DNA of 64,000 nucleotides from Cladochytrium replicatum (lineage: Eukaryota; Chytridiomycota; Chytridiomycetes; Cladochytriales; Cladochytriaceae): assembly GCA_025526935.1 (NCBI GenBank), contig JAHLKD010000074.1:238247-302246 (forward strand). The letters run 5' to 3'. The translations under genes and the position numbers were made by a program. The notes beneath the pieces were generated by a model. It saw only the letters and a list, made by a program, of their open reading frames with translations, was not told the origin of the DNA and ran no database searches. Shown here in pieces: positions 1 to 64,000 of this stretch (within the stretch, counting starts at the first letter, position 1; each line of letters starts with the position of its first letter).

Positions 1-205
1 CAAAGGCAAATTAGCAGGAATGGGAATTCTTGTGAGAATTACAGACTTCAAAGGAGCAAAAGAAAAACCAGGAGTTTGGGCAAACTGTTCACAAACAGAG
101 AGAAGAACCTGCATAGCATCCAAAGTAAGTGCAAACAAGCCAAATCATCTGCAAATAAAGATGAATCGTATCGTGGTTTGGCAGTATGAAAGAGTGTTCG
201 GGGAG
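1..205 (-). mobile_element. LINE family B ORF2 fragment (reverse transcriptase part)
   Basis: The first ~205 bases repeat, with small changes, the sequence at about 58,069-58,268 inside the family B ORF2. The shared part lies just after the FADD catalytic motif of the reverse transcriptase on the minus strand. It continues off the left edge of the window, so the size of this copy is unknown. Opposite-strand reading frames here are shadows. Confidence 0.75.
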
Positions 206-395
206 ACTATTTTATTGAACTTCATATTATGTTATTTTCCAACCAATACATATTGCCCACTGCTGCAAAATCCAAATACGAGTGTAAAAAAAATTCCACA
301 TTATTATTATTTTTTTGAAACTTCTTAAAATGAATTTATTGCCAGCCAATACATATCACCCACTGGTGCAAAATCCAAAATAAAAAGTTAAAAAA
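206..395 (-). repeat. two stacked LINE family A 3' tails
   Basis: Two copies of the family A 3' end lie in tandem, at about 210-287 and 310-379. Each, read on the minus strand, runs from the GGATTTTGCA block through the TATTGGTTGG-like block to an A-rich end. The same tail follows the family A ORF2 stop at 62,435. They are short, 5'-truncated insertions placed one beside the other. Confidence 0.65.
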
Positions 396-407
396 AATAT
401 TGGACAA

Positions 408-490
408 CTGGCTTTTGCTCAGTTGGCAGTAGCATTTGGCAGTAATTGGGAAATTATCAATAGGTCCCCAGTTCAGATCTGGGAAGCCCG
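408..490 (+). pseudogene. decayed tRNA-Tyr (GTA), intron position kept
   Basis: The segment has the same 83-nt layout as the better copy at 25,375. It has an A box (TTGCTCAGTTGG), a T arm with a perfect CCCAG/CTGGG stem, a GTA anticodon and a 10-nt intron-like insert after position 37. Damage: U33 is replaced by A, the acceptor has a mismatch at pair 2-71, and the anticodon stem has a mismatch at 27-43. No T-run terminator follows. A non-functional copy is the simplest reading. Confidence 0.6.
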
Positions 491-1131
491 AATTGGCAAG
501 TAATTTAAAATCGAAACTATTAGAGGAGTATAAAGCCGATGACTCCAACCTATCATCTGCCGTAATTTGTTAGACTTAATTTTATATTGAATGTGGGGGG
601 GTGTTCGCATCTTCGGTTAATGGCTTTTTGACCAATTTAAAGGAGAGTGACGAGAGAGTTGCTGGGGTTCCCCGAATCCCATTTCCACCAGGAATCTCTG
701 CTCTTTCCCGAACACGCGCAAATCCCGGTGTACTTGGATTTGATCTCCTCTCATACAGTAGGTTTAATACCACGTTCTAGTCAGCAGTGGGAGGAAGACA
801 CTCGAAATTGGATCCCAATCTTCCTCTCAACCGAGCGATCGGTAGTGTTCGAAACTTTCACAAATGGCTGTCCTACTTTCCCACTCTGATGCCTGCCCTA
901 CAGAATTTGCCCGTACCCGCCCTTTGCGCTTCAGAGCCAATTTTTTTCTTGTTTTTAGAGGGGAGAAAGCGCTTCCTGATGGGGAGGATGAGTTCTTTCA
1001 GTTTCCCAGGCTTTGCCACAAATGTCACAACGGGGTGTGTATGCCAGTGCATCGGTAGGCAGTATCATAGAGAACATTGGGACCCGGACCACTTAATGAA
1101 CGGTTCGCTAATAGGGAGATACGGATTTTAG
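491..1131. other. no gene resolved; should hold ZMAT2 first exon
   Basis: No convincing coding exon was found. The next gene starts here mid-protein, so its short first exon is expected in this stretch. An acceptor-like TTTTAG ends at 1131 and a possible donor GTAGGC lies at 1054, but the sequence before that donor does not read like the family N-terminus (a WD-containing segment). Confidence 0.35.
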
Positions 1132-1820
1132 AAAGAGAGACTACAGCTCAAAGAAGGATAAGGATGAGGAGGAGAAGGTGCGCGAACGAAAACGCGGGAT
1201 GAAGCTGAACCCAGCAGAAGTCAAGCCAGAAAGAAAGTTCCTGGAGGCTCGAGATGAAACCTTGGACCTCACATCGAACCTGAACAAGACCCAGGTGGTA
1301 ACCGTGACTCCTGGTTCATCAAAACAGCCGGGATTTTGGTGTGAAGTGTGCAAGTGCACGTTGAAGGACAGTGTTAACTATGTGGATCATTTGAACGGAA
1401 CACAGCGTAAGTCGGGACTTTTACAGTGATGTTGGACTTTTCAGATGTGAATCCGATCAGATCAATTGAACCTTGGAGTCTCCATGAAAGTCACACGAAG
1501 CTCGGTTGACCAGGTTAAGGCACGGTTGGAGATGCTTAAAAGGAAAGCGGATGATCCAGCGGAGATAGGTAGGTATTGCAATTGCATACCGTTGATTGTA
1601 AGTTCCTCACATCCATGTGTTAGACATTGAAACAAGATTAGCACGTGCCAAAAAGCAGGACGAAGAGGAAAGAGAACGGAAGAAGGAGAAAAAGAGGGAA
1701 AAGAAGCGTGCGAAGAAGGAAGAAGCGGAGAAGGCCGTCGAAGAGTTTGCCGATGATGATATTGCCGCGATGATGGGTTTTGGCGGGTTTTCGAGTTCCA
1801 ATGGCAAAAACAAAAGCTAA
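1132..1820 (+). CDS. SNU23: ZMAT2/SNU23-like U1-type zinc finger splicing factor (5' exon missing)
   Basis: Homologue of ZMAT2 (yeast Snu23), a nuclear protein of the U4/U6.U5 tri-snRNP that acts in spliceosome activation. Exons 1132-1406, 1461-1568 and 1624-1820 join in frame through GTAAGT and GTAGGT donors. What is seen: a charged N-terminal part, a matrin/U1-type C2H2 finger starting FWCEVCKCTLKDS with the histidines split over the first intron (HLNGTQ then H), the family block NLGVSMKV, a Lys/Glu coiled region, and the conserved tail DDDIAAMMGFGGF. The encoded length of ~193 residues plus a short missing N-terminus fits the ~200-residue family. The first exon was not identified. OST1 follows 119 bp downstream on the same strand. 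Confidence 0.88.
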
Positions 1821-1939
1821 TAAGCTGATTAAAAATATAGTGTTGAAAACCATGCTGCCAGTAGTCCTACCAAGCCCCCCAGAAAACCGACGGTCATTCT
1901 TCCTCGATTTGTGTGTCCAGAATCTCAAAGCCGAGTGCA

Positions 1940-4104
1940 ATGCTTAGGCTCACACTATTCATCCTCGTCTGCGCGTCGCAATTACTTGCCGCTCCTGCCT
2001 CAAACTTCGTCAACGTGAACGTTTCTCGCACTATCGATCTTACCACCACTCCAAGCATAACCCGCGTCTCTGTCACCATCAGCGCGAACAATGCCGGATC
2101 TGAATCGGTCGGAGAGTACTATCTGGCGGTCCCTCTGTCGGTCGTCGGCAAGTTGGCTTACGTTGGTGTGGATCAAGTGAATGCCGGCAACAAGAAAGTA
2201 AAGCTTGTGGTCACGCCGGATGAAGTTGAGACTTCCAGGCAGAGTTCAATTTTTTGGTTTCATTTAGAGACGGCTCTCTAATGTTTGGATTTTTGCAGGA
2301 AAGTGCAGTACTACAAAGCCGAGCTTGCTGAGAAGGCAGCAGCCGGATCGACGATCTCCCTTGTTGTGACGGAATCGTATTTAGCTATTGCCGCTCCGTA
2401 CCCGAAGGAAGTGGAACAGATTAGGCCTCAGTCGCTCAAATTCGAAGACAACGGTCACTACTTCTCGCCCTACACCAGCGAGAAGCAGAAGACAGTCGTG
2501 AAGTGAGTTGTCGATTTTATGTTCTGTGAAAATATTTTAAATTCCAGCGTCAGAGTTCGCACCCAAGACGTGATCGATTCCACTCCATATGATTCAAAGT
2601 CGACGGATAAGTTGACCTACGAGTTCAAGAACGTTTCGCCCCTCTCGCGCAGACCTCTTTCAGTTCACTGGACCGAGAACAAAGCGATTCTCGTCCTTGA
2701 ATCTCTGCAGCGCGAATTGGTCGTCAGCCAGTGGGGAAACTTGGCCGTCGAGGAGAACTTTGAGCTTCATCATCGTGGAGCAAAGTAAGTCCTTAAGAAA
2801 ATCATATCTGTACGTATTAAAAACACGTTTTTATCAGACTGCGACGACACTTCTCTCGCAACGATTATCAGTTCACCGCCCATGCACACCATATGACCAA
2901 TGTGGTGAAAGAGCTTAAGTTCACGCTCCCACGACAGGCGTCGGAAGTATACTTTAAGGACCATGTCGGAAACGTGTCCACATCTCGTTTCCGCAACGAG
3001 CGCACGAAGTCGATTCTGGAACTCCGACCTCGGTACCCGTTGTACGGTGGATGGAAGTACACCTGGTTCCATGGATACAATGCGCCTTTGAAGGACTTTG
3101 TAAAGTACGACCCTGAGCAAGGGAGCTATGTTTTCCAATTCAACTTCCTAGGCGGGTTGTTGGACATCCCGGCCGAGAATGGGGTCGTGAAAATTGTTTT
3201 GCCAGAAGGGGCAACGTGAGTGGTGATTTTAGAACATGAAACCGGCGACTGATTTGGGTCTTTTATTTTCCCAGAGACATCAAGGTTCTATCTCCATTTG
3301 CAGTCAAAGAGTCTCGCACTCTGACGTTCAGCTACTTCGACACTATAGGACGTCCCACCGTCATTCTGGAGAAGTTGAATTTGGTGGACGAACACGGAGT
3401 TCCAGTTCAGGTACTTTGTAGTAGTCATATTGTGCTTGGCCGTAAATCTGATCGCGGTTTGCCAGGTTGTTTATAAATTTGACCGGACCAACCTACTTCG
3501 TAAACCTATCGCGGTTTCCATCGGCGTTCTCGCGCTGCTGATTGTGAGCATGTTCTACGCTCGTCTCGATCTCTCAATCACAGAAGTAGGTCACTGGGTA
3601 TTTTCTATCGGTTATAATGTATAAATCCTTCGTTATCAGGACAAAGCTGCAGATCTTCAGCTCAGATTGCAAACCTATCGCAGCACAGTATCCGACTTGG
3701 CCAAGAGCGCGTCTCACATCTTTAAGGGGATCGACGACGCGTTCGACTCCTTCAAAAACAGTCGGAAGGAGAAGGAACGATTCGATTTTGCTCCATTTGA
3801 GAGGCAGATTAACGATGTTGTGCGGAGTTTGAATGATGTTGCAGATGAAGTTGGACAAACCCTTGGTGAATCGCCGGAGACGAAAAGCTTCATTTCTCAT
3901 ATACGTGCGCTGAGTGCCAACATTGGGGAGCGATCCGGAAAGGTGAAGAGTTTGCTGGCGCACAATATTGCGTTGCTCCTTACCTTGGATGTCGGTGATG
4001 TGGATGAGAAAACGAAGAAGGAGGTAGCGGCTGGAGTGCAGAAGACAAATACGGAAATTAAGGCTCTGGAAGCCAAGGCCAAAAAGATTGTGGATGACTT
4101 GTAA
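1940..4104 (+). CDS. OST1: OST1 / ribophorin I, oligosaccharyltransferase subunit
   Basis: Ribophorin I is an ER-membrane subunit of the oligosaccharyltransferase that N-glycosylates nascent proteins. Seven exons close in frame: 1940-2256, 2299-2502, 2548-2784, 2838-3215, 3275-3410, 3466-3585, 3640-4104, giving 618 residues (human 607). The ATG at 1940 starts a clean signal peptide (MLRLTLFILVCASQLLAAP). Family landmarks are ETSR, PYPKEV, SPYTSEKQ, SQWGNLAVEEN, GNVSTS, RPRYPLYGGWK and IGRPTVI. One membrane helix lies at about 438-455, followed by RLDLSITE and a cytosolic, helical tail. All introns are 42-59 nt. I see no damage; it appears functional. Confidence 0.95.
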
Positions 4105-5085
4105 TATTGCAAAACATTTTCTAAACGATATTGGATTCGTAGTCTCGTACTATTCCATATAAAATCAGTCGGTGTGATCAAAGTTCCCCGCTTTCGGTGA
4201 AACTGGTTAGCATCCACCGGAGCGTTCGCATTTGGGTTCTCGAAGTCTGAAACTTTCTATCAACACAACGTAACTCGTTCGGACCAGCAAAGAAGCCCAT
4301 TTCCGCGAAGACTTCATAACTCGGCAGTCGAAGATGAAATAATCTCATGTTGCGGTTATTCCGAGTTCCAAAAGCACAAATACGGATTGAGTGGAATTTG
4401 TGTTGCGAAGTCGACATTAAATTTTACAATTTGCGGTACTTTAAAGACGCCAAAGCTGGACACTCCCCTCTGACGCTGGTCACTCGGCAATCAGAAATAT
4501 GTCGAACTGAACGTGTTGCAACTACCGATGTTGAATCTCAAGGATGTGACTGTTGCAACCGACTCTGTTGTTCGGAAGGGGAGCGCTTGTTTCGAGATTC
4601 GGCAAGTCTAAGGAAATGGTGATTGTTGGCAGAGCCTTCTGGGCTTGGCGGAGCGGATGCACTCTCATTTCAGGAGAAAATTTTTGGAGGAGTCATTCAA
4701 CGGAATTGAGGGGTTTCAGGGTCCAACTTCACAAGGTTTTGGAACTGTGCGAATGCCCGCGTATTTGAGTTTACGCAAATTTGTGATAGCAGATATCAAA
4801 TTTGAGTTTTGTAACCGTTGAATTCCTTAAGTAGCCGCGTTTTTGGCACATTAAAATAAATTTTAAAGCGCATTCGAATAACAGCCTAGCGCCATCCCTA
4901 CCAAACATTTAAAGACTGTCACGAGGTGCTTTGAACGTGCGCGAGCGGTGTTAAGTGCGCCTAAACAGAGCACAAATCCACCCCTCCTGCCTCAGGTATG
5001 TCTGGCCAACAAGCTAGCCTACCTCTATCTGAAATATTAAGATATATTTGCAGTTCCTGACAAATCTGGAACCACTCTTAACTGC
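4105..5085. other. intergenic, no gene supported
   Basis: Nearly 1 kb without a convincing reading frame on either strand. A run of AT-rich sequence with AATAAA-like signals near 4,853 could be a transcript end. No repeat copied elsewhere in the window was noticed. Confidence 0.5.
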
Positions 5086-5345
5086 AAATATGGCTGGCCC
5101 AAAGAAGGCCAATCCTAGTGCCAAAATGGCAGTACACTCCAATTCCACAGCTGCAAGAAACGCAAAAGGAGATGAAGAGCGCTCCGAATGTTAAGACTAC
5201 CCGTGAGCAACTCCAAGCCATGGTTGAATTTCTGGAGGTAGAAGAAAATTTCAACATCGATGAGGGTCGAATGTCAAAGGACGGACCCCCGGTTGGCGGA
5301 ACCTCCAAAAAAATTCAGCATACCGTCAGCTTGCCAATATGGTGT
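5086..5345 (+). pseudogene. remnant resembling a transposon-associated helical ORF
   Basis: Two overlapping frames look protein-like but each is short. One (from ATG 5089) reads MAGPKKANPSAKMAV and stops after ~33 codons; the other contains TTREQLQAMVEFLEVEENF and SKKIQ. This mix recalls DNA-binding accessory ORFs next to fungal DNA transposons, and the hAT remnant lies 2 kb away. That link is inference; no family is assigned. Confidence 0.3.
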
Positions 5346-6124
5346 AAGATTCAGCGGGTCTGAGTCGGGTCTAGGTCGGGTCTGGGTTTCAGAGGCGACC
5401 CTAATAAAAACCCTTATTTTGCGTCATGTTTGTCCAGGCACCTGCTGGGTCACTGCGGGTGGGAGTGGTATACCCGGAAAGTTGTTGAAACCTGTGCCCG
5501 ACCCTGACCCTCCAGGTTTTTGCTGGTCAGGAGAGGAGAAATTGAACTTGAGTTGGAACACACTTGATATTTACATAAACACGTGTCTGTGTGGACAGTG
5601 TGATATTTACAAACACTATCGCAAAGATGTACAAAACTCCACTAAACAATCACAAGTTGATTGGTGGAACAGCTGATTCATATCGTCAGAGTCCCATCCA
5701 CCACTGCCAACCCAATCCGGATGAGCCTATTGATGTCGTCATTTGAAAGCATGAAATCCTTGGCCAAACCTGCCTTCCAAGTTTCCAATCCAACTTAGGG
5801 AGCGTTATTGAAGACAGGTGCTTGATGTATGCCATCTAGAAGCTTAGCCACTCAGAAGGCTACGTATCCACTAATGCTGTGAACATGCAATATATAGTGG
5901 CAGACATAGTTTGCGAATTGTTGTGCCGAATTTGCACCCTAAGAAGAGTAGGGCCGCTCCAAGCACTACTACTTGAAGTTGATGTTTGGCTTTAGCGTTC
6001 GTCAGATTCAACAAACATGGGGTGTAAGAACTCATTTTGGGAGAGGATTTTGTAGTTGACATTGACAAACTTGATTGATGGTGGTAGAGACGGCAATTTA
6101 AGGTCATTAATAACTTCATTGATC

Positions 6125-7001
6125 TTATGCATCTGGAAGCAGATGTCCTGGATGACCTCTTTCGCCAAAAGGATAGCCGTACAGGTGCTGCTGAAGGCTA
6201 ACCAATGCAAGGGAACTGGTTAGAGAACTGGTTTGTTGGACCTTGGGAATTCTACCAATCGCCTTGATAACTGACCAGATGCTTCTTGGGCTGCCTGTTG
6301 ATGTTGGCGCTGCAGGTGTAGCTGCTTCTGAATGACCAGCCTGTTGTTTCAGAGCAGCAAGCTCTCCCTCCAGGGCAGTCACACGTGATTTCCATTTTGA
6401 AATTTCCCGGGACGCCACCTGCTCTCCCTTTCCATTGCAGCAGTGATCTTTTATCATGTTCAACAGTTGTTCTGGCTGTTTGAGGACCTGCTTTGTCCTT
6501 TCACGGTTCTCATCTGCTCGTTTGATGGTCGCTTGGAACTCGTCAACCTTTGGAGTGACAGGCATTCCTCTGTAAATTTCGCACTTGTGTCCCTGCTGCC
6601 TGTAAAAGTCCAGGAAGGTTGTTTCCTTCTGAAAGGAAGACATTTTTTCAAGCACTCCATGATAAGTGTTTGATGTTATGAACTCCATTTGTCCACTGCA
6701 TGCATCGTGAATTTCATTCAGGGCGACAAGCTTGCTTGCTGTCAGAGTTGTGTGGGTTGATCAAACCTTGAAGAAAATATCTTGGGCTCATTCATCACGA
6801 TTTGTGACAGTTGCTGATGAAGTGCTCTGAGTCGTAGCTGTGGCCGCTTGCGTTGAATTTTTGATACCATAATCGTATGTCTGAAGCAGGACAGAGTCTG
6901 TCAATATGTAAATAGTCAGCATCCCCTTTGGTACCACGTTGCACCGGTTTCTTTGAAGGAGCAGTCGATTTGACATCAAGGCCTACTTCTGCTTCTTCCA
7001 C
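6125..7001 (-). pseudogene. unrecognised coiled-coil ORF remnants
   Basis: Minus-strand frames at 6795-7001 (from ATG 7001) and 6125-6688 are protein-like: the second starts MEFITSNTYHGVLEKMS, has a polar helical middle and a basic, Ala-rich coiled part (SREISKWKSRVTALEGEL). They are separated by stops and a frame change. I do not recognise a family. Position between the 5.1 kb remnant and the hAT transposase suggests decayed transposon cargo. Confidence 0.3.
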
Positions 7002-7442
7002 TTCATCCCAGAGTTGTTTCAGGTACAGTCACCGGTTCTGCACTTGATTCTCTTTCAGATGATGGTTTGGATTGTTTCAAAAGCTCGCTTCTTTTGTAGT
7101 TCGAGGCATGGTGTTGGTAATGTATGTTGTGGGAAGATACTGGCCTGGCGTCTTAGCCAGAATGTTCAAGGAATGTATGCTATAATACTTCCATACCACT
7201 ATACCTATAGTTATCTACCCAACATGACAATAATAATAAGCAAGGGAAGAAACTTATCTACCCAGACACAGTGACACTCAGTCTCAATGCTCCTTTGCTG
7301 CATTTCCACTCCCAATTACTTGCTATGCTGGTCTTTGAAGAAGCAAGGCTCTTTGCTTTGGTGGGAGCGGCTCAGTTGGCGATGCCAGTGAGGTGACCTC
7401 ACTGCTGCCTTCTCAACTCATTGACGGTACTTCAGTGAACTC

Positions 7443-9349
7443 CTACCAAATATAAGCAGCCTCTATCAATGTTACTAGAAATAGGATTCTGTCTACCTGG
7501 ACACTTTCCCAACTCATTGACAGTACTTCAGCTATCTCTACCCAAAAATTATGCACCTTTGCAAAATCCTCACTAACATCACTTTTTGAATCTAGGGAAT
7601 CATTTTTGAACGGCTCTTCAGCACTCAATTGATGCAACCAGTCATGATGGCACATCAAAGCATTTATTGTTCTTGGAGCAAGGTGATTGCGAGTTGCAGG
7701 TACCAAATCAACCCTGGCTAAAAACATTGGCTTCCCATCAGAATCAATAGCGCGGAGTACCTGATTGCCAAGATAGCGAGCCAGTTCATATCTTCTTGCC
7801 AGATGAAAACGGATCTGATGGCTCTCAAGCGTTCAGAGTCCGTTTTTTTCTGTCTATCACCGGAAGGTCCGCTGGAATTGTGTCGACGCTCTGGTGTGTT
7901 TCCTAAAACATAGACACCACTGTTCTTGATTTTCCGTGACTTACACGATTCCTCCCAGACTTTCTGCACTAGGGTGATCTGATCCCTTCCTACATGTTTC
8001 TTCCAAGCCTTTGAAAATCAATTATATTGATCCTTAAAAACAAGGATCGAGTACTGTAGCAACTGCTAAACACAGGCTCTTAGCGATTGAGTATATATTC
8101 TCAGCTTGTTTAGTGCATTTCGAAATGCTTTGCTGAAAGTTTCATCCAATTCTGCCTCCTCTAGGTCCTCCAGTTGAACAATAAGATTGTTGTAAAATGG
8201 AATAACAAGCAGAAGTGTTGGATATCTAGACTCCTCGATTGCCTTTGATATAACCTCGAAAACACTCAAACCATCCCGGATCTTCTGTCGGACCTCCCAT
8301 TGCTTTGCGTTTATTGACCAATCTTTCAAAGAATCTTCAGCATATTGTGTCCATTGCCTCCCGTAGCTGTAAGGCTCGTTTGACCATATAGAACGTGCTA
8401 TTCCAGCGAGTTGTCACATCGATAATTGGTAATAGAGGAACCAGTTTCACAAATCGGTACAAATCAATAAATGAACTTCGTTGTTTTGGGGAAGACCGGA
8501 TTCCTCTGACCAGCCGTCGAAGAAGGTTTATGACATTAACGCCGGAGTAATCGACATGTGCGACTGTGTCCCCTGCAGGCCCGAATGCATCGATAAAACG
8601 CTTTTCTGCAAGATTGATAATGTGTGCCATACACTGCATGTGTTGAGTTTCTGCAGACCACGCAATATCCCTATCTTCCAATAGTGTCTCCAGCTTAGCA
8701 CTCATGGTAAAGTTGTTTGAACTTTGTCGGTTGTAATGCACAATAAGCGTTCACCACCTGATAGCATGCCAAATTCATCCAGACACTTGACAAGCTGATT
8801 AACCATGGCGAGGCCTTCATGCTTTCCAACCATCGGAATCATCTGCAGCAGCAAGTCCCACGGCTCCCATTCTTTCATGATGAAGTGGGCAGTAATTCCA
8901 AGAAAAGAAATCTGGTTCTTTGATGTCCAACAGTCAGTTGTTATTGATACTTTTGAAGGCGAACCAACAATCAGACCTTTAAAGAGCTCCTTCTGCCTAT
9001 CGTAAAGATCCATCTCATTTTGCCTCACTGAGTTTGCCGTCTTTGGTGCATAGTTTGGCTGAAAAGTCTTCGGCATGCTGACAAAGAACTCGTTTTCCAC
9101 AACAGTAAAAGCCTGATTGTCTGCAGCAATCCAGTCCTAAATTGACCGCCACGCTACATCTGGATTGAACACAAAGTCTTGCTCCTTCTCCAGCAAGCCA
9201 AAATTCAATGTCTGTTCTCCCATGGGTCCGGTGTCCAACAGTCCAAGTGACCTGGCAAAACTTCCATGGTGGTTTCTGAGATGCCGGAGAAAGTGTTTTG
9301 TTGATCCTGTCTTGTCGACCTTCTGGCTCCACTTGCATTTCGCAGCCAA
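7443..9349 (-). pseudogene. hAT-family DNA transposase, decayed
   Basis: Minus-strand frames in order read as a hAT transposase: a BED-finger-like N-terminus (FLRHLRNHH, ~9,280), the catalytic-core blocks ITTDCWTS (~8,950) and TRWNSTFYM (~8,400), a helical region (8,066-8,329), and the C-terminal dimerisation block ending NHLAPRTINALMCHHDWL (~7,650). The core is spread over several frames with stops (breaks near 9,120, 8,740, 8,335 and 7,970); some could be introns, but several junctions lack splice sites. A second, shorter copy of its middle lies at 29,030-29,475. Terminal inverted repeats were not located, so the element ends are unknown. Confidence 0.8.
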
Positions 9350-9375
9350 ACACGTTCTCAGTCCATTATCAACCT

Positions 9376-10290
9376 GTGGGGGTTGTGGCAGTAGATGCTG
9401 AAGACTCCATGCAGAGTATGAGGTCTCTGATCAGAAAGACATCCAGAGCATCAACGTTAGTCAGGATAGTGTACCTGCTCTTCCTTCTACCCCTGACAAT
9501 GTATTTGGCCCTCGTTTGGCGTATGGAGGATACGCAGGTGGACGTGGTTATGCTGCCGGATTTTTTGAAGAAGATGACGCGTACTGATTTTTAAAAAATA
9601 TGAGCAGAAAATATTATGTTCAAAGGGGCCACAGGTCCACACTGACACTTAATTGCGAATTATTGGTTTCAGACGCCATACAGCCCCTCCCCCCTCCCCT
9701 GGCCCAAAGCGACAATGAAGCAGAGAGCCAGCCAATACAGAATGGGCTGCGTACGGGCAATATCCTGAAAGGAAAACAGGCAGTGGCATCTCAAGGGAAG
9801 GCTTCAACTTGGAAGGCTGATTGACCTATAGTGGCATTTACCAGGCGTAGCATGACGCTGCCTCAGGCTATTATCATGGGAATGGTATTCAATCTGGCAA
9901 GCGTGGCATGGCCAGTTCTATGTCATCCGGCAGTGTCCCTCCATCTTTGCACATTGTCATCCTCAACAGCCAAAACTCCGACCATGGAGACAAGCAATTT
10001 GCTGTTGTCCAAAAGTGCCAAGAAGCGGAGCAGGATAGCATCCAGCATGGATAACGTTACTGACACTCTGAGTCAGCTTAAAACAATAATGACATATCAG
10101 GCTGAGGTCCAGGGCTGCATGAATAAATCCAACCCCAGCAAAATGTGGATGTTCTTACTGCACATGGAGAACTGCAAGGCTGAACGAGACTGGGAAAGGC
10201 GAATGGAAGAACGAGAGTGGAGAGGAGCAAGAGCTGAAAGAAAGGCAGGAGCGAGAGGAGAGGGATTGGTTACGCAAGATCGAAGATAAT
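9376..10290 (+). pseudogene. unrecognised ORF remnants beside hAT
   Basis: Several plus-strand frames look like pieces of one decayed protein: a Gly-rich acidic stretch ending GFFEEDDAY (~9,590), then KGKQAVASQGKASTWKAD (~9,780), and a C-terminal charged coiled coil rich in Glu/Arg (10,020-10,290). The STWKAD phrase and a terminal coiled coil recall Myb/SANT-like accessory ORFs of fungal DNA transposons. Stops and frame changes break it. Function not assigned. Confidence 0.3.
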
Positions 10291-10753
10291 AGGAGGGAAC
10301 AACAATGCCAAATGTCTGGCAACGATGTTGAGGATAGGGGTTGCACGAATAGGACCACTATCTGCGTCTGACAGGGAGATGAAGTCTGAGGTTCTCTTGA
10401 CGGATACTTGTTGGAGAGAATGATGTTGGAGGGTCCTGGTTGCCCAAAGTGTGACATGCTGCATAACTCTGAAACATTGACGTCATTGTTCACATGTCAT
10501 CGTAACCCAAACAGGCTTTAAGATTTATGTTCACAACTTACGAGTTACCATTACAGAAACTGTGACATAACGTTATCTTTTATTTTACCACTTTTCAGCT
10601 CTCTCTTTTGTTCTGTCTTGCTTTGTGAGAAAATCGATTTGATTATTCTTCAATCTCTTTGAGCCATCCAAAGCTTGATGACAACCAATAAGCACTGCTT
10701 TGAGTGCTGTGGATATGATATACTCATTGATTCTCCGCCGGTGATTAGTTGAG

Positions 10754-10817
10754 GTGATTGCATCTCTAAGTCCCACAGCGTTGAAGTGATTGCATCTCCA
10801 AGTCCCACAGCTATGAC
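10754..10817. repeat. 32-bp tandem duplication
   Basis: The unit GTGATTGCATCTCYAAGTCC plus its neighbour CACAGC occurs twice, 32 bp apart, with a single base difference in the core. Confidence 0.8.
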
Positions 10818-10968
10818 GATTTGTCAAACTTCCTGAACTTACATTCTCCAGTATTCTTTGATCAATAAAATTCTAAGTATCGTCATTCTTGACGAGTTCC
10901 CAGAGAAAGGAATCACAAACTGTGCCATTTTCACAATTCTCGTGGTCAATGAATTTGTATGGAGCTGA

Positions 10969-11060
10969 GTGGACCAGTGTATTTGTTACCGCAATATTCT
11001 ACATGCATATCTTTCTCACATACCTGTGTGGACCAGGGTATTTGTTACTCGTAGTCATAT
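10969..11060. repeat. 59-bp tandem duplication, diverged
   Basis: GTGGACCAGNGTATTTGTTA occurs at 10,969 and again at 11,028. Flanking bases are partly conserved, so it is an older duplication than the others. Confidence 0.65.
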
Positions 11061-11213
11061 GCGTGGGACACAAATTCTTTCCAACAACGGTGCAAAGCAG
11101 ATCTCTGGATCAAGGGGGCCGCCCGCTCCAACCCCGAAGGATAGGCACGATCTCGGAGACTTCATAGTTTTAATGTATGCAGACAAATCTATCCCCTAAC
11201 TGAATTTTCCTGT

Positions 11214-11290
11214 GTATTGGAGAAACGAGAAGTCACTGCGGATTTCCTGACTGCGTATTGGAGAAACGAGGAAGTAACTGCGGTGGACCG
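11214..11290. repeat. 41-bp tandem duplication
   Basis: GTATTGGAGAAACGAG followed by AAGT-ACTGCGG occurs twice, 41 bp apart, with one inserted base in the second unit. Confidence 0.75.
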
Positions 11291-11509
11291 TCTGAGATCA
11301 AACTCAAAACGTACTTCCGAACGTTCACGAAGAAGGCAGAATTTACGAGAAAACCATCCTGCCCAGTCCCGGCTCTTTGTCTATGTTTCATTTGTACACT
11401 AATCGGATCCGCCCAAAATGATTCAGTCCATACAATGAAACTCTTGTGCTGACAACTCAAGCTTGCTTATATTGGCTCAGCAGAAGAAAACTATGAATTC
11501 AATTCCACA

Positions 11510-12007
11510 TTAATTTTTATTCAAATGATTTTGCATCACTATCTTCGGTTCGCTGGTATCACTAGTTACGACTGTAGGAAGCCACGAATCTGAGAGTGTT
11601 TGTGCCCAAGCTGAAAATTATCAGCCGATCGAGATCACACATTTTCAAATTCGTTTACCAGGTATGGCGGAGGCGGGAAAGCTAATGGTGCTCATGATGG
11701 ATTTGATTTGCAGTGCCTCGTCTAATCGGAGTCAAGAGCCATTCCAAAGTTCAGAACTGTTCCACTTACCTTCGCTCATTGATGCCACATCTTTTGATAC
11801 CACTATTTGCAGTGAAACAGGCTGTTGATCCACCGCAGCACTATTTCCAAGCTCCTCATCTTTCCCTTCATCTTCGTCGTTTGCGTCATCAACCATGACT
11901 TCTCCGTCCAGCGGCTGATAGTCCCACATCTGACTTGACTCTTCCTCTTCATCATTGTCCTCTTCTCGAGCGTCCTTCTCGATATCAGCTTTCAATGGGA
12001 CAGTCAT
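11510..12007 (-). CDS. MEA1: MEA1-like protein (male-enhanced antigen 1 family)
   Basis: Three minus-strand exons, 12007-11770, 11721-11659 and 11610-11510, join in frame to give 133 residues. The N-terminal half is very acidic with a YQPL motif (MWDYQPLDGE), matching the SYQPL site of animal MEA1. The C-terminal block reads IKSIMSTISFPASAIPAWA, corresponding to the family signature (a Val/Ile-rich helix, then LPAPGVPAWA). Donors are GTAAGT and GTAAAC; acceptors TTAG and TCAG. The molecular role of MEA1 is not established. Its ATG lies only 20 nt from the ATG of HEATR6 on the other strand, so the two share a promoter region. AATAAA overlaps the stop. Confidence 0.82.
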
Positions 12008-12027
12008 GTCTAGCTAGTGGCTTTGAC
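12008..12027. promoter_or_regulatory. shared 5' region of MEA1 and HEATR6
   Basis: Only 20 nt separate the two opposed start codons (12005-12007 on minus, 12028-12030 on plus). Each transcript's 5' UTR must therefore run through the other's first exon unless HEATR6 starts further downstream. No promoter motif can be assigned with confidence. Confidence 0.5.
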
Positions 12028-15000
12028 ATGTCCTTCAGCATCCCCAAAGACCTTTACCAAAGTCGACCATCAGCGAGACGAGAACCGGCACTGGTGGAGG
12101 CGCTCGACACGCTCCTCACTCTTCAGTATCCACTTCCAGACATACGAGCAGAACAGGCGATTCCAGTTTTGGATGTATGTTGCTCCCATTTGAGAAACAC
12201 AGATGTAGCGAACAGATTTCGTCGTCTGATCATTCTGCTATTTAGCAAGCAGAAGGTATGGAAGACATATATTCGATTGAACAGGTTTTATGTTTATTTT
12301 CTAGCTCGTTCTGGGTGATAAACACTTGGCCACACTCTCAAAATGCCTTGATGGATTGCTTACGCTATTGTCTGAGGGCGACGGGGATGATGTTGAAACT
12401 TTGCGTGCGTTATCGACAATTCTTTATGAGAACGGAGTTCTACTGTCAGCGCTGCATGGATCGGTTCTGACAAGGTTGAGGCCAATCGCAATGCCTTCGG
12501 ACCAGCCCCTTCCCCAAAGACAGCTGGCGATCAGCTGTCTTGGGAATATGTGCGCTAGAACAGGACCGAAATTCCAGTCACTTCATGATGAGGTCTACAA
12601 AGTAGTCATGGACTGTCTGAAGAATCCGCCAATGCTGGATATGCAAGGACAAAAAGTACGGCCGTGTGGGATTTTTGGGTGTAGAAGGAAAGGGGCATGG
12701 ATTTGGTTTCAATTGGGTGGAAACTTTGCACACGGCATACATGTTAACAGCCCTACGTGTTTTCTCAAGGTCATCGCCAGCGCTTTGGGGTGCCTCAATA
12801 TAGTACTTTCGGAAAGCAAATCGCTGATGATGTCTTCGCCCGACACTGTTCTACCTCTCCTACAAAAATACATGTTTGGCCAACCGTCTTCGCGCACTCT
12901 CCGACAGAGTTGGTACATTTGGATTTCATGCAATTTCCGGCTGACGGTAGAATTTATGCAGGTTCTGGAATGCTCAGTCTTGAACAGTTCCAAAACCGTC
13001 TGGTCTCTGATTCCGATTCTGATGCGTCGTTTACTCGAAGAAGGTTTACTACTAACATACCTGGGTGGTCTCTGTACTAACAGAGTGGCAAAAAACTTCA
13101 GAGTTCCAGGCGGAAACGCAGGTTGGCGCGTTCTTATGAATTGCCTGACGTGTTTGCAACTCATTGCAAAGGTAGTATTTGCACAAGAAGCACAGTTCCA
13201 CTTGACCAACTTAAATGAACAGCAATCGCCAAAAGCAACGTATCCACACTGGGGCCGATTCATTCCCGGCACAATATCAATTGGTGATGGAATATTGATT
13301 CGGATTGTTTCTTCACACGAACTGCCCGTCATTCGAAGTTCGGGGTATCAAGCACTTGGAGCAATGGTGGAAGGATCAAAGGGGTATCTGTCAGTTGCAG
13401 CGGATAGGTATGGAGTTGCAAACAAAGGGAGTGGAAAATTGTGCAAAACTGACGAACTGTTAGCTCTGGGAAGAGATCAGCATTCACGACGCTCTCACAG
13501 AAGTTAGCAGATCAAATAGAGGAGATGCACCGTGGACTACTTCTCGCAATAAAAGCTGAAACCGATGTTGGGGTAATGAAAGATGCATTATTGGTAAAGT
13601 AATGACCAACCTGGTTGAAGAGGAGCTTACTATTCGGCCTAACAGTGCTGCAGTATACTTGTCGATAATTGCACATACGATCGGCTGGCGGTTGATCACC
13701 GCTGCGAATTATTTCTGTGCGCTTTAGATCTTGCTCGCCATTCTGGTAACAAGCGAGAGCATGTTTAATACCACCGCCTAATCAATCGATATAGATCCAA
13801 CCATTCAATTATCCGCTCTTTCGCTAATCACTCACATTCTCTACTCTGGCATCGGACTTCCTGATACCATACCCACAGTTGACCCCACAAAGGTCAAGAA
13901 ACCACCAACGGCTCGACCTCCGTCTTCGTCTTCAATGGCAGAATCTGCCCTCATGCGTGGAAGCTCAGTTCTATCTGAGGTTCCAATCGGCCGGCCTCTA
14001 TCAGCCCTCGATTTTGCATTGGATATCAGTTCCGACAATTCAAAAGACGAGAAGGTTCGCATCGCGTCCATCGATGTGATGACAGCATTGGCTCCAATGG
14101 ATGGCAGGATAATAAGGTAAAATGGCGATTGCTATTTTAGCACATCCCCTCGTTCACAAAGGAACAACAGATCTAGCTGGGATAAGATTGATACTGCAAT
14201 TGGTCTGATCTGGAAAGCGCATCCAAATCTTTGTGGTTCAATCTGCCGATTTCTTGTCCAGTGTGCGCCAATATTTTCTTCAGAATCGGTAAGGGATCGC
14301 CGGACGGGTCTTTGTATTATTGACGGTGTCTCAAGGTTGATGGTCGATGGTTCGAGCACGTACTGGATGCTTACATCCAGAATGCTGTGTCAGATCATTC
14401 AGCAGCATTGAGATCTTTGGCATGTGAGTGGCTATCCCAGTTGAATGAAGCCGTCTTTGCTACGTTGCCAGTAAGCCGTCTAACTAACATACATAACGGA
14501 ATTGATGGTTTTATCCCATTCTCTTAGCAACTACAGCGAACTGCTATTGTTTTGACGATGAGCGCACTTGCTGATGAGGATCCAACAGTTAGAGCTTCTG
14601 CCTGCCACACAGTTGGCGTGTACGTTTTACTCTCTGTATTCCGAGAGGTAAGCAATCAAAACAATTTCTAATGCTTGACGAGTTGACCATCGAATGCTAG
14701 GATGCGTTATTTATGCATGACATTGGGCCGCATGTGATCCCACTTGTCTCAGATGCAAACCTAACTGTGAGAGCAAGGGCGAGCTGGGCGCTCGCAAATC
14801 TGTGCGATGCGTACGCTGCGTTGAGGTTTGTAAGCCCAAATTGCGTGGTTTCGAACCATTTTACATTGCTGTATAGAGTTGGATCTTCGTTGTCTGAAGT
14901 GAACGTAGATGACAACATACTTCGATCGATATTCAAAGCTGGCTTGCAAGCATCAAAAGATAATGATAAGGTGGGAACGGTGGGCAGGAGCTTCTTTTAT

Positions 15001-15714
15001 TGTGCTTAGTTTTCGCTTTGCAGTGTCGTGCGAACGGAGTTCGAGCCCTTGGAAATGCAGTCGCAGTATGCAGCCCCGCTTTGCTCGAAAAAGAATGTGA
15101 AGGCATGGTTGCTCAGATTGTACTGTCGCTCATCAAGAACATGGAGACTGGGAGTGTCAAGGTCAATGCCAAACTACATCCTGCTCGCTCATTCTCAATT
15201 TCATCCTTTTATTTTCTTTAGACACGTTGGAATGCGTGCCACGCGACCCAGCTCATGTTTACCAACCCTGCATTCCCCCTCGGCACTGCATCTTGGACAA
15301 CAAAGCTATTCACTTCACTCATCGATGGACTCACAAAATCCAAAAACTACAAAGTTCGAATCAATGCATGTTCAGCGTTACAGTCGACACCGTCCACGTC
15401 AGAGGCTTTCCGAGATGCAAACAGTCAGGGTAGCACAAACTCCAATCTCCAGAGGGCGATTGAGGCAATCATTGCAGCTGCGATCGCAGAGCGGGAGGGT
15501 GAAACTGGAGCTGCAGTGGCAGAGTTCGGTGAATACAAGTACAAGGAACAGTTCGTGACCCAGGTATTTTAAACTTTTGATGTAAGTTGGCTATTGAACA
15601 AAATTTTGTCCTCAGCTTCGATCTTCTTTCTGGCACCTGTATGAAATTGCAAAGGCTTCCCGTGAACATTTCAGCTTCATAGAATTTGTGGACACATCCA
15701 TATTTAATGATTAA
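12028..15714 (+). CDS. HEATR6: HEATR6-like HEAT-repeat protein
   Basis: Seventeen exons close in frame to 925 residues (human 1181): 12028-12255, 12305-12655, 12770-12908, 12962-13043, 13084-13171, 13223-13407, 13476-13593, 13646-13745, 13795-14116, 14177-14288, 14336-14470, 14528-14647, 14701-14825, 14877-14970, 15024-15161, 15222-15563, 15616-15714. Family blocks seen: the Ser/Asp run VSDSDSDASF, the DUF4042-like LMNCLTCLQLIAK and HWGRFIPG, EGSKGYLSVA, and in the C-terminal half VRARASWALANLCD, ASKDNDK, NGVRALGNAV, TRWNACHA and NPAFPLGTASWT. The protein is an all-helical HEAT solenoid; its function is poorly known. Most introns are 40-60 nt, the longest 114. A competing 24-nt intron at 14,117 was rejected. 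Head to head with the MEA1-like gene. Confidence 0.9.
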
Positions 15715-16393
15715 CATATCACGAATGTTAAATAGTCTTCACAATGTCACTTTGCTCATGCAGCTTACCCTGAGGATTGACAGTCTTACTCATACACAGA
15801 AAGAGCCATGCAAGCGGAGAAAACTGGACTATTCTTCCCCAGATGAACGCGGAATCTCCGCCGACGAGTGTGTGGGGTTAGTCTCTGAGGATGTACTTCC
15901 CACTATCCGCAGAGGTTCGCCACAATCACTATTTCTACTCACGAAGCAGGAAAGCTTCTTTTATCTGGCAAGATCAAAGAGGCTCTGGATCTTGTATTGA
16001 TGCACAGGGGTGATGGTGGGCCACAAGTGCTATGTTCACTCGAGAAACAGCATGAATCGAATAATTAATTCCACAGAGGTGAGGAAAGCAAGGGACGTAT
16101 GGCTGAACGACCGCAACTCACCACATCTGGCAATGAACAGAACTCACCATTGGGTTCGTTGCTAGTCATCAAGGGCGGGCAGGTGGATCTCCTGCACGTG
16201 TGCCAGTGCAAATGTTTCCGGCTGCCACCACACGTGTGTGCTATGTCATATGCCCCGATGTGGCTACATTCCGAGTGGTAGTAGCACACGCACACGTCCA
16301 CAAACTTTCACGCTTGCTTTTCCGTTCTCAAAGTGCGTCCACATAGCATTAAACCACGACCCCGCTGCCGAGACCACCCACGAATCGATTAAC
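15715..16393. other. intergenic, no gene supported
   Basis: About 680 bp between HEATR6 and the beta-glucosidase. Frames in it are short and lack family signal. It contains the GH1 promoter; a CA/CACACG-rich stretch at 16,220-16,300 precedes the GH1 start by ~100 bp. Confidence 0.5.
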
Positions 16394-18134
<1,741 letters not shown>

Positions 18135-18379
18135 GCTTGTGCTTTTGCCATATATTACTTAGATGGCCCTCTGCTGGATTTCAATGGTCCAAACCCCGTT
18201 TCATGCACTAATGCTCGGTGTCACAGTTATTTTTTTGCTGGTGACTGTCTACTTTGAGTGCTTTCTTTCCTCTCTAGTGTTTCTGCGGTGTGGACGAATT
18301 TATGGCCGGTTATCTCTTTCTGATTTTGGCGAGGATAAAAGCATTAACCTTACTCTCAAAAGGCGCAGCACGCGTTGAG

Positions 18380-20128
18380 ATGGCATCGGTTGGTCATCTT
18401 CGCAACTTCTTTGTTATGCATAAGTCTGGAAAAATCTACTTCACAAAGAATTGTACGTTTCTTCCGAAAGGATCTGTTCGCGCTGATCTGTTTTTCTCTC
18501 ACCAAAGTCCATGGCGATGCGATTGAACCAAAGTGAGCGCGACAATGAAACCAGTAGTTTTCTCTATAGTCACCTCATTCTCGTGTCGAACGCGTATTCT
18601 AGCTTAGTCGTCGGTTTCTCGTCTTCAGCATCCAATTTTTGCCGCACAATGATGGGTGAAGACATTCGGGAAGTTGTTTCGTCAAAAGGGCGAATCATAT
18701 ACAGGCAATTCGGCGATGTATGATGCGCAGAGTATATTCAAGAAGGAATTCGCTGACAGTCTATTTATTATAGTTTACCTTCATTGCGCACAGCAACTTT
18801 AAAACTGGTAGTAGTCTCATACAGTCGATACTTCGTGATATTGGCGGATTATGCGAGGTAATCCAAATTGGACCTGAAATCAGAATATCTTAACGACACC
18901 TTCAGTTTTTATTCGGGTCGCACGAGCACTGGGATGAAGATCTTTTTGATCTTAAAGGAGCTCAGGTTGGTGAATGCATCATCGTCATATCTCCAGAAGC
19001 CTTAACCCAATGCCTCTTTCGAGGATATCATATCAACTTCCTTTGTAAAAGCTTCACAAGATCCAAGCATCATTGTTGGAGGCCTGAATCAGGTAATTCA
19101 CCAACAGAAACATGAACAACAGGAACTGCTCAGAGCCATATCTCTTTAGATTTCTCTGGACACCGACATTAGTGAGCGCTTGGACAAGCTACTTGCGTTT
19201 GTTGAGTTCCAAGAAGGTGTATGCGGAAATGGTACAATGATCATGCTTGGCGATTCCGTGCTTCACACTCGTTTTGCACAGCATGAAACCAGAATGGTGA
19301 GATAATCCACTGCAATGGTCCAACTCTAATGCCTCTTTCAGATTCTGCAATACAATAAAGCTCGACCTCTGGGTTCAAGCACTGTCCGCTTCACTCCTGT
19401 TTATTGTCTTGGATCTTGGCACAACCTATTCCTGATACGCTTGCAGTCATACGTTCTGGCTGTTTTAACTATGATTGGAAAGTCGTACACTGTGCTTCAA
19501 AAGAAAGTTGATGAGTTCAGGATTTCATTCATACAATCTCGATTGGAGATTCCTGCAGAGGTAAGTCCCCTGGATTAACAAAATATGATAGTCTAATTCC
19601 AACATTTAAAAAAGGATCCACCTGTACTTCTGAGACTTTTCGCAAAGCGTGAAACTCTGGCGATGCTGTATCACAATATCAGAACAGGCTGCACAATCTT
19701 TCCCCAGCTCCGACCTGGTCCTGATGTGCAGCAAAAAGAAATCATGTCCTCTTTCTGGGCTTTCTTTTCTGATGCAAGGTTATACTTTATCATGCAAAAA
19801 ATAATGGCAACGTCTCACTGCCATGTTCCAGCTACTGTTTGAAAGTACCTGGAACAACAGAATGCTCAACCACAAGAGACCAGTATACATTCTATGCAAG
19901 GTAGGGACACAAGTCACATCTAATAATCAAGTTCTTAATTATTACAAATACCAGGTCTGAAGGGGTCCATAAACTTTTTGTCCTGTGAGTGTACATTTAT
20001 GTATTCTGCACAATCTACTTATTTGAGTAAACCATATTAGGTTTGCGACAGAATCAGTGCCTATTGAATCAGTCCCCAGTATTGCGACAGACATACTGAG
20101 AAAATGCACCTTGTATCTGAAGGGCTAG
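18380..20128 (+). CDS. FUZ: Fuzzy-like longin-domain protein (CPLANE subunit homologue)
   Basis: Twelve exons close in frame: 18380-18452, 18508-18532, 18570-18717, 18774-18857, 18906-18965, 19024-19092, 19150-19296, 19342-19560, 19615-19778, 19832-19900, 19955-19984, 20041-20128, giving 391 residues (human FUZ 418). The pattern fits the MON1/CCZ1/HPS/Fuzzy longin family: a first longin domain with FFVMHKSGKIYF and, later, IIYRQFGD then FTFIAHS; a second with TPVYCLGS and VLAVLTMIGKSYTVL, followed by PPVLLRLFAKRETLAML, which parallels the Fuzzy second longin domain. Fuzzy acts with Inturned and WDPCP at the base of cilia to load Rab-type GTPases and IFT. Assignment to Fuzzy rather than MON1 rests on remembered pattern and length; a homology search would decide. 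Exon 2 is only 25 nt. Confidence 0.68.
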
Positions 20129-20522
20129 ATAGATAGATATGAGGAATGGTAGTCAGCTTACTGTGGAGACAGATAGTAATCACTTACTACCTGACTATAA
20201 GATGGTTAACAACTGCCACTTACCATATGCCTACTTATTTATTAAGAAACATAACGCAAATTGAATATAAATTTTGGTATGTAGTTCATGTTGTTTGCAA
20301 AAAGCTTTGGATTAGCTTCTATGGCTGGACTTGTAGGAGGAAAGATATGATGCTATGTTGTTTGGCTTTAGTCAAAAAACTCTGAATTAACAGCAACTCG
20401 TTAAATTTCCTTTCACACACCACTCTCAAGTCTGTTAAGCATACTACGTGCTACTCTCAGTCCGGGAATCTGGGTCTTCTCTGTGACAGGGAGAGATACT
20501 AGCCACTATACTAAGATGTAAT
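20129..20522. other. intergenic, no gene supported
   Basis: About 390 AT-rich bases between the FUZ stop and the LINE debris. A short GATA repeat lies just after the stop. Nothing else is recognisable. Confidence 0.45.
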
Positions 20523-21528
20523 CTCTCTCTCTCTCTCTCTCTCATGCCGCCTCCCAGCGCGACACATGCTGCGCCCCCCGGCTCTCCTTCGACAATTGTC
20601 CTTGTTTCTGCCTGTGCTCGCTCCCGTGCTTCTGCCTCACAACCTTGCGCCCCTCAGGAAATTATTCCTGACTCTCAGCCCAACAACTTTGCTGGAGAAA
20701 ATTTTCTGTGGGCAGATGAAGTGAATTCTCCTTCGGAATCACCTGACCAAGTATCATCAACTCCAGAACATGCTCCACTTCGTGGAAGATCCCTGCAAGT
20801 GCTGTTGATCTTCAAATGGATGATGCTGTCAAAATGCCAACTACTGTTGCTGATGCTGATCCAAAAGGGAAACGTCGAGCTTCAAAATTGCGTCCGACTT
20901 GACAACCTGCTTCTCCTGCCAGGGTTGAGACCAATGCCTCTGCAGCTGATCATGCTACCTCTTCCTCGACCACTCCTTGTGACTGATTCTTGGATACTCT
21001 GCTTTTTCTGGCCCCTGCTCAAACTTCTGGATCTCATCCATTGGTGATCTCTGCATTGGCTCGTGCAGAACAATTTCTCCCAGTGTTGGAACCAGAAACC
21101 GAAGCTGCCTTTCTGCCCCATTGACAATTGCTGTTGTTCTGATGGTTGAAACTATCAACTCCCCTCCTGGTGCTGTCTCTGCCGTGCCTTCCTACACTCA
21201 AGTTGCGAGTGCCACCTACCCCTGCTACTGGCAATCCTGGGCCTTTCCAGACTGCCAAATTTGCCTCTCGTGCAAAAAATGCTATTGTTTGTATTGAAGC
21301 TGCCAATGTTGATGCTCAGCCTGCCCTTTATCGCTCAGTGGTTGCTGGAGTGGACCCCCTATCTCGCAGATCACTACAGCCACCCAGATTGGTGATTGAT
21401 TACCCAGCCGAGTCACCAATTTTGATCAATCCTCCTCAGCCTGTTCGTGATTGTGCTGCTGGTTTTGTTACTGTGAGGTTTAAAGAAATTAGTCGTCAGC
21501 CACTTGACCACCTCCGCACTCTGATTAA
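20523..21528 (+). mobile_element. LINE family B 5' end with ORF1 fragment
   Basis: A (TC)n tract at 20,523-20,543 runs straight into ATG 20,544. The frame that follows matches the family B ORF1 at 60,328-61,693: shared phrases are APQEIIPDSQP, NFAGENF, AKFASRA, YRSVVAGVDPLS and VRDCAAGF. ORF1 is broken by frame changes in its middle (about 20,780-21,150). Homology ends at RTLIK near 21,526, where sequence of a family A element in the opposite direction begins. Both partners lack their 3' parts at this junction. Confidence 0.8.
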
Positions 21529-23209
21529 GAGAGGATTCACGACAAAGGAGCTGTGCTAAAGGATTGATGAAAACTGAGTACAAGAACGGAGACAAAACAG
21601 AACCTTGAAAAAGACCTCGTGGAAGCAAAAACAAATCAGAAGCACGATTCGCTATAACAACCTGAGAAGAACAACGATCAAACATACTCATCAAAACAGA
21701 GATCAAACGGTTTGGAATTCTGGGAAATTGACGAAGACGTTCCCACAAAAGTGGCCTATGCTTGAATATCTAAGAAAGTAACACAATAAGGCAGAGCAGT
21801 GCAGGAAGCCCGTCGAAGGGTAGCATCTAATGCAAAAACACACTCAACACCTGAACGATTGGCGTGGAAACCAGCTTGGGCGGGATCAAGTTTACCAGCA
21901 TAAGCTACAAGCATAGGAAGCAGGGTACGCTCAAAGATTTTTCTATCAACATTGGTTAAAGTAATGGGGCGGTACTGACTAATATCACCAATGGAACCCT
22001 TATTCTTCCAAACAGGTAACAACAAGCCAGCATTCCAGGCAGAGGGCGACAAAACTGAACGGAAAATAGCGTTTGAAAGTTGAACAAAAAGAATAGCAAC
22101 ATCAGAAGCTAACGGCTTAAATAACTCAGCTGGAATATGGTTTGGGCCAGGAGCAGAGTTGTTTGGGGAAGAACGAATAGCACAAACAAAGTCACTAACA
22201 CTAACTAACACAGAATCATTCAGCACATGTAGACAAACGTGTTCTGCACTGGCAGAGGATTGTGAAACTGAGTCTGATAAACGGAGGCAAAGTGATTGCG
22301 AGAATGAGATCAAGAGGCAGGATCAGACAATAAACCACTTGCAGCTGAGCGCCGTTGATGACACCTACGCGCTGTGGAAAGAACTTTGCTAACCTCAGTT
22401 AAAGAACTAGGAGAAGAACTAAACATATTGTCGCCAGAAGCCTCTCGAGATCGCTGAGAAAGAGACCAAGTACGAAAAGCTTTGACACGCTCACGCGATA
22501 GCCGGTCATGCTCCAAGCGGCAATACTCAACTAAAACAGGATCAGGATCATCACAGGAAGAAACAGCTAAAAAGTGCTTATGAGCAAGTAAGTAGCTCCA
22601 TCGCAAGGCCACTAAATGCGGCGGCAACAATGGCAGGGCAGGGCAACGGCGAACTAAACTGGGGGTCCAATGACACAAGCAGCACACGAAGTAACAAAGG
22701 ACAAAATAATATCCAATGCAGAGTCAATACATCCCTGTGCAACATCCACAGACATTTGGGCAAAGGCGGGAGCTTCTAAAATTGGACTGAGCGCATCATT
22801 GACATCAGCAAGGGTGGGATCAAAAAACAAATGTCCCACATCCTCCATTGCTTGAAAGACAGCAGGTTCATGCAACAGATGAGCAGCCCAGCGCTTGTGG
22901 GGGGAGCAGCAGAGGGAGCGCTGACATTGGGAGGAGCAAAAGAAAAAACAGCTGTAACCGGAAAATGGTCAGAAGCCCAAGGCATAAACTCGCCGTCGGC
23001 TAGACGACTATGAACTATGTAAGAAATAGGATCACATTGAAGCAGAGGATTGACAAACAACAAATCTATAATGGAGTCACCATTGCGAGAAGAAAATGTG
23101 GGGTTATGACAGGAAGGGTGCTTAACTAGAGAGAAACTAGCGGCAGAAATAAATTGCTCAAACAACCTACCCCTATGATTTGAAGAATGATCACCAGTGC
23201 TAAAAAACG

Positions 23210-23651
23210 TGTTGAGTGTTGTTTCGTTCATAAAAGTTTTCCTTCTTTGTTTTTACTTTCAAAAAAAAGAAAAATTTCGACTGAGGATAACAACAGGATT
23301 ACTGTTGATCCTCAGAATCGAACTTGCGACATGATGTTGAATGGCTTGTGGTTTAACCCACGACGCTAGCTTTGTTGTTTTACAAAATTTTTATTTCTGT
23401 TTGTATTTCGGCTTCATGTTCTTCGACGAAAACTTCAAAAACCCCCTTTCCAGAAAATTCCGGATCACCAGCTAACTTGAAGGGGACTTACCAAAGGAGG
23501 AAGGAGAGCGCCGCTGCTGACGTGGCAAGGACAAATTAAGGGAGGCTTTGTTGGGAATGGGAGAACCTATAAAAGGTGTGAGTCTTAAGCTTCCAATACA
23601 TTGAACAAGTACCTCTTATCTGATCTTACCTGCCTACGACGAAATTCTACA
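23210..23651 (+). mobile_element. solo LTR, 442 bp, with 5-bp target duplication
   Basis: The insert interrupts the endonuclease of the family A LINE right after its GDFNAR motif. It starts TGTTG and ends CTACA, so both ends have the TG...CA of LTRs, and it is flanked by AAACG at 23,205-23,209 and 23,652-23,656, a perfect 5-bp duplication. A CCTATAAAAGG box at 23,566-23,576 lies ~78 nt before the end, as expected for a U3/R boundary on the plus strand. No internal retrotransposon genes remain, so it is a solo LTR left by recombination. It carries no resemblance to the copia-like fragment at 27-29 kb that I could see. Confidence 0.82.
23566..23576 (+). promoter_or_regulatory. TATA box of the solo LTR
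   Basis: CCTATAAAAGG is a near-ideal TATA box inside the LTR, 75 nt or so before its 3' end. It could still fire transcription antisense to the LINE. Confidence 0.6.
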
Positions 23652-24086
23652 AAACGGGCATTGAAATCGCCCAAGAAAAGAACAGGGCACGGAGACGACA
23701 GGACATGTTGAGGAAGTGAAGCAATAAACTCTTCAAGGAAGGGGTCCTGAGCAATACCACACAGAGGCAAATAAAGCCCTCCAACCAAAAGCCCATGAAA
23801 TGCAAACCATAGAGAGGTGCCACCAGAACTAGAAACGAGACGGAAATCAGAAGCTCTACAAAGACTGCGATTGATCAAGACTCCCACACCAGCCCGTCGT
23901 GTACCCGATGACCCAGGAGAAAAACGAGTGTCAAAAATCAAATCTGGGGAAGGCAGCGGGTCTAAAGGAAAAAGGTGTGTTTCAGTCAGGAGCAGAAAAA
24001 CAATGTGATTTGCGCGCATAAAACAAAACAGTGAATCAAGAACTCCAAAGCTCAAATTTCGACAATTGAAGGTACCAACTCGAACA

Positions 24087-25107
24087 CTAATCATTGACGA
24101 AGATGGGTTGAGCGAGGCTGACGCGCAATCCCGCGGGCACTGTCCAGCACAGTTTCCTAAGCATCCATGGGGAGCTGACCACGGACATACAGGAAAATAG
24201 CAGGATCAGTAACTGAACTGAGGATATGTGCATATCTCTTGTGGCCAACTTCCCTGACTGCAGCCTCCCGCTGCTCCAAAGGCAGAGTAGAGGCTCGGCG
24301 AAGAAAGTCAGGGTTTGATTCGTCAAGCCAAGCCGCTGTCTCATGATGTCCTTGATGTACACAGTGGTCAAATTATCCACATGAGCCTGAAGATCAGCAG
24401 GTGGGGAGACCGACAGCGGAGAGGTCGGTGGATAGAATACGACAGGCTGAGGACCACGAAGGCTGACATTTGAAGTGGGGTCACGACCAGCAAGGGCAGT
24501 CCTGACAGCTTCTGAACAAGATTCAGCACTCAGTGTGGGGAGCCTCTCAAGCACACGTGCACGGGCATTGGCAGCAGCAGCAGCATAAGTGCGTGGACCA
24601 CGAGGTCCACGTGGGGCAGGTCGACTAGACGGGGGGCGAGGGCCAGGGACACCAGAGTTCCCAAGATTGTCCCGAATTGGAGGATTACCATGCAGTTGTC
24701 TAGGGGGAAGGCACACAGGCACAGCCACATCATCAGGGCGGGAGACAGGGGCAACCGGAGGTGAAGGCGAAGGCAGCGGCCTCCCAAAGCGACCCACCAG
24801 ATCCTCGGCCATATCATGACAAACACTAAAAAATTCAGCAGGAGTGTCCCTCGGCAAGCATAGGATCCAGCATCGCCAACGGATCAAAGGTTGCACAAAC
24901 AGATCGCATCTGAGTGAGAACGACAAGGAGATCGGCCAGAGATGCAACAGTTGAGGGAGCAGCCACAGCAGCAAGAACCTGGACACCAGAGGAGGCACGG
25001 GGGCGCGAACGGGCCTCAAAAATCACGGTGCCACCAGAAAGTCCATCAGGGGGCACAGCGGGGGGTGCGGCGGGCGGCGCGGCATGCGGAGCGCTGGGAG
25101 GCGGCAT
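24087..25107 (-). pseudogene. LINE family A ORF1 with one frameshift
   Basis: ATG 25,107 lies ten bases after the CT repeat. The frame begins [16 protein letters not shown], rich in Pro/Ala, and is carried on in another frame (24,087-25,019) through a Gly/Pro/Arg-rich nucleic-acid-binding type segment and a Pro/Ser-rich part, to the stop that overlaps ORF2. A frame change in the 24,840-25,015 overlap splits it. LINE ORF1 proteins bind element RNA; no RRM or zinc knuckle is obvious here. Confidence 0.7.
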
Positions 25108-25112
25108 TGATT

Positions 25113-25229
<117 letters not shown>

Positions 25230-25230
25230 A

Positions 25231-25370
25231 GGTTTTTTTTTTTTTGAACTTCATAATATGTATTTATTGTCCAACCAATACATATCACCCGCTGGTGCAA
25301 AATCCAAATACAAGTGTAAAAATACACGTAATTGGCAGCACATTGGGGGCCGTGCGAACTGTAGGAAACT
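25231..25370 (-). mobile_element. short 5'-truncated LINE family A tail next to tRNA-Tyr
   Basis: On the minus strand this is the family A 3' UTR (compare 62,290-62,415) ending in a 13-base A run at 25,233-25,245, with AATAAA just before it. Homology to the full tail ends near 25,368, only about six bases before the tRNA gene. So it is a tail-only insertion directly upstream of, and opposite to, the tRNA. Confidence 0.75.
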
Positions 25371-25374
25371 ACAA

Positions 25375-25457
25375 CCGGCTTTAGCTCAGTTGGCAGTAGC
25401 GATTGGCTGTAATGTGAAAGTCACCAATAGGTCCCCAGTTCAAATCTGGGAAGCCGG
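25375..25457 (+). tRNA. tRNA-Tyr (GTA) with 10-nt intron
   Basis: A full cloverleaf can be drawn: acceptor CCGGCTT/AAGCCGG (7/7 pairs), U8-A9, D arm GCTC...TAGC (3 pairs plus a C-U mismatch), anticodon stem ATTGG/CCAAT (5/5), loop CUGUAA..A with anticodon GTA at 25,409-25,411, variable AGGTC, T arm CCCAG/CTGGG with loop TTCAAAT, discriminator A. The intron TGTGAAAGTC (25,413-25,422) sits after position 37, the canonical place, and tRNA-Tyr genes in eukaryotes usually have one. Weak points: the D stem has three pairs and no strong T-run terminator follows closely. Confidence 0.8.
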
Positions 25458-25558
25458 AAAAATTTAGGTGGAGGATTTAGATATCCTAGAGGGATTGTAT
25501 TGATATGAATATGTCTTTGAGAGTCTACTTTGCAGCCGTGCGTAACACACTCGGCGTA

Positions 25559-26493
25559 ACTTATTTATTTCCTTGCATTGATCTCTCATAATCGACTCTG
25601 TCACTGCAATTGTGATTCGACGCACCGTGCGACTTTCTCCACCATCGGAACTTCAAACTGAAGATCAGCGAAGGATTGGAACCAACCATTCAGACGATCA
25701 ATGATCTCTCCGTCGAAACCGCTCCGGTTGGCGAGGATATTTTCGATGGACACTCAATCAACCATTGATCACGCAATGCGGGTACTTAAATAGGCTCCAT
25801 TCAATTCAACTGATTCTTACCATCAAGGACGCTCTCGCAGCTGAGCCTATCCCTCACAACTCATTTTATCAACAACTTCGTCCAAACAATCTCGTCATTT
25901 TCGATGGACTCAAGCATCGATCACGCAATGCAGGTACTTAAATAGGCTCCATTCAATTCAACTGATTCTTGCCATTACGACTCCGCAGACTTTCCGCAAG
26001 AACCAGATCCACTACGCACCAGTCCGCGACAAGTCAACCGGCGAATGCCTCGGACTTCTCACCCATTCCGACATCTTGGTCTTAGCCCTCAATGTGCCAA
26101 CAGAGGGCTACAACCCCAAGCACACCTAAAATGACTCACAGCATCGTCCTCTGCCGACATTCACTGCAGCCGCTGGTATGCCCAAACACGATCCAAAAGC
26201 ACCTGACGAGCTTCCTTTGAAATGGAGAGATATTGTCACGAAGTCGGCGGAAGAGTCAGACACAGGGTGGTGAGGTTTGCAATACGGAATGTCAGGAACG
26301 TCGTGAACGAGTCTAGGAAAAGCGAGTTTTGTCCTGTAAACGATTCTGGACGGTATTTCAGGTTGTCGAGCACGTGTTTGCAAGGGGTGTGCACAGTGTG
26401 CCTGTTGTGGATGAGTCTGGAAAACTCACAGATATATTCTCTCTGGCATGTTATCACACAATATCCGTACAATTATGTTTTTAATAGTTTTGA
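25559..26493 (+). pseudogene. CBS-domain protein gene, 5' part (two CBS motifs), interrupted
   Basis: An exon from ATG 25,904 (MDSSIDHAMQ) splices at GTACTT to 25,989, giving IHYAPVRDKSTGECLGLLTHSDIL, a clear CBS motif, but this frame stops at 26,127-26,129. A second CBS motif follows from 26,362: RGVHSVPVVDESGKL, ending at a stop at ~26,482. Two more CBS motifs lie 3 kb away at 29.5-30.1 kb, with transposon sequence between. Four CBS motifs in this order fit SNF4/SDS23-type nucleotide-sensing proteins. The 5' exons also include an inexact duplication of the start exon. I infer one host gene split by insertions; it cannot be functional as it stands. Confidence 0.5.
25738..25985. repeat. ~160-bp tandem duplication of a start exon and its intron
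   Basis: The block TTTTCGATGGA...GATCACGCAATG, followed by TACTTAAATAGGCTCC and ATTCAATTCAACTGATTCTT, occurs at about 25,739 and again at about 25,899. Both copies have the same candidate ATG, donor and intron; only the second leads into the CBS exon. Confidence 0.8.
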
Positions 26494-26887
26494 AGATGTG
26501 TTGAGGGTGTTTACGAGAAACTGCACCACACGAACGCCATGCCGGGTCTCGGCCCCATCGCGCAATGCAATGTCGAAATCCACTACCAACACTGAGGGGA
26601 ACTAGCCTTACCAGAGACGTCTGGGACAAGTTCATGGGTAATCATACATTACATGAATGAACTGGCATTTCTAACTATTGGTCATGAAGTCATCCTCCTT
26701 TACTCATTGGAATCTAGTAGAGTTCTGCGAGTGATCACGTCTTTGAGAAAGAATGTGATGCTAATCAGTTTGCTGCTGACAGTTATATCATACTCGAGTA
26801 CTTCTCGTATGATATTAATGCAAGGTACTACATACTTATTTCTCATAGAGAACATGTCATTGTAGACAAGATTATAGCTAATCTTCA

Positions 26888-26965
26888 TATTCTGCTCACA
26901 ATGTTGTGAACGATCTCTGGGATCTATATTCTGCTCACAATGTTGTGAACGATCTCTGGGATCTA
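26888..26965. repeat. 39-bp perfect tandem duplication
   Basis: The unit beginning TATTCTGCTCACAATGTTGT occurs twice in a row with no differences noticed. It lies in AT-rich sequence before the copia-like gag, possibly in LTR or leader DNA. Confidence 0.85.
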
Positions 26966-27318
26966 TATCTCTCTATTCGAGAGAATAATGTTTATATTAG
27001 ATATTCCAATAAATCTATGGTCACAGGTTAATTATAAAAGCTGAAACGACAGTATATTTGAATTGTTTGCACACAATTCAAAGAGCCTGTGGCGATATCC
27101 GATTTCGGGTGGCTACGGCGCAAGAGGTTGATTGGAGAAACACGAAACTCTGCACATACACACACCAACCTGAGGACTATCTCTAGCGCAAGTCCCAGAT
27201 CAGCAGCACTTAAACTGATCAAATTACATCGCCCTCAAACCAAACCAAACTTCGACACAATAGTTACTGCCGCAAGGCGCTTCCCCCCGATCAACACCAG
27301 ATCTCCAACACTTACAGT

Positions 27319-29030
27319 ATGCCTAAGAACAACAGCTGCGACGGAAAACCAAAGCCTTTCGCTTGGCAAACACTTGGGGAGTTCGATAAATACGTGAAGA
27401 TCGTTCAGAATTATGCGAACTCGAAAGGAGAAGCTGGAACTTTGCTCACAAAGTCACCCTACACAAAGTCGGAAGACTTTGTGAAAGAAGAGGAGCCTGA
27501 ACAGTCTGAACGACCGTCTGCACTCGAAGAATACGACACAACAAATGATTTGATTATGCTGTTAAAGAGTACGTCGTAGCGTTGAAAGAATACAACGCAA
27601 TTGTGAACGACAATCATCAACGATTCCAATCATATCGCGCTGAATTACAGATGTATGAATGATCTCAAGGACACAACAGCATTGCAAACAGTTGTCTTGC
27701 CGTTTGTTTTCCAGAGGTCGACATCAGTTTAGTGCAAAAGCATCAGAATGCCGTTGATCGACTTGCTGCTTTACGCGGAATTTACGCAGCAAAACGACAA
27801 AAGACTTTTGAGAGACGCCATTGGGAAGACTGTTTCAAAGCTCTAGCTTGCTCCAACGGTGAAGATGCACTTAAAGTCAAATGATTCATTGCTGAGCTGA
27901 GTCAACTCACTGAGGAAAAGCTTTCAACCCAACCGGCTGAAGCTGTTATTCAGGAACTTCTCACTCGAGTTTGCTCAAAGATCAGTGAACCTGATATCAA
28001 TCTGCAATCTTTTTCGATTTTAATCAGAGACATCTCAATGAATACTTTCACAAAGTATGAACCTGATCTACTTGATGATGAGGATGATTCTGGTCAGAAG
28101 ATACAATCAGAACACCATTACCTGAGAACCATGCAGAACTTACTTGCTGAGATGAGAGAAATCATTCAAATGGATGTAACTTGCTATTACACTCCTTCAG
28201 ATTCACCTCAAATCAAAGGCAAAGCCATGCGAGCAAAGACCAAAAGGCTACCAAAAGCTCATGCAGCTCATGAGGTTTGTGTTTTACATCCCAACTCTTC
28301 TCATTCTTCCGCAGAGTGTAAACAACTCAAACATTTGATTGAGAAACATGCTTCCTCACATAAAGGAAATGCCAACAGTAAGACTGCAAACAATCGTGCC
28401 GCATGAAAATCTAAGGATGCGAAGAACAACAAATTCTCTTGCGATTTCTGTGGCAAATCTGGACACAACCAGATTTTCTGCAGGAAACGCAAACTAGCCA
28501 AAAGTTTGAATAATTAGGAATGGAAACAGATAAAAGCATCTCGTGCTTCCTCTTCTACATTCCAGAGCATAGATATCGATTCTCAGGAATCAGAACCTTC
28601 CAGCAAGGTAGAATCAATCAAATCCTTCTCTTCAATCTTCAAAGCTAATAATATTGTGGATTTTACACATCCCTCTATTATCACAGCATTGAAGAGTACC
28701 AACTGCAATCTAAACGTAAATGCCAAACCTCTCGGTTTGATTGACTCTGGTGCTACTGCTTGGATGACTCCAGAAAGACATGCATTCAAGAATTTATTTT
28801 GCTTTAATGATGCACAAGATGTTTACTTGGCAGACAATCATCCCATTCCTATTAAAGGCAATGGAGATATTGCACTTGTTTTGTCAAATGGTTCAAAAAA
28901 CACATTCAAAACGCACTTTTTGTTCCTGATTTAGAGGATACACTTATATCCGTCTATAGCATCATAGGGGATGAAGGTGATATAGTCAGTTTTACCAAAG
29001 ACAAGGTCTATTTGTCAAACAAAGGAGCAT
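27319..29030 (+). mobile_element. Ty1/copia-like gag-protease remnant
   Basis: A run of plus-strand frames interrupted by stops (27,576, 27,660, 27,882, 28,404, 28,515). It ends with a CCHC zinc knuckle CDFCGKSGHNQIFC (28,440-28,482) and an aspartic protease active site LIDSGATAWM (28,737-28,766) followed by DVYLADNHPIPIKGNGDIAL, the order gag-knuckle-protease of Ty1/copia elements. Integrase, reverse transcriptase and RNase H are absent: the sequence switches at ~29,030 to a hAT fragment. LTRs and a primer binding site were not recognised. Confidence 0.8.
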
Positions 29031-29475
29031 GCTGAAGACTTTTCAGCCAAACTATACACCAAAGACAGCAAAAGCAGTGACGCAAAATGAGATGGATCTT
29101 TACGATAGGCAGAAGGAGCTCGTTAAAGGTCTGATTGTTGGTTGTTGGTTCGCCTTCAAAAGTATCAATAACAGCTGACTGTTGGACATCAAAGAGCCAG
29201 ATTTCTTTTCTTGAAATTACTGCCCACTTCATCACGAAAGAATGGGAGCCGCAGGACTTGCTGCTGCAGATGATTCCTATGGTTGGAAAGCATGAAGGCG
29301 TCGCCATGGTTAATCAGCTTGTCAAGTGTCTGGATGAATTTGGCATGCTATTGGGTGAACGCTTATTGTGCATTACAACCGACAAACAGTTCAAACAACT
29401 TTACAATGAGTGCTAAGCTGGAGACTCTTTTGGAAGATAGGGATATTGCATGGTCTGCAGAAACTCAACACATGC
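29030..29475 (+). mobile_element. hAT transposase fragment (second copy)
   Basis: Matches the middle of the minus-strand hAT copy at 8,640-9,100 (shared phrases KTFQPNY, QNEMDLYDRQKEL, DCWTSKSQISFL, IPMVGKHEG, KCLDEFGML, AKLETLLEDRDIAW). It has an insertion/frame change near 29,150 and ends abruptly at AETQHM, where host sequence of the CBS gene resumes. Confidence 0.8.
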
Positions 29476-30067
29476 GGTGTCTGATCTCGCTGACCGTCAT
29501 CGCGATGAGTTCACAAGCACAGGCGATCCACGGATTTTGGCTAATGATGTTCCACAATGTTACAGGTGTCGCGATCCTCGAACGAGGTGTGTTGGTTGGA
29601 AACCTTTCCGCCTCCGATGTTCTGGTGTGCCTTGGACTGATTTTTGCGTTGGCTGGTTTGAAATAACAATACTTTATTAGCAAATCTCGACGCACAATCT
29701 AACGTCATTACTGGGTCCCATCACTTCCTTTGTGACCGAGAGCGACCACGCCTGGTGTGGTGATCACAATCAAACTTGTGATTCCAAGCACGCCAAGAAA
29801 CACGTTCACTTCAGTGGTTTCGGCTCTATTGTGAGTACCTCCCATCTTTGGGAATTTGTCCTATTGTTCTGATCTTTCTTTCGTTTTGAAAGCGTCGTCC
29901 ACCAGTGATGGTCACACCTGATCGAGAAACTCGCGATGCACCATGTCCATCGTGCTTATGCCGTGGAAGATGAAGGGCGTCCGACGGGAGTGGTGACGAC
30001 GCTGAAGAGGGTTATGGAAATGCTTGGAGGATATCCAAATGCATCTGCTTCGACCCAGGCGAAGTGA
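29476..30067 (+). pseudogene. CBS-domain protein gene, 3' part (two CBS motifs)
   Basis: Downstream of the hAT fragment, frames encode FHNVTGVAILERGVLVGNLS (~29,550-29,620) and, from about 29,910, IEKLAMHHVHRAYAVEDEG followed by GVVTTLKRVMEML to a TGA at 30,065-30,067. Both are CBS motifs (HR.y.V.d..g...GVvt). They would be CBS3 and CBS4 of the gene begun at 25.6 kb. Introns lie between, with GTGAG at ~29,830 and an acceptor at ~29,893. Confidence 0.5.
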
Positions 30068-30389
30068 TCCTCAGACTAGCTTGCATCGGACGTAACCTTG
30101 AATGTGAGGGACGAGAAATACGTCTGTACGTTTGTTCGGATATCTGTGAAGCGTTTTGGCTCTTTTACACTGGTTTGATATTTGAAAAGCGCCGACGGAT
30201 GCAATGTTTTCGTAATATAATCACCAAAGCACATTTATGTTTCACGTAACACAATCTAATAAATTATTAATTATTCACTGAGCGTAACAAACAAACTCTC
30301 TAGGTAAAGGGGAAAGAAAAGACATTTGCACTTGCATCATTCAATTATCATCACGTCTATGAGCTCAAAGTCAGCACCAGCAGCATCTA
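30068..30389. other. intergenic, convergent 3' ends
   Basis: About 320 AT-rich bases between the CBS remnant (+) and the Gal3ST stop (-). It holds the 3' ends of both and no gene. Confidence 0.5.
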
Positions 30390-33101
30390 TCATGTAAACG
30401 ATTGCCAAATCTCATCTTCTTCAGTAGGAACAAGTCCAGGCACATACGTTACCTTCCCCCTGCTCAACCTTATCAGTTTCTCGTAATGCAAGTCCGAAAC
30501 GGTGTATGGGAAGCACGGGTATGGGTCGACTTTCTCTCCGTGCACGGTAAACGCGTTCCGGGCTTCCTCACGAGTTTGTGCGGTCCCGTCGAATATACTG
30601 AGCTCTGCCAGTGCGAGCTTGACTCTTTGCCGTCGTTCAACCAGATGCGGGTCATGTGTCTGACGTTTGTCCGCGTTGGTTTGAGGATCGGAGTCTTTTG
30701 CGGGGTCTTGAATAATTTCCAGGTAGTTTGAACGGATGTGTATTTGCAGGGAATCGTTTTGAACTGTTTCCGAAGAAGATTTTGATTGTTGTGGTGTGTC
30801 TTGTTTGGACGTGCTGCGGGATGCGAAATGTTGAAGAGTCAGGGCGAGCTGACGGTTTCGAGTTGCGGAGTCCTGCTGTTCCAGAGGCATGCTGGAGTCT
30901 AGAGACTCAATGGATGGTTCGACATCGGTGGAAGCAGCACGCCTCTTCAGCTTAAACCGGCCATTATCCACAATTTCTGGTTCAGTTATGGCACTGCGAT
31001 CAACTTGGGCAGCTGTACCAGAATTTATATCCTCTTCTTCAGAGCTGATTTCGAAACTTGACATAATCTTCTCTGCTCTCACTCTCTCATTTTCGAAAAT
31101 AATGTGGCCATCTCTACCCGCACCCAGGTTTTCCACGAAATCCTTGTGGTTAATCGCACTATCGATTCCAGCACCAACGCTACTTGCATCCGGCTGGCCG
31201 TCAAGACTGGCCATGATAGGAGGAACAGCTGCAGAATTGTTGTTGAGATTCCGAAGACCCTCGCTGGTTTGTAGAGCTAGTTTCTCTGCAAACATTTTGA
31301 GCGCTCTCGCAAGCTCACGGTTTCGTTCTGGGGCGTCCATCTCCCCTCTCACGCTGCTGAGTTGCAGTGGCTGAAAAGTGTGTGAAAAATCCACGGGCCG
31401 AACTGGATTCTTGGGATGGTGTTTGTCGCTGCTATCGGGATGAACGTCTGTGGATTCAAAGCGATACACCTCCTCTCCAATATCATTGGGGCTGTTATAA
31501 ACTGGATCCTGTTCCAAATCCGATTGGTGTTTTACAAGGTCCGCTCCCACAGTGTCGTGATCTACTTGTGATTCAATGATAACACCGGATTCTGTATCAT
31601 CATCGCCACGCGCTCCTCGTTCTTTCTCGGCCATGTTTCTCAACCGAATCAAGTTCCTCGACGTCACCTTCTGGGTCCAATTCACAAGTTTGATCTGAAT
31701 CGGATTATTCAACGCCGAAAAGCTCGCGCACTGTCTCTTGAGCGCCTTGATTTTATCTTTTAACTCCCTCACCTCTTCCCAAAAATCCGCCCCCTGCGCC
31801 GCGAGTTTCATCTCAAGCTCTATCCTCACCGCCTTGTACAGCATCATGTCCAGCCTGTTCGCCCTCGCCACAAGATCCCTTGTCTCCTCATACCCAGGCT
31901 CCGTCAACACCATCTTCGCAAAAGTCTTTGAGCACTCCACGGCCTTGTTGTCCCACCTGTGCCCGTCCGCACAAGAATCAAGCATCTTCACGTACAAAAT
32001 ATCCTCCCTCTCCCACCCCAGCATCCGCCGCATCAGCACCAGCGACTCGTCAAACAGCTCGGTGACGAGTATGAGCGCAAAGTACTTGTCCTTCTCGACT
32101 GCGAGGAACCGGTTCAGATCCTCGACGGTGCGGATGCCGAGTTCCTGGCACTGCCGGTTCCAGTTCTGGGACCAGGACCCCACGCCTGGCGCGGAGAAGA
32201 CTTTGCGCGTGCGGGCATAGTCGGAGAGGGATAGCTGCGGGTGGGAGGGGCGGATGAGGTATTGGTAGTGGGAGAGGAAGCGGGCGTGCGGGTCGCGGAG
32301 GATGGTGATCCCCATGCCGCCGGGGACGGCGCGGCGGTACATTTGCATCATGTAGGCGACGTTTAGTTGGACAGGGTGCTCGCGGAACCAGGAGCGGTTC
32401 ATGGGGCCGAAGTGGGAAAGGAAGATGTGGGAGGCGAGGTTGGATGTTAGTTTCGGGGGCTCAAAGTCCATCTGGTCGGCGTAGTGCCGGCCTGGGATAA
32501 ATATCTTGAGACGATGGCTGACGCCGTAGCGGAAGAAGATGGAGCCGAGAGTCGTGGAGCCTGTTTTGTGCGTTTTTATAAAGATGTAGCGTTGTGGGGG
32601 CCATGTTTGGGAGTGTGGGATAGGCGGTGCGGGTGGGTTTTTTCGGGAGTTTTGGAATGTGAGCCGGATCTCGGGAGCGTTGAAGGTGGGATCAGGGTTG
32701 AGGAGTGGGAAGTCGGATGTTAGTTGGAGGGTTGTGTCGGTGGTGGACGATGATTCTGGCATAAACACAAGCCATACCAGTGAGAACAGCATGGCCATCT
32801 TCCAGAGACGTGTTTTCTTAGTCGTGAATGCGTTCGCAAAGCGCAAATGTAGTTGCTTCGTTTTAGGCGATCCCATGGTTGCTCTGCCTGAAGTGTCACC
32901 TGACCACGCGTTTGTTATTGTTACATTTTGGGAAATGAGACTAAAGACATCCACAACGGGTGAATCGGGTTTTTGCTGTTTGTTTCCGTCGTGAGGGTAG
33001 TCGAATCGCTGGTGATTTCGAAAGTAGTTGGGCTCATAGTCGCCAAAGCGGGTCTTGCTCACTGAGAAAAGCATCAGATAAATGAATACGGTTCGTTTCA
33101 A
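30390..33101 (-). CDS. Gal3ST-like sulfotransferase with long disordered tail
   Basis: Single-exon gene for a Golgi type II sulfotransferase of the galactose-3-O-sulfotransferase family, which moves sulfate from PAPS to sugar residues. Numbering from 33,101 (903 residues): a membrane anchor at about 101-114 (MAMLFSLVWLVFM), the PAPS 5'-phosphosulfate site FIKTHKTGSTT (~174-184), the 3'-phosphate site ITILRDPHARF (~265-275), and the family block ELFDESLVLMRRMLGWEREDI further on. The catalytic domain ends near 465. A polar, low-complexity region of ~350 residues follows, with two related motifs (RNRELARALKMFAEKLAL and RNRQLALTLQHFASR), then a compact C-terminal part with YPCFPYTVSDLHYEKLIRLS. 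A start at ATG 32,876 would place the anchor near residue 30 and is equally possible. Confidence 0.88.
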   Translation of the reverse strand: MKRTVFIYLMLFSVSKTRFGDYEPNYFRNHQRFDYPHDGNKQQKPDSPVVDVFSLISQNVTITNAWSGDTSGRATMGSPKTKQLHLRFANAFTTKKTRLWKMAMLFSLVWLVFMPESSSTTDTTLQLTSDFPLLNPDPTFNAPEIRLTFQNSRKNPPAPPIPHSQTWPPQRYIFIKTHKTGSTTLGSIFFRYGVSHRLKIFIPGRHYADQMDFEPPKLTSNLASHIFLSHFGPMNRSWFREHPVQLNVAYMMQMYRRAVPGGMGITILRDPHARFLSHYQYLIRPSHPQLSLSDYARTRKVFSAPGVGSWSQNWNRQCQELGIRTVEDLNRFLAVEKDKYFALILVTELFDESLVLMRRMLGWEREDILYVKMLDSCADGHRWDNKAVECSKTFAKMVLTEPGYEETRDLVARANRLDMMLYKAVRIELEMKLAAQGADFWEEVRELKDKIKALKRQCASFSALNNPIQIKLVNWTQKVTSRNLIRLRNMAEKERGARGDDDTESGVIIESQVDHDTVGADLVKHQSDLEQDPVYNSPNDIGEEVYRFESTDVHPDSSDKHHPKNPVRPVDFSHTFQPLQLSSVRGEMDAPERNRELARALKMFAEKLALQTSEGLRNLNNNSAAVPPIMASLDGQPDASSVGAGIDSAINHKDFVENLGAGRDGHIIFENERVRAEKIMSSFEISSEEEDINSGTAAQVDRSAITEPEIVDNGRFKLKRRAASTDVEPSIESLDSSMPLEQQDSATRNRQLALTLQHFASRSTSKQDTPQQSKSSSETVQNDSLQIHIRSNYLEIIQDPAKDSDPQTNADKRQTHDPHLVERRQRVKLALAELSIFDGTAQTREEARNAFTVHGEKVDPYPCFPYTVSDLHYEKLIRLSRGKVTYVPGLVPTEEDEIWQSFT

Positions 33102-33325
33102 GTCGAGAAAAGAATTAAAATTTCAAAAAATAATGCATGGAACCCCATTTTAATATTTCGCAGATGTTCACGGCCACCAAAAATCTCTCGCAGAAAGGCA
33201 TATGAAGGGGAGATGTCTCACAGTGGGTAGCTGTTGCTGTATTCCTCGCTGTTTCGCCCGAACCAGAGAATCATGGAGCTAATTCAAACGTATGAGTCAA
33301 AGTGCCAAATAAATGAGATTTTCAC

Positions 33326-34170
33326 TCAGTACCCCAAGAAAATCGACAGGTTCTGAACAGTGATAGCGATACCGAAATAGAAGGCATCTCCGGTGTTGCC
33401 AGGAACAATGTATTTGAGAGAAAGGATCGCCTGTTATGCCAAAAACAATATTTAGGGTGAATATAAACATCAATTTCGTCTATCAATGTACCAGTGCACC
33501 ACCGATAGCACCAATTGCCATCGATACGCCCACGAAAGCAAATGCACGAGCTTTGCAGGCGACGTTGTCTCCCGAAAACGAAAAATCGTCAGCATTCAAG
33601 GTGTCTTTATCGATCAGGTTGACGCTGGCCAGAGGGAGAGAGAGGATCAACTACGTGCGAGAGAAAGCTGCGACGATAATGAACGACGCACATGACGAGA
33701 GAAAGTGTGGACAGAATTCCAGGGACATAATCTTCAAAGCGGATCGGTTGAGGAGCATTACGAGACTGTGCGAAAAGGACGCCATCGATAAAGAACCACC
33801 ATCCCAGCGCAAACTAAGATTGGAATCCACAAACTTCAGCGAATCCGATCGTCCACTGGTGACGGTGTGTTCCATACCAAACCACCTGACAAATATCCGA
33901 CGATCTCCGCCTGCGGTGGGAGATAAACAGCTATTCTATCATAAAACTGCTGGAAAATTGTGACGCAGCCAGTGCAGTAGAATGGGTTTGACCGAGCACG
34001 AATGCCACCTGACGAGGAGCGTGTTGTGGTTGTTGCGCCAGACGAGTCGATGGATAGTGGTTGGTATCGAGGAGACTGTCATTTTTAAATAACTGGTGTC
34101 AGCGAGAATGAGCCAGCTATCATCTCCACAACGACATTCCTCTCCGAATGCGTCGCTCACCGCTTACCAT
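33326..34170 (-). CDS. TMEM50: TMEM50-like four-helix membrane protein
   Basis: Five minus-strand exons: 34170-34168 (ATG alone), 33910-33878, 33813-33692, 33624-33492, 33430-33326, which close in frame to 131 residues (animal TMEM50 ~158). Signatures: GWWFFIDGV in helix 1-2, FAFVGVSMAIGAIGGAL for helix 3, and FYFGIAITVQNLSIFLG for helix 4, equivalent to the PGIAVFFQNAFIFFGG end of TMEM50. It is the fungal counterpart of small endomembrane proteins whose yeast-side partners (Vps68/Vps55 group) act in endosome-vacuole sorting; the exact role is inferred. The first coding exon holds just the start codon, followed by a 257-nt intron. Divergent from the ACBP gene. Confidence 0.8.
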
Positions 34171-34489
34171 TTTGTGAGGTTGCGGGCACTCAGCCGGGCA
34201 CACCAGCCAGCGATGGCGCAGATGACAGCCTCAAGGAGTGGCTGGTGGTGGCCGTTCCCGTGACCGCCTATCACTTACACCACTTAGGTGTGGCTGCAAT
34301 CTTCACGTGAGCATGTTGTTCCCTCACAAACAGAAATATACACTGTCCGCAAACGAAGTATTGTCGTATTATGGTGGCGGTTATCCAACTGGGGGGATTA
34401 GGGATTACAATGCATGGCACTGATCGTGCGCATAGTGCTGTCTGTACCTTTGCGTGACTCCGTGCAAACCTACCGCGATCTACGTCATT

Positions 34490-34876
34490 GGCGCGGCAGT
34501 TGCAGGCTGCTTTCGACAAGGCTTCTGAAGATGTGCACAAGCTCACCTACAAGCCCTCCAACAATGAGCTGCTCTCCCTCTACGCGCACTTCAAGCAGGG
34601 CACAGTGGCAACACCACCAGTATATCGAAAAACTCAGCCAACTGTTCTTTTCATTGTTTGGCTGAACTTTCTTTTTTTTTTAAAATTAAGATCGTCCCAG
34701 TATGCTTGACTTCCAGGGCCGCGCCAAGTGGGACGCCTGGAACAACCTCAAAGGCATTTTATGTTGTGTCATCACACTTTTGTTCATATATAACTGACGT
34801 GAACCAAGGCATGAGCAAGAAGGATGCCCAGGCAGCATACATCAAGATCGTCGAGGGTCTCCAGTCCAAGCAATAA
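34490..34876 (+). CDS. ACB1: acyl-CoA-binding protein (ACBP)
   Basis: Small cytosolic carrier of long-chain acyl-CoA. Exons: from the acceptor at ~34,498 to 34,619 ([35 protein letters not shown]), 34,691-34,753 ([18 protein letters not shown]) and 34,809-34,876 ([17 protein letters not shown]). KWDAW and YxHFKQ are the ACBP signatures that hold the CoA. The last intron (34,754-34,808) is GC-AG. Reading phase does not close over the first intron with the obvious sites (one base short), so either a small sequence error or an unusual splice is present. The start exon upstream was not fixed. Confidence 0.85.
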
Positions 34877-35039
34877 GTTCGAGCACGCTGAGCTGCTCCA
34901 CTTTCTGCTTGCCACAGTTTTCATTGGCTTCCATGAGAATTTGCAGTGTGTTTTTAATCTTTTTTTGCGGACTACCAAATATAAAAATAGCTGGATGAAA
35001 AATGCATCACGCGCCTGTGTAGATCAAACCACATCCATG

Positions 35040-36403
35040 TTGCATATTAGCGCGACGATGTTTCCGGTGTTTATCTGCTGTCTGCTGTATAGTGTGGTTC
35101 TGTATCTGTCACCAGAAGTCTCATTTGTTCCTGCAAATCATTCTTCAAAGACAGACTCTCCAAGATTGCAGCTTCAACATTCTGAGGAAATGTGGTACTT
35201 GTATCGACATGAAACAGTGCTTATGAATGTGTTGAGAATTGTTGAGAGAGGCCCATATTCCGACGTAGATGGCGAAGAAGGACAGGCGCAATCCTATCTC
35301 TCATTTGCCCTCGAAAATATTGGAAACAGCTCATGAGATAAGGTGCTTGAGCTTGTGAACTTGTTGTTGGGCTTTGTTGCGAACTCGGAATGTGACATCT
35401 GTGGTCAATCAATCTATGACATTCTCCATACAGAAAAGTATCCAAGCGTCGCTGCGATTGTTGATGATCGTTTCACAGGAATGCATCGCGGAGAGGATAG
35501 TCCAAGATCGCTGCACGGTCTTAGTGTGAAACGCTTCGACACAATGCCTGTTTCTGAAGCGCAATCTGGTCGACAGAAGATTGAACTTTTCGGTTTTTTC
35601 ACCACATATGATTTACATCGCGGTGTATCTTGAAGTATCAGATTCGTTTGACATCCCGTGATGCCGTATCAGAACATTGGTCTATAAGGCGACCACATGA
35701 AGCTGTGATCGAGACACTTGCTAACGCGCTGAAAGTGGGTTCACTAGATCCACTTTACGCCCCCGAGTAGGCATTGTTGTCAAAAATGAGCTGAACTGCG
35801 CTTGGCTTGAGCAAGGCTGTGGTAGACTGCCGATTGATCAAGCTTTGCAGTGTGCCCATCCGGCGCTGCTTGAGCTGATCGTGTCTTCTGGAGCAGATCT
35901 GTCGTCTTACCGATACCACCAATCAGCAAAGAAAGTTGTCAAGAGCAACAGAGGGGATACCCAGCAGGATCTCAGCTTGTTGTTTCTCGTCGCCATGCTG
36001 TGCGACGACATGGACGAGGGTGTCGCCAAGCTGCTGTTTCGGAATGGGTGCCTGCTTGTTCAGGATCGACAGGATTGCGTTGACGTCGGAAGAACTTAGA
36101 GGAAGAGAGCTATCGCAGAGCAAGATAGTTCTGAGACGGCCCCATACAGAAGCCGGGCTTACACCCGTCGTGCAGGATTTTCTGGCGTTGATCGATAAAT
36201 ATGACGGGGACCACCTAGAAGTTCTTATGGAGTGCCCTCGGTTCCCTGCTTACGTCAATGATGCTGTGTTCATAAAGCTGCAAAGGAACACACAAGTATC
36301 GAGAAAGAGGAGAAGAGTGTTTGGCCAAAACAGCTGGTTCGTCGAAGGACAACTGATTGTGAATTGCAAAGTTGTCCTTGCGTTTTGGAAAATGTGCAGT
36401 TGA
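35040..36403 (+). CDS. ankyrin-like multi-exon gene, unresolved
   Basis: Plus-strand frames have the rhythm of ankyrin repeats but are broken by stops that I could not all explain by introns: ELVNLLLGFVANSE with GQSIYDILHTEKYPSVAAIV (35,350-35,470), LPIDQALQCAHPALLELIVS (~35,830-35,890), and LLFLVAMLCDDMDEGVAKLLF (~35,980-36,050). No catalytic domain is visible. It may be a real gene with several short introns or a decaying one. Confidence 0.35.
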
Positions 36404-38856
36404 ACATATCTGATCTGCTTTAGGCTGCGGTTCTTGGTCTTGACAAGTCGCTCACTAATTTTCTGATCCGCACCAGCAACGGCGTGGATTGGAGCCTGAT
36501 TTCTTGGGTCACATTACATAGATGTTAATTTCGTTCCGTATTTTCGGTGCAGAGTTTAGTTAGATTTATAAAAGTTGGTGCAAGCCGGCACTGTTAATTC
36601 AAGACAATGAAATTGAAAGAACAACAATGCTTGGTTCAATCGCTATCTCAGGGCAATTAATTTGCCAACCGCTCAGCACTGCAGCGGCAAGACACTAGAA
36701 ACGGGACTCCGATCATGGCAAGCATTTTGATCATCGAAAGTGTATGGAGACAGCTGAAACAGCTGATGATGGATCAAACCGCTCCAGCAGAGTAAGGAAA
36801 GGAGCAGCAAAATCAACCCATAAATATTAGCAGTTTAACTCTGAGGGGGAGATGACCATTGCAGACATGAGAGCGATAACATCTCCGGCCTGCCCAAACT
36901 AGACCTGCATGACTGTCAAAGTGTCTCATGGCATCAAAATTGCCCTGTAGCGTGGCCCTGTCCATTTTCATGATGTCAATTGTTGCTCTGCCAACATCGG
37001 CTGCCAATGTTTCAGGCTGCAATGAACGACGGTGGTTTATGACATGCAGCAATGTTCCGCATATTCCAGAGATGAAAAATATCCGGATGTTTGGTATGAA
37101 GGACACTATTTTCCAGCCGGGATCGAGGAGACCAAGTATGAGACTGACGTCCAGAACAAGCTTATCGCTGTCCAAGCCTGACACCACCAAAGGGTTCTAC
37201 AGCTGCTTGTTTTCCCTCCACTTCACTTGCGTGTCCACAGTTGGACAAGGAGACTGTCATTGAAGAGACGGGTGATGTTGTGATGAAACTAAAAATGATA
37301 GGTGGGGTGTTGCAGTTACTGTTGCATTGTTTCTGTTCTGAATAGGTGTAGAAAACAGCTGATTCGGTCAAAATATCTCATTTCGCTATCTCAATGAAAA
37401 GGTGGATACAGATCAACAATCCTCACGTTGATCTTATTCATGAATAAAACCAGATCCAATCATTTTTCTTGGGGGACATGAAAAAGTCATGATCATTTAT
37501 CAATTGGGTCATATCTTGATCCCCTGATTGATGTTTTCGGAGGGCACGGAAACCTTCTTTTTCTTCTATCTTTCCAACTAGTGGCAACTTATCTCTTATC
37601 CCCATCTTTTCCTATTTTCCTTTTACAATTTATTAACGGCTAGCGGAGTCTTATTTCGCTGCAATGTTTGATAGGAACATGTTATTTTTGCTCCCTTCCA
37701 CAAAATTGGTCAGTGATTTTGGCTTTAAAAAGGGGCAATCCGCCTCGAAAACAAACCAGACAGCTTATCACAACAATTCTCTTTTTCTCTTGGAAGTACT
37801 GTCTCCTGACAGTTTCGAAAACACCGAAAATCCGGATTTTTGAACTCTCAATACCACATTCCTTCCTTGGTGCTTCACCACATTAGCAACGATGTGGATT
37901 TGGAGGCACGTGAAAATAAATAATGGAGATTGCGAGTGAGGATTGACAAAAGAGATACTGCGGTAGCATTTTGGAGGCAACAATACTTCCTTTCATGGAT
38001 TATCGAAAAATTTTCTGAGCACCTTTTGGGACGGGCGTGGCGCACATTCTCTGTACATTGATGTATTACTCGATACACCGTCTGGTCACCTTCTTAAAAG
38101 CACCCCGTGTCAGCCCCATGCGTCGACCCTCCCAACCAGCACCAAAGCACCAGCTAGGGCGGTCTTCAACAGAGGCACTCTAACGCAGATCCACCCGCGA
38201 AGGCAGATCCGCACAGAGTCATCCTCCCACTCTCCCACTCGGGCAGCGCATGTCCAGCTCATCCTCCACGGTAACAAAGGTGTCTTTTTAGGAAAAGACT
38301 GTAAAGGTAACCGACTAAAACACACGATCCTGTGTAAGTACGGTCATGAAGTTCAACTGGACTCAGGGGAGGGGTTTATATAGGGCAGCGACGCGAAGAA
38401 GGAAGAAGAGAAGAAAAGTGAAAAGAGAAAAATGGGAAGAAAATTGACTGCGGACTACAATTTTCTTTTTACCAAGTGAGATGAAACAGCGATCTGGTGT
38501 TTCAAGATCCAAATAAGTTTGTACTTCGCCAGACAGTACTATAAAGCCGACACGAATCCCTTTCCCGTATGTGAGAATTTGAGTGATGGCAAGCCCACGA
38601 CAAGGACGTCTATTGTCCTTGACGCGCTCGCACCAGGTTGCTGCACTGACCCTCGCGAGACAGCATCTAGAAAATATTTTTTAATTTTGTTCACACTCCC
38701 GCACCAGATTGCTGGACTGAGCCGTCGCAAGGCAGCATCTTTAAACATTTTTTTGATTTTATTTTGTTTTCTAGCGACGTCTTCATTTTCTCCACATTGG
38801 GACTCACCGATTTGACAGCTCGGTTCCAATACGTGAGAGAACACTTCCATTTCATT
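36404..38856. other. 2.4 kb without a supported gene
   Basis: Overlapping frames on both strands at 36,813-37,263 are the only candidates (a secretory-like start on plus, a hydrophobic frame on minus); neither has family signal. The rest is AT-rich. The last ~500 bp contain the VID27 promoter, with a CT/AG-rich purine stretch at 38,395-38,440 and a near-perfect internal repeat of ~60 bp at 38,625-38,750 (GCACCAGRTTGCTG ... AGCATCTWRAA). Confidence 0.4.
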
Positions 38857-41235
38857 ATGTTTCTTCTCAAAGCTCTCGGTGATGTAGTCTGGGGTCGCTC
38901 GGAGGATTCTTACCTCCAGCTCACCAGCGGCCAGCTGATCTACCACAACACCCGCACAAAAACCGCCTCCAAAACCCAGTGCGTCTTCAAAGATGCCACA
39001 GCGACCATCCGCAAGACCACCACTCCATTCAACTACCAGTTTATCATCTCTCGCGTGTTCGAGGAGGGCGAGGAGGAGCTCGAGGAAACGAGCGACGAGC
39101 CCGAAGAGCACGAACGTACCTTCCTTATCGACGAGGTCATCGGACTGCGGAAAACCGGCAAGAGCGGCGGGCCGTACTCGATCACATGGGCAGATCCCGA
39201 CGATGACATGTGCTCGTACGAGTATGCGATCGACGACGGTGTGAATGAGGTGACCGTGGCGGCGTTCGAGCAGATGGTGTACCATTGCATGTTTGAGCGG
39301 AGATACAAGAAGGCATACTCGGAGGCTCAGGACGAGGAGATTGAAAAGTATGTTGCGAGAGTGAAGGCTATTGCAAGGGAGGAGAAGGAAGCGAGTCTTG
39401 CGCCTAAAACCCCGACGAAGGTGGGGACGTCAAAGCTTGTTGGAACACCAGAGACTCCTGCAACACCCTTTGGTCGTCGGCCAATGGATATGTCTGCTGC
39501 AGCGACGCCGACACCAGCCAGGCCATCCAAGCTTGGAGGAAAGGCAGCACCAGAAACACCTGTTGCTGGAATGGCCGGCGCTGCCAGTGGCAAGTCCCCG
39601 AAACTAGCGACCGCAGTTCAGGTCCCGAAAGGAGAGATCCTTTCTTTGGTTCCCTCGCAGCTGTTTGTTTACAACATTGGGAAGATGCAGCACGAGTTCA
39701 GAGGAAACGTGGAGGCGAGCTTGATCGAAACAGAGGAGTACAAGTTTGTGCTCTATGTACGTGATGAGAATCCCAAGCTGTGCTGTGTTGTCGACGACCA
39801 GATGAACGGGCTGTTCTTCAACGAGACACTGAGCTTCCAGTGGAATCAGATGGATGAGAGTGAGGGGTTCTTGTTCTCATGGTCGCTACGGTTCCCCGAT
39901 GTTGGAATGTTTGATCGATTCCGCGACACTTTTGTGAGATGTGTGTATGAAGCCAAGAACCAGGAAGAATTTGAAAAGATGGCACAGTCGGAGAAGAACT
40001 ACATCATCAATGCTTTCCAGGAGGATGTCGAAATGAGTGATGCCGGAGATTGGGTTGAGGATGAAGAGGAGGAGGAAGAGGAAGAAGACGAAGAGGAAGA
40101 CGGGGAGGAAGCTGATGACGACGATGAGGAAGAGGAGCAGGAGGCGTACGAGGCGGGCGAGAAGAACAGTCATCTTGTGGTCGGATACAAGCATGAGCGC
40201 TCATTTGTTTCACGGGGAAACAAAATTGGTGTATTCAAGTACACGGACGACGATCAGCTCGCCCACCACACTACCATCAACGGCATCAAAGATATGAAGG
40301 GAGCAACGTTTTCACCGCGAAAACTGATGCTGCACGAGCAAGATTCATCAATGTTGCTTATGGCACCCAACAATCCCCACAGCATTTTCCGAATGGATCT
40401 CGAAGCCGGGAAAGTGGTTGAGGAATGGAACGTGGACGACATCATGACCGTGGACGAGATTCTTCCCGAGAACAAGTACGCCCAGATGACTCCGCAGAAG
40501 ACTCTTATCGGAATCAACCACAACGCAATCTTCCGCATCGACCCTCGTCTCTCTGGGAAGAAGCGCGTCGACTCTGAGAGCAAGCAGTACGTGACCAAGA
40601 ACCAGTTCAGTTGCGCTGCGACGACAGGCAAAGGCGAGCTTGCTGTTGCAAGCGAGAAGGGCGACATTAGACTGTTCAACAAACTCGGTATCCGTGCCAA
40701 GACCGCCTTGCCTGGACTCGGCGATCCCATCATCGGAATAGATACAACGGAGAACGGGCGGTGGATCGTTGCAACTTGCAAAACTTACATCCTTCTTGTT
40801 AACACCGAGATCCCGAGCGACGAGGGCGGTGTGACCGGAAGCGGACCGACAGGGTTCCAAAAGCCCATGGGCGAGAAGAAGCCCCACCCGAAACGACTGC
40901 AGCTCAAACCCGAGCACGTCGCGTGGATGGGCACGGAAGTAAACTTCACGCCTGCGCATTTCAACGCTGGCGAAGGGGACGAGAAGAGCATTGTGACGTC
41001 GACGGGGCCGTTTGTGATTACATGGAACTTTAGGAGGGTGAAGCAAGGGAAGCTGTGGGATTATCAGATCAAAAAGTATGCGGACAATGTGGTTGCGGAC
41101 AACTTCAAGTTTGGAGCGGACAGGAACATTATTGTGACTTTGCCTGGGAACGTGGAGATGGTGAGCAAGACCAGGTTGCAGACTCCGACAAAGATGCTGA
41201 AGAGCAGGAATGGCGTAGTGAACTCGCCTTATTGA
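38857..41235 (+). CDS. VID27: VID27 protein
   Basis: Homologue of yeast Vid27, linked to vacuolar import and degradation. Single exon, 792 residues from ATG 38,857 (MFLLKALGDVVWG); upstream in-frame codons lack family character. Order: an N-terminal PH-like part (ISRVFEEGEEELEE, GGPYSITWADP), a Pro/Ala/Thr linker, a second PH-like region (LYVRDENPKLCCVVDD), a long Asp/Glu run (about residues 400-430), and a C-terminal beta-propeller (HLVVGYKHERSFVSRG, FRIDPRL, LAVASEKGDIRLF, GRWIVATCKTYILLV, FVITWNFRRVKQG). The family length is ~780. Long opposite-strand frames here are shadows. Confidence 0.94.
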   Translation: MFLLKALGDVVWGRSEDSYLQLTSGQLIYHNTRTKTASKTQCVFKDATATIRKTTTPFNYQFIISRVFEEGEEELEETSDEPEEHERTFLIDEVIGLRKTGKSGGPYSITWADPDDDMCSYEYAIDDGVNEVTVAAFEQMVYHCMFERRYKKAYSEAQDEEIEKYVARVKAIAREEKEASLAPKTPTKVGTSKLVGTPETPATPFGRRPMDMSAAATPTPARPSKLGGKAAPETPVAGMAGAASGKSPKLATAVQVPKGEILSLVPSQLFVYNIGKMQHEFRGNVEASLIETEEYKFVLYVRDENPKLCCVVDDQMNGLFFNETLSFQWNQMDESEGFLFSWSLRFPDVGMFDRFRDTFVRCVYEAKNQEEFEKMAQSEKNYIINAFQEDVEMSDAGDWVEDEEEEEEEEDEEEDGEEADDDDEEEEQEAYEAGEKNSHLVVGYKHERSFVSRGNKIGVFKYTDDDQLAHHTTINGIKDMKGATFSPRKLMLHEQDSSMLLMAPNNPHSIFRMDLEAGKVVEEWNVDDIMTVDEILPENKYAQMTPQKTLIGINHNAIFRIDPRLSGKKRVDSESKQYVTKNQFSCAATTGKGELAVASEKGDIRLFNKLGIRAKTALPGLGDPIIGIDTTENGRWIVATCKTYILLVNTEIPSDEGGVTGSGPTGFQKPMGEKKPHPKRLQLKPEHVAWMGTEVNFTPAHFNAGEGDEKSIVTSTGPFVITWNFRRVKQGKLWDYQIKKYADNVVADNFKFGADRNIIVTLPGNVEMVSKTRLQTPTKMLKSRNGVVNSPY

Positions 41236-41449
41236 GCGCTGTTTTCGGGAGTTGTTGGACCTTTTCGGGTTCTATTGTCTTGGCTGGTACTTTTCAAAGT
41301 GTTGTATCGACATAGTATTGTTCTTAATGACTGCCTCAGTATCTCATTTAAAGCATATAATAGATATCCCACTTGCTCGATGAGCATTAAATGGGGAACA
41401 GTGCAAAATCATATTCGGGCTTCAGGTTAACAGGAACAGATCCAGGTAA

Positions 41450-42042
41450 TTACTCCTCTTGGAGGTATTTGCAGTATCTATCAACAAACTCCTGCTCACC
41501 GGGTCCCGCAAAGAGCTCAGCTTCGTGAATGTAAAATAAGTATGATCGTCCCTAAAACTTCGCTGGAAGCATAATTGTGGACGGCCTAGTTCAGGTGGAA
41601 ACCAGGTGTAATATCTTCGGTTTATCAACGCTTACGTTCTTTCCGCGCTCAGTTTCCGCTGTCAGCCGCCCTATGGTTTCATCTGGCACCTCGCTGACCT
41701 CCACCAAACCCCCTTGACCGCAAGCTTGCCTCACTTCCCCACGCTGGAAATCCTCCCCATCGTAACGACCTTGGTTAGCGGCATCCCCTCCGAGTCCATC
41801 AGCCCTTTTCCCAGCGGTGCCTTTGCAGCGATCAGCATGTACCGCGTGCGGCCGCAGTGGTGCACTTGAATGGTTGCAGACTTGTTGAGATGAGACAACA
41901 CGCCGTTCGAGGGCGACCAGGATGAAAAGGTGGCGTTTGGGAAGTCTAGATGCAGGTGGACGAGGAGGTTGCGATTACGAGCGAGGAGTTGTTTTTCGGC
42001 GAAGCGAGTGGATTTGTTCAGACATTCCCCTGGTGACGACAT
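41450..42042 (-). CDS. unrecognised 151-residue protein
   Basis: Three minus-strand exons, 42042-41743, 41689-41636 and 41551-41450, close in frame (100, 18 and 33 codons) with GTGGGG and GTAAGC donors. I do not recognise the product. It is soluble-looking with no signal peptide: a beta-rich first part (RNLLVHLHLDFP, ATIQVHHCGRTRYMLIAA) and an acidic helical end (YLFYIHEAELFAGPGEQEF). The codon usage of exon 1 is C-ending and typical for host genes here. Tail to tail with VID27 (stops 215 bp apart). The model rests on splice signals only. Confidence 0.5.
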
Positions 42043-42139
42043 AGAAGCCGCCCTCACTGAAGTGACATGAGAAAATGATTCTTATGAAGTTCTGACGGTT
42101 TTTTGTTGCTTGGCCAATTGGGCGTCGTACTGCTGATTA

Positions 42140-43334
42140 TGAGACAGTGTGGGGAAAAAACAATGTGGGCAATGTGCACAGCAAGTGTGGGAGATTTGCA
42201 ATACCTTCATTTCAAGCGGCCTCTCTTCCCAGAAGAGTGGGATGAGACTGAGAAGGCTGGACAGCAAAAGCTTAAGCTTTTGGAAACCAATTGGGGGAGG
42301 CTGCAAATTCTTTTCTGCGCGGCAAAAACGCTTCCGCACGTATTTCACCGTGGAATATTTTCCAGAGGACAATTTCGATTGGGGTACCTGGGTCATTAAT
42401 GGAATCCCCGCGGGTTCAATATTCATATGGTTGAGGTCGAAAACATGAGGGACGCCGAAAATTCTGAGTCGAATTTTGGATGGAGGGATACCATGTTCCG
42501 AGTTTGGAGGGCGATCGCATCAAACCATGGTGTCACTTCTCTTGAAATTCGAACGCTTCCACGCAATATCACCATAGCATAGAGTGAAACCGCGTGGATC
42601 GAATTCCTCGGCCGGCGAGCGACTTTCCATCAGAATCTGGGGCAGTGAGAACGGCGCCGGGTGGAATTGTAATACAACAGAAGGATACATAGACTTTTTG
42701 GACAGTTCGTAAGTTCACTTTTACAACAGTCTTCAAACCTGCGGTTTTTAGAGATTGTTGCAGACAAAGACAGTCCGTACGGACGGAGGGATTTTTTGAT
42801 GCAGTTTTTCCTCGCTGGACCTGGGAGTCGATAACATACCCAGCGTCCGAGAACTGCGGCTCCAGAAATATTTCCATGACGAAGATCTGGGCGAGTTTAT
42901 TTGCGGACATTAGACCACCATCGAGAGCGTTTCTTTGGTCAATCGTATAGGCCCTGAGCCGGATGATACGAAAATCACGCCTTGGGCGGATCTGTTCGCT
43001 GCGATTCGAGCGAGCAAACCAGCAACGCTAAAACAGTTTGTCATCAGGAACGACAAAGTCCCGATGTCTCTCGACGAGGAATTCGGCAGAAGCGGACGAA
43101 CCCTGACGAACAAAGGAGAAGTTGGAGGAGGAACAGGCAAAGAGGGTTCGTGAGAGAATGAAGGCTGACCCCGAGCTCAGGTTGTTCCACTACGCACACC
43201 TGGAGGATAAGTACGGAACGGTGTATGCAACGCGCGAACTTATTGTGAAACGTTTCGATATTGACCAGGATCAGGGTGATTACGACCACCTGATGTTGAT
43301 TGTAAATACCAATGCAGCAAGGCCAGTATTCTAG
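42140..43334 (+). CDS. F-box/LRR-like hypothetical gene, possibly broken
   Basis: Plus-strand coding style is clear in 42,700-43,334: VRELRLQKYFHDEDLGEFI, then (frame kept past a TAG at ~42,911) ITPWADLFAAIRASKPATL, LSLDEEFGRSG, and a helical end with RMKADPELRLFHYAHLEDKY to the stop at 43,332. The layout of repeated leucine-rich phrases recalls F-box/LRR proteins that are numerous in fungi, but no F-box was seen. The part before 42,700 is less certain. The stop inside the frame could be an intron boundary or damage. Confidence 0.35.
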
Positions 43335-44894
43335 ATTACACTGTTCAATCACATCATTAAATCTCGAAGTTTAGAATGATGGTGTTAGTTTTGAACGTGA
43401 AGCGAAGGATTGGAAGTGACCCATACAGACACTCAGCCCAAAGTAGCCTAAACACACAAGTTGCAGATTCAAAATCTCATCGGTCCAAGTCCACTCCAGA
43501 ATGCAATAAGTGTACAAGCGCCAGAGCACAAGCTGTATGGTGCTATGGGTAATGATGGAGCCGATCACTCCGATGGGTCTGAGCATTCACGTCCAGGGCG
43601 TTTCGTAATCGCTTCCCAGCTGCACGATGCTCTAAGATACCAAGATGTCCCAGCGAGATCCGAATGGACATTTCTCTCAACTCTAGATCATCAAAAACTC
43701 CACTAATCGCTCTGTCTTCTCTTAAACTTGCAAAAGAATCGGCTACAAGCGCGGAGGGCAACCCGACCAGAGGAGGAAGGCATCCCTGTTAACAATAATC
43801 TTGACTACTTCGGACGTTGAAGAGAAAGAGTGTTCGCCATGGTTTGGAGTTGCACATCAATTCGTGGTAGGAAGAAGTGATAATACGGAACTTGTATAGT
43901 TGTTGCTTTGCTAATCTTCATTCTCGGAACTTGAAGTTACATCAGACTCTTCGTCTGAATATCCAATTAAACCATCCGGGAAGGAACAACTGCTGGCGTA
44001 CTCGAGGGCTGGTACAATTAGAGTGCGTCGCACACCATGATTGATTGAGGAGGATCGAACGACTTGTTACATCGTTCTTTGCAGTTGTATCGAATGCGAT
44101 GGCATTGCCGTTTGCCAAGATGACAGCAGCTTCTCGAGCAAATCGCGATTCTTTCTCGACATTGCCTAATCGATTGCCTCATGCATGTCAAGCTCTTCAC
44201 GTTTCCGAAGGATCAATCTGAATCGTCCAACCCCAACAAACCCTCTGATGTTCCAAAATGTATCGCAGGGCTTCGGGTTGTTTAGAAATACTGAGATCAC
44301 TGTTGCCGCGAGGTGACCAAGCGATGCCATCGCGCCAATTTTTTATCAACTCCACTTTCGTGTAATTGGCGTATCACCTCAATATCCCAGTTAAGCATAT
44401 CTTTCTCACATTATGCAGGATCAAGAGCAGATTGATGTCGTTGTTGATTGCTCTGTTGTACTCAAATTATCTCAATACCCGAGGTTGAGGTAGAAGAAAC
44501 ACCTAGATGTCCCAAAGCTGCAGAGATATAGCACTTCAGTCGCATTTTTCTCTATGATCAACTCAGAAGTTCCAGATCACCAAACGCCCCCAATTAATTG
44601 GTCCTTCGCTTTTAGGTGAGTTCAAGCAGTGCATCCACATCCCACATCATGTTGACTTCTGTACATATTGCCTGGTCGGTTTCGTCATTTATCATTTCGA
44701 AGATTTTGGAGGTGTTCTTTCCATTTGTTGAAGAACGAGTGTATTACCCGATTAACGTTCCTGACTTTTTCCAATCCTTGAGATACTTTTTCTGGGTGTC
44801 TCCTCGGTGTCTCAAATACTCTCCATTTAAAGTTTGCGTCCCACCCGACCGAATTTCTCGTCTCGTCAAAACTGCAAACTCTCAACCAAAAGCC
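43335..44894. other. 1.5 kb without a supported gene
   Basis: Short frames only, on both strands. Immediately before 44,895 a long open stretch (44,616 onward) is in frame with the next gene but reads as 5' UTR/promoter rather than protein: it is hydrophobic, CT-rich at the end, and unlike the gene that follows. Confidence 0.4.
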
Positions 44895-45422
44895 ATGGCT
44901 GACGAACAAGACCGCGGGATCCTCTCCGACCTCGCTGCTAAGGTGACTGGCTCTGCATCCACTGCTCTATCCACCGAGGAAAAGAAGGACAGCCACACCG
45001 GGCTCAAGATCGGCGCGGGCATCCTTGGTGTCGCCGCGGTCGCGGGTAAATAACATTGGTCGTCGGTCAATCCGTCAGCTTTCATGTTGTCGGATTGGAT
45101 GGCATCCATATCTCGCTTTGTTTTGTATCTGTTGTATTGACATTTTTGTATCCCCCAAGGAGTTGGCTACCTCGCCTACGACCAGTGGATTAAACACCAT
45201 AACAAGGCCGACGACGAGCACGCAAAGGAAGAGTTCAAGAAGATCGCCGTTGAGAAGGAGAAGGCCCACGAAGAAAAGAAGGAAGACAAGGAAAAGTCAA
45301 AGGACAAGGAAGGAAAGAAGGAAAAGAAGGACAAGAAGGTGAAGAAGGACAAAAAGGAAAAGAAGGAGAAGAAGGATGATGGCGACTCGAGCAGCTCCAG
45401 CTCGGACAGCGACAGCGACTGA
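44895..45422 (+). CDS. small glycine-zipper/lysine-rich protein, function unknown
   Basis: Two exons, 44895-45045 and 45160-45422, give 137 residues. The N-terminal half has a polar start (MADEQDRGILSDLAAKV) and a short hydrophobic glycine-rich segment (IGAGILGVAAVAGGVGYLAY) that spans the splice site and could enter a membrane. The C-terminal half is almost only Lys/Glu/Asp and ends in a Ser/Asp run. Similar small fungal proteins of unknown role exist. The ATG at 44,895 is in a good context (AGCCATGGC). Confidence 0.6.
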
Positions 45423-45739
45423 GCGGTTGGACCTTTAGGACTAATAAAATGCGCGGTTTTCATGCCTGAAGGGACATTGAGCTATGCAATAAAAAGTCAA
45501 ATCGTTTTTGCTTACTTCGCCGAGTTTCTCCTCATCCTTTCCACACACACAACAAAAGTTTCTGGCACAATGTCGGGATTGCCTCTGTCCATCATCCCAC
45601 TAACCAACTGCTCTTCCACCAAGCCTGCCCTCTGTCATTGATCGCATCTTCTGTTCATCTCAAGACCACTCAACCTCCACTAATCAATCACCTCGCCCTC
45701 TCCGCTAGCACAATCCAACGCCTCATCAGTCCACTTCAT

Positions 45740-47032
45740 CTCTAGCTCACTCTCTTTCCACCACTCGAGCACCCCTCCTTTCTTTCCAGCTCGCATTGTC
45801 CATCGCAATCTCGCTCCATGCCAACTCAAGCCTGCTCGATTTCCACCAATCGAGTACCGCGACGTGAAGTTTCGTGCTCGCGCTGTCCATCGCCTAAACG
45901 ATACGGTCGTGCAATGTTTTCGTCCATTTCATTTCTAACCCACTCAACGCTCACCATTCGAGAACGCGGAGGTGGCCGTTTGCGCTCGCAGGATCCAATG
46001 CGTGCTCGGACCATTTCATCTCAAGACCACTGGATTTCCACCGCCGAGGACATCGACCTGACCATTCTCGCTTGCCATCGATGTACTCGAGTGGTGGAAA
46101 TCGAATGGGCTTAATCAAGTGTGATCGGGGTCCGCCTTGAACAACGCCAGTGAAAACGGACATCTCCATGTTCTGAACTAGTGGAAAACGAATGTGGGCG
46201 AGCTGAATAACTTTCCCAACGACAAGCTGCCCAGAACGGTCAAGTGGACGAAAGAGCGATGGAGAGTCCGTTCCGGCTCGCTTTTGTCCATTGCCACTTC
46301 TGTCTACTTCAGTTCCAGTCTGCTGACCTTTCACAAATTGAGGACGTCGATTTGAGCACCCTGCGCTTGCGTCGTCCATCGCCAATCTGGAATACCTCAA
46401 TTCCGAACTACTCGATCTCCACCATTCAAGATCATCCACATACCCCATTCTACCGCAATGTCGATCGCGTAAGTCTGCACGAGCGGCAACCTACTCGATC
46501 TCTACCATTCTAGGACATGAATGTGCTGGTTCTTTACTCGCCCCGTCCAGTGCCAAACTGTCCCATTTAATACTAAGCTGCTGAACCACCAGTCAAACGT
46601 CAAAGTGTCGGCTTTCACTCGCCCATTGTATCGCCTGCAGCGAATATCGCATTCTGGAACTGCTCGATTTCAGCCACTCAAGAATATTATGTAGGTATCC
46701 CAACCGGCACGCTGAATCCGCAAGTGTGTGCAGAGATATTGAGATCTGGGCCGCTACATTTCCACCATTCGAGAACGTGCATGTGGTTGTTATATATTGG
46801 ACCGTCGATGGCGTCGTGAGTTTACGTTGGCTGCGGGTAAACTTCGAGGCAATATTCCACCACTCCACGCTCGCTTCCATGATCCATTGAGCAACTTCGC
46901 GGCAACATGCTTCTGAACGGAGTGTCTGCGTAAATACGTTGCGGCTCTGAACGCAGTTTGCTTTTCATTGGCCCACTCAGCCAAAAGCTCGAGAATCTCT
47001 TCGACCGGTTCGATTGGAATTTGAGCGGACAT
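45740..47032 (-). pseudogene. ankyrin-repeat (LEWWK type) gene, decayed
   Basis: From ATG 47,032 the minus strand reads MSAQIPIEPVEEILELLAEW, then KQTAFRAATYLRRHSVQKHV, a helical head, followed by degenerate repeats of ~30 residues with the core LEWWK(S)SG(L)E(M/L)(R/K)YS and A(M/L)D.AS..GH. Copies are visible near 46,760, 46,665, 46,500, 46,420, 46,040, 45,955, 45,845 and 45,760. Frames shift and stop repeatedly, so it is a pseudogene. Such tandem ankyrin-type families are expanded in some zoosporic fungi and oomycetes (recollection, not checked). At the DNA level the core looks like a repeated CCACCATTCGAGAACG. Confidence 0.6.
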
Positions 47033-47589
47033 TCTAAAAATTTTTTTGCTCCACGAACGAACGGCCAGCACACCAGAGAGCATTAATGAGAACCTGGGTT
47101 AAAGGGGGAGAGCTATGGCTTACAAGCAGAGAAAAGCAATGGCAGCATGAGAGAGGCCAGTGAAAGACGTGGGGCTGTAATATTCCAAATGACACTTCGC
47201 TCCCGAAGGTCGATTAGAGACAATCTCACGCTGTTTGAGAATTCTGAGCGAACTGGGGAAATTTTGGTGCATGCAGATGTGTGCTTCTTCTCGAGGGAAC
47301 ACGGATTCTTGGACGGCATGTATCTACGATCAAAGAAAGTTTACTGCCACAGCTATTCTAGTCTGACTAGGTTCTTGTTGATTGTATCAGGGCTTGTAAC
47401 GGAGATCAGTGCACGAACATTCTACACATATAATAGTACATTTAGACATACACAAATCAAACATTTGAAGGGAGTGGAATTCATCCTTGGAAAAGTTATG
47501 TCTGAGTCAAAAAGAGTGGAACGAGTGCAGTGTTTGGCTTGGATGCTCTTGGATAAGGAGCACCATGGTAACGAAATTCCGGGATATCA

Positions 47590-49385
47590 CGGTTCGTTGC
47601 TGTACTCCGGAGGTGTAGCATCAGCACTCGAAGAATTCAAGTTTGTGTCAGCTTCAGCGGAAAGTGCAGATACGCTCATGTTTGGATTGGTATCGCCCTC
47701 CGCCGGCAAAGTAGCATTTGGAGACGGCGGGTCAAATAGACTCGAGGAGTATTTTTGTGAAAACCCTGCGACGGATATAGCAACATCCTTTGTGACGGGA
47801 ATAGGTCGGATTGCCACCGGAATGATGGAAAGATGCAGAAAGTGACGAATGCAGATAGTTGAAAACACGCCAGTTGGATTGAAATTCGGACGCGTGGATC
47901 TGTTCTGTTCATCGCCAACGGAAGTCTGGATGAAGAATGAGATCCTGTTTGCTCGACCCACGCTGGCGAGTTCAGCATGTCCGATTTACTAATGTCCACG
48001 ACGTTCTGAGAGCGGACAACGGTACTGCGGCCGTCATCCATCGCCCAATTTTTGGTATCGTTGGCTCGGGAGAGCTCGAGGATGGACACCGTGAATTTCT
48101 GAATCTTCTTTGCAACTTGACGCACATTTCTTCCTGATGCGGGCCGGAAACGAAACTGTAGATGGTATTCGCGTTCAGGAACGAGAAGAGGAGGAAAGTC
48201 CAAATCGACCAGCTGCCAGTGGTGATAGTTAGTGAGATCATTCCAAGAATGAGAGTAATGATCAGTCTCACCAGATCACCAACTTCTATGGAGACAGTGG
48301 ATCGATTCTCAATCATCCAGACATGGGGATAGTGGAAATGAGGCCAGGTCAGCAAAGCGGTATAATTGTAAGTAGCATCCTTTGCGAACTTTTCCCCGAA
48401 TTGTTGAAGGTAGGCAGATTGGCCTTTCCCAGCATGAACCGATATATTTGAAATGAAAACTTGAAGCTCGACCTTGACTTGAAAGGAGGAGCCAGCAACG
48501 ATGGTGGGTATAATCTTCAGGGCTTGCTGTGCTGGAATCTTCAGCGAAAATTGAAATTGGTGGCCCTCGTCGTTGTAAGAACGACAGTAGGGCGAACGTC
48601 TGTCTGTTGGCTGGTTGATCCCGGCAGTAACGATTTGCTTGTGCGGAACAGGATCATGTTGGCCAGATTGTAAACATTGAAAAAATCCAGTTCGCAAATG
48701 AGAGTGCACGTTGCTGTTGTAAACTTTGCAAGTGCTTCAGAAGGAGTTGAACAAATAAGCGTACGGTTATACCGCCACAGCATCAAAATCTCTCGAAGCT
48801 CTTTTGACGCGGAATGCGCCGGTGATTTCTATATCATCAAGACCTTGGAAAGACTCCGGTCAATCTTTAGCCCATGAGGTTATCTATAAACTGTACCTGG
48901 TCTCCCAGCAATGCTGTGGTGAAAGTCATCTATGAGGAGCGGGTCGACTTTCTTGAATGGGAGCTTTGCTTGTGCCATTCGTCGTGAGGTTCAGCCGTTC
49001 AGGGACCGTAGGTGGACAGGAGACATCAAATTTTTGTGCTCAGCAAAGCTAGAAATATCGAACTTTTGCCAAATGTAACTAGGGAACTGGCAGTAATTTT
49101 CGATGGTTGGGTCGGATAAAGTTGTGGAATTTTCATGAGGTCCACTAAACAGAATAGGTAACAACGTCCCTGTGTCTCTACGTCACTTCGACATGCTAGA
49201 TCTTCTCTTGTCAAAGATGGACCAGTCGTACTCCTAAAGTTCGCAGTTGAGGACTCGTTCTGGACTCCGCTATCAATCGCGATGTCAAGTTTTCTCATCT
49301 TGATCGTGGAGCTTCCATCGACAATTAGTGTGGTTGAGAATCTGTGGACGACTCTGAGTGAGGTCATTTTGTTCGGGTCACTCAA
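47590..49385 (-). CDS. unrecognised multi-exon protein
   Basis: From ATG 49,385 (MSDPNKMTSLRVVHRFSTT) protein-like pieces follow on the minus strand: PFKKVDPLLIDDFHHSIAG (~48,960), DDIEITGAFRVKRASRDFDA (~48,820), FQFSLKIPAQQALKIIPTIV (~48,530), PHFHYPHVWMIENRSTVSIE (~48,310), then, after a GTGAGA donor, LVDLDFPPLLVPEREYHLQF (~48,200) and FTVSILELSRANDTKNW (~48,080). The alternating beta-strand character suggests a beta-sandwich protein; I cannot name it. Exon borders were not all fixed. A 232-codon frame on the other strand (47,147-47,845) overlaps its 3' part. Confidence 0.42.
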
Positions 49386-49485
49386 AAATGTTTTCGTTGC
49401 ACCGCAATATAATTAATTAAGTACGCATCCGAACGATAGTGTTTTCATTAACGGTTATGGTCCTCCACATAACATTCTCTCTTCT

Positions 49486-49576
49486 GAAACTAAATTCTGG
49501 TGGGAGTTGTTGAGAGAAAAAATGCGTCAGCTTTGATTGTGAAACTGAATTCTGGTTGGAGTTGTTGAGAGAAATA
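49486..49576. repeat. 55-bp tandem duplication
   Basis: GAAACTRAATTCTGGT(T/G)GGAGTTGTTGAGAGAAA occurs at 49,486 and 49,541. It lies in a ~470-bp gap (49,386-49,857) that holds no supported gene. Confidence 0.8.
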
Positions 49577-49857
49577 ACCACGTCGAGCAGATAACAGATT
49601 TCCTTTGCTTTTGTCATGGCTGCGATGATGTCCGCAAAAGAAATGAGATCACTCAGCTTAAGGCATGACGAGCGGTGTGCGAGGTGGTCCTTCGACGAAG
49701 ATCAGTACTTTATTACCATTTTGAGTACTTCTGTTGGAACGGCCAGCATAGTTCTCTGCTTGATGACCAAAACAAAAAGGAAAATCTGGAGATCATTCAT
49801 GTCACACAAGTACTTTTGAACATAATCACTAATATGAGAAGAAGATTATACTAAAGC

Positions 49858-50477
49858 TTAAAGCCCAAATACTGCTCGAATTCCAGAGTACGTGTTGAAA
49901 ATCGCCAGTGCAACAATTGGAAGTGTTGATCCTAGGACTCCAAACGCCCTCAGCAGCCCAACAGCGCGAGTGGTCCGAAGTGCAGCAGCATGGAGCAGCC
50001 GAGCGATGCAGAATGTTGCCAGAGCGACGTAGACCAGGATCGGCGAAGCGCTGTTCAACTCAGCGATCGCGGCGAAGAGCAAGATCATCGGCGCAGCTTC
50101 GATAAAATTGCCGTGTGCACGGACGGCACGAGTGAGCTCCCAGTACTTGGATCCGAAGGGCGTGGCTAGAATGTCATGATTAACGAAGTGAAATAAACGC
50201 CGACGGCAAACCCACTGATTTCTTTGCTGTCGACGTTGGCAAAATTGTTGGCGTGGAGGGATTGGATCGCTTCGATCAGGATCTCACGGGTGCCGTCGCC
50301 GAGACTGACTGCCATGAGCCGTCGATGAGTGCTCACTTGAAACTGAAGGAGAATCTGCAGAATGGAGTTTTGAGATTTATAGAGGTGAGACTAGCATTGT
50401 TGATCGAGCGGTCATACTGCATAGATGCCGATGAAACCACTGTAGAGAGCGGTGATGGGAATGGCGAATGATGACAT
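49858..50477 (-). CDS. MAPEG-domain protein, copy 1
   Basis: Membrane-associated protein of the MAPEG superfamily (glutathione/eicosanoid metabolism type). Three exons, 50477-50418, 50354-50216, 50165-49858, give 168 residues. The signature RAHGNFIEAAP sits between helices 1 and 2 (family: R.HGN..E..P, in the glutathione site), and ARLLHAAAL marks helix 3. Helix 1 is ITALYSGFIGIYAILLQFQV and helix 4 IVALAIFNTYSGIRAV. Many fungal members are annotated only as YecN-like; the substrate cannot be inferred. The downstream tandem paralogue has identical exon 2 and 3 lengths. Confidence 0.88.
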
Positions 50478-50632
50478 GGTGGTGGACTTTGGGCCAAATA
50501 GATGTGGGGTTTATAAATTGGTCAAAAATTTCACCGCACTGACGTTCAGAGGTAAATGCGGGTAAGTGGCCGGAATCATTTAATGACAAGATTGCAGTTC
50601 ACAACACAATCCACCCCGTTCCACCTAATGAT

Positions 50633-51244
50633 CTAGAGTCCAAAGATGGTGCGGGCACCGGAATACACCCCGTAAATGGCCAGAGCCAGAATTGGGACCG
50701 CCCCGCTTGAAGCACCAAGCGGCCTCAATACGCTGTACGCTCGCTTCGTCTTGAGTGCTGCCATATGAAGCAATCTTGATATGCCGAACGTTGCAAGGGA
50801 AGCATGGACTAGAAACAGAGGTGCGCCGTTGAGCTCTGCGAGACCAGCGAGGATTATCACGAGCGGCGCTGATTCGATAAAGTTGCCGTGGATACGGACG
50901 GCGCGGGTGAGCTCCCAATACTTTGATTCGAACGGTGTAGCTGGAAAAATAGATTTGAGAGACAGCATGGGGAAAGTGCCGATAACTTAACTGATCTCCT
51001 TGCTATTGATGTTGGCAAAGTTGTTCTCATGGAGAGAGTGGAGACCCTCGATGATGGTTTCTCTGGTGCCATCGCCAAGGCTCACATGGATGCGACGTCG
51101 GACGAGGATGCAACTGGTTTGAAGGTAGAGCTAAAGAGACTTTTCGTTAGCAGCCATTCCACGATCCTTTAGGAATGCTCTCTTACACCATAGATCGCTA
51201 GGATGCCACCGTAGAGAGGTGATTGGTACGTTGATCCCCGACAT
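50633..51244 (-). CDS. MAPEG-domain protein, copy 2, frameshifted first exon
   Basis: Paralogue of the gene at 49,858-50,477, same strand, 155 bp away. Exons 51244-51187, 51130-50992 and 50940-50633 match copy 1 in structure: exons 2 and 3 have the same lengths (139 and 308 nt). Signature RIHGNFIESAP and SRLLHMAAL are intact. Exon 1 is 58 nt against 60 in copy 1: two bases are missing in the CT run near 51,217 (copy 1 TALYSGFIGIY; here the frame is lost after PITS). Unless another start or splice is used, the protein cannot be made. It is either a recent pseudogene or a sequence error. Confidence 0.78.
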
Positions 51245-51417
51245 TCGAGTCGAGATTGCAGTGATGATCGGCGGCTTAAAGACCCCCAACAAAGATTCTC
51301 CGCACCACCCAAGCTTGTTATAAAAACTGATAATTGCACAATCACAATGTATCATCAAAATCAAAATCAATAGGTTAGAAAACCCAAAAACGGGAATAGC
51401 AGATACATCAAGATTTC

Positions 51418-52523
51418 TCAAAACGACCGAGCGCTCAGCTGAGTGACCGCATCCTTGGGTAATCGTCCGATCATGCTCGCCATCGGCCACACCAACTTGC
51501 CAGCTTTAAAGAAGAATCCGGCAAACAAAACACCAACGATTAACCAAACCGGGAAGAAAGCACACCAGAATACAATAAAATAAACAAGCGACTTGATAAA
51601 TCTTTGGATATTGAAGTAGCGAGTGATTCGCCGAGTGGTTTCGGAATACGCGGTGAGTTTCATAGACTTCATCGAGATATCTTCGACAGCCGGGGTTGGG
51701 CCTGGACCGGTCACGCGCGAGCCGTCAAGTCTGAGCTCGTTGACGTAGTCCCGGAGGCGAGAGGTGTAAACGATAGGAGGGGGAACGTAGGGTCGCAGGA
51801 CATCTTTGGTGGGGAACATTGTACTGCAAATAAGAGTTTCATCAAAATGTCGTCGGAGAAAAGCAATGCGAGGGCGCTAACGTTGTGTAAATAATTTCTA
51901 CGTTTGCAATCACTCTCCATGTGATTGCAAAGGCGAAGTTGATCGGAATTCCCACAAGTGGAACGATCATCAGCACACGGGACACGATGAAAGTCGCCAG
52001 AACGTATGCGAATGTGATTATGCCCCAAGCCAAGTCCAGACCAGAGGCCTAACCAAGAGATCCGTAAGAAAATCAAAGGGCATGTACGATGATAAAATGC
52101 ACGTACAACGCATATGATGCCCAACCAAACTGATGGATTCTTGTACACCTCGCTCTTATCCTCTGGCCTTATCATGGTCAAACCACTTGGAACACGGACG
52201 AGGTCACCGATAATCTCTTCGTATGCCGGTTGTGCAGCGGCCAGGATATTCGGTATTTCTATGGCAGTTTGGTGCGCGGTTGTTTGATATGCTCGCTCTG
52301 GTAGTTCGGGAACGCGGTCCGGAACTGGGAGTCCTGGATTGTTAACTTTGGTAGAGTCTTCATATGAGGGAGGGGCGTCTTCTGTGGGAAGGGGAGGGAC
52401 AGGCGGATTTGACGACGATGCTGCGGCTATCGATGACGAGGGTTGAGTCGATGCCTCAATCGAGACTGTCGAAAGAGCGAATTGCTGCTTCTCAATGGCT
52501 TCTCTGTAAGGTCCCGGTTGCAT
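51418..52523 (-). CDS. multi-pass membrane protein with PPxY motif
   Basis: Three exons, 52523-52107, 52048-51882, 51823-51418, give 329 residues. The first ~100 residues are polar and Pro/Ser-rich with DAPPSYED, a PPxY site that binds WW domains of Nedd4/Rsp5 ubiquitin ligases. Hydrophobic segments follow: one at the exon 1/2 junction (WLGIICV..), IITFAYVLATFIVSRVLMIV, VGIPINFAFAIT, and near the end LVYFIVFWCAFFPVWLIVGV with LFAGFFF. Between them is a soluble loop (YTSRLRDYVNELRLDG). I do not recognise the family. Ubiquitin-dependent sorting is an inference from PPxY alone. Confidence 0.72.
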
Positions 52524-52629
52524 TGCTCGACTTGCTGTGCTTGTGTTCCACCAATGCCTTTCACCTATTCAAACAAATTTTGAAGCAACTATTTTTATTA
52601 TTTTATTACGGTCGTCGATCTGGGTAGGT

Positions 52630-53706
52630 TCACAGTTTGGCCTTGATCCCGTCGTTTTCGGGGATGTACAGCACCATTTCGTACTCCTATAGCACAACAG
52701 TCAATGTCACGAATAATAAAATTCCAAACTCGATCGATGCCTTTTGCTTGAAGCCGCATTTTTCGTAGAAAGGGATGTTCTTGTCGCTGCAGTCCACTAC
52801 GTTTTCAAAATCATAAGGTTAAGGATCACAAATGTCGGGCCTCCCGCTCTCCTTACAAATAACTAGACAAGTCAAAACTCAGTTTAAGTGGCAAATTCAA
52901 TTGTTTCCAACAGTACTTTTGTAGCAACCAGTCATCTTTCCGATGTATTTAAGCGTCTCGATGACCCTGACGAAGAATTCAAAATCTCCATAGAAACCGC
53001 TCCCGAGGTACGCTTACAACTTCCCGAGGTTGAGACCACGATAATCCTTGTGCGTGACAATGTCTTTCATTGAAAATATTGTCAGCTGCATGAATTGGGG
53101 AATACTGTGGTATTTGTACCTTCGATATGGCCAACCTATAAAAAACGACGGCACCAAATCAGCAACGATGTGCAGGAATGACAACGAAACACACGTCTCA
53201 AAATACATACCAACCCGTTGTTGTGAACAAACTTCCTCTCCACCAAAATGGTGCCTGCCCCGGCAATCTTGCTCTTCTTTGTATCTTCAATGACAATTAT
53301 GAAGCTGCACAGCAGATCAAGAAATTGCGATGGTCTCAGAGATATTTGCGGTGGTCAGCACCAAGTAGGCTCAACTCACTATTCATGGTTGTGGGCCTTA
53401 AGGTAAGAGTAACGTTCTGGAAGGAAAATGGCATCAGCAACAACAATCCACAATCCCCATGTGGCATCTTTTCGTACCGATGAATTGGCCTTTCGAAAGC
53501 GCCCCAACAGTGGTCAGCATCTCGAGTGCTTCCAGGAATCCTTCATAAACGGGTGGTGTTCAGTACTGCAGGTGAAGATCGCCGCTTCGAATCGGTCCTC
53601 TACCCTTCTCATAGTCATCAGCACCAAGAGGCCTCACGACGAATCCATCGGGAAGAGATTTCTGGACTTCCTGGGAAATGTAGACGGGATCGAAGAGAGC
53701 GGCCAT
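52630..53706 (-). CDS. GNA1: glucosamine 6-phosphate N-acetyltransferase
   Basis: GNAT-fold enzyme that acetylates glucosamine 6-phosphate with acetyl-CoA, on the way to UDP-GlcNAc, chitin and N-glycans. Nine exons close in frame to 173 residues (yeast 159, human 184): 53706-53604, 53540-53478, 53416-53380, 53304-53211, 53135-53120, 53063-53018, 52966-52917, 52796-52741, 52686-52630. Signatures: FLEALEMLTTVG, IIVIEDTKKSKIAGAGTILV, GHIEDIVTHKDYRGLNLGK (CoA-binding loop), KYIGKMTGCYK, DCSDKNIPFYEKCGF and EYEMVLY. Exon 5 is only 16 nt. The last intron is GC-AG (donor AAG/GCATCG). Single likely housekeeping copy; no damage seen. Confidence 0.93.
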
Positions 53707-54102
53707 AGATTTTGGAGACAGATCGACGTGGAGACGCGCCGAGACAAGCGAACACCTTTGGGTTTTGTATCCAGTTTTAGTTTTTAGCAAGAATATGAAT
53801 CGCATAAGAATAATGTGTTACACAGGGTCGATCGTTGAAATGCCTTAATTGCTAATCCTAATTTTCTAATTTCTCAGTTTTGTGTGTGCCATAATTGGAA
53901 AATCGACACCTGGCCACTTGCAGCTGAGCGACACAGCTCGTTGCTTCCAAAGCTTTGCACGGTCTTTTAATATACCGTTGGACGAGAGAATCTTCGTCGC
54001 ACAGACATTTTGGTTTCATTTCCTGCTGGTTTCGAAACCTACGCGAGACTTTGAGACTCGGTGTTCCCGCAGCCTCACTCACCGCAACACATTCTCGGCA
54101 AG

Positions 54103-55498
54103 ATGGCCGACATATCCATGGCGGTACGTTGCGCTCAAACCTGGACTCCATTCGCCTCTTTGCGGGACTGATCATTGACGTGACGTTGATGACGGGTGGA
54201 TGGTGTTTGTATTGAATCTCGACCCGACGCAATGTTCTCAAGCATTCGCTTGGCTCTCTGTCTCACGCCGCGCTCCAATGCCAATGCTCATCCGTTTACT
54301 TTTTATTCCAGCGCGTGGCGAGCAACACCGGTATTGATTTGGGGAAGAAGGACATTTGCACCATCTGCAACAAAACCGTGTACCCTATGGACCGACTCAA
54401 TGCGGACGATAAGGTTGGGCAAAGGGGTATAGATTTTTTCGGGGTGTTTATGCATGATGCGACGACGGTGGCTGTTGGATATGATGGCTCACATTCCCAA
54501 ATGACGATTTAGATCTTTCACAAGACTTGTCTCCGCTGTGGACATTGCAAGAAAGTTCTGTCGGTATGTTGGGGAGTGCATGCGGTGGTAGGACGGAGCG
54601 GTTGGACTGATATTCTATTTTACGAATGCAGCTTGGAAACTATGCGGCTCTCAACGGTCAGTGGGGGGTCAGATATCGGTCTTGAATGATTCATGTGCTG
54701 AAATCTATTCCTCAGGTGTATTTTACTGCAAACCCCACTTTAAGGTATTGCAAGGACGAAGAAGAACGGATTTGGTCTGATTTTGATACTTGGATGCCCA
54801 GCAACTCTTTGCTTTGAAAGGCAACTACAGCGACGGTTTCAAAGCGACCGAAGCCGCCACTTCCGCATCCGTCTTACCGTCCACTCCCAGCCGCAGTCCC
54901 ACAGGATCCAGCGAGAACATTGTGGACGCAACCAGCACCGATACACCTAACGGCACGAGCAAACCCGCCGGAAACGGAAACTACACCGTCGGTACACCCT
55001 CGCTGCGCAGAGAGCCCAGCTTCTCCCCGTCGCTGCGAAAAGAGGCGAGCATGTTCGGAAACTCGACGACTCCATCTACAGTCACAGTCGCGCCCGCGGA
55101 CATGCCGACGGGTGCGTCGTCGGTTCTTGACCGGTTGGCCGCACTCACTACCCGTGATTCTGACGCGGCGTCAATACGTTCGTTTGATGAGGGTTCGGTC
55201 ACGAGGGGAACGGTGGCAGACAGGTTGAACCGTTTCAAGAAGGCTGAAGATGACGCAAAGGTACTTTTTTTTGTGAACGACGGCGAAAGTTTTGCTGATC
55301 TGAGTGTTTTGGAAGTCCATCACTGATTCGGTGAGGGTTCCGGAAATCGCAAAGAACGAGACGATCGAGGAACTGCAACGCGAGCTTGAGTCGTACAAGG
55401 AACGACTTGCAATGAGCGTGACGCGCATCGAGGCTCTCGAAGCGACGGTAGCCGAGAAGGACGCTATTATTGAGGAACTTCGTGCTCGTCTGGATTAG
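54103..55498 (+). CDS. LIM-domain protein with C-terminal coiled coil
   Basis: Seven exons, 54103-54123, 54312-54413, 54513-54563, 54632-54656, 54716-54744, 54802-55260, 55316-55498, give 289 residues. One LIM domain at about 16-70: CTIC, then FHKTCLRCGHC, then YCKPHF supply the eight zinc ligands. A Ser/Thr/Pro-rich linker of ~150 residues carries two related RREPSFSPSLRKEAS-type sites, then VADRLNRFKKAEDDA, and the last exon encodes a heptad-type coiled coil (EELQRELESYKERLA). LIM plus linker plus coiled coil suggests a cytoskeletal scaffold; this is inference. The gene is intact with small exons through the LIM domain. Confidence 0.88.
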
Positions 55499-55809
55499 CA
55501 CAACCACAACTCAACTTCTTTTTCTTTGCAACAATCGATTTTGTTCTTTTTTGGGGGTGTCATGAGCATTGGCTTCGTTTTACCAAGTTCTATGCTTTTC
55601 ATTAATGGATAGGGGAGATCACAACATACAAAACTCGAGTGTATACTCTCTCGCAAGGCAATTTAGGTTTGTCAAAAGTTCTGCCAAAAACGCCAAAAAA
55701 CATTGCACACATCCCCTAAGATCAATGCCCCCTGCCGCTTCCAGATGAGCTCTGCGAACAAATCGCCAGTCTGGCAGTCCTCCGACACAATGCATTCCAC
55801 CTTCTCTTT
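55499..55809. other. intergenic, no gene supported
   Basis: About 310 bp after the LIM gene. It contains T-rich runs at 55,520-55,560 suited to a transcript end, and no coding signal that I trust. Confidence 0.45.
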
Positions 55810-55955
55810 TTAGACAAGTTCTTCCATTCCACAATTATAAACCTGGTCAAACCTCTCCACGAGACCACGACCGTGACCACCCCCCTCGCAGTTGAGTTGC
55901 AACGAATCGATCACTGCATAAGTGCCCTCGGATTCCAAATGCATCCAGTTCTACG
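55810..55955 (-). pseudogene. C-terminal scrap of a host gene cut by a LINE
   Basis: The minus strand reads ESEGTYAVIDSLQLNCEGGG, then HGRGLVERFDQVYNCGMEEL to a TAA at 55,812-55,810. Its GC-rich codon style resembles host genes, not LINEs. The frame begins abruptly where LINE family A sequence starts (~55,956). It may be the end of a host exon truncated by the insertion. Family not recognised. Confidence 0.3.
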
Positions 55956-56603
55956 AGGGCGACAAACCTGAACTAAAAATAGCATTTGGAAGTTGAACAA
56001 AACGAATAGCAACGTCAGAAACTAACAGCTTAAACAACTCCGCTGGAATATGGTTTGGGCTAGGAGCAGAGTTGTTTGGGGAAGAACGAATAGCACAAAC
56101 AAAGTCACTAACACTAACTGACAAAGAACCATTCAGCGCATGTAGATGAATGTGTTCTGCAGTGGCGGAGGATCGTGCAAACTGAGTCTGGTAAACGGAA
56201 GCAAAGTGATTGCGATAATGAGATAAAGAGGCAGGATCAAACAATAAACCACTTGCAGCTGAATGCTGTTGACGACACCTACGCGCGATGGAAAGAACTT
56301 TGCTAACCTCAGTTAAAGAACTAGGAGAAGAACTAAACATATTGTAGCCAGAAGCCTCTTGAGCTCGCTGAGAAAGAGACCAAGTACGAAAAGCTTTACA
56401 CACTCACACAATAGCCGGTCACACTCCAATCGACAATACTCAACTAAAACAGGATCAGGATCATCACAGGAAGAAACAGCTAAAAAGTGCTTATGAGCAG
56501 CAGGTTCACGCAACAGATGAGCAGCCCAATGGTTGTGGGGAGGAGCAGCAGAGGGTGCCGGCATTGGGAGGAGCAAAAGAAAAAACAGCAGTAACCAGGA
56601 AAT
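55956..56603 (-). mobile_element. LINE family A ORF2 fragment with internal deletion
   Basis: Corresponds to about 22,045-22,990 of the other family A copy (shared IRSSPNNSAP, NHIPAELFK, MFSSSPSSLTEVSKVLS). A block of roughly 275 bp present there (22,587-22,862) is missing here at ~56,498; the break lies in short AGCA microhomology and lacks splice sites. At ~56,600 it changes to family B 3' sequence. Confidence 0.75.
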
Positions 56604-56860
56604 GCATAGCAAAAAACAACACCCAAAGTGCCGTACAAGATGGTCATGGACCAGCACAGAGGCAAGCATCTTGAGCAGAAGGAAAAGCAATATTTTTTTT
56701 AACAATATTATTTATTTTGCACATACAATGCATAACAAAAAACAACACCCAAAGTGCCTTACAAGATGGTCATGGACCAGCACATAGGGAAGCGCACAGC
56801 ATAAGGAAAAACAACAAAGCAAAACAGAGAATGTAAACTCAAACCTGTGGCTACCCATCA
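56604..56860 (-). mobile_element. LINE family B 3' UTR, partly duplicated
   Basis: Minus-strand 3' end of family B: after ORF2 the sequence runs to GCAAAATAAATAATATTG and an A run at about 56,695-56,702, so AATAAA and poly(A) are both present. A 59-bp part of the same UTR (56,729-56,787) is repeated at 56,604-56,662, beyond the poly(A). That indicates two nested or successive insertions. Confidence 0.75.
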
Positions 56861-59800
56861 GATACTGCTAAGGTGCCAAAAAAACAGGTGAGTAATAAGT
56901 AATGAAAATAGAAAACGTTTAAGATCCACAAATGCTGGGCCAAAGAGGGAGTCTGGAGGAGAAACTTCTAATGGCAGACCCATACAGTGAAGCCAAATCT
57001 TATGGAGACAAAGAAAAACAAGATACCACCGTGCAAGATTCGCTGGGTTGACAATGCGAAGTGGACGAAGGCTATCAATTGCAACATCAAGTGGAAGTTG
57101 TAAAACAGGAACAGGAACAGGAGGTAACAATAGATCAAGACGCAAACATTCTGAAACATGAGATCTAGAGAGAGTGGCAGAGCCACAGCGACAACACTGC
57201 TTGTGGGGGTGATAAAACAAACTCCCAGACAACACTGCAGAAGACTCAAGATTGATGAAATAGGGAAGCATGATGAGCAATTGCCAGCGCATGAGGGTGG
57301 GCAGATGCAAGGGGAGCAAAGCTAGCAGCTATAGAACCATAGGCAGATGAGGCTAAAACAAACGTCCAACACAATACTGCAGTAGCCTCAAGATTGACGA
57401 AATAGGGAAGCATGGAGGAGCAATTGCTAGTGCATGAGGGTGGGCAGATGCAAGGGGAGCAAAGCTAGCAGCTATAGAACCATAAGGCTAATTGGTGAAA
57501 GTGATTTGCGATAACATCAGAAGGTTTGGGAACTACAACATTTGCAGCCGGGAAGAGGAAGTGATTGTTGAAAGGAGCAGGAGAACAACGAAAGTGCTTT
57601 CCCTGGTGAAGAAAGAATGACAACATAGAGTGAACCATATCAGGGGCATCATCATCCAACCAACGTTGAAACATCTGAAACTGCAGATACTGAAGCCGAA
57701 ACTGAAGGTCAGGAAACTTAAAAAACAGCAAAACCCCAGCAATTGAAGTGGTAAATGAAAGGTGAAGAAATCAACACAAACTTTGGTGAATAAAAGTCCG
57801 AACTGGTTTGCAAACAGCAACAGAGGGAAGAATAAAATATAAACCTAATTCAAGCGTAGGCCGAATAAAAGACAAAAACAAATGACGAACCACAGCCAGA
57901 GAATGAGAACCAAACATCCTTGAAAAAGAATGCAAAGCAAAAGAAGCTGCACGCGCTTTGGCAAGTCGATGGGAAATAGTCAATGGAACATGGAGTCCAG
58001 TATCTCCAAAAAAGCAACCCTGATAAGGAAATGAAGGCTTGACAGGCAGAGTTTGACCATGAAGAAGCAAAGGCGAATTAGCAGGAATGGGAATTCTTGT
58101 GAGAATCACAGACTTCAAAGGAGCAAAAGAAAAACCACAAGCTTGGGCAAACTGGTCACAACCAGAGAGAAGAACCTGCATAGCATCCAAAGTAGTGCAA
58201 ACAAGGCCAAATCATCTGCAAATAAAAAAGAATTATATAGTGGTTTGGCAGGATGAAAGAGTGTTATAGGTGGGACAAATGGTCGGAGGAGCCCTGGTAG
58301 AGGATCAAGAAAAGTATATAGAGAAGTGGACTGAGAACAGAACTTGACACAAACCTCTAAACAAATCAAAAGCATCAATTTGCAACAACCACTCTGGAAG
58401 AACAAAAATCAAACAGAGACTTCAAAACAAAAACAAATGGCAACAGTACTTCCCTAGAAAGAAGCTCAGCCCAAAGAATTGCACGATTTGTGGTGTCATA
58501 AGCTGCTTGAATATCTAAAAAACCAGCAACCCAAGGAACCTTGGCATTACACGCATGGGAGATGTATGCCTGAAGACAAAAAGCACATTCCATTCCTGAG
58601 CGGTGTGACTGAAATCCCGCTTGGGCAGCATCAAGTGGGCGTTGAGACGTGATAGCAGAATAAAGATGTGGCAACAAAGCTCACTCAAAAATTTTTCAGG
58701 CAACACACGAAAGAGTAATGGGGCGATAATTAGTAATGTCACCAAGTGTACCACGTTGCTTCCAAACTGGGTGTAAAAGCCCAAGATTCCATGAAGTAGG
58801 TGTAAGACTACTGCAAAAAATGGACTGAGAAAGCTGCAAGAACAATGGAGCAAGAATAGCTGAAATTGGGCGATAAAGTTCTCCAGGCAGACGATCATGA
58901 CCCGGGGCAGACTCCAAAGGGCAGTCCCTAATAGCTAGAACAAAAGCTTCAACATCCAATGGCAGCTGAAAATCACACAGAACAATTGAAGGTGAAACCG
59001 GGTCAGCAGCCTGAGCATTGTAGACACTAGCAAAATGATCAGCATATTTGGCTAAAGACTGAGGATCAAAATCTAAACCATTAGCTGAAGTACGAAAGTT
59101 AGCACAGCGCTGACCATGAGACACATGTTTCAGAAGAGAAGGCACTGATGAAGAACTAGGGTCATCAAAAAAATTTTCTTTTGTCTTTCGCCTGTGTGAT
59201 CTTTTGAATGCTTTGTGACTATCACGTTAGTGAGTTCTTAGGAAAGGAAGAAGAGGGTTAGAAGAAATGTTGTGCAAGAGGGAATAATAGTCACGGAATC
59301 CTGAACGAGCCTTACTACGCAACAAAGCAATCTCAGGGGGCAGAGGTTCTACGACGAGGTGTTGGTGGTCCCAATGTCAGAACTGCTGCTGCCTCAACAA
59401 AATCAACTATAATTTGAAATGCGGAATCAATTGCTCCCTGGGCCACTGCACGAGAAAGAGAAGTCCCCACAGGGACCTGAAGTGGTTCCAATACTGCTGT
59501 TAGCGCCTCTGATGTTGGAGGAAGCAGAATCTTAGCAGTTTCTCTGTGCAGCTTACGAAAAACTTCATCCGTTAACAATCGGAGATTCCAAGAAGGTAGA
59601 GGAGGAGGCACAGTGGCCCGAGGATCTGGGCCAGCTAAAGAAAATGAACAGGTCACTGCAAAATGGTCTGAAGGATGGGGAGCCATAGACTGGGGTTGAT
59701 CATGCACTAAATAAGAGGAAGCTGTCACATAAGTAGAAGCAAAAAACAAATCAATAATTGAACTCCCTAAGTGGGAACGAAAAGTTGGGCGTCGAGCTGA

Positions 59801-60328
59801 AGAAGAAGCTGGGACAACCAATGAAAGTTAGTGGGCTGTAAAAAAAGGAAGAAGTGCTCTGGCACGGGCATTAGTTACACGATCACCGGCGCTCTGAGTT
59901 CTAAAATTGAAGTAACCCATCAAAACTACTGGTGTATCCGAATTCGAAACAAATTGAGGAAAATCAGATAATGCACCCAAACAGTCTTCTGCAGTCCAAA
60001 GTGGGGGAAAATAAAATCCACCAATCACGACCTGACGAAACCTAAACCACAAACCAAACCTAGAAGGAATTGATGCATTCAACCTAAATTAATGAGTACT
60101 ACAACGATGAAGGTCATTAAGAAGAGCAACACCAGATCCCAAAGGATCGTCTGGTGGAGCACAAGAATCAAACAACAAATATTCTGAAGAAACACTGTCT
60201 AAAGTTAACTGATGAGTTTTTGTTAAAACTAAAAAATCAAGATGATAAGTAACAAGCGAAGCAAGTAAGTCTGAAAAATCCAGAGGCAAACCTCTACAGT
60301 TGAAGGTTCCAGCACAAAAAGTCCACAT
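56858..60328 (-). pseudogene. LINE family B ORF2 (endonuclease + reverse transcriptase), broken
   Basis: ORF2 starts at ATG 60,328 (CAGTFNCRGLPL) with AP-endonuclease motifs (LTKTH, PVVLMGYFN, SIIDLFF, HPSDHFAVTC), a reverse transcriptase (58,115-58,900: PGHDRLPGELY, ITNYRPITLSCVA, LPFVFVLKSL, FADDLALF) and a C-terminal CCHC motif CCRCGSATLSRSHVSEC (~57,160-57,210). Frame changes at ~60,085, 59,825, 59,150, 58,690, 58,390, 58,190, 57,760 and the tandem duplication at 57,231-57,487 break it. The catalytic FADD is kept. Not functional as read. Confidence 0.85.
57231..57487. repeat. ~143-bp tandem duplication inside LINE family B ORF2
   Basis: The block from CTCAAGATTGAYGAAATAGG to GCAGCTATAGAACCATA occurs twice, about 143 bp apart, with a few substitutions. 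It disrupts ORF2 between the reverse transcriptase and the CCHC motif. Confidence 0.85.
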
Positions 60329-61693
60329 TAATCACAAGATGCAGGTTCAGAAGGCGAAGAACGGGCTAAAGAAACAGTAGCTTCAAAGTCTGCAGCAGGA
60401 AGATTAGAACAAAGATAATGAAAAACTGCAGGATCATGAGTAATTCGCAAGAGGTGAGCAAATCTTTTGTGAACAGCCTTTGCTACAGCAACTTGACGTT
60501 GCTCAAGGGATTGAACAGACCCAGAACGAAACTGCCCAGGGTCAAAAAGATCAACGGGCACCTCATCACCTGGAAAAATGTCCTTGCGGAGCTTGTCACA
60601 GTCAGAAGTACAAATAAACTCAGCAGTGTTACGCCCAATAAAACTAATATGGCGAATGTCACTCGAAAATTGAGGGTTTCCAGAAATTCGATTAATCAGA
60701 GTGCGGAGCTGATTAAGTGGCTGACGACTAATTTCCTTAAACCTCACAGTAGCAAAACCAGCAGCACAATCACGAACAGGCTGAGGAGAATTGGTCAACA
60801 TTGGTGACTAAGCTGGTAATCAATCACCAGTCTGGGCGGGTAGAGATAGGGGGTCCACTCCAGCAACCACTGAACGATAAAGGGCAGGTTGAGCATCAGC
60901 ATCGGCAGCTTCAATACGAACAATAGCATTTGATGCACGAGAGGCAAATTTTGCAGTGCTGAAAGGCCCAGGATTGCGAGCTGCAGGGGCAGGCAGTGGT
61001 TGGCTAGCAGTTGCAACTTGAGCATAGGAAGGCACGGCAGAGACAGCAGCAGGAGGGTTGCTGATAGTTTCAACCAACGGAACAACAGCAATAGTCAATG
61101 CAGCAAAGAAGGCAGCCTCGGTTTCTGGTTCCAACACTGGGAGAAATTGCATTCCACGAGTGAAAGCCATCACTAATGGATGAAATCCAGAAGTTTGAGC
61201 AGGGGCCAGAACATGCAGAGCATCCAAGAATTGGTCACGAGGAGTGGGCAAGGGAGAGGTATCATGATCAGCTGCAGGGGCATTCGTCTCGATCCTGGCA
61301 AGAGAGACAGGTCAGCAAGTTGGAGGTGATTTTGACGCTCGTAGATTCCCTTTGGGGTCAGCATCAGCAATGGTAAGTGACATTTGGACAATATCATTCA
61401 TGTGAACATCAACGACACTTGCAGGGGATCTTCCTCTCATTTGAGCTGGTTATGAAGCGGATGACACTTGGTCACGTGATCGGCGGTCACGTGATTTGCG
61501 AGGAGAATTCACTTCATCGGCACACTGAAAATTTTCTCCAGCAAAGTTGCTGGGCTGAGAGTCAGGAATAATTTCCTGAGGGGCGCGAGGGTGTGATGCA
61601 GAGGGAGCACGGGAGCTAGCACCACCAGAAACGATGAAAATTGTGGGGGGGGGGTGCGGCGGGCAGCGCGGCATGTGGCGCGTCAGGCGGCAT
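60328..61693 (-). pseudogene. LINE family B ORF1, several frame changes
   Basis: The first ATG (61,693) follows the CT repeat by 7 nt; a G-run (9 G at ~61,645) shifts the frame to the one containing APQEIIPDSQPSNFAGENF. Further frames hold VLEPETEAAFFAAL, AKFASRASNAIVRIEAA and, at the end, RFAHLLRITHDPAVFHYL. The stop TAA (60,330-60,328) overlaps the ORF2 ATG by one base (TAATG). No RRM or CCHC box is obvious in ORF1. Confidence 0.75.
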
Positions 61694-61700
61694 TAATTTT

Positions 61701-61728
61701 GTGAGAGAGAGAGAGAGTGAGAGAGTGA

Positions 61729-61825
<97 letters not shown>

Positions 61826-61920
61826 TGAGAGTGAGAGAGCGAGAGAGTGAGAGAGTGAGAGAGAGAGAGTGAGAGAGAGAGAGAGTGAGAGAGTGAGAGA
61901 GTGAGAGTGAGAGAGAGAGA
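61701..61920. repeat. compound (GA)n/(GT)n microsatellite in front of LINE family B ORF1
   Basis: About 220 bp of GA repeat with a (GT)n core at 61,791-61,822 and many GAGT interruptions. Like the tract at 25,117, it joins a LINE tail's poly(A) on one side and an ORF1 start on the other. Confidence 0.95.
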
Positions 61921-62056
61921 GTTTTTTTTTTTTTTTGAACTTCATAATATGTGTTATTGTCCAACCAATACATATCACCTGCGGGTGCAAAATCCAAATA
62001 CAAGTGTAAAAATACACGTAAATTGGCAGGCACATGGGGAGCCGTGCGAGCCGTGG
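61921..62056 (-). mobile_element. 5'-truncated LINE family A tail
   Basis: Minus-strand copy of the family A 3' UTR with a 14-15-base A run at 61,922-61,936. It ends at the GCCGTGCGAGC block near 62,050 and abuts a family B tail. Same structure as 25,231-25,370. Confidence 0.75.
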
Positions 62057-62275
62057 AGTTTTTTTAACAATATTTTTATTTATTTTGCACATACAATGCA
62101 TAACAAAAAACAACACCCAAAGTGCCTTACAAGATGGTCATGGACCAGCACATAGGGAAGCGCGCTCAGCATAAGGAAAAGCAACAAAGCAAAACAGAGA
62201 ATGTAAACTCAAGCCTGTGGCTGCCCGTCAGATACTGCTTAGGTGCCAAAAAAAGAGGCGAGTATTAAAAGACTT
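62057..62275 (-). mobile_element. 5'-truncated LINE family B tail
   Basis: Minus-strand copy of the family B 3' UTR (compare 56,695-56,895), with its A run at 62,059-62,065 and AATAAA-type signal. Only ~200 bp are present. It is inserted between two family A tails. Confidence 0.75.
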
Positions 62276-64000
62276 TTTATTTTTATTTTTAAATCTTCAT
62301 AATATGTATTCATTTCCCAACCAATACATATCACCAGCTGGTGCAAAATCCAAATACAAGTGTAAAAATACACGTAAATTGGCAGCACATGGGGAGCCGT
62401 GCGAGCTGTAGGAAAAGTAAAATGTTTCAAAACACTAAGGCATATCCAAATCAACAAAAGCAGACAAGATAGAATCAGGAGCTGGAGACAAAACTAGGTC
62501 ATAACCAAGACAGTTTGACCAAATGCGGTTAAGTGCACGAAGAACAAGAACCCACTGGGAAAAGGCAGGCGAAGGATAAAAAGGCCGTGGTGAAAGCATA
62601 TCAATTGCAATGTCAAGAGGTAGGCGGGGATCGTCAGGCGGGCCCAGATCAAAACTAGCAGACAAACTAGCACGCAAATGTAGACACACAGAGACATGGG
62701 CACGCGACACTTCAGGGGCATCATGACAGTTCATACAATAAGGTCGGGGGTTTGGAAACAGGCGGCCAAGCCGATGTAGCAGGAACAAACGAAGACATAG
62801 TGTTGGGAGATGTTGGTTTGGGGGTAGCAACAAAGGGTGACGAAGTTTCAAATTGTGGACAGGGGCAAACGAAACTGCAATTGGTCCATTATGCGCAACA
62901 GCTAAAGACTGAAAATGCAACATCAACGGATGAAGTGGGGGCACAACAGGCATAGGAACAATGAGATCATTGTGACAAGCGGAAAAATAAGGAGATGAAC
63001 CATAACCAACTGGATATGACCGATAGAATTGCAGCACAGCAGCTGGTAACAGAGGGCTGGAATCACTAGACCAGCGAGCAAACATACGTGCCTGAAGGTA
63101 CTTCAGCCAGAACTCAAAAGTAGGAATTTGCGCTAACAGCAACAAACCAACACGCGAAGTGGTATGGGCTAGCGAAAACAGACGACACAGTGCATAATAA
63201 CAAAAAACGCTTGAGTACCTGAAGCTGAGCAGTGGAAGGCCGAATAAGTGCTAAACCAAACTCAAGTGAAGGTCTAATAAAAGACAAAAACAACAACCTG
63301 GCAACACGAGGAGCAGACCCACCAAAGTACGAGACATAAGGTGCAAAAAGATACAATGAGGCACGAGCTTTCTCTAAGCGATGATCAATAGTTGCAGCAA
63401 GATCAAACCCTTCAATAGTAAAATAGTGACCAAGGTATCTAATGAAACCTCTACAGGGAGGGCAGAGCCATGAAGCTTCAAGGGGGTGGGTAATACCGTT
63501 GAGAAGATACACAGCACACTTTGAAGGTGAAAACACAAAATGAGAAGCTAAAGCAAAATCTTCACAAATTTTCAATGCACGTTGGGCTTGCTCAGGGGTG
63601 GCAGAAAACAAAGCTATGTCATCAGCAAAAAACAAGGAATTGAAAACAGGAGTGTTATAAGAAAACCTAGCAGATGAGAAGATTCACGACGAAGGAGCTG
63701 TGCTAAAGGATTGATGAAAACTGAGTACAAGAACGGAGACAAACAGAACCTTGAAAAAGACCTCGTGGAAGCGAAAACAAATCAGAAGAACGATTCTCTA
63801 TAACAACCTGAGAAGAACAACGATCAACATACTCATCAAAACAGAGATCAAACGGTTTGGAATTCTGGGAAATTGACGAAGACGTTCCCACAAAAGAGGC
63901 CTATGCACAGTATCATACGCTGCTTTAATATCTATGAAAGTAACACAATAAGGCAGAGGCAGTGCGGGAAGCCCGTCGAAGGGTAGCATCTAATGCAAAA
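62276..64000 (-). mobile_element. LINE family A, 3' half (reverse transcriptase to poly(A))
   Basis: Continues off the right edge. It carries the reverse transcriptase from PYCVTFIDIKAAYDT and LPRGLFQGSV, through FFADDIALFSATPEQA (~63,600) and FSPSKCAVYLLNG, to the C-terminal region with the CCHC motif CMNCHDAPEVSRAHVSVC (~62,695-62,750) and a stop at 62,435. The 3' UTR follows (62,290-62,434), ending A-rich. Frame changes at ~63,790, 63,640 and 63,110 suggest decay. Overlap with 21,533-22,313 shows it is the same family as the 25-kb element. Confidence 0.85.

Follow-up and report, generated by a model that had tools for sequence, protein, structure and literature searches.

LINE, SINE and ORF1-only elements stacked antisense upstream of tRNA genes in the fungus Cladochytrium replicatum

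Among described systems, the dictyostelid TRE5 and NLTR-A elements are the closest to the one reported here. TRE5 elements lie 40–54 bp upstream of tRNA genes in opposite orientation, with the 5' end always towards the tRNA; they form TRE-TRE tandems, have an ORF1-only partner (TRE5-A.2), contact TFIIIB through ORF1 and also insert at 5S genes (PMC5911963, PMC5006619, PMC5391098). NLTR-A of Dictyostelium purpureum, a non-LTR element with RNase H downstream of its RT, inserts 2–6 bp upstream of the tRNA coding sequence (PMC5911963, PMC5006619), and Ty3 of budding yeast, an LTR element with an integrase that is found in both orientations, targets tRNA genes at their Pol III start site (PMC5911963, PMC7175516), which lies ~10 bp upstream of the mature tRNA (PMC5911963). 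The non-LTR elements Zorro1–3 are fungal, from Candida albicans; Zorro1 and Zorro2 are described as subtelomeric and Zorro3 as lying at poly(A) sites (PMC7175516). Within the literature searched (partly excerpts, with subscription papers and preprints outside the search), the tRNA-associated elements of fungi are LTR elements, no fungal LINE at tRNA genes was found, and social amoebae are the sole hosts for which non-LTR elements with this habit are described.

The elements of C. replicatum resemble TRE5-A.1/TRE5-A.2 of Dictyostelium discoideum in combining an APE+RT LINE, upstream of tRNA genes with its 5' end facing them, with non-interrupting tandems at one tRNA and an ORF1-only non-autonomous partner (PMC5911963, PMC5391098). 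Compared with TRE5, they sit closer (median 9 nt, among the 41 loci with an edge within 20 bp), are absent from 5S genes (0 of 8 loci, which share flanks), have a fungal host and include a SINE partner; we do not class them as TRE5 because neither the distance nor the use of 5S genes agrees. Their position is like that of NLTR-A, from which they differ in that Pfam finds no RNase H in the ORF2 of the better preserved family, and like that of Ty3, unlike which they are LINEs with a poly(A)-type tail in a single orientation; unlike the Zorro elements, they lie at tRNA starts. Host, position, SINE and an apparent sparing of 5S and U6 genes set them apart from TRE5 and NLTR-A. The system amounts to a fungal LINE group that targets tRNA starts, is accompanied by a SINE and an ORF1-only element, and occupies almost all of the tRNA genes examined.

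The analysis began from one 64,000-nt stretch of the genome (C74:238247-302246; "the window"), which belongs to an assembly of 50.5 Mb in 198 contigs. Its relevant features are as follows, where A and B denote two related LINE families and "target" the tRNA sequence that an element abuts.

1–198, minus strand: LINE B ORF2 fragment, 92% identical to positions 3837–3639 of the B reference; outermost stack unit in the window's first 500 bases.
206–300, minus strand: 5'-truncated LINE A 3' tail (the tail of the first-pass annotation); 210–290 aligned at 87% to tail A.
301–402, minus strand: another LINE A 3' tail unit, the innermost one in the stack; 307–394 aligned at 85% to tail A.
408–490, plus strand: decayed tRNA-Tyr copy, target; 85% identical to the sound copy, with no ARAGORN or Rfam tRNA match.
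20,451–20,520, minus strand: decayed tRNA-Asp-like sequence, read by eye; Rfam tRNA 13.5 bits (gathering score 29), E 2.4.
20,522–21,528, plus strand: LINE B-like 5' part, its 5' end facing the decayed tRNA at 20,451–20,520; 20,568–21,528 is 84% identical to positions 180–1176 of the B reference.
21,529–25,232, minus strand: 5' and middle part of LINE A, its ORFs decayed, with (GA)n at the 5' end; an endonuclease trace in 23,585–24,205 stays under the Pfam cut-off (21.5 against 24.5 bits).
25,234–25,370, minus strand: LINE A tail unit adjoining tRNA-Tyr.
25,375–25,458, plus strand: tRNA-Tyr(GTA) gene with a 10-nt intron, target; ARAGORN -i, Rfam 50.6 bits.
55,955–56,604, minus strand: LINE A fragments (88–92%), outer part of a stack.
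56,601–56,690, minus strand: LINE B tail piece (88%).
56,693–61,921, minus strand: near-complete LINE B with ORF1, a decayed APE/RT ORF2 and a (GA)n 5' UTR; 93–94% DNA identity to B, ORF2 pieces 61–96% identical in protein.
61,922–62,055, minus strand: LINE A tail unit (94%) stacked on the LINE B 5' end.
62,059–62,269, minus strand: LINE B 3' tail unit (96%).
62,276–64,000, minus strand: 3' half of LINE A including the tail; the stack passes beyond the contig end, so its tRNA is out of view.

The first-pass annotation had drawn attention to two places at which a minus-strand family A tail lies just before a tRNA-Tyr, and both pairs are present, at 408 and at 25,375. Several details changed on measurement. 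The supposed single tail at 206–402 does belong to family A but consists of two successive tails (210–290 and 307–394, respectively 87% and 85% identical to the tail at 25,234–25,370), with the LINE B fragment at 1–198 behind them. The gaps, given as 28 and 6 nt, came to 13 nt at the first pair and 4 nt at the second, where the value depends on the chosen tail end; aligning independently to a different copy of LINE A returned the original 6. The copy at 408–490 is Tyr-like as proposed, but decayed, and was rejected both by intron-aware ARAGORN and by Rfam; its counterpart at 25,375 is a sound gene ending at 25,458. Neither intron-free ARAGORN nor Rfam at E≤1, each run over the whole window, returned a tRNA, and Rfam runs on short stretches recovered the 25,375 copy. 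From the window's arrangement a minus-strand tRNA could also be predicted in front of the plus-strand LINE 5' end at 20,522, and the decayed tRNA-Asp-like sequence at 20,451–20,520 weakly bears this out.

LINE B was defined from a full-length copy on another contig (C48), which lies antisense ~11 nt upstream of a tRNA-Tyr and whose 5' end, as used in the reference, is a cut point chosen on that copy. Its ORF2 of 1082 aa carries both an endonuclease and an RT domain in one frame (Exo_endo_phos 7.1e-15 and RVT_1 1.9e-22, Pfam), the arrangement of an APE-type LINE. Against PDB, the RT matched the RNA-directed DNA polymerase 8c8j (3.4e-15), L1 ORF2p (3.5e-15) and R2 (1.6e-14), and the endonuclease part gave nothing useful. 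The window contains parts of LINE A, with ORF2 pieces ~34–55% and ORF1 33% identical to LINE B. As expected of LINEs, inner truncation points vary and 3' tails are preserved. Element C (1263 bp) has a single 330-aa ORF that is 32% identical over 141 aa to LINE B ORF1 and contains no Pfam domain, and its tail is B-like (84%); with an ORF1-like frame, its partner's tail and no EN/RT, it corresponds to an ORF1-only LINE derivative of the HAL1 or TRE5-A.2 type. The SINE (~297 bp) has a tail resembling that of LINE A and a head in which A-box- and B-box-like words can be read by eye, while Rfam calls no tRNA in the head. A SINE headed by the window's own tRNA-Tyr was considered and rejected, because that tRNA faces the opposite way and has its own unrelated flanks; the real SINE was located elsewhere and inserts antisense. 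Genome-wide counts with short patterns, mismatches allowed, gave 337 matches for tail A, 320 for tail B, 117 for the SINE and 40 for C, and none for any of the four reversed patterns. Judged from their sequences, the elements look recently active: 18 of 47 scored ORF2 matches cover residues 1–1059 or more of LINE B ORF2 without a stop (scoring covered 43 of 1696 first-look candidates), and nine SINE copies are 97–100% identical to the copy on C48. On contig C43 (C43:330473-331410) four SINE heads follow one another on the same strand at ~304-base spacing, a row that probably arose either by four insertions into a single site or by expansion in tandem.

Sixty tRNA loci of 13 kinds were then read, comprising 50 of the 62 listed by an Rfam tRNA search (the best 63 of 2278 candidates) and 10 tRNA-Tyr loci. 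LINE, SINE or ORF1-only sequence lies antisense within 500 bp upstream of 58 of these 60 tRNAs with the full library (53 in a first count, before element C, found in the gaps, joined the library), within 200 bp of 57 and within 50 bp of 50; in none of the 60 is the nearest upstream piece in sense orientation, and the element's 5' end points towards the 5' end of the tRNA. The inner edge falls within 20 bp of the tRNA in 41–43 loci depending on alignment settings (41 with a longer BLAST word), and the median distance for the 41 is 9 nt, at about the Pol III start; at three loci (L009, L012 and L014) the inner edges rest on library cut points taken from those same loci. This is the fixed position and orientation by which tRNA-targeting non-LTR elements are recognised. 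The innermost unit at the 50 loci within 50 bp is a LINE A piece in 24, LINE B in 12, the SINE in 9 and element C in 5.

Exceptions were few. A tRNA-Cys (L052) and a tRNA-Tyr (L015) have no element within 500 bp upstream, and at eight further loci the nearest aligned element is 66–286 bp off. At two of these eight (L101 and L108) the distance becomes 8 nt once the (GA)n tract of the LINE 5' end is counted, and at L049 a tRNA-Thr intervenes, ~8 nt from the LINE. Twelve of the listed tRNAs lie outside the 60, one of them a tRNA-Ile directly behind a tRNA-Tyr. Among the matches listed, at least 5 of the other eleven have antisense upstream units: a unit ~9 nt from the tRNA on C54 (L005), a SINE on C102, element C at C57:109872, a B tail at C57:169538 and an A tail on C41, 6.4 kb upstream. 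The tRNA-Ile shares its locus (L016, C1:752259-752416) with a seemingly 3'-shortened tRNA-Tyr on the same strand, almost without a gap, and the LINE there precedes only the tRNA-Tyr, the first of the two.

The downstream side, 5S and U6 loci, and a genome-wide tail count served as controls. Downstream of the tRNAs, none of the 60 loci has an element within 50 bp, one within 200 bp and six within 500 bp, with or without C in the library; for edges within 20 bp, 41 of 60 upstream against none of 60 downstream gives p=1.8e-17. Tail A was also counted at tRNA loci: its 19-nt core lies upstream in the window's orientation at 10 of 39 tRNA loci (flanks ~1.5 kb; L015, a shorter locus, was left out), far above a chance expectation of ~0.005 per tRNA, whereas none of the 39 has it upstream in the reverse orientation or in either orientation downstream. 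The proposal that family A, like TRE elements, aims at the upstream side of tRNA genes is strongly supported and can be widened to four element types.

The reverse test started from 37 loci fetched by tails (7 besides the window's own, plus 30 by exact core), with the inner edge visible in 12 rows at 10 distinct places. Stacks at 8 of these 10 end at a tRNA (Leu at L002, Trp at L003, Arg at L005, Val at L007, 35 bp on, and Lys at L008) or at a tRNA relic recognised by BLAST matches alone (L021, L029 and L048, which are not independent cases because their flanks are related), and the stacks at L004 and L023 have no recognisable tRNA at their inner end. ARAGORN found no tRNA within 1.5 kb of the 30 exact-core loci. 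At 25 of them the inner edge is outside the view; the five rows with a visible edge represent four places, three of which end at decayed tRNA-like sequence, L023 being the fourth.

Units stack head to tail, the 5' end of an outer unit often being closely followed by the 3' end of the next inner one. Gaps at 85 stack junctions were ≤5 nt in 31, 6–15 nt in 24, 16–30 nt in 12, 31–60 nt in 9 and >60 nt in 9, and often consist of extra T's. At tRNA loci, where two units of one family could be compared, the inner was less diverged than the outer in 15 of 19 pairs (p=0.019); for adjacent units regardless of family this was so in 24 of 37 (p=0.10). Adding the tail loci gives 37 of 47 same-family and 61 of 91 adjacent pairs, counts that are inflated because the tail loci overlap one another.

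Position, strand, inner (5') truncation, stacking and absence at the 5S and U6 loci read can all be seen directly in the assembly, and very likely reflect integration of LINE A, LINE B, element C and the SINE by target-primed reverse transcription (TPRT) where transcription of tRNA genes begins. The two LINEs would constitute a related APE/RT non-LTR set, whose 3' tails C and the SINE share or resemble. Insertion would take place with the element's 5' end towards the tRNA, ~9 nt upstream of its mature sequence, and the preinitiation complex that Pol III forms on tRNA-type promoters (TFIIIC/TFIIIB) would recruit the ORF1/ORF2 machinery, the tether probably being the ORF1 protein by analogy with TRE5-A. 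Each new copy would enter between the tRNA and the previous copy, so that the stack would grow outward and roughly record the order of insertion, and the internal promoter of the tRNA would keep both the gene and the target site intact. More tentatively, and as a possibility to which we give somewhat less than even credence, a LINE-SINE community may occupy nearly every host tRNA gene, use tRNA-type promoters only and leave time-ordered stacks as a history of its invasion.

How far the targeting is confined to tRNA-type promoters bears on one alternative, that any open Pol III promoter is targeted through TFIIIB and the 5S and U6 genes are merely under-sampled. We consider this rather unlikely, given that no element lies upstream of any of 8 5S loci or 2 good U6 loci with the full library, against 58 of 60 tRNA loci (Fisher p=1.7e-10). 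The sample of other Pol III genes is indeed small, with just two good U6 loci and eight related 5S loci that amount to fewer than eight independent cases because flanks are common to them, one of them with just 235 bp upstream; and TRE5-A, whose ORF1 interacts with TFIIIB proteins, also inserts at 5S genes (PMC5911963). Should the sparing of U6 and 5S hold, TFIIIB alone would be insufficient, and a tRNA-type-only specificity would point to a tether beyond it, for example TFIIIC bound to the A box, or the polymerase as it initiates.

A third U6 match (L090, C66:265138-265226) proved to be a U6 snRNA fragment fused to a LINE A 3' part within a stack; at 34.5 bits the U6 match falls short of the family cut-off, and the same chimera occurs in L060. 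It resembles the U6-L1 chimeras of mammals and is a sign of template switching during TPRT. At one 5S locus (L087, C1:73624-73730) the 5S rRNA gene breaks into a telomere-like repeat of CTAACCCTAA-type units, so that some 5S copies may be terminal on their chromosomes or may have travelled with the ends.

It is distinctly less probable that the endonuclease reads DNA sequence at the tRNA start and not a bound transcription complex. The tight edge distances would suit such a reading, as would a 7-nt match at L105 between the far side of the unit and the tRNA start, but the nucleotides between element and tRNA vary from gene to gene and the first tRNA bases vary among isoacceptors. An 8-nt match at L012 may be due to chance because the sequence on its left belongs to another tRNA. 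At that locus, the ~37 bases between LINE B and element C include 14 bases that resemble the beginning of tRNA-Ile, which looks as though an insertion entered, or carried along, a tRNA-Ile gene. As a point against integration by TPRT as proposed above, target-site duplications showed no excess: the mean longest match was 4.04 against 4.06 in shuffled pairs, and 2 of 26 units had matches of ≥6 nt.

Loose insertion, with copies surviving only beside tRNA genes as selection clears the rest of a gene-dense genome, appears highly improbable; safe-haven selection is plausible in compact genomes (PMC5006619), but would not alone confine the edges to ~9 nt, to a single side and to a single strand, and would allow downstream and 5S/U6 copies, of which there are few or none.

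Duplication of whole segments leaves different traces from those seen. The genome search returned 10 tRNA-Tyr matches, 7 of which intron-aware ARAGORN accepted; their introns mostly differ (one form is common to L009 and L016), as do their flanks, which identifies them as a gene family and not one duplicated segment. Isoacceptors carry different elements with different truncation points. Near-identical (>99%) downstream flanks occur in two pairs among the 60 loci (L094/L096 and L109/L110), and six other pairs show weaker likeness (74–88% over 63–230 bp). The other possibility raised by the first-pass annotation, that tRNA and tail form one composite repeat spread by segmental duplication, describes the two near-identical pairs and perhaps the related flanks of the decayed ends L021, L029 and L048, but as a general cause it is refuted by the spread over 13 kinds of tRNA and four types of element, by the many points of truncation and by the lack of near-identical downstream flanks at the other loci, and we regard it as next to impossible. 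Upstream-only edges, varied truncation, few shared flanks and stacking together argue for targeted insertion at tRNA starts over segment duplication.

Targeted insertion of this kind would mean that the aiming of LINEs at tRNA starts spans two distant groups, social amoebae and a fungus, which raises the question of convergence and offers a second system for how an endonuclease is aimed. The ordered stacks may permit relative dating of insertions, and a SINE and an ORF1-only element at the same site would help to separate the aiming roles of RNA tail, ORF1 and ORF2.

Two Pfam domains that we take to be fungal markers, chitin synthase 1 (PF01644, 22 matches) and Zn2Cys6 (PF00172, 31 matches), are found in the genome and gave no match in 14 control genomes, all prokaryotic. 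The window also contains an inverted repeat pair of ~92% identity (8628–9079 and 29,026–29,483) with no match in the element library, and a complete VID27 gene (38,671–41,235), beside which a U3 snoRNA-like match lies on the minus strand at 38,104–38,347 (50 bits, below the family cut-off).
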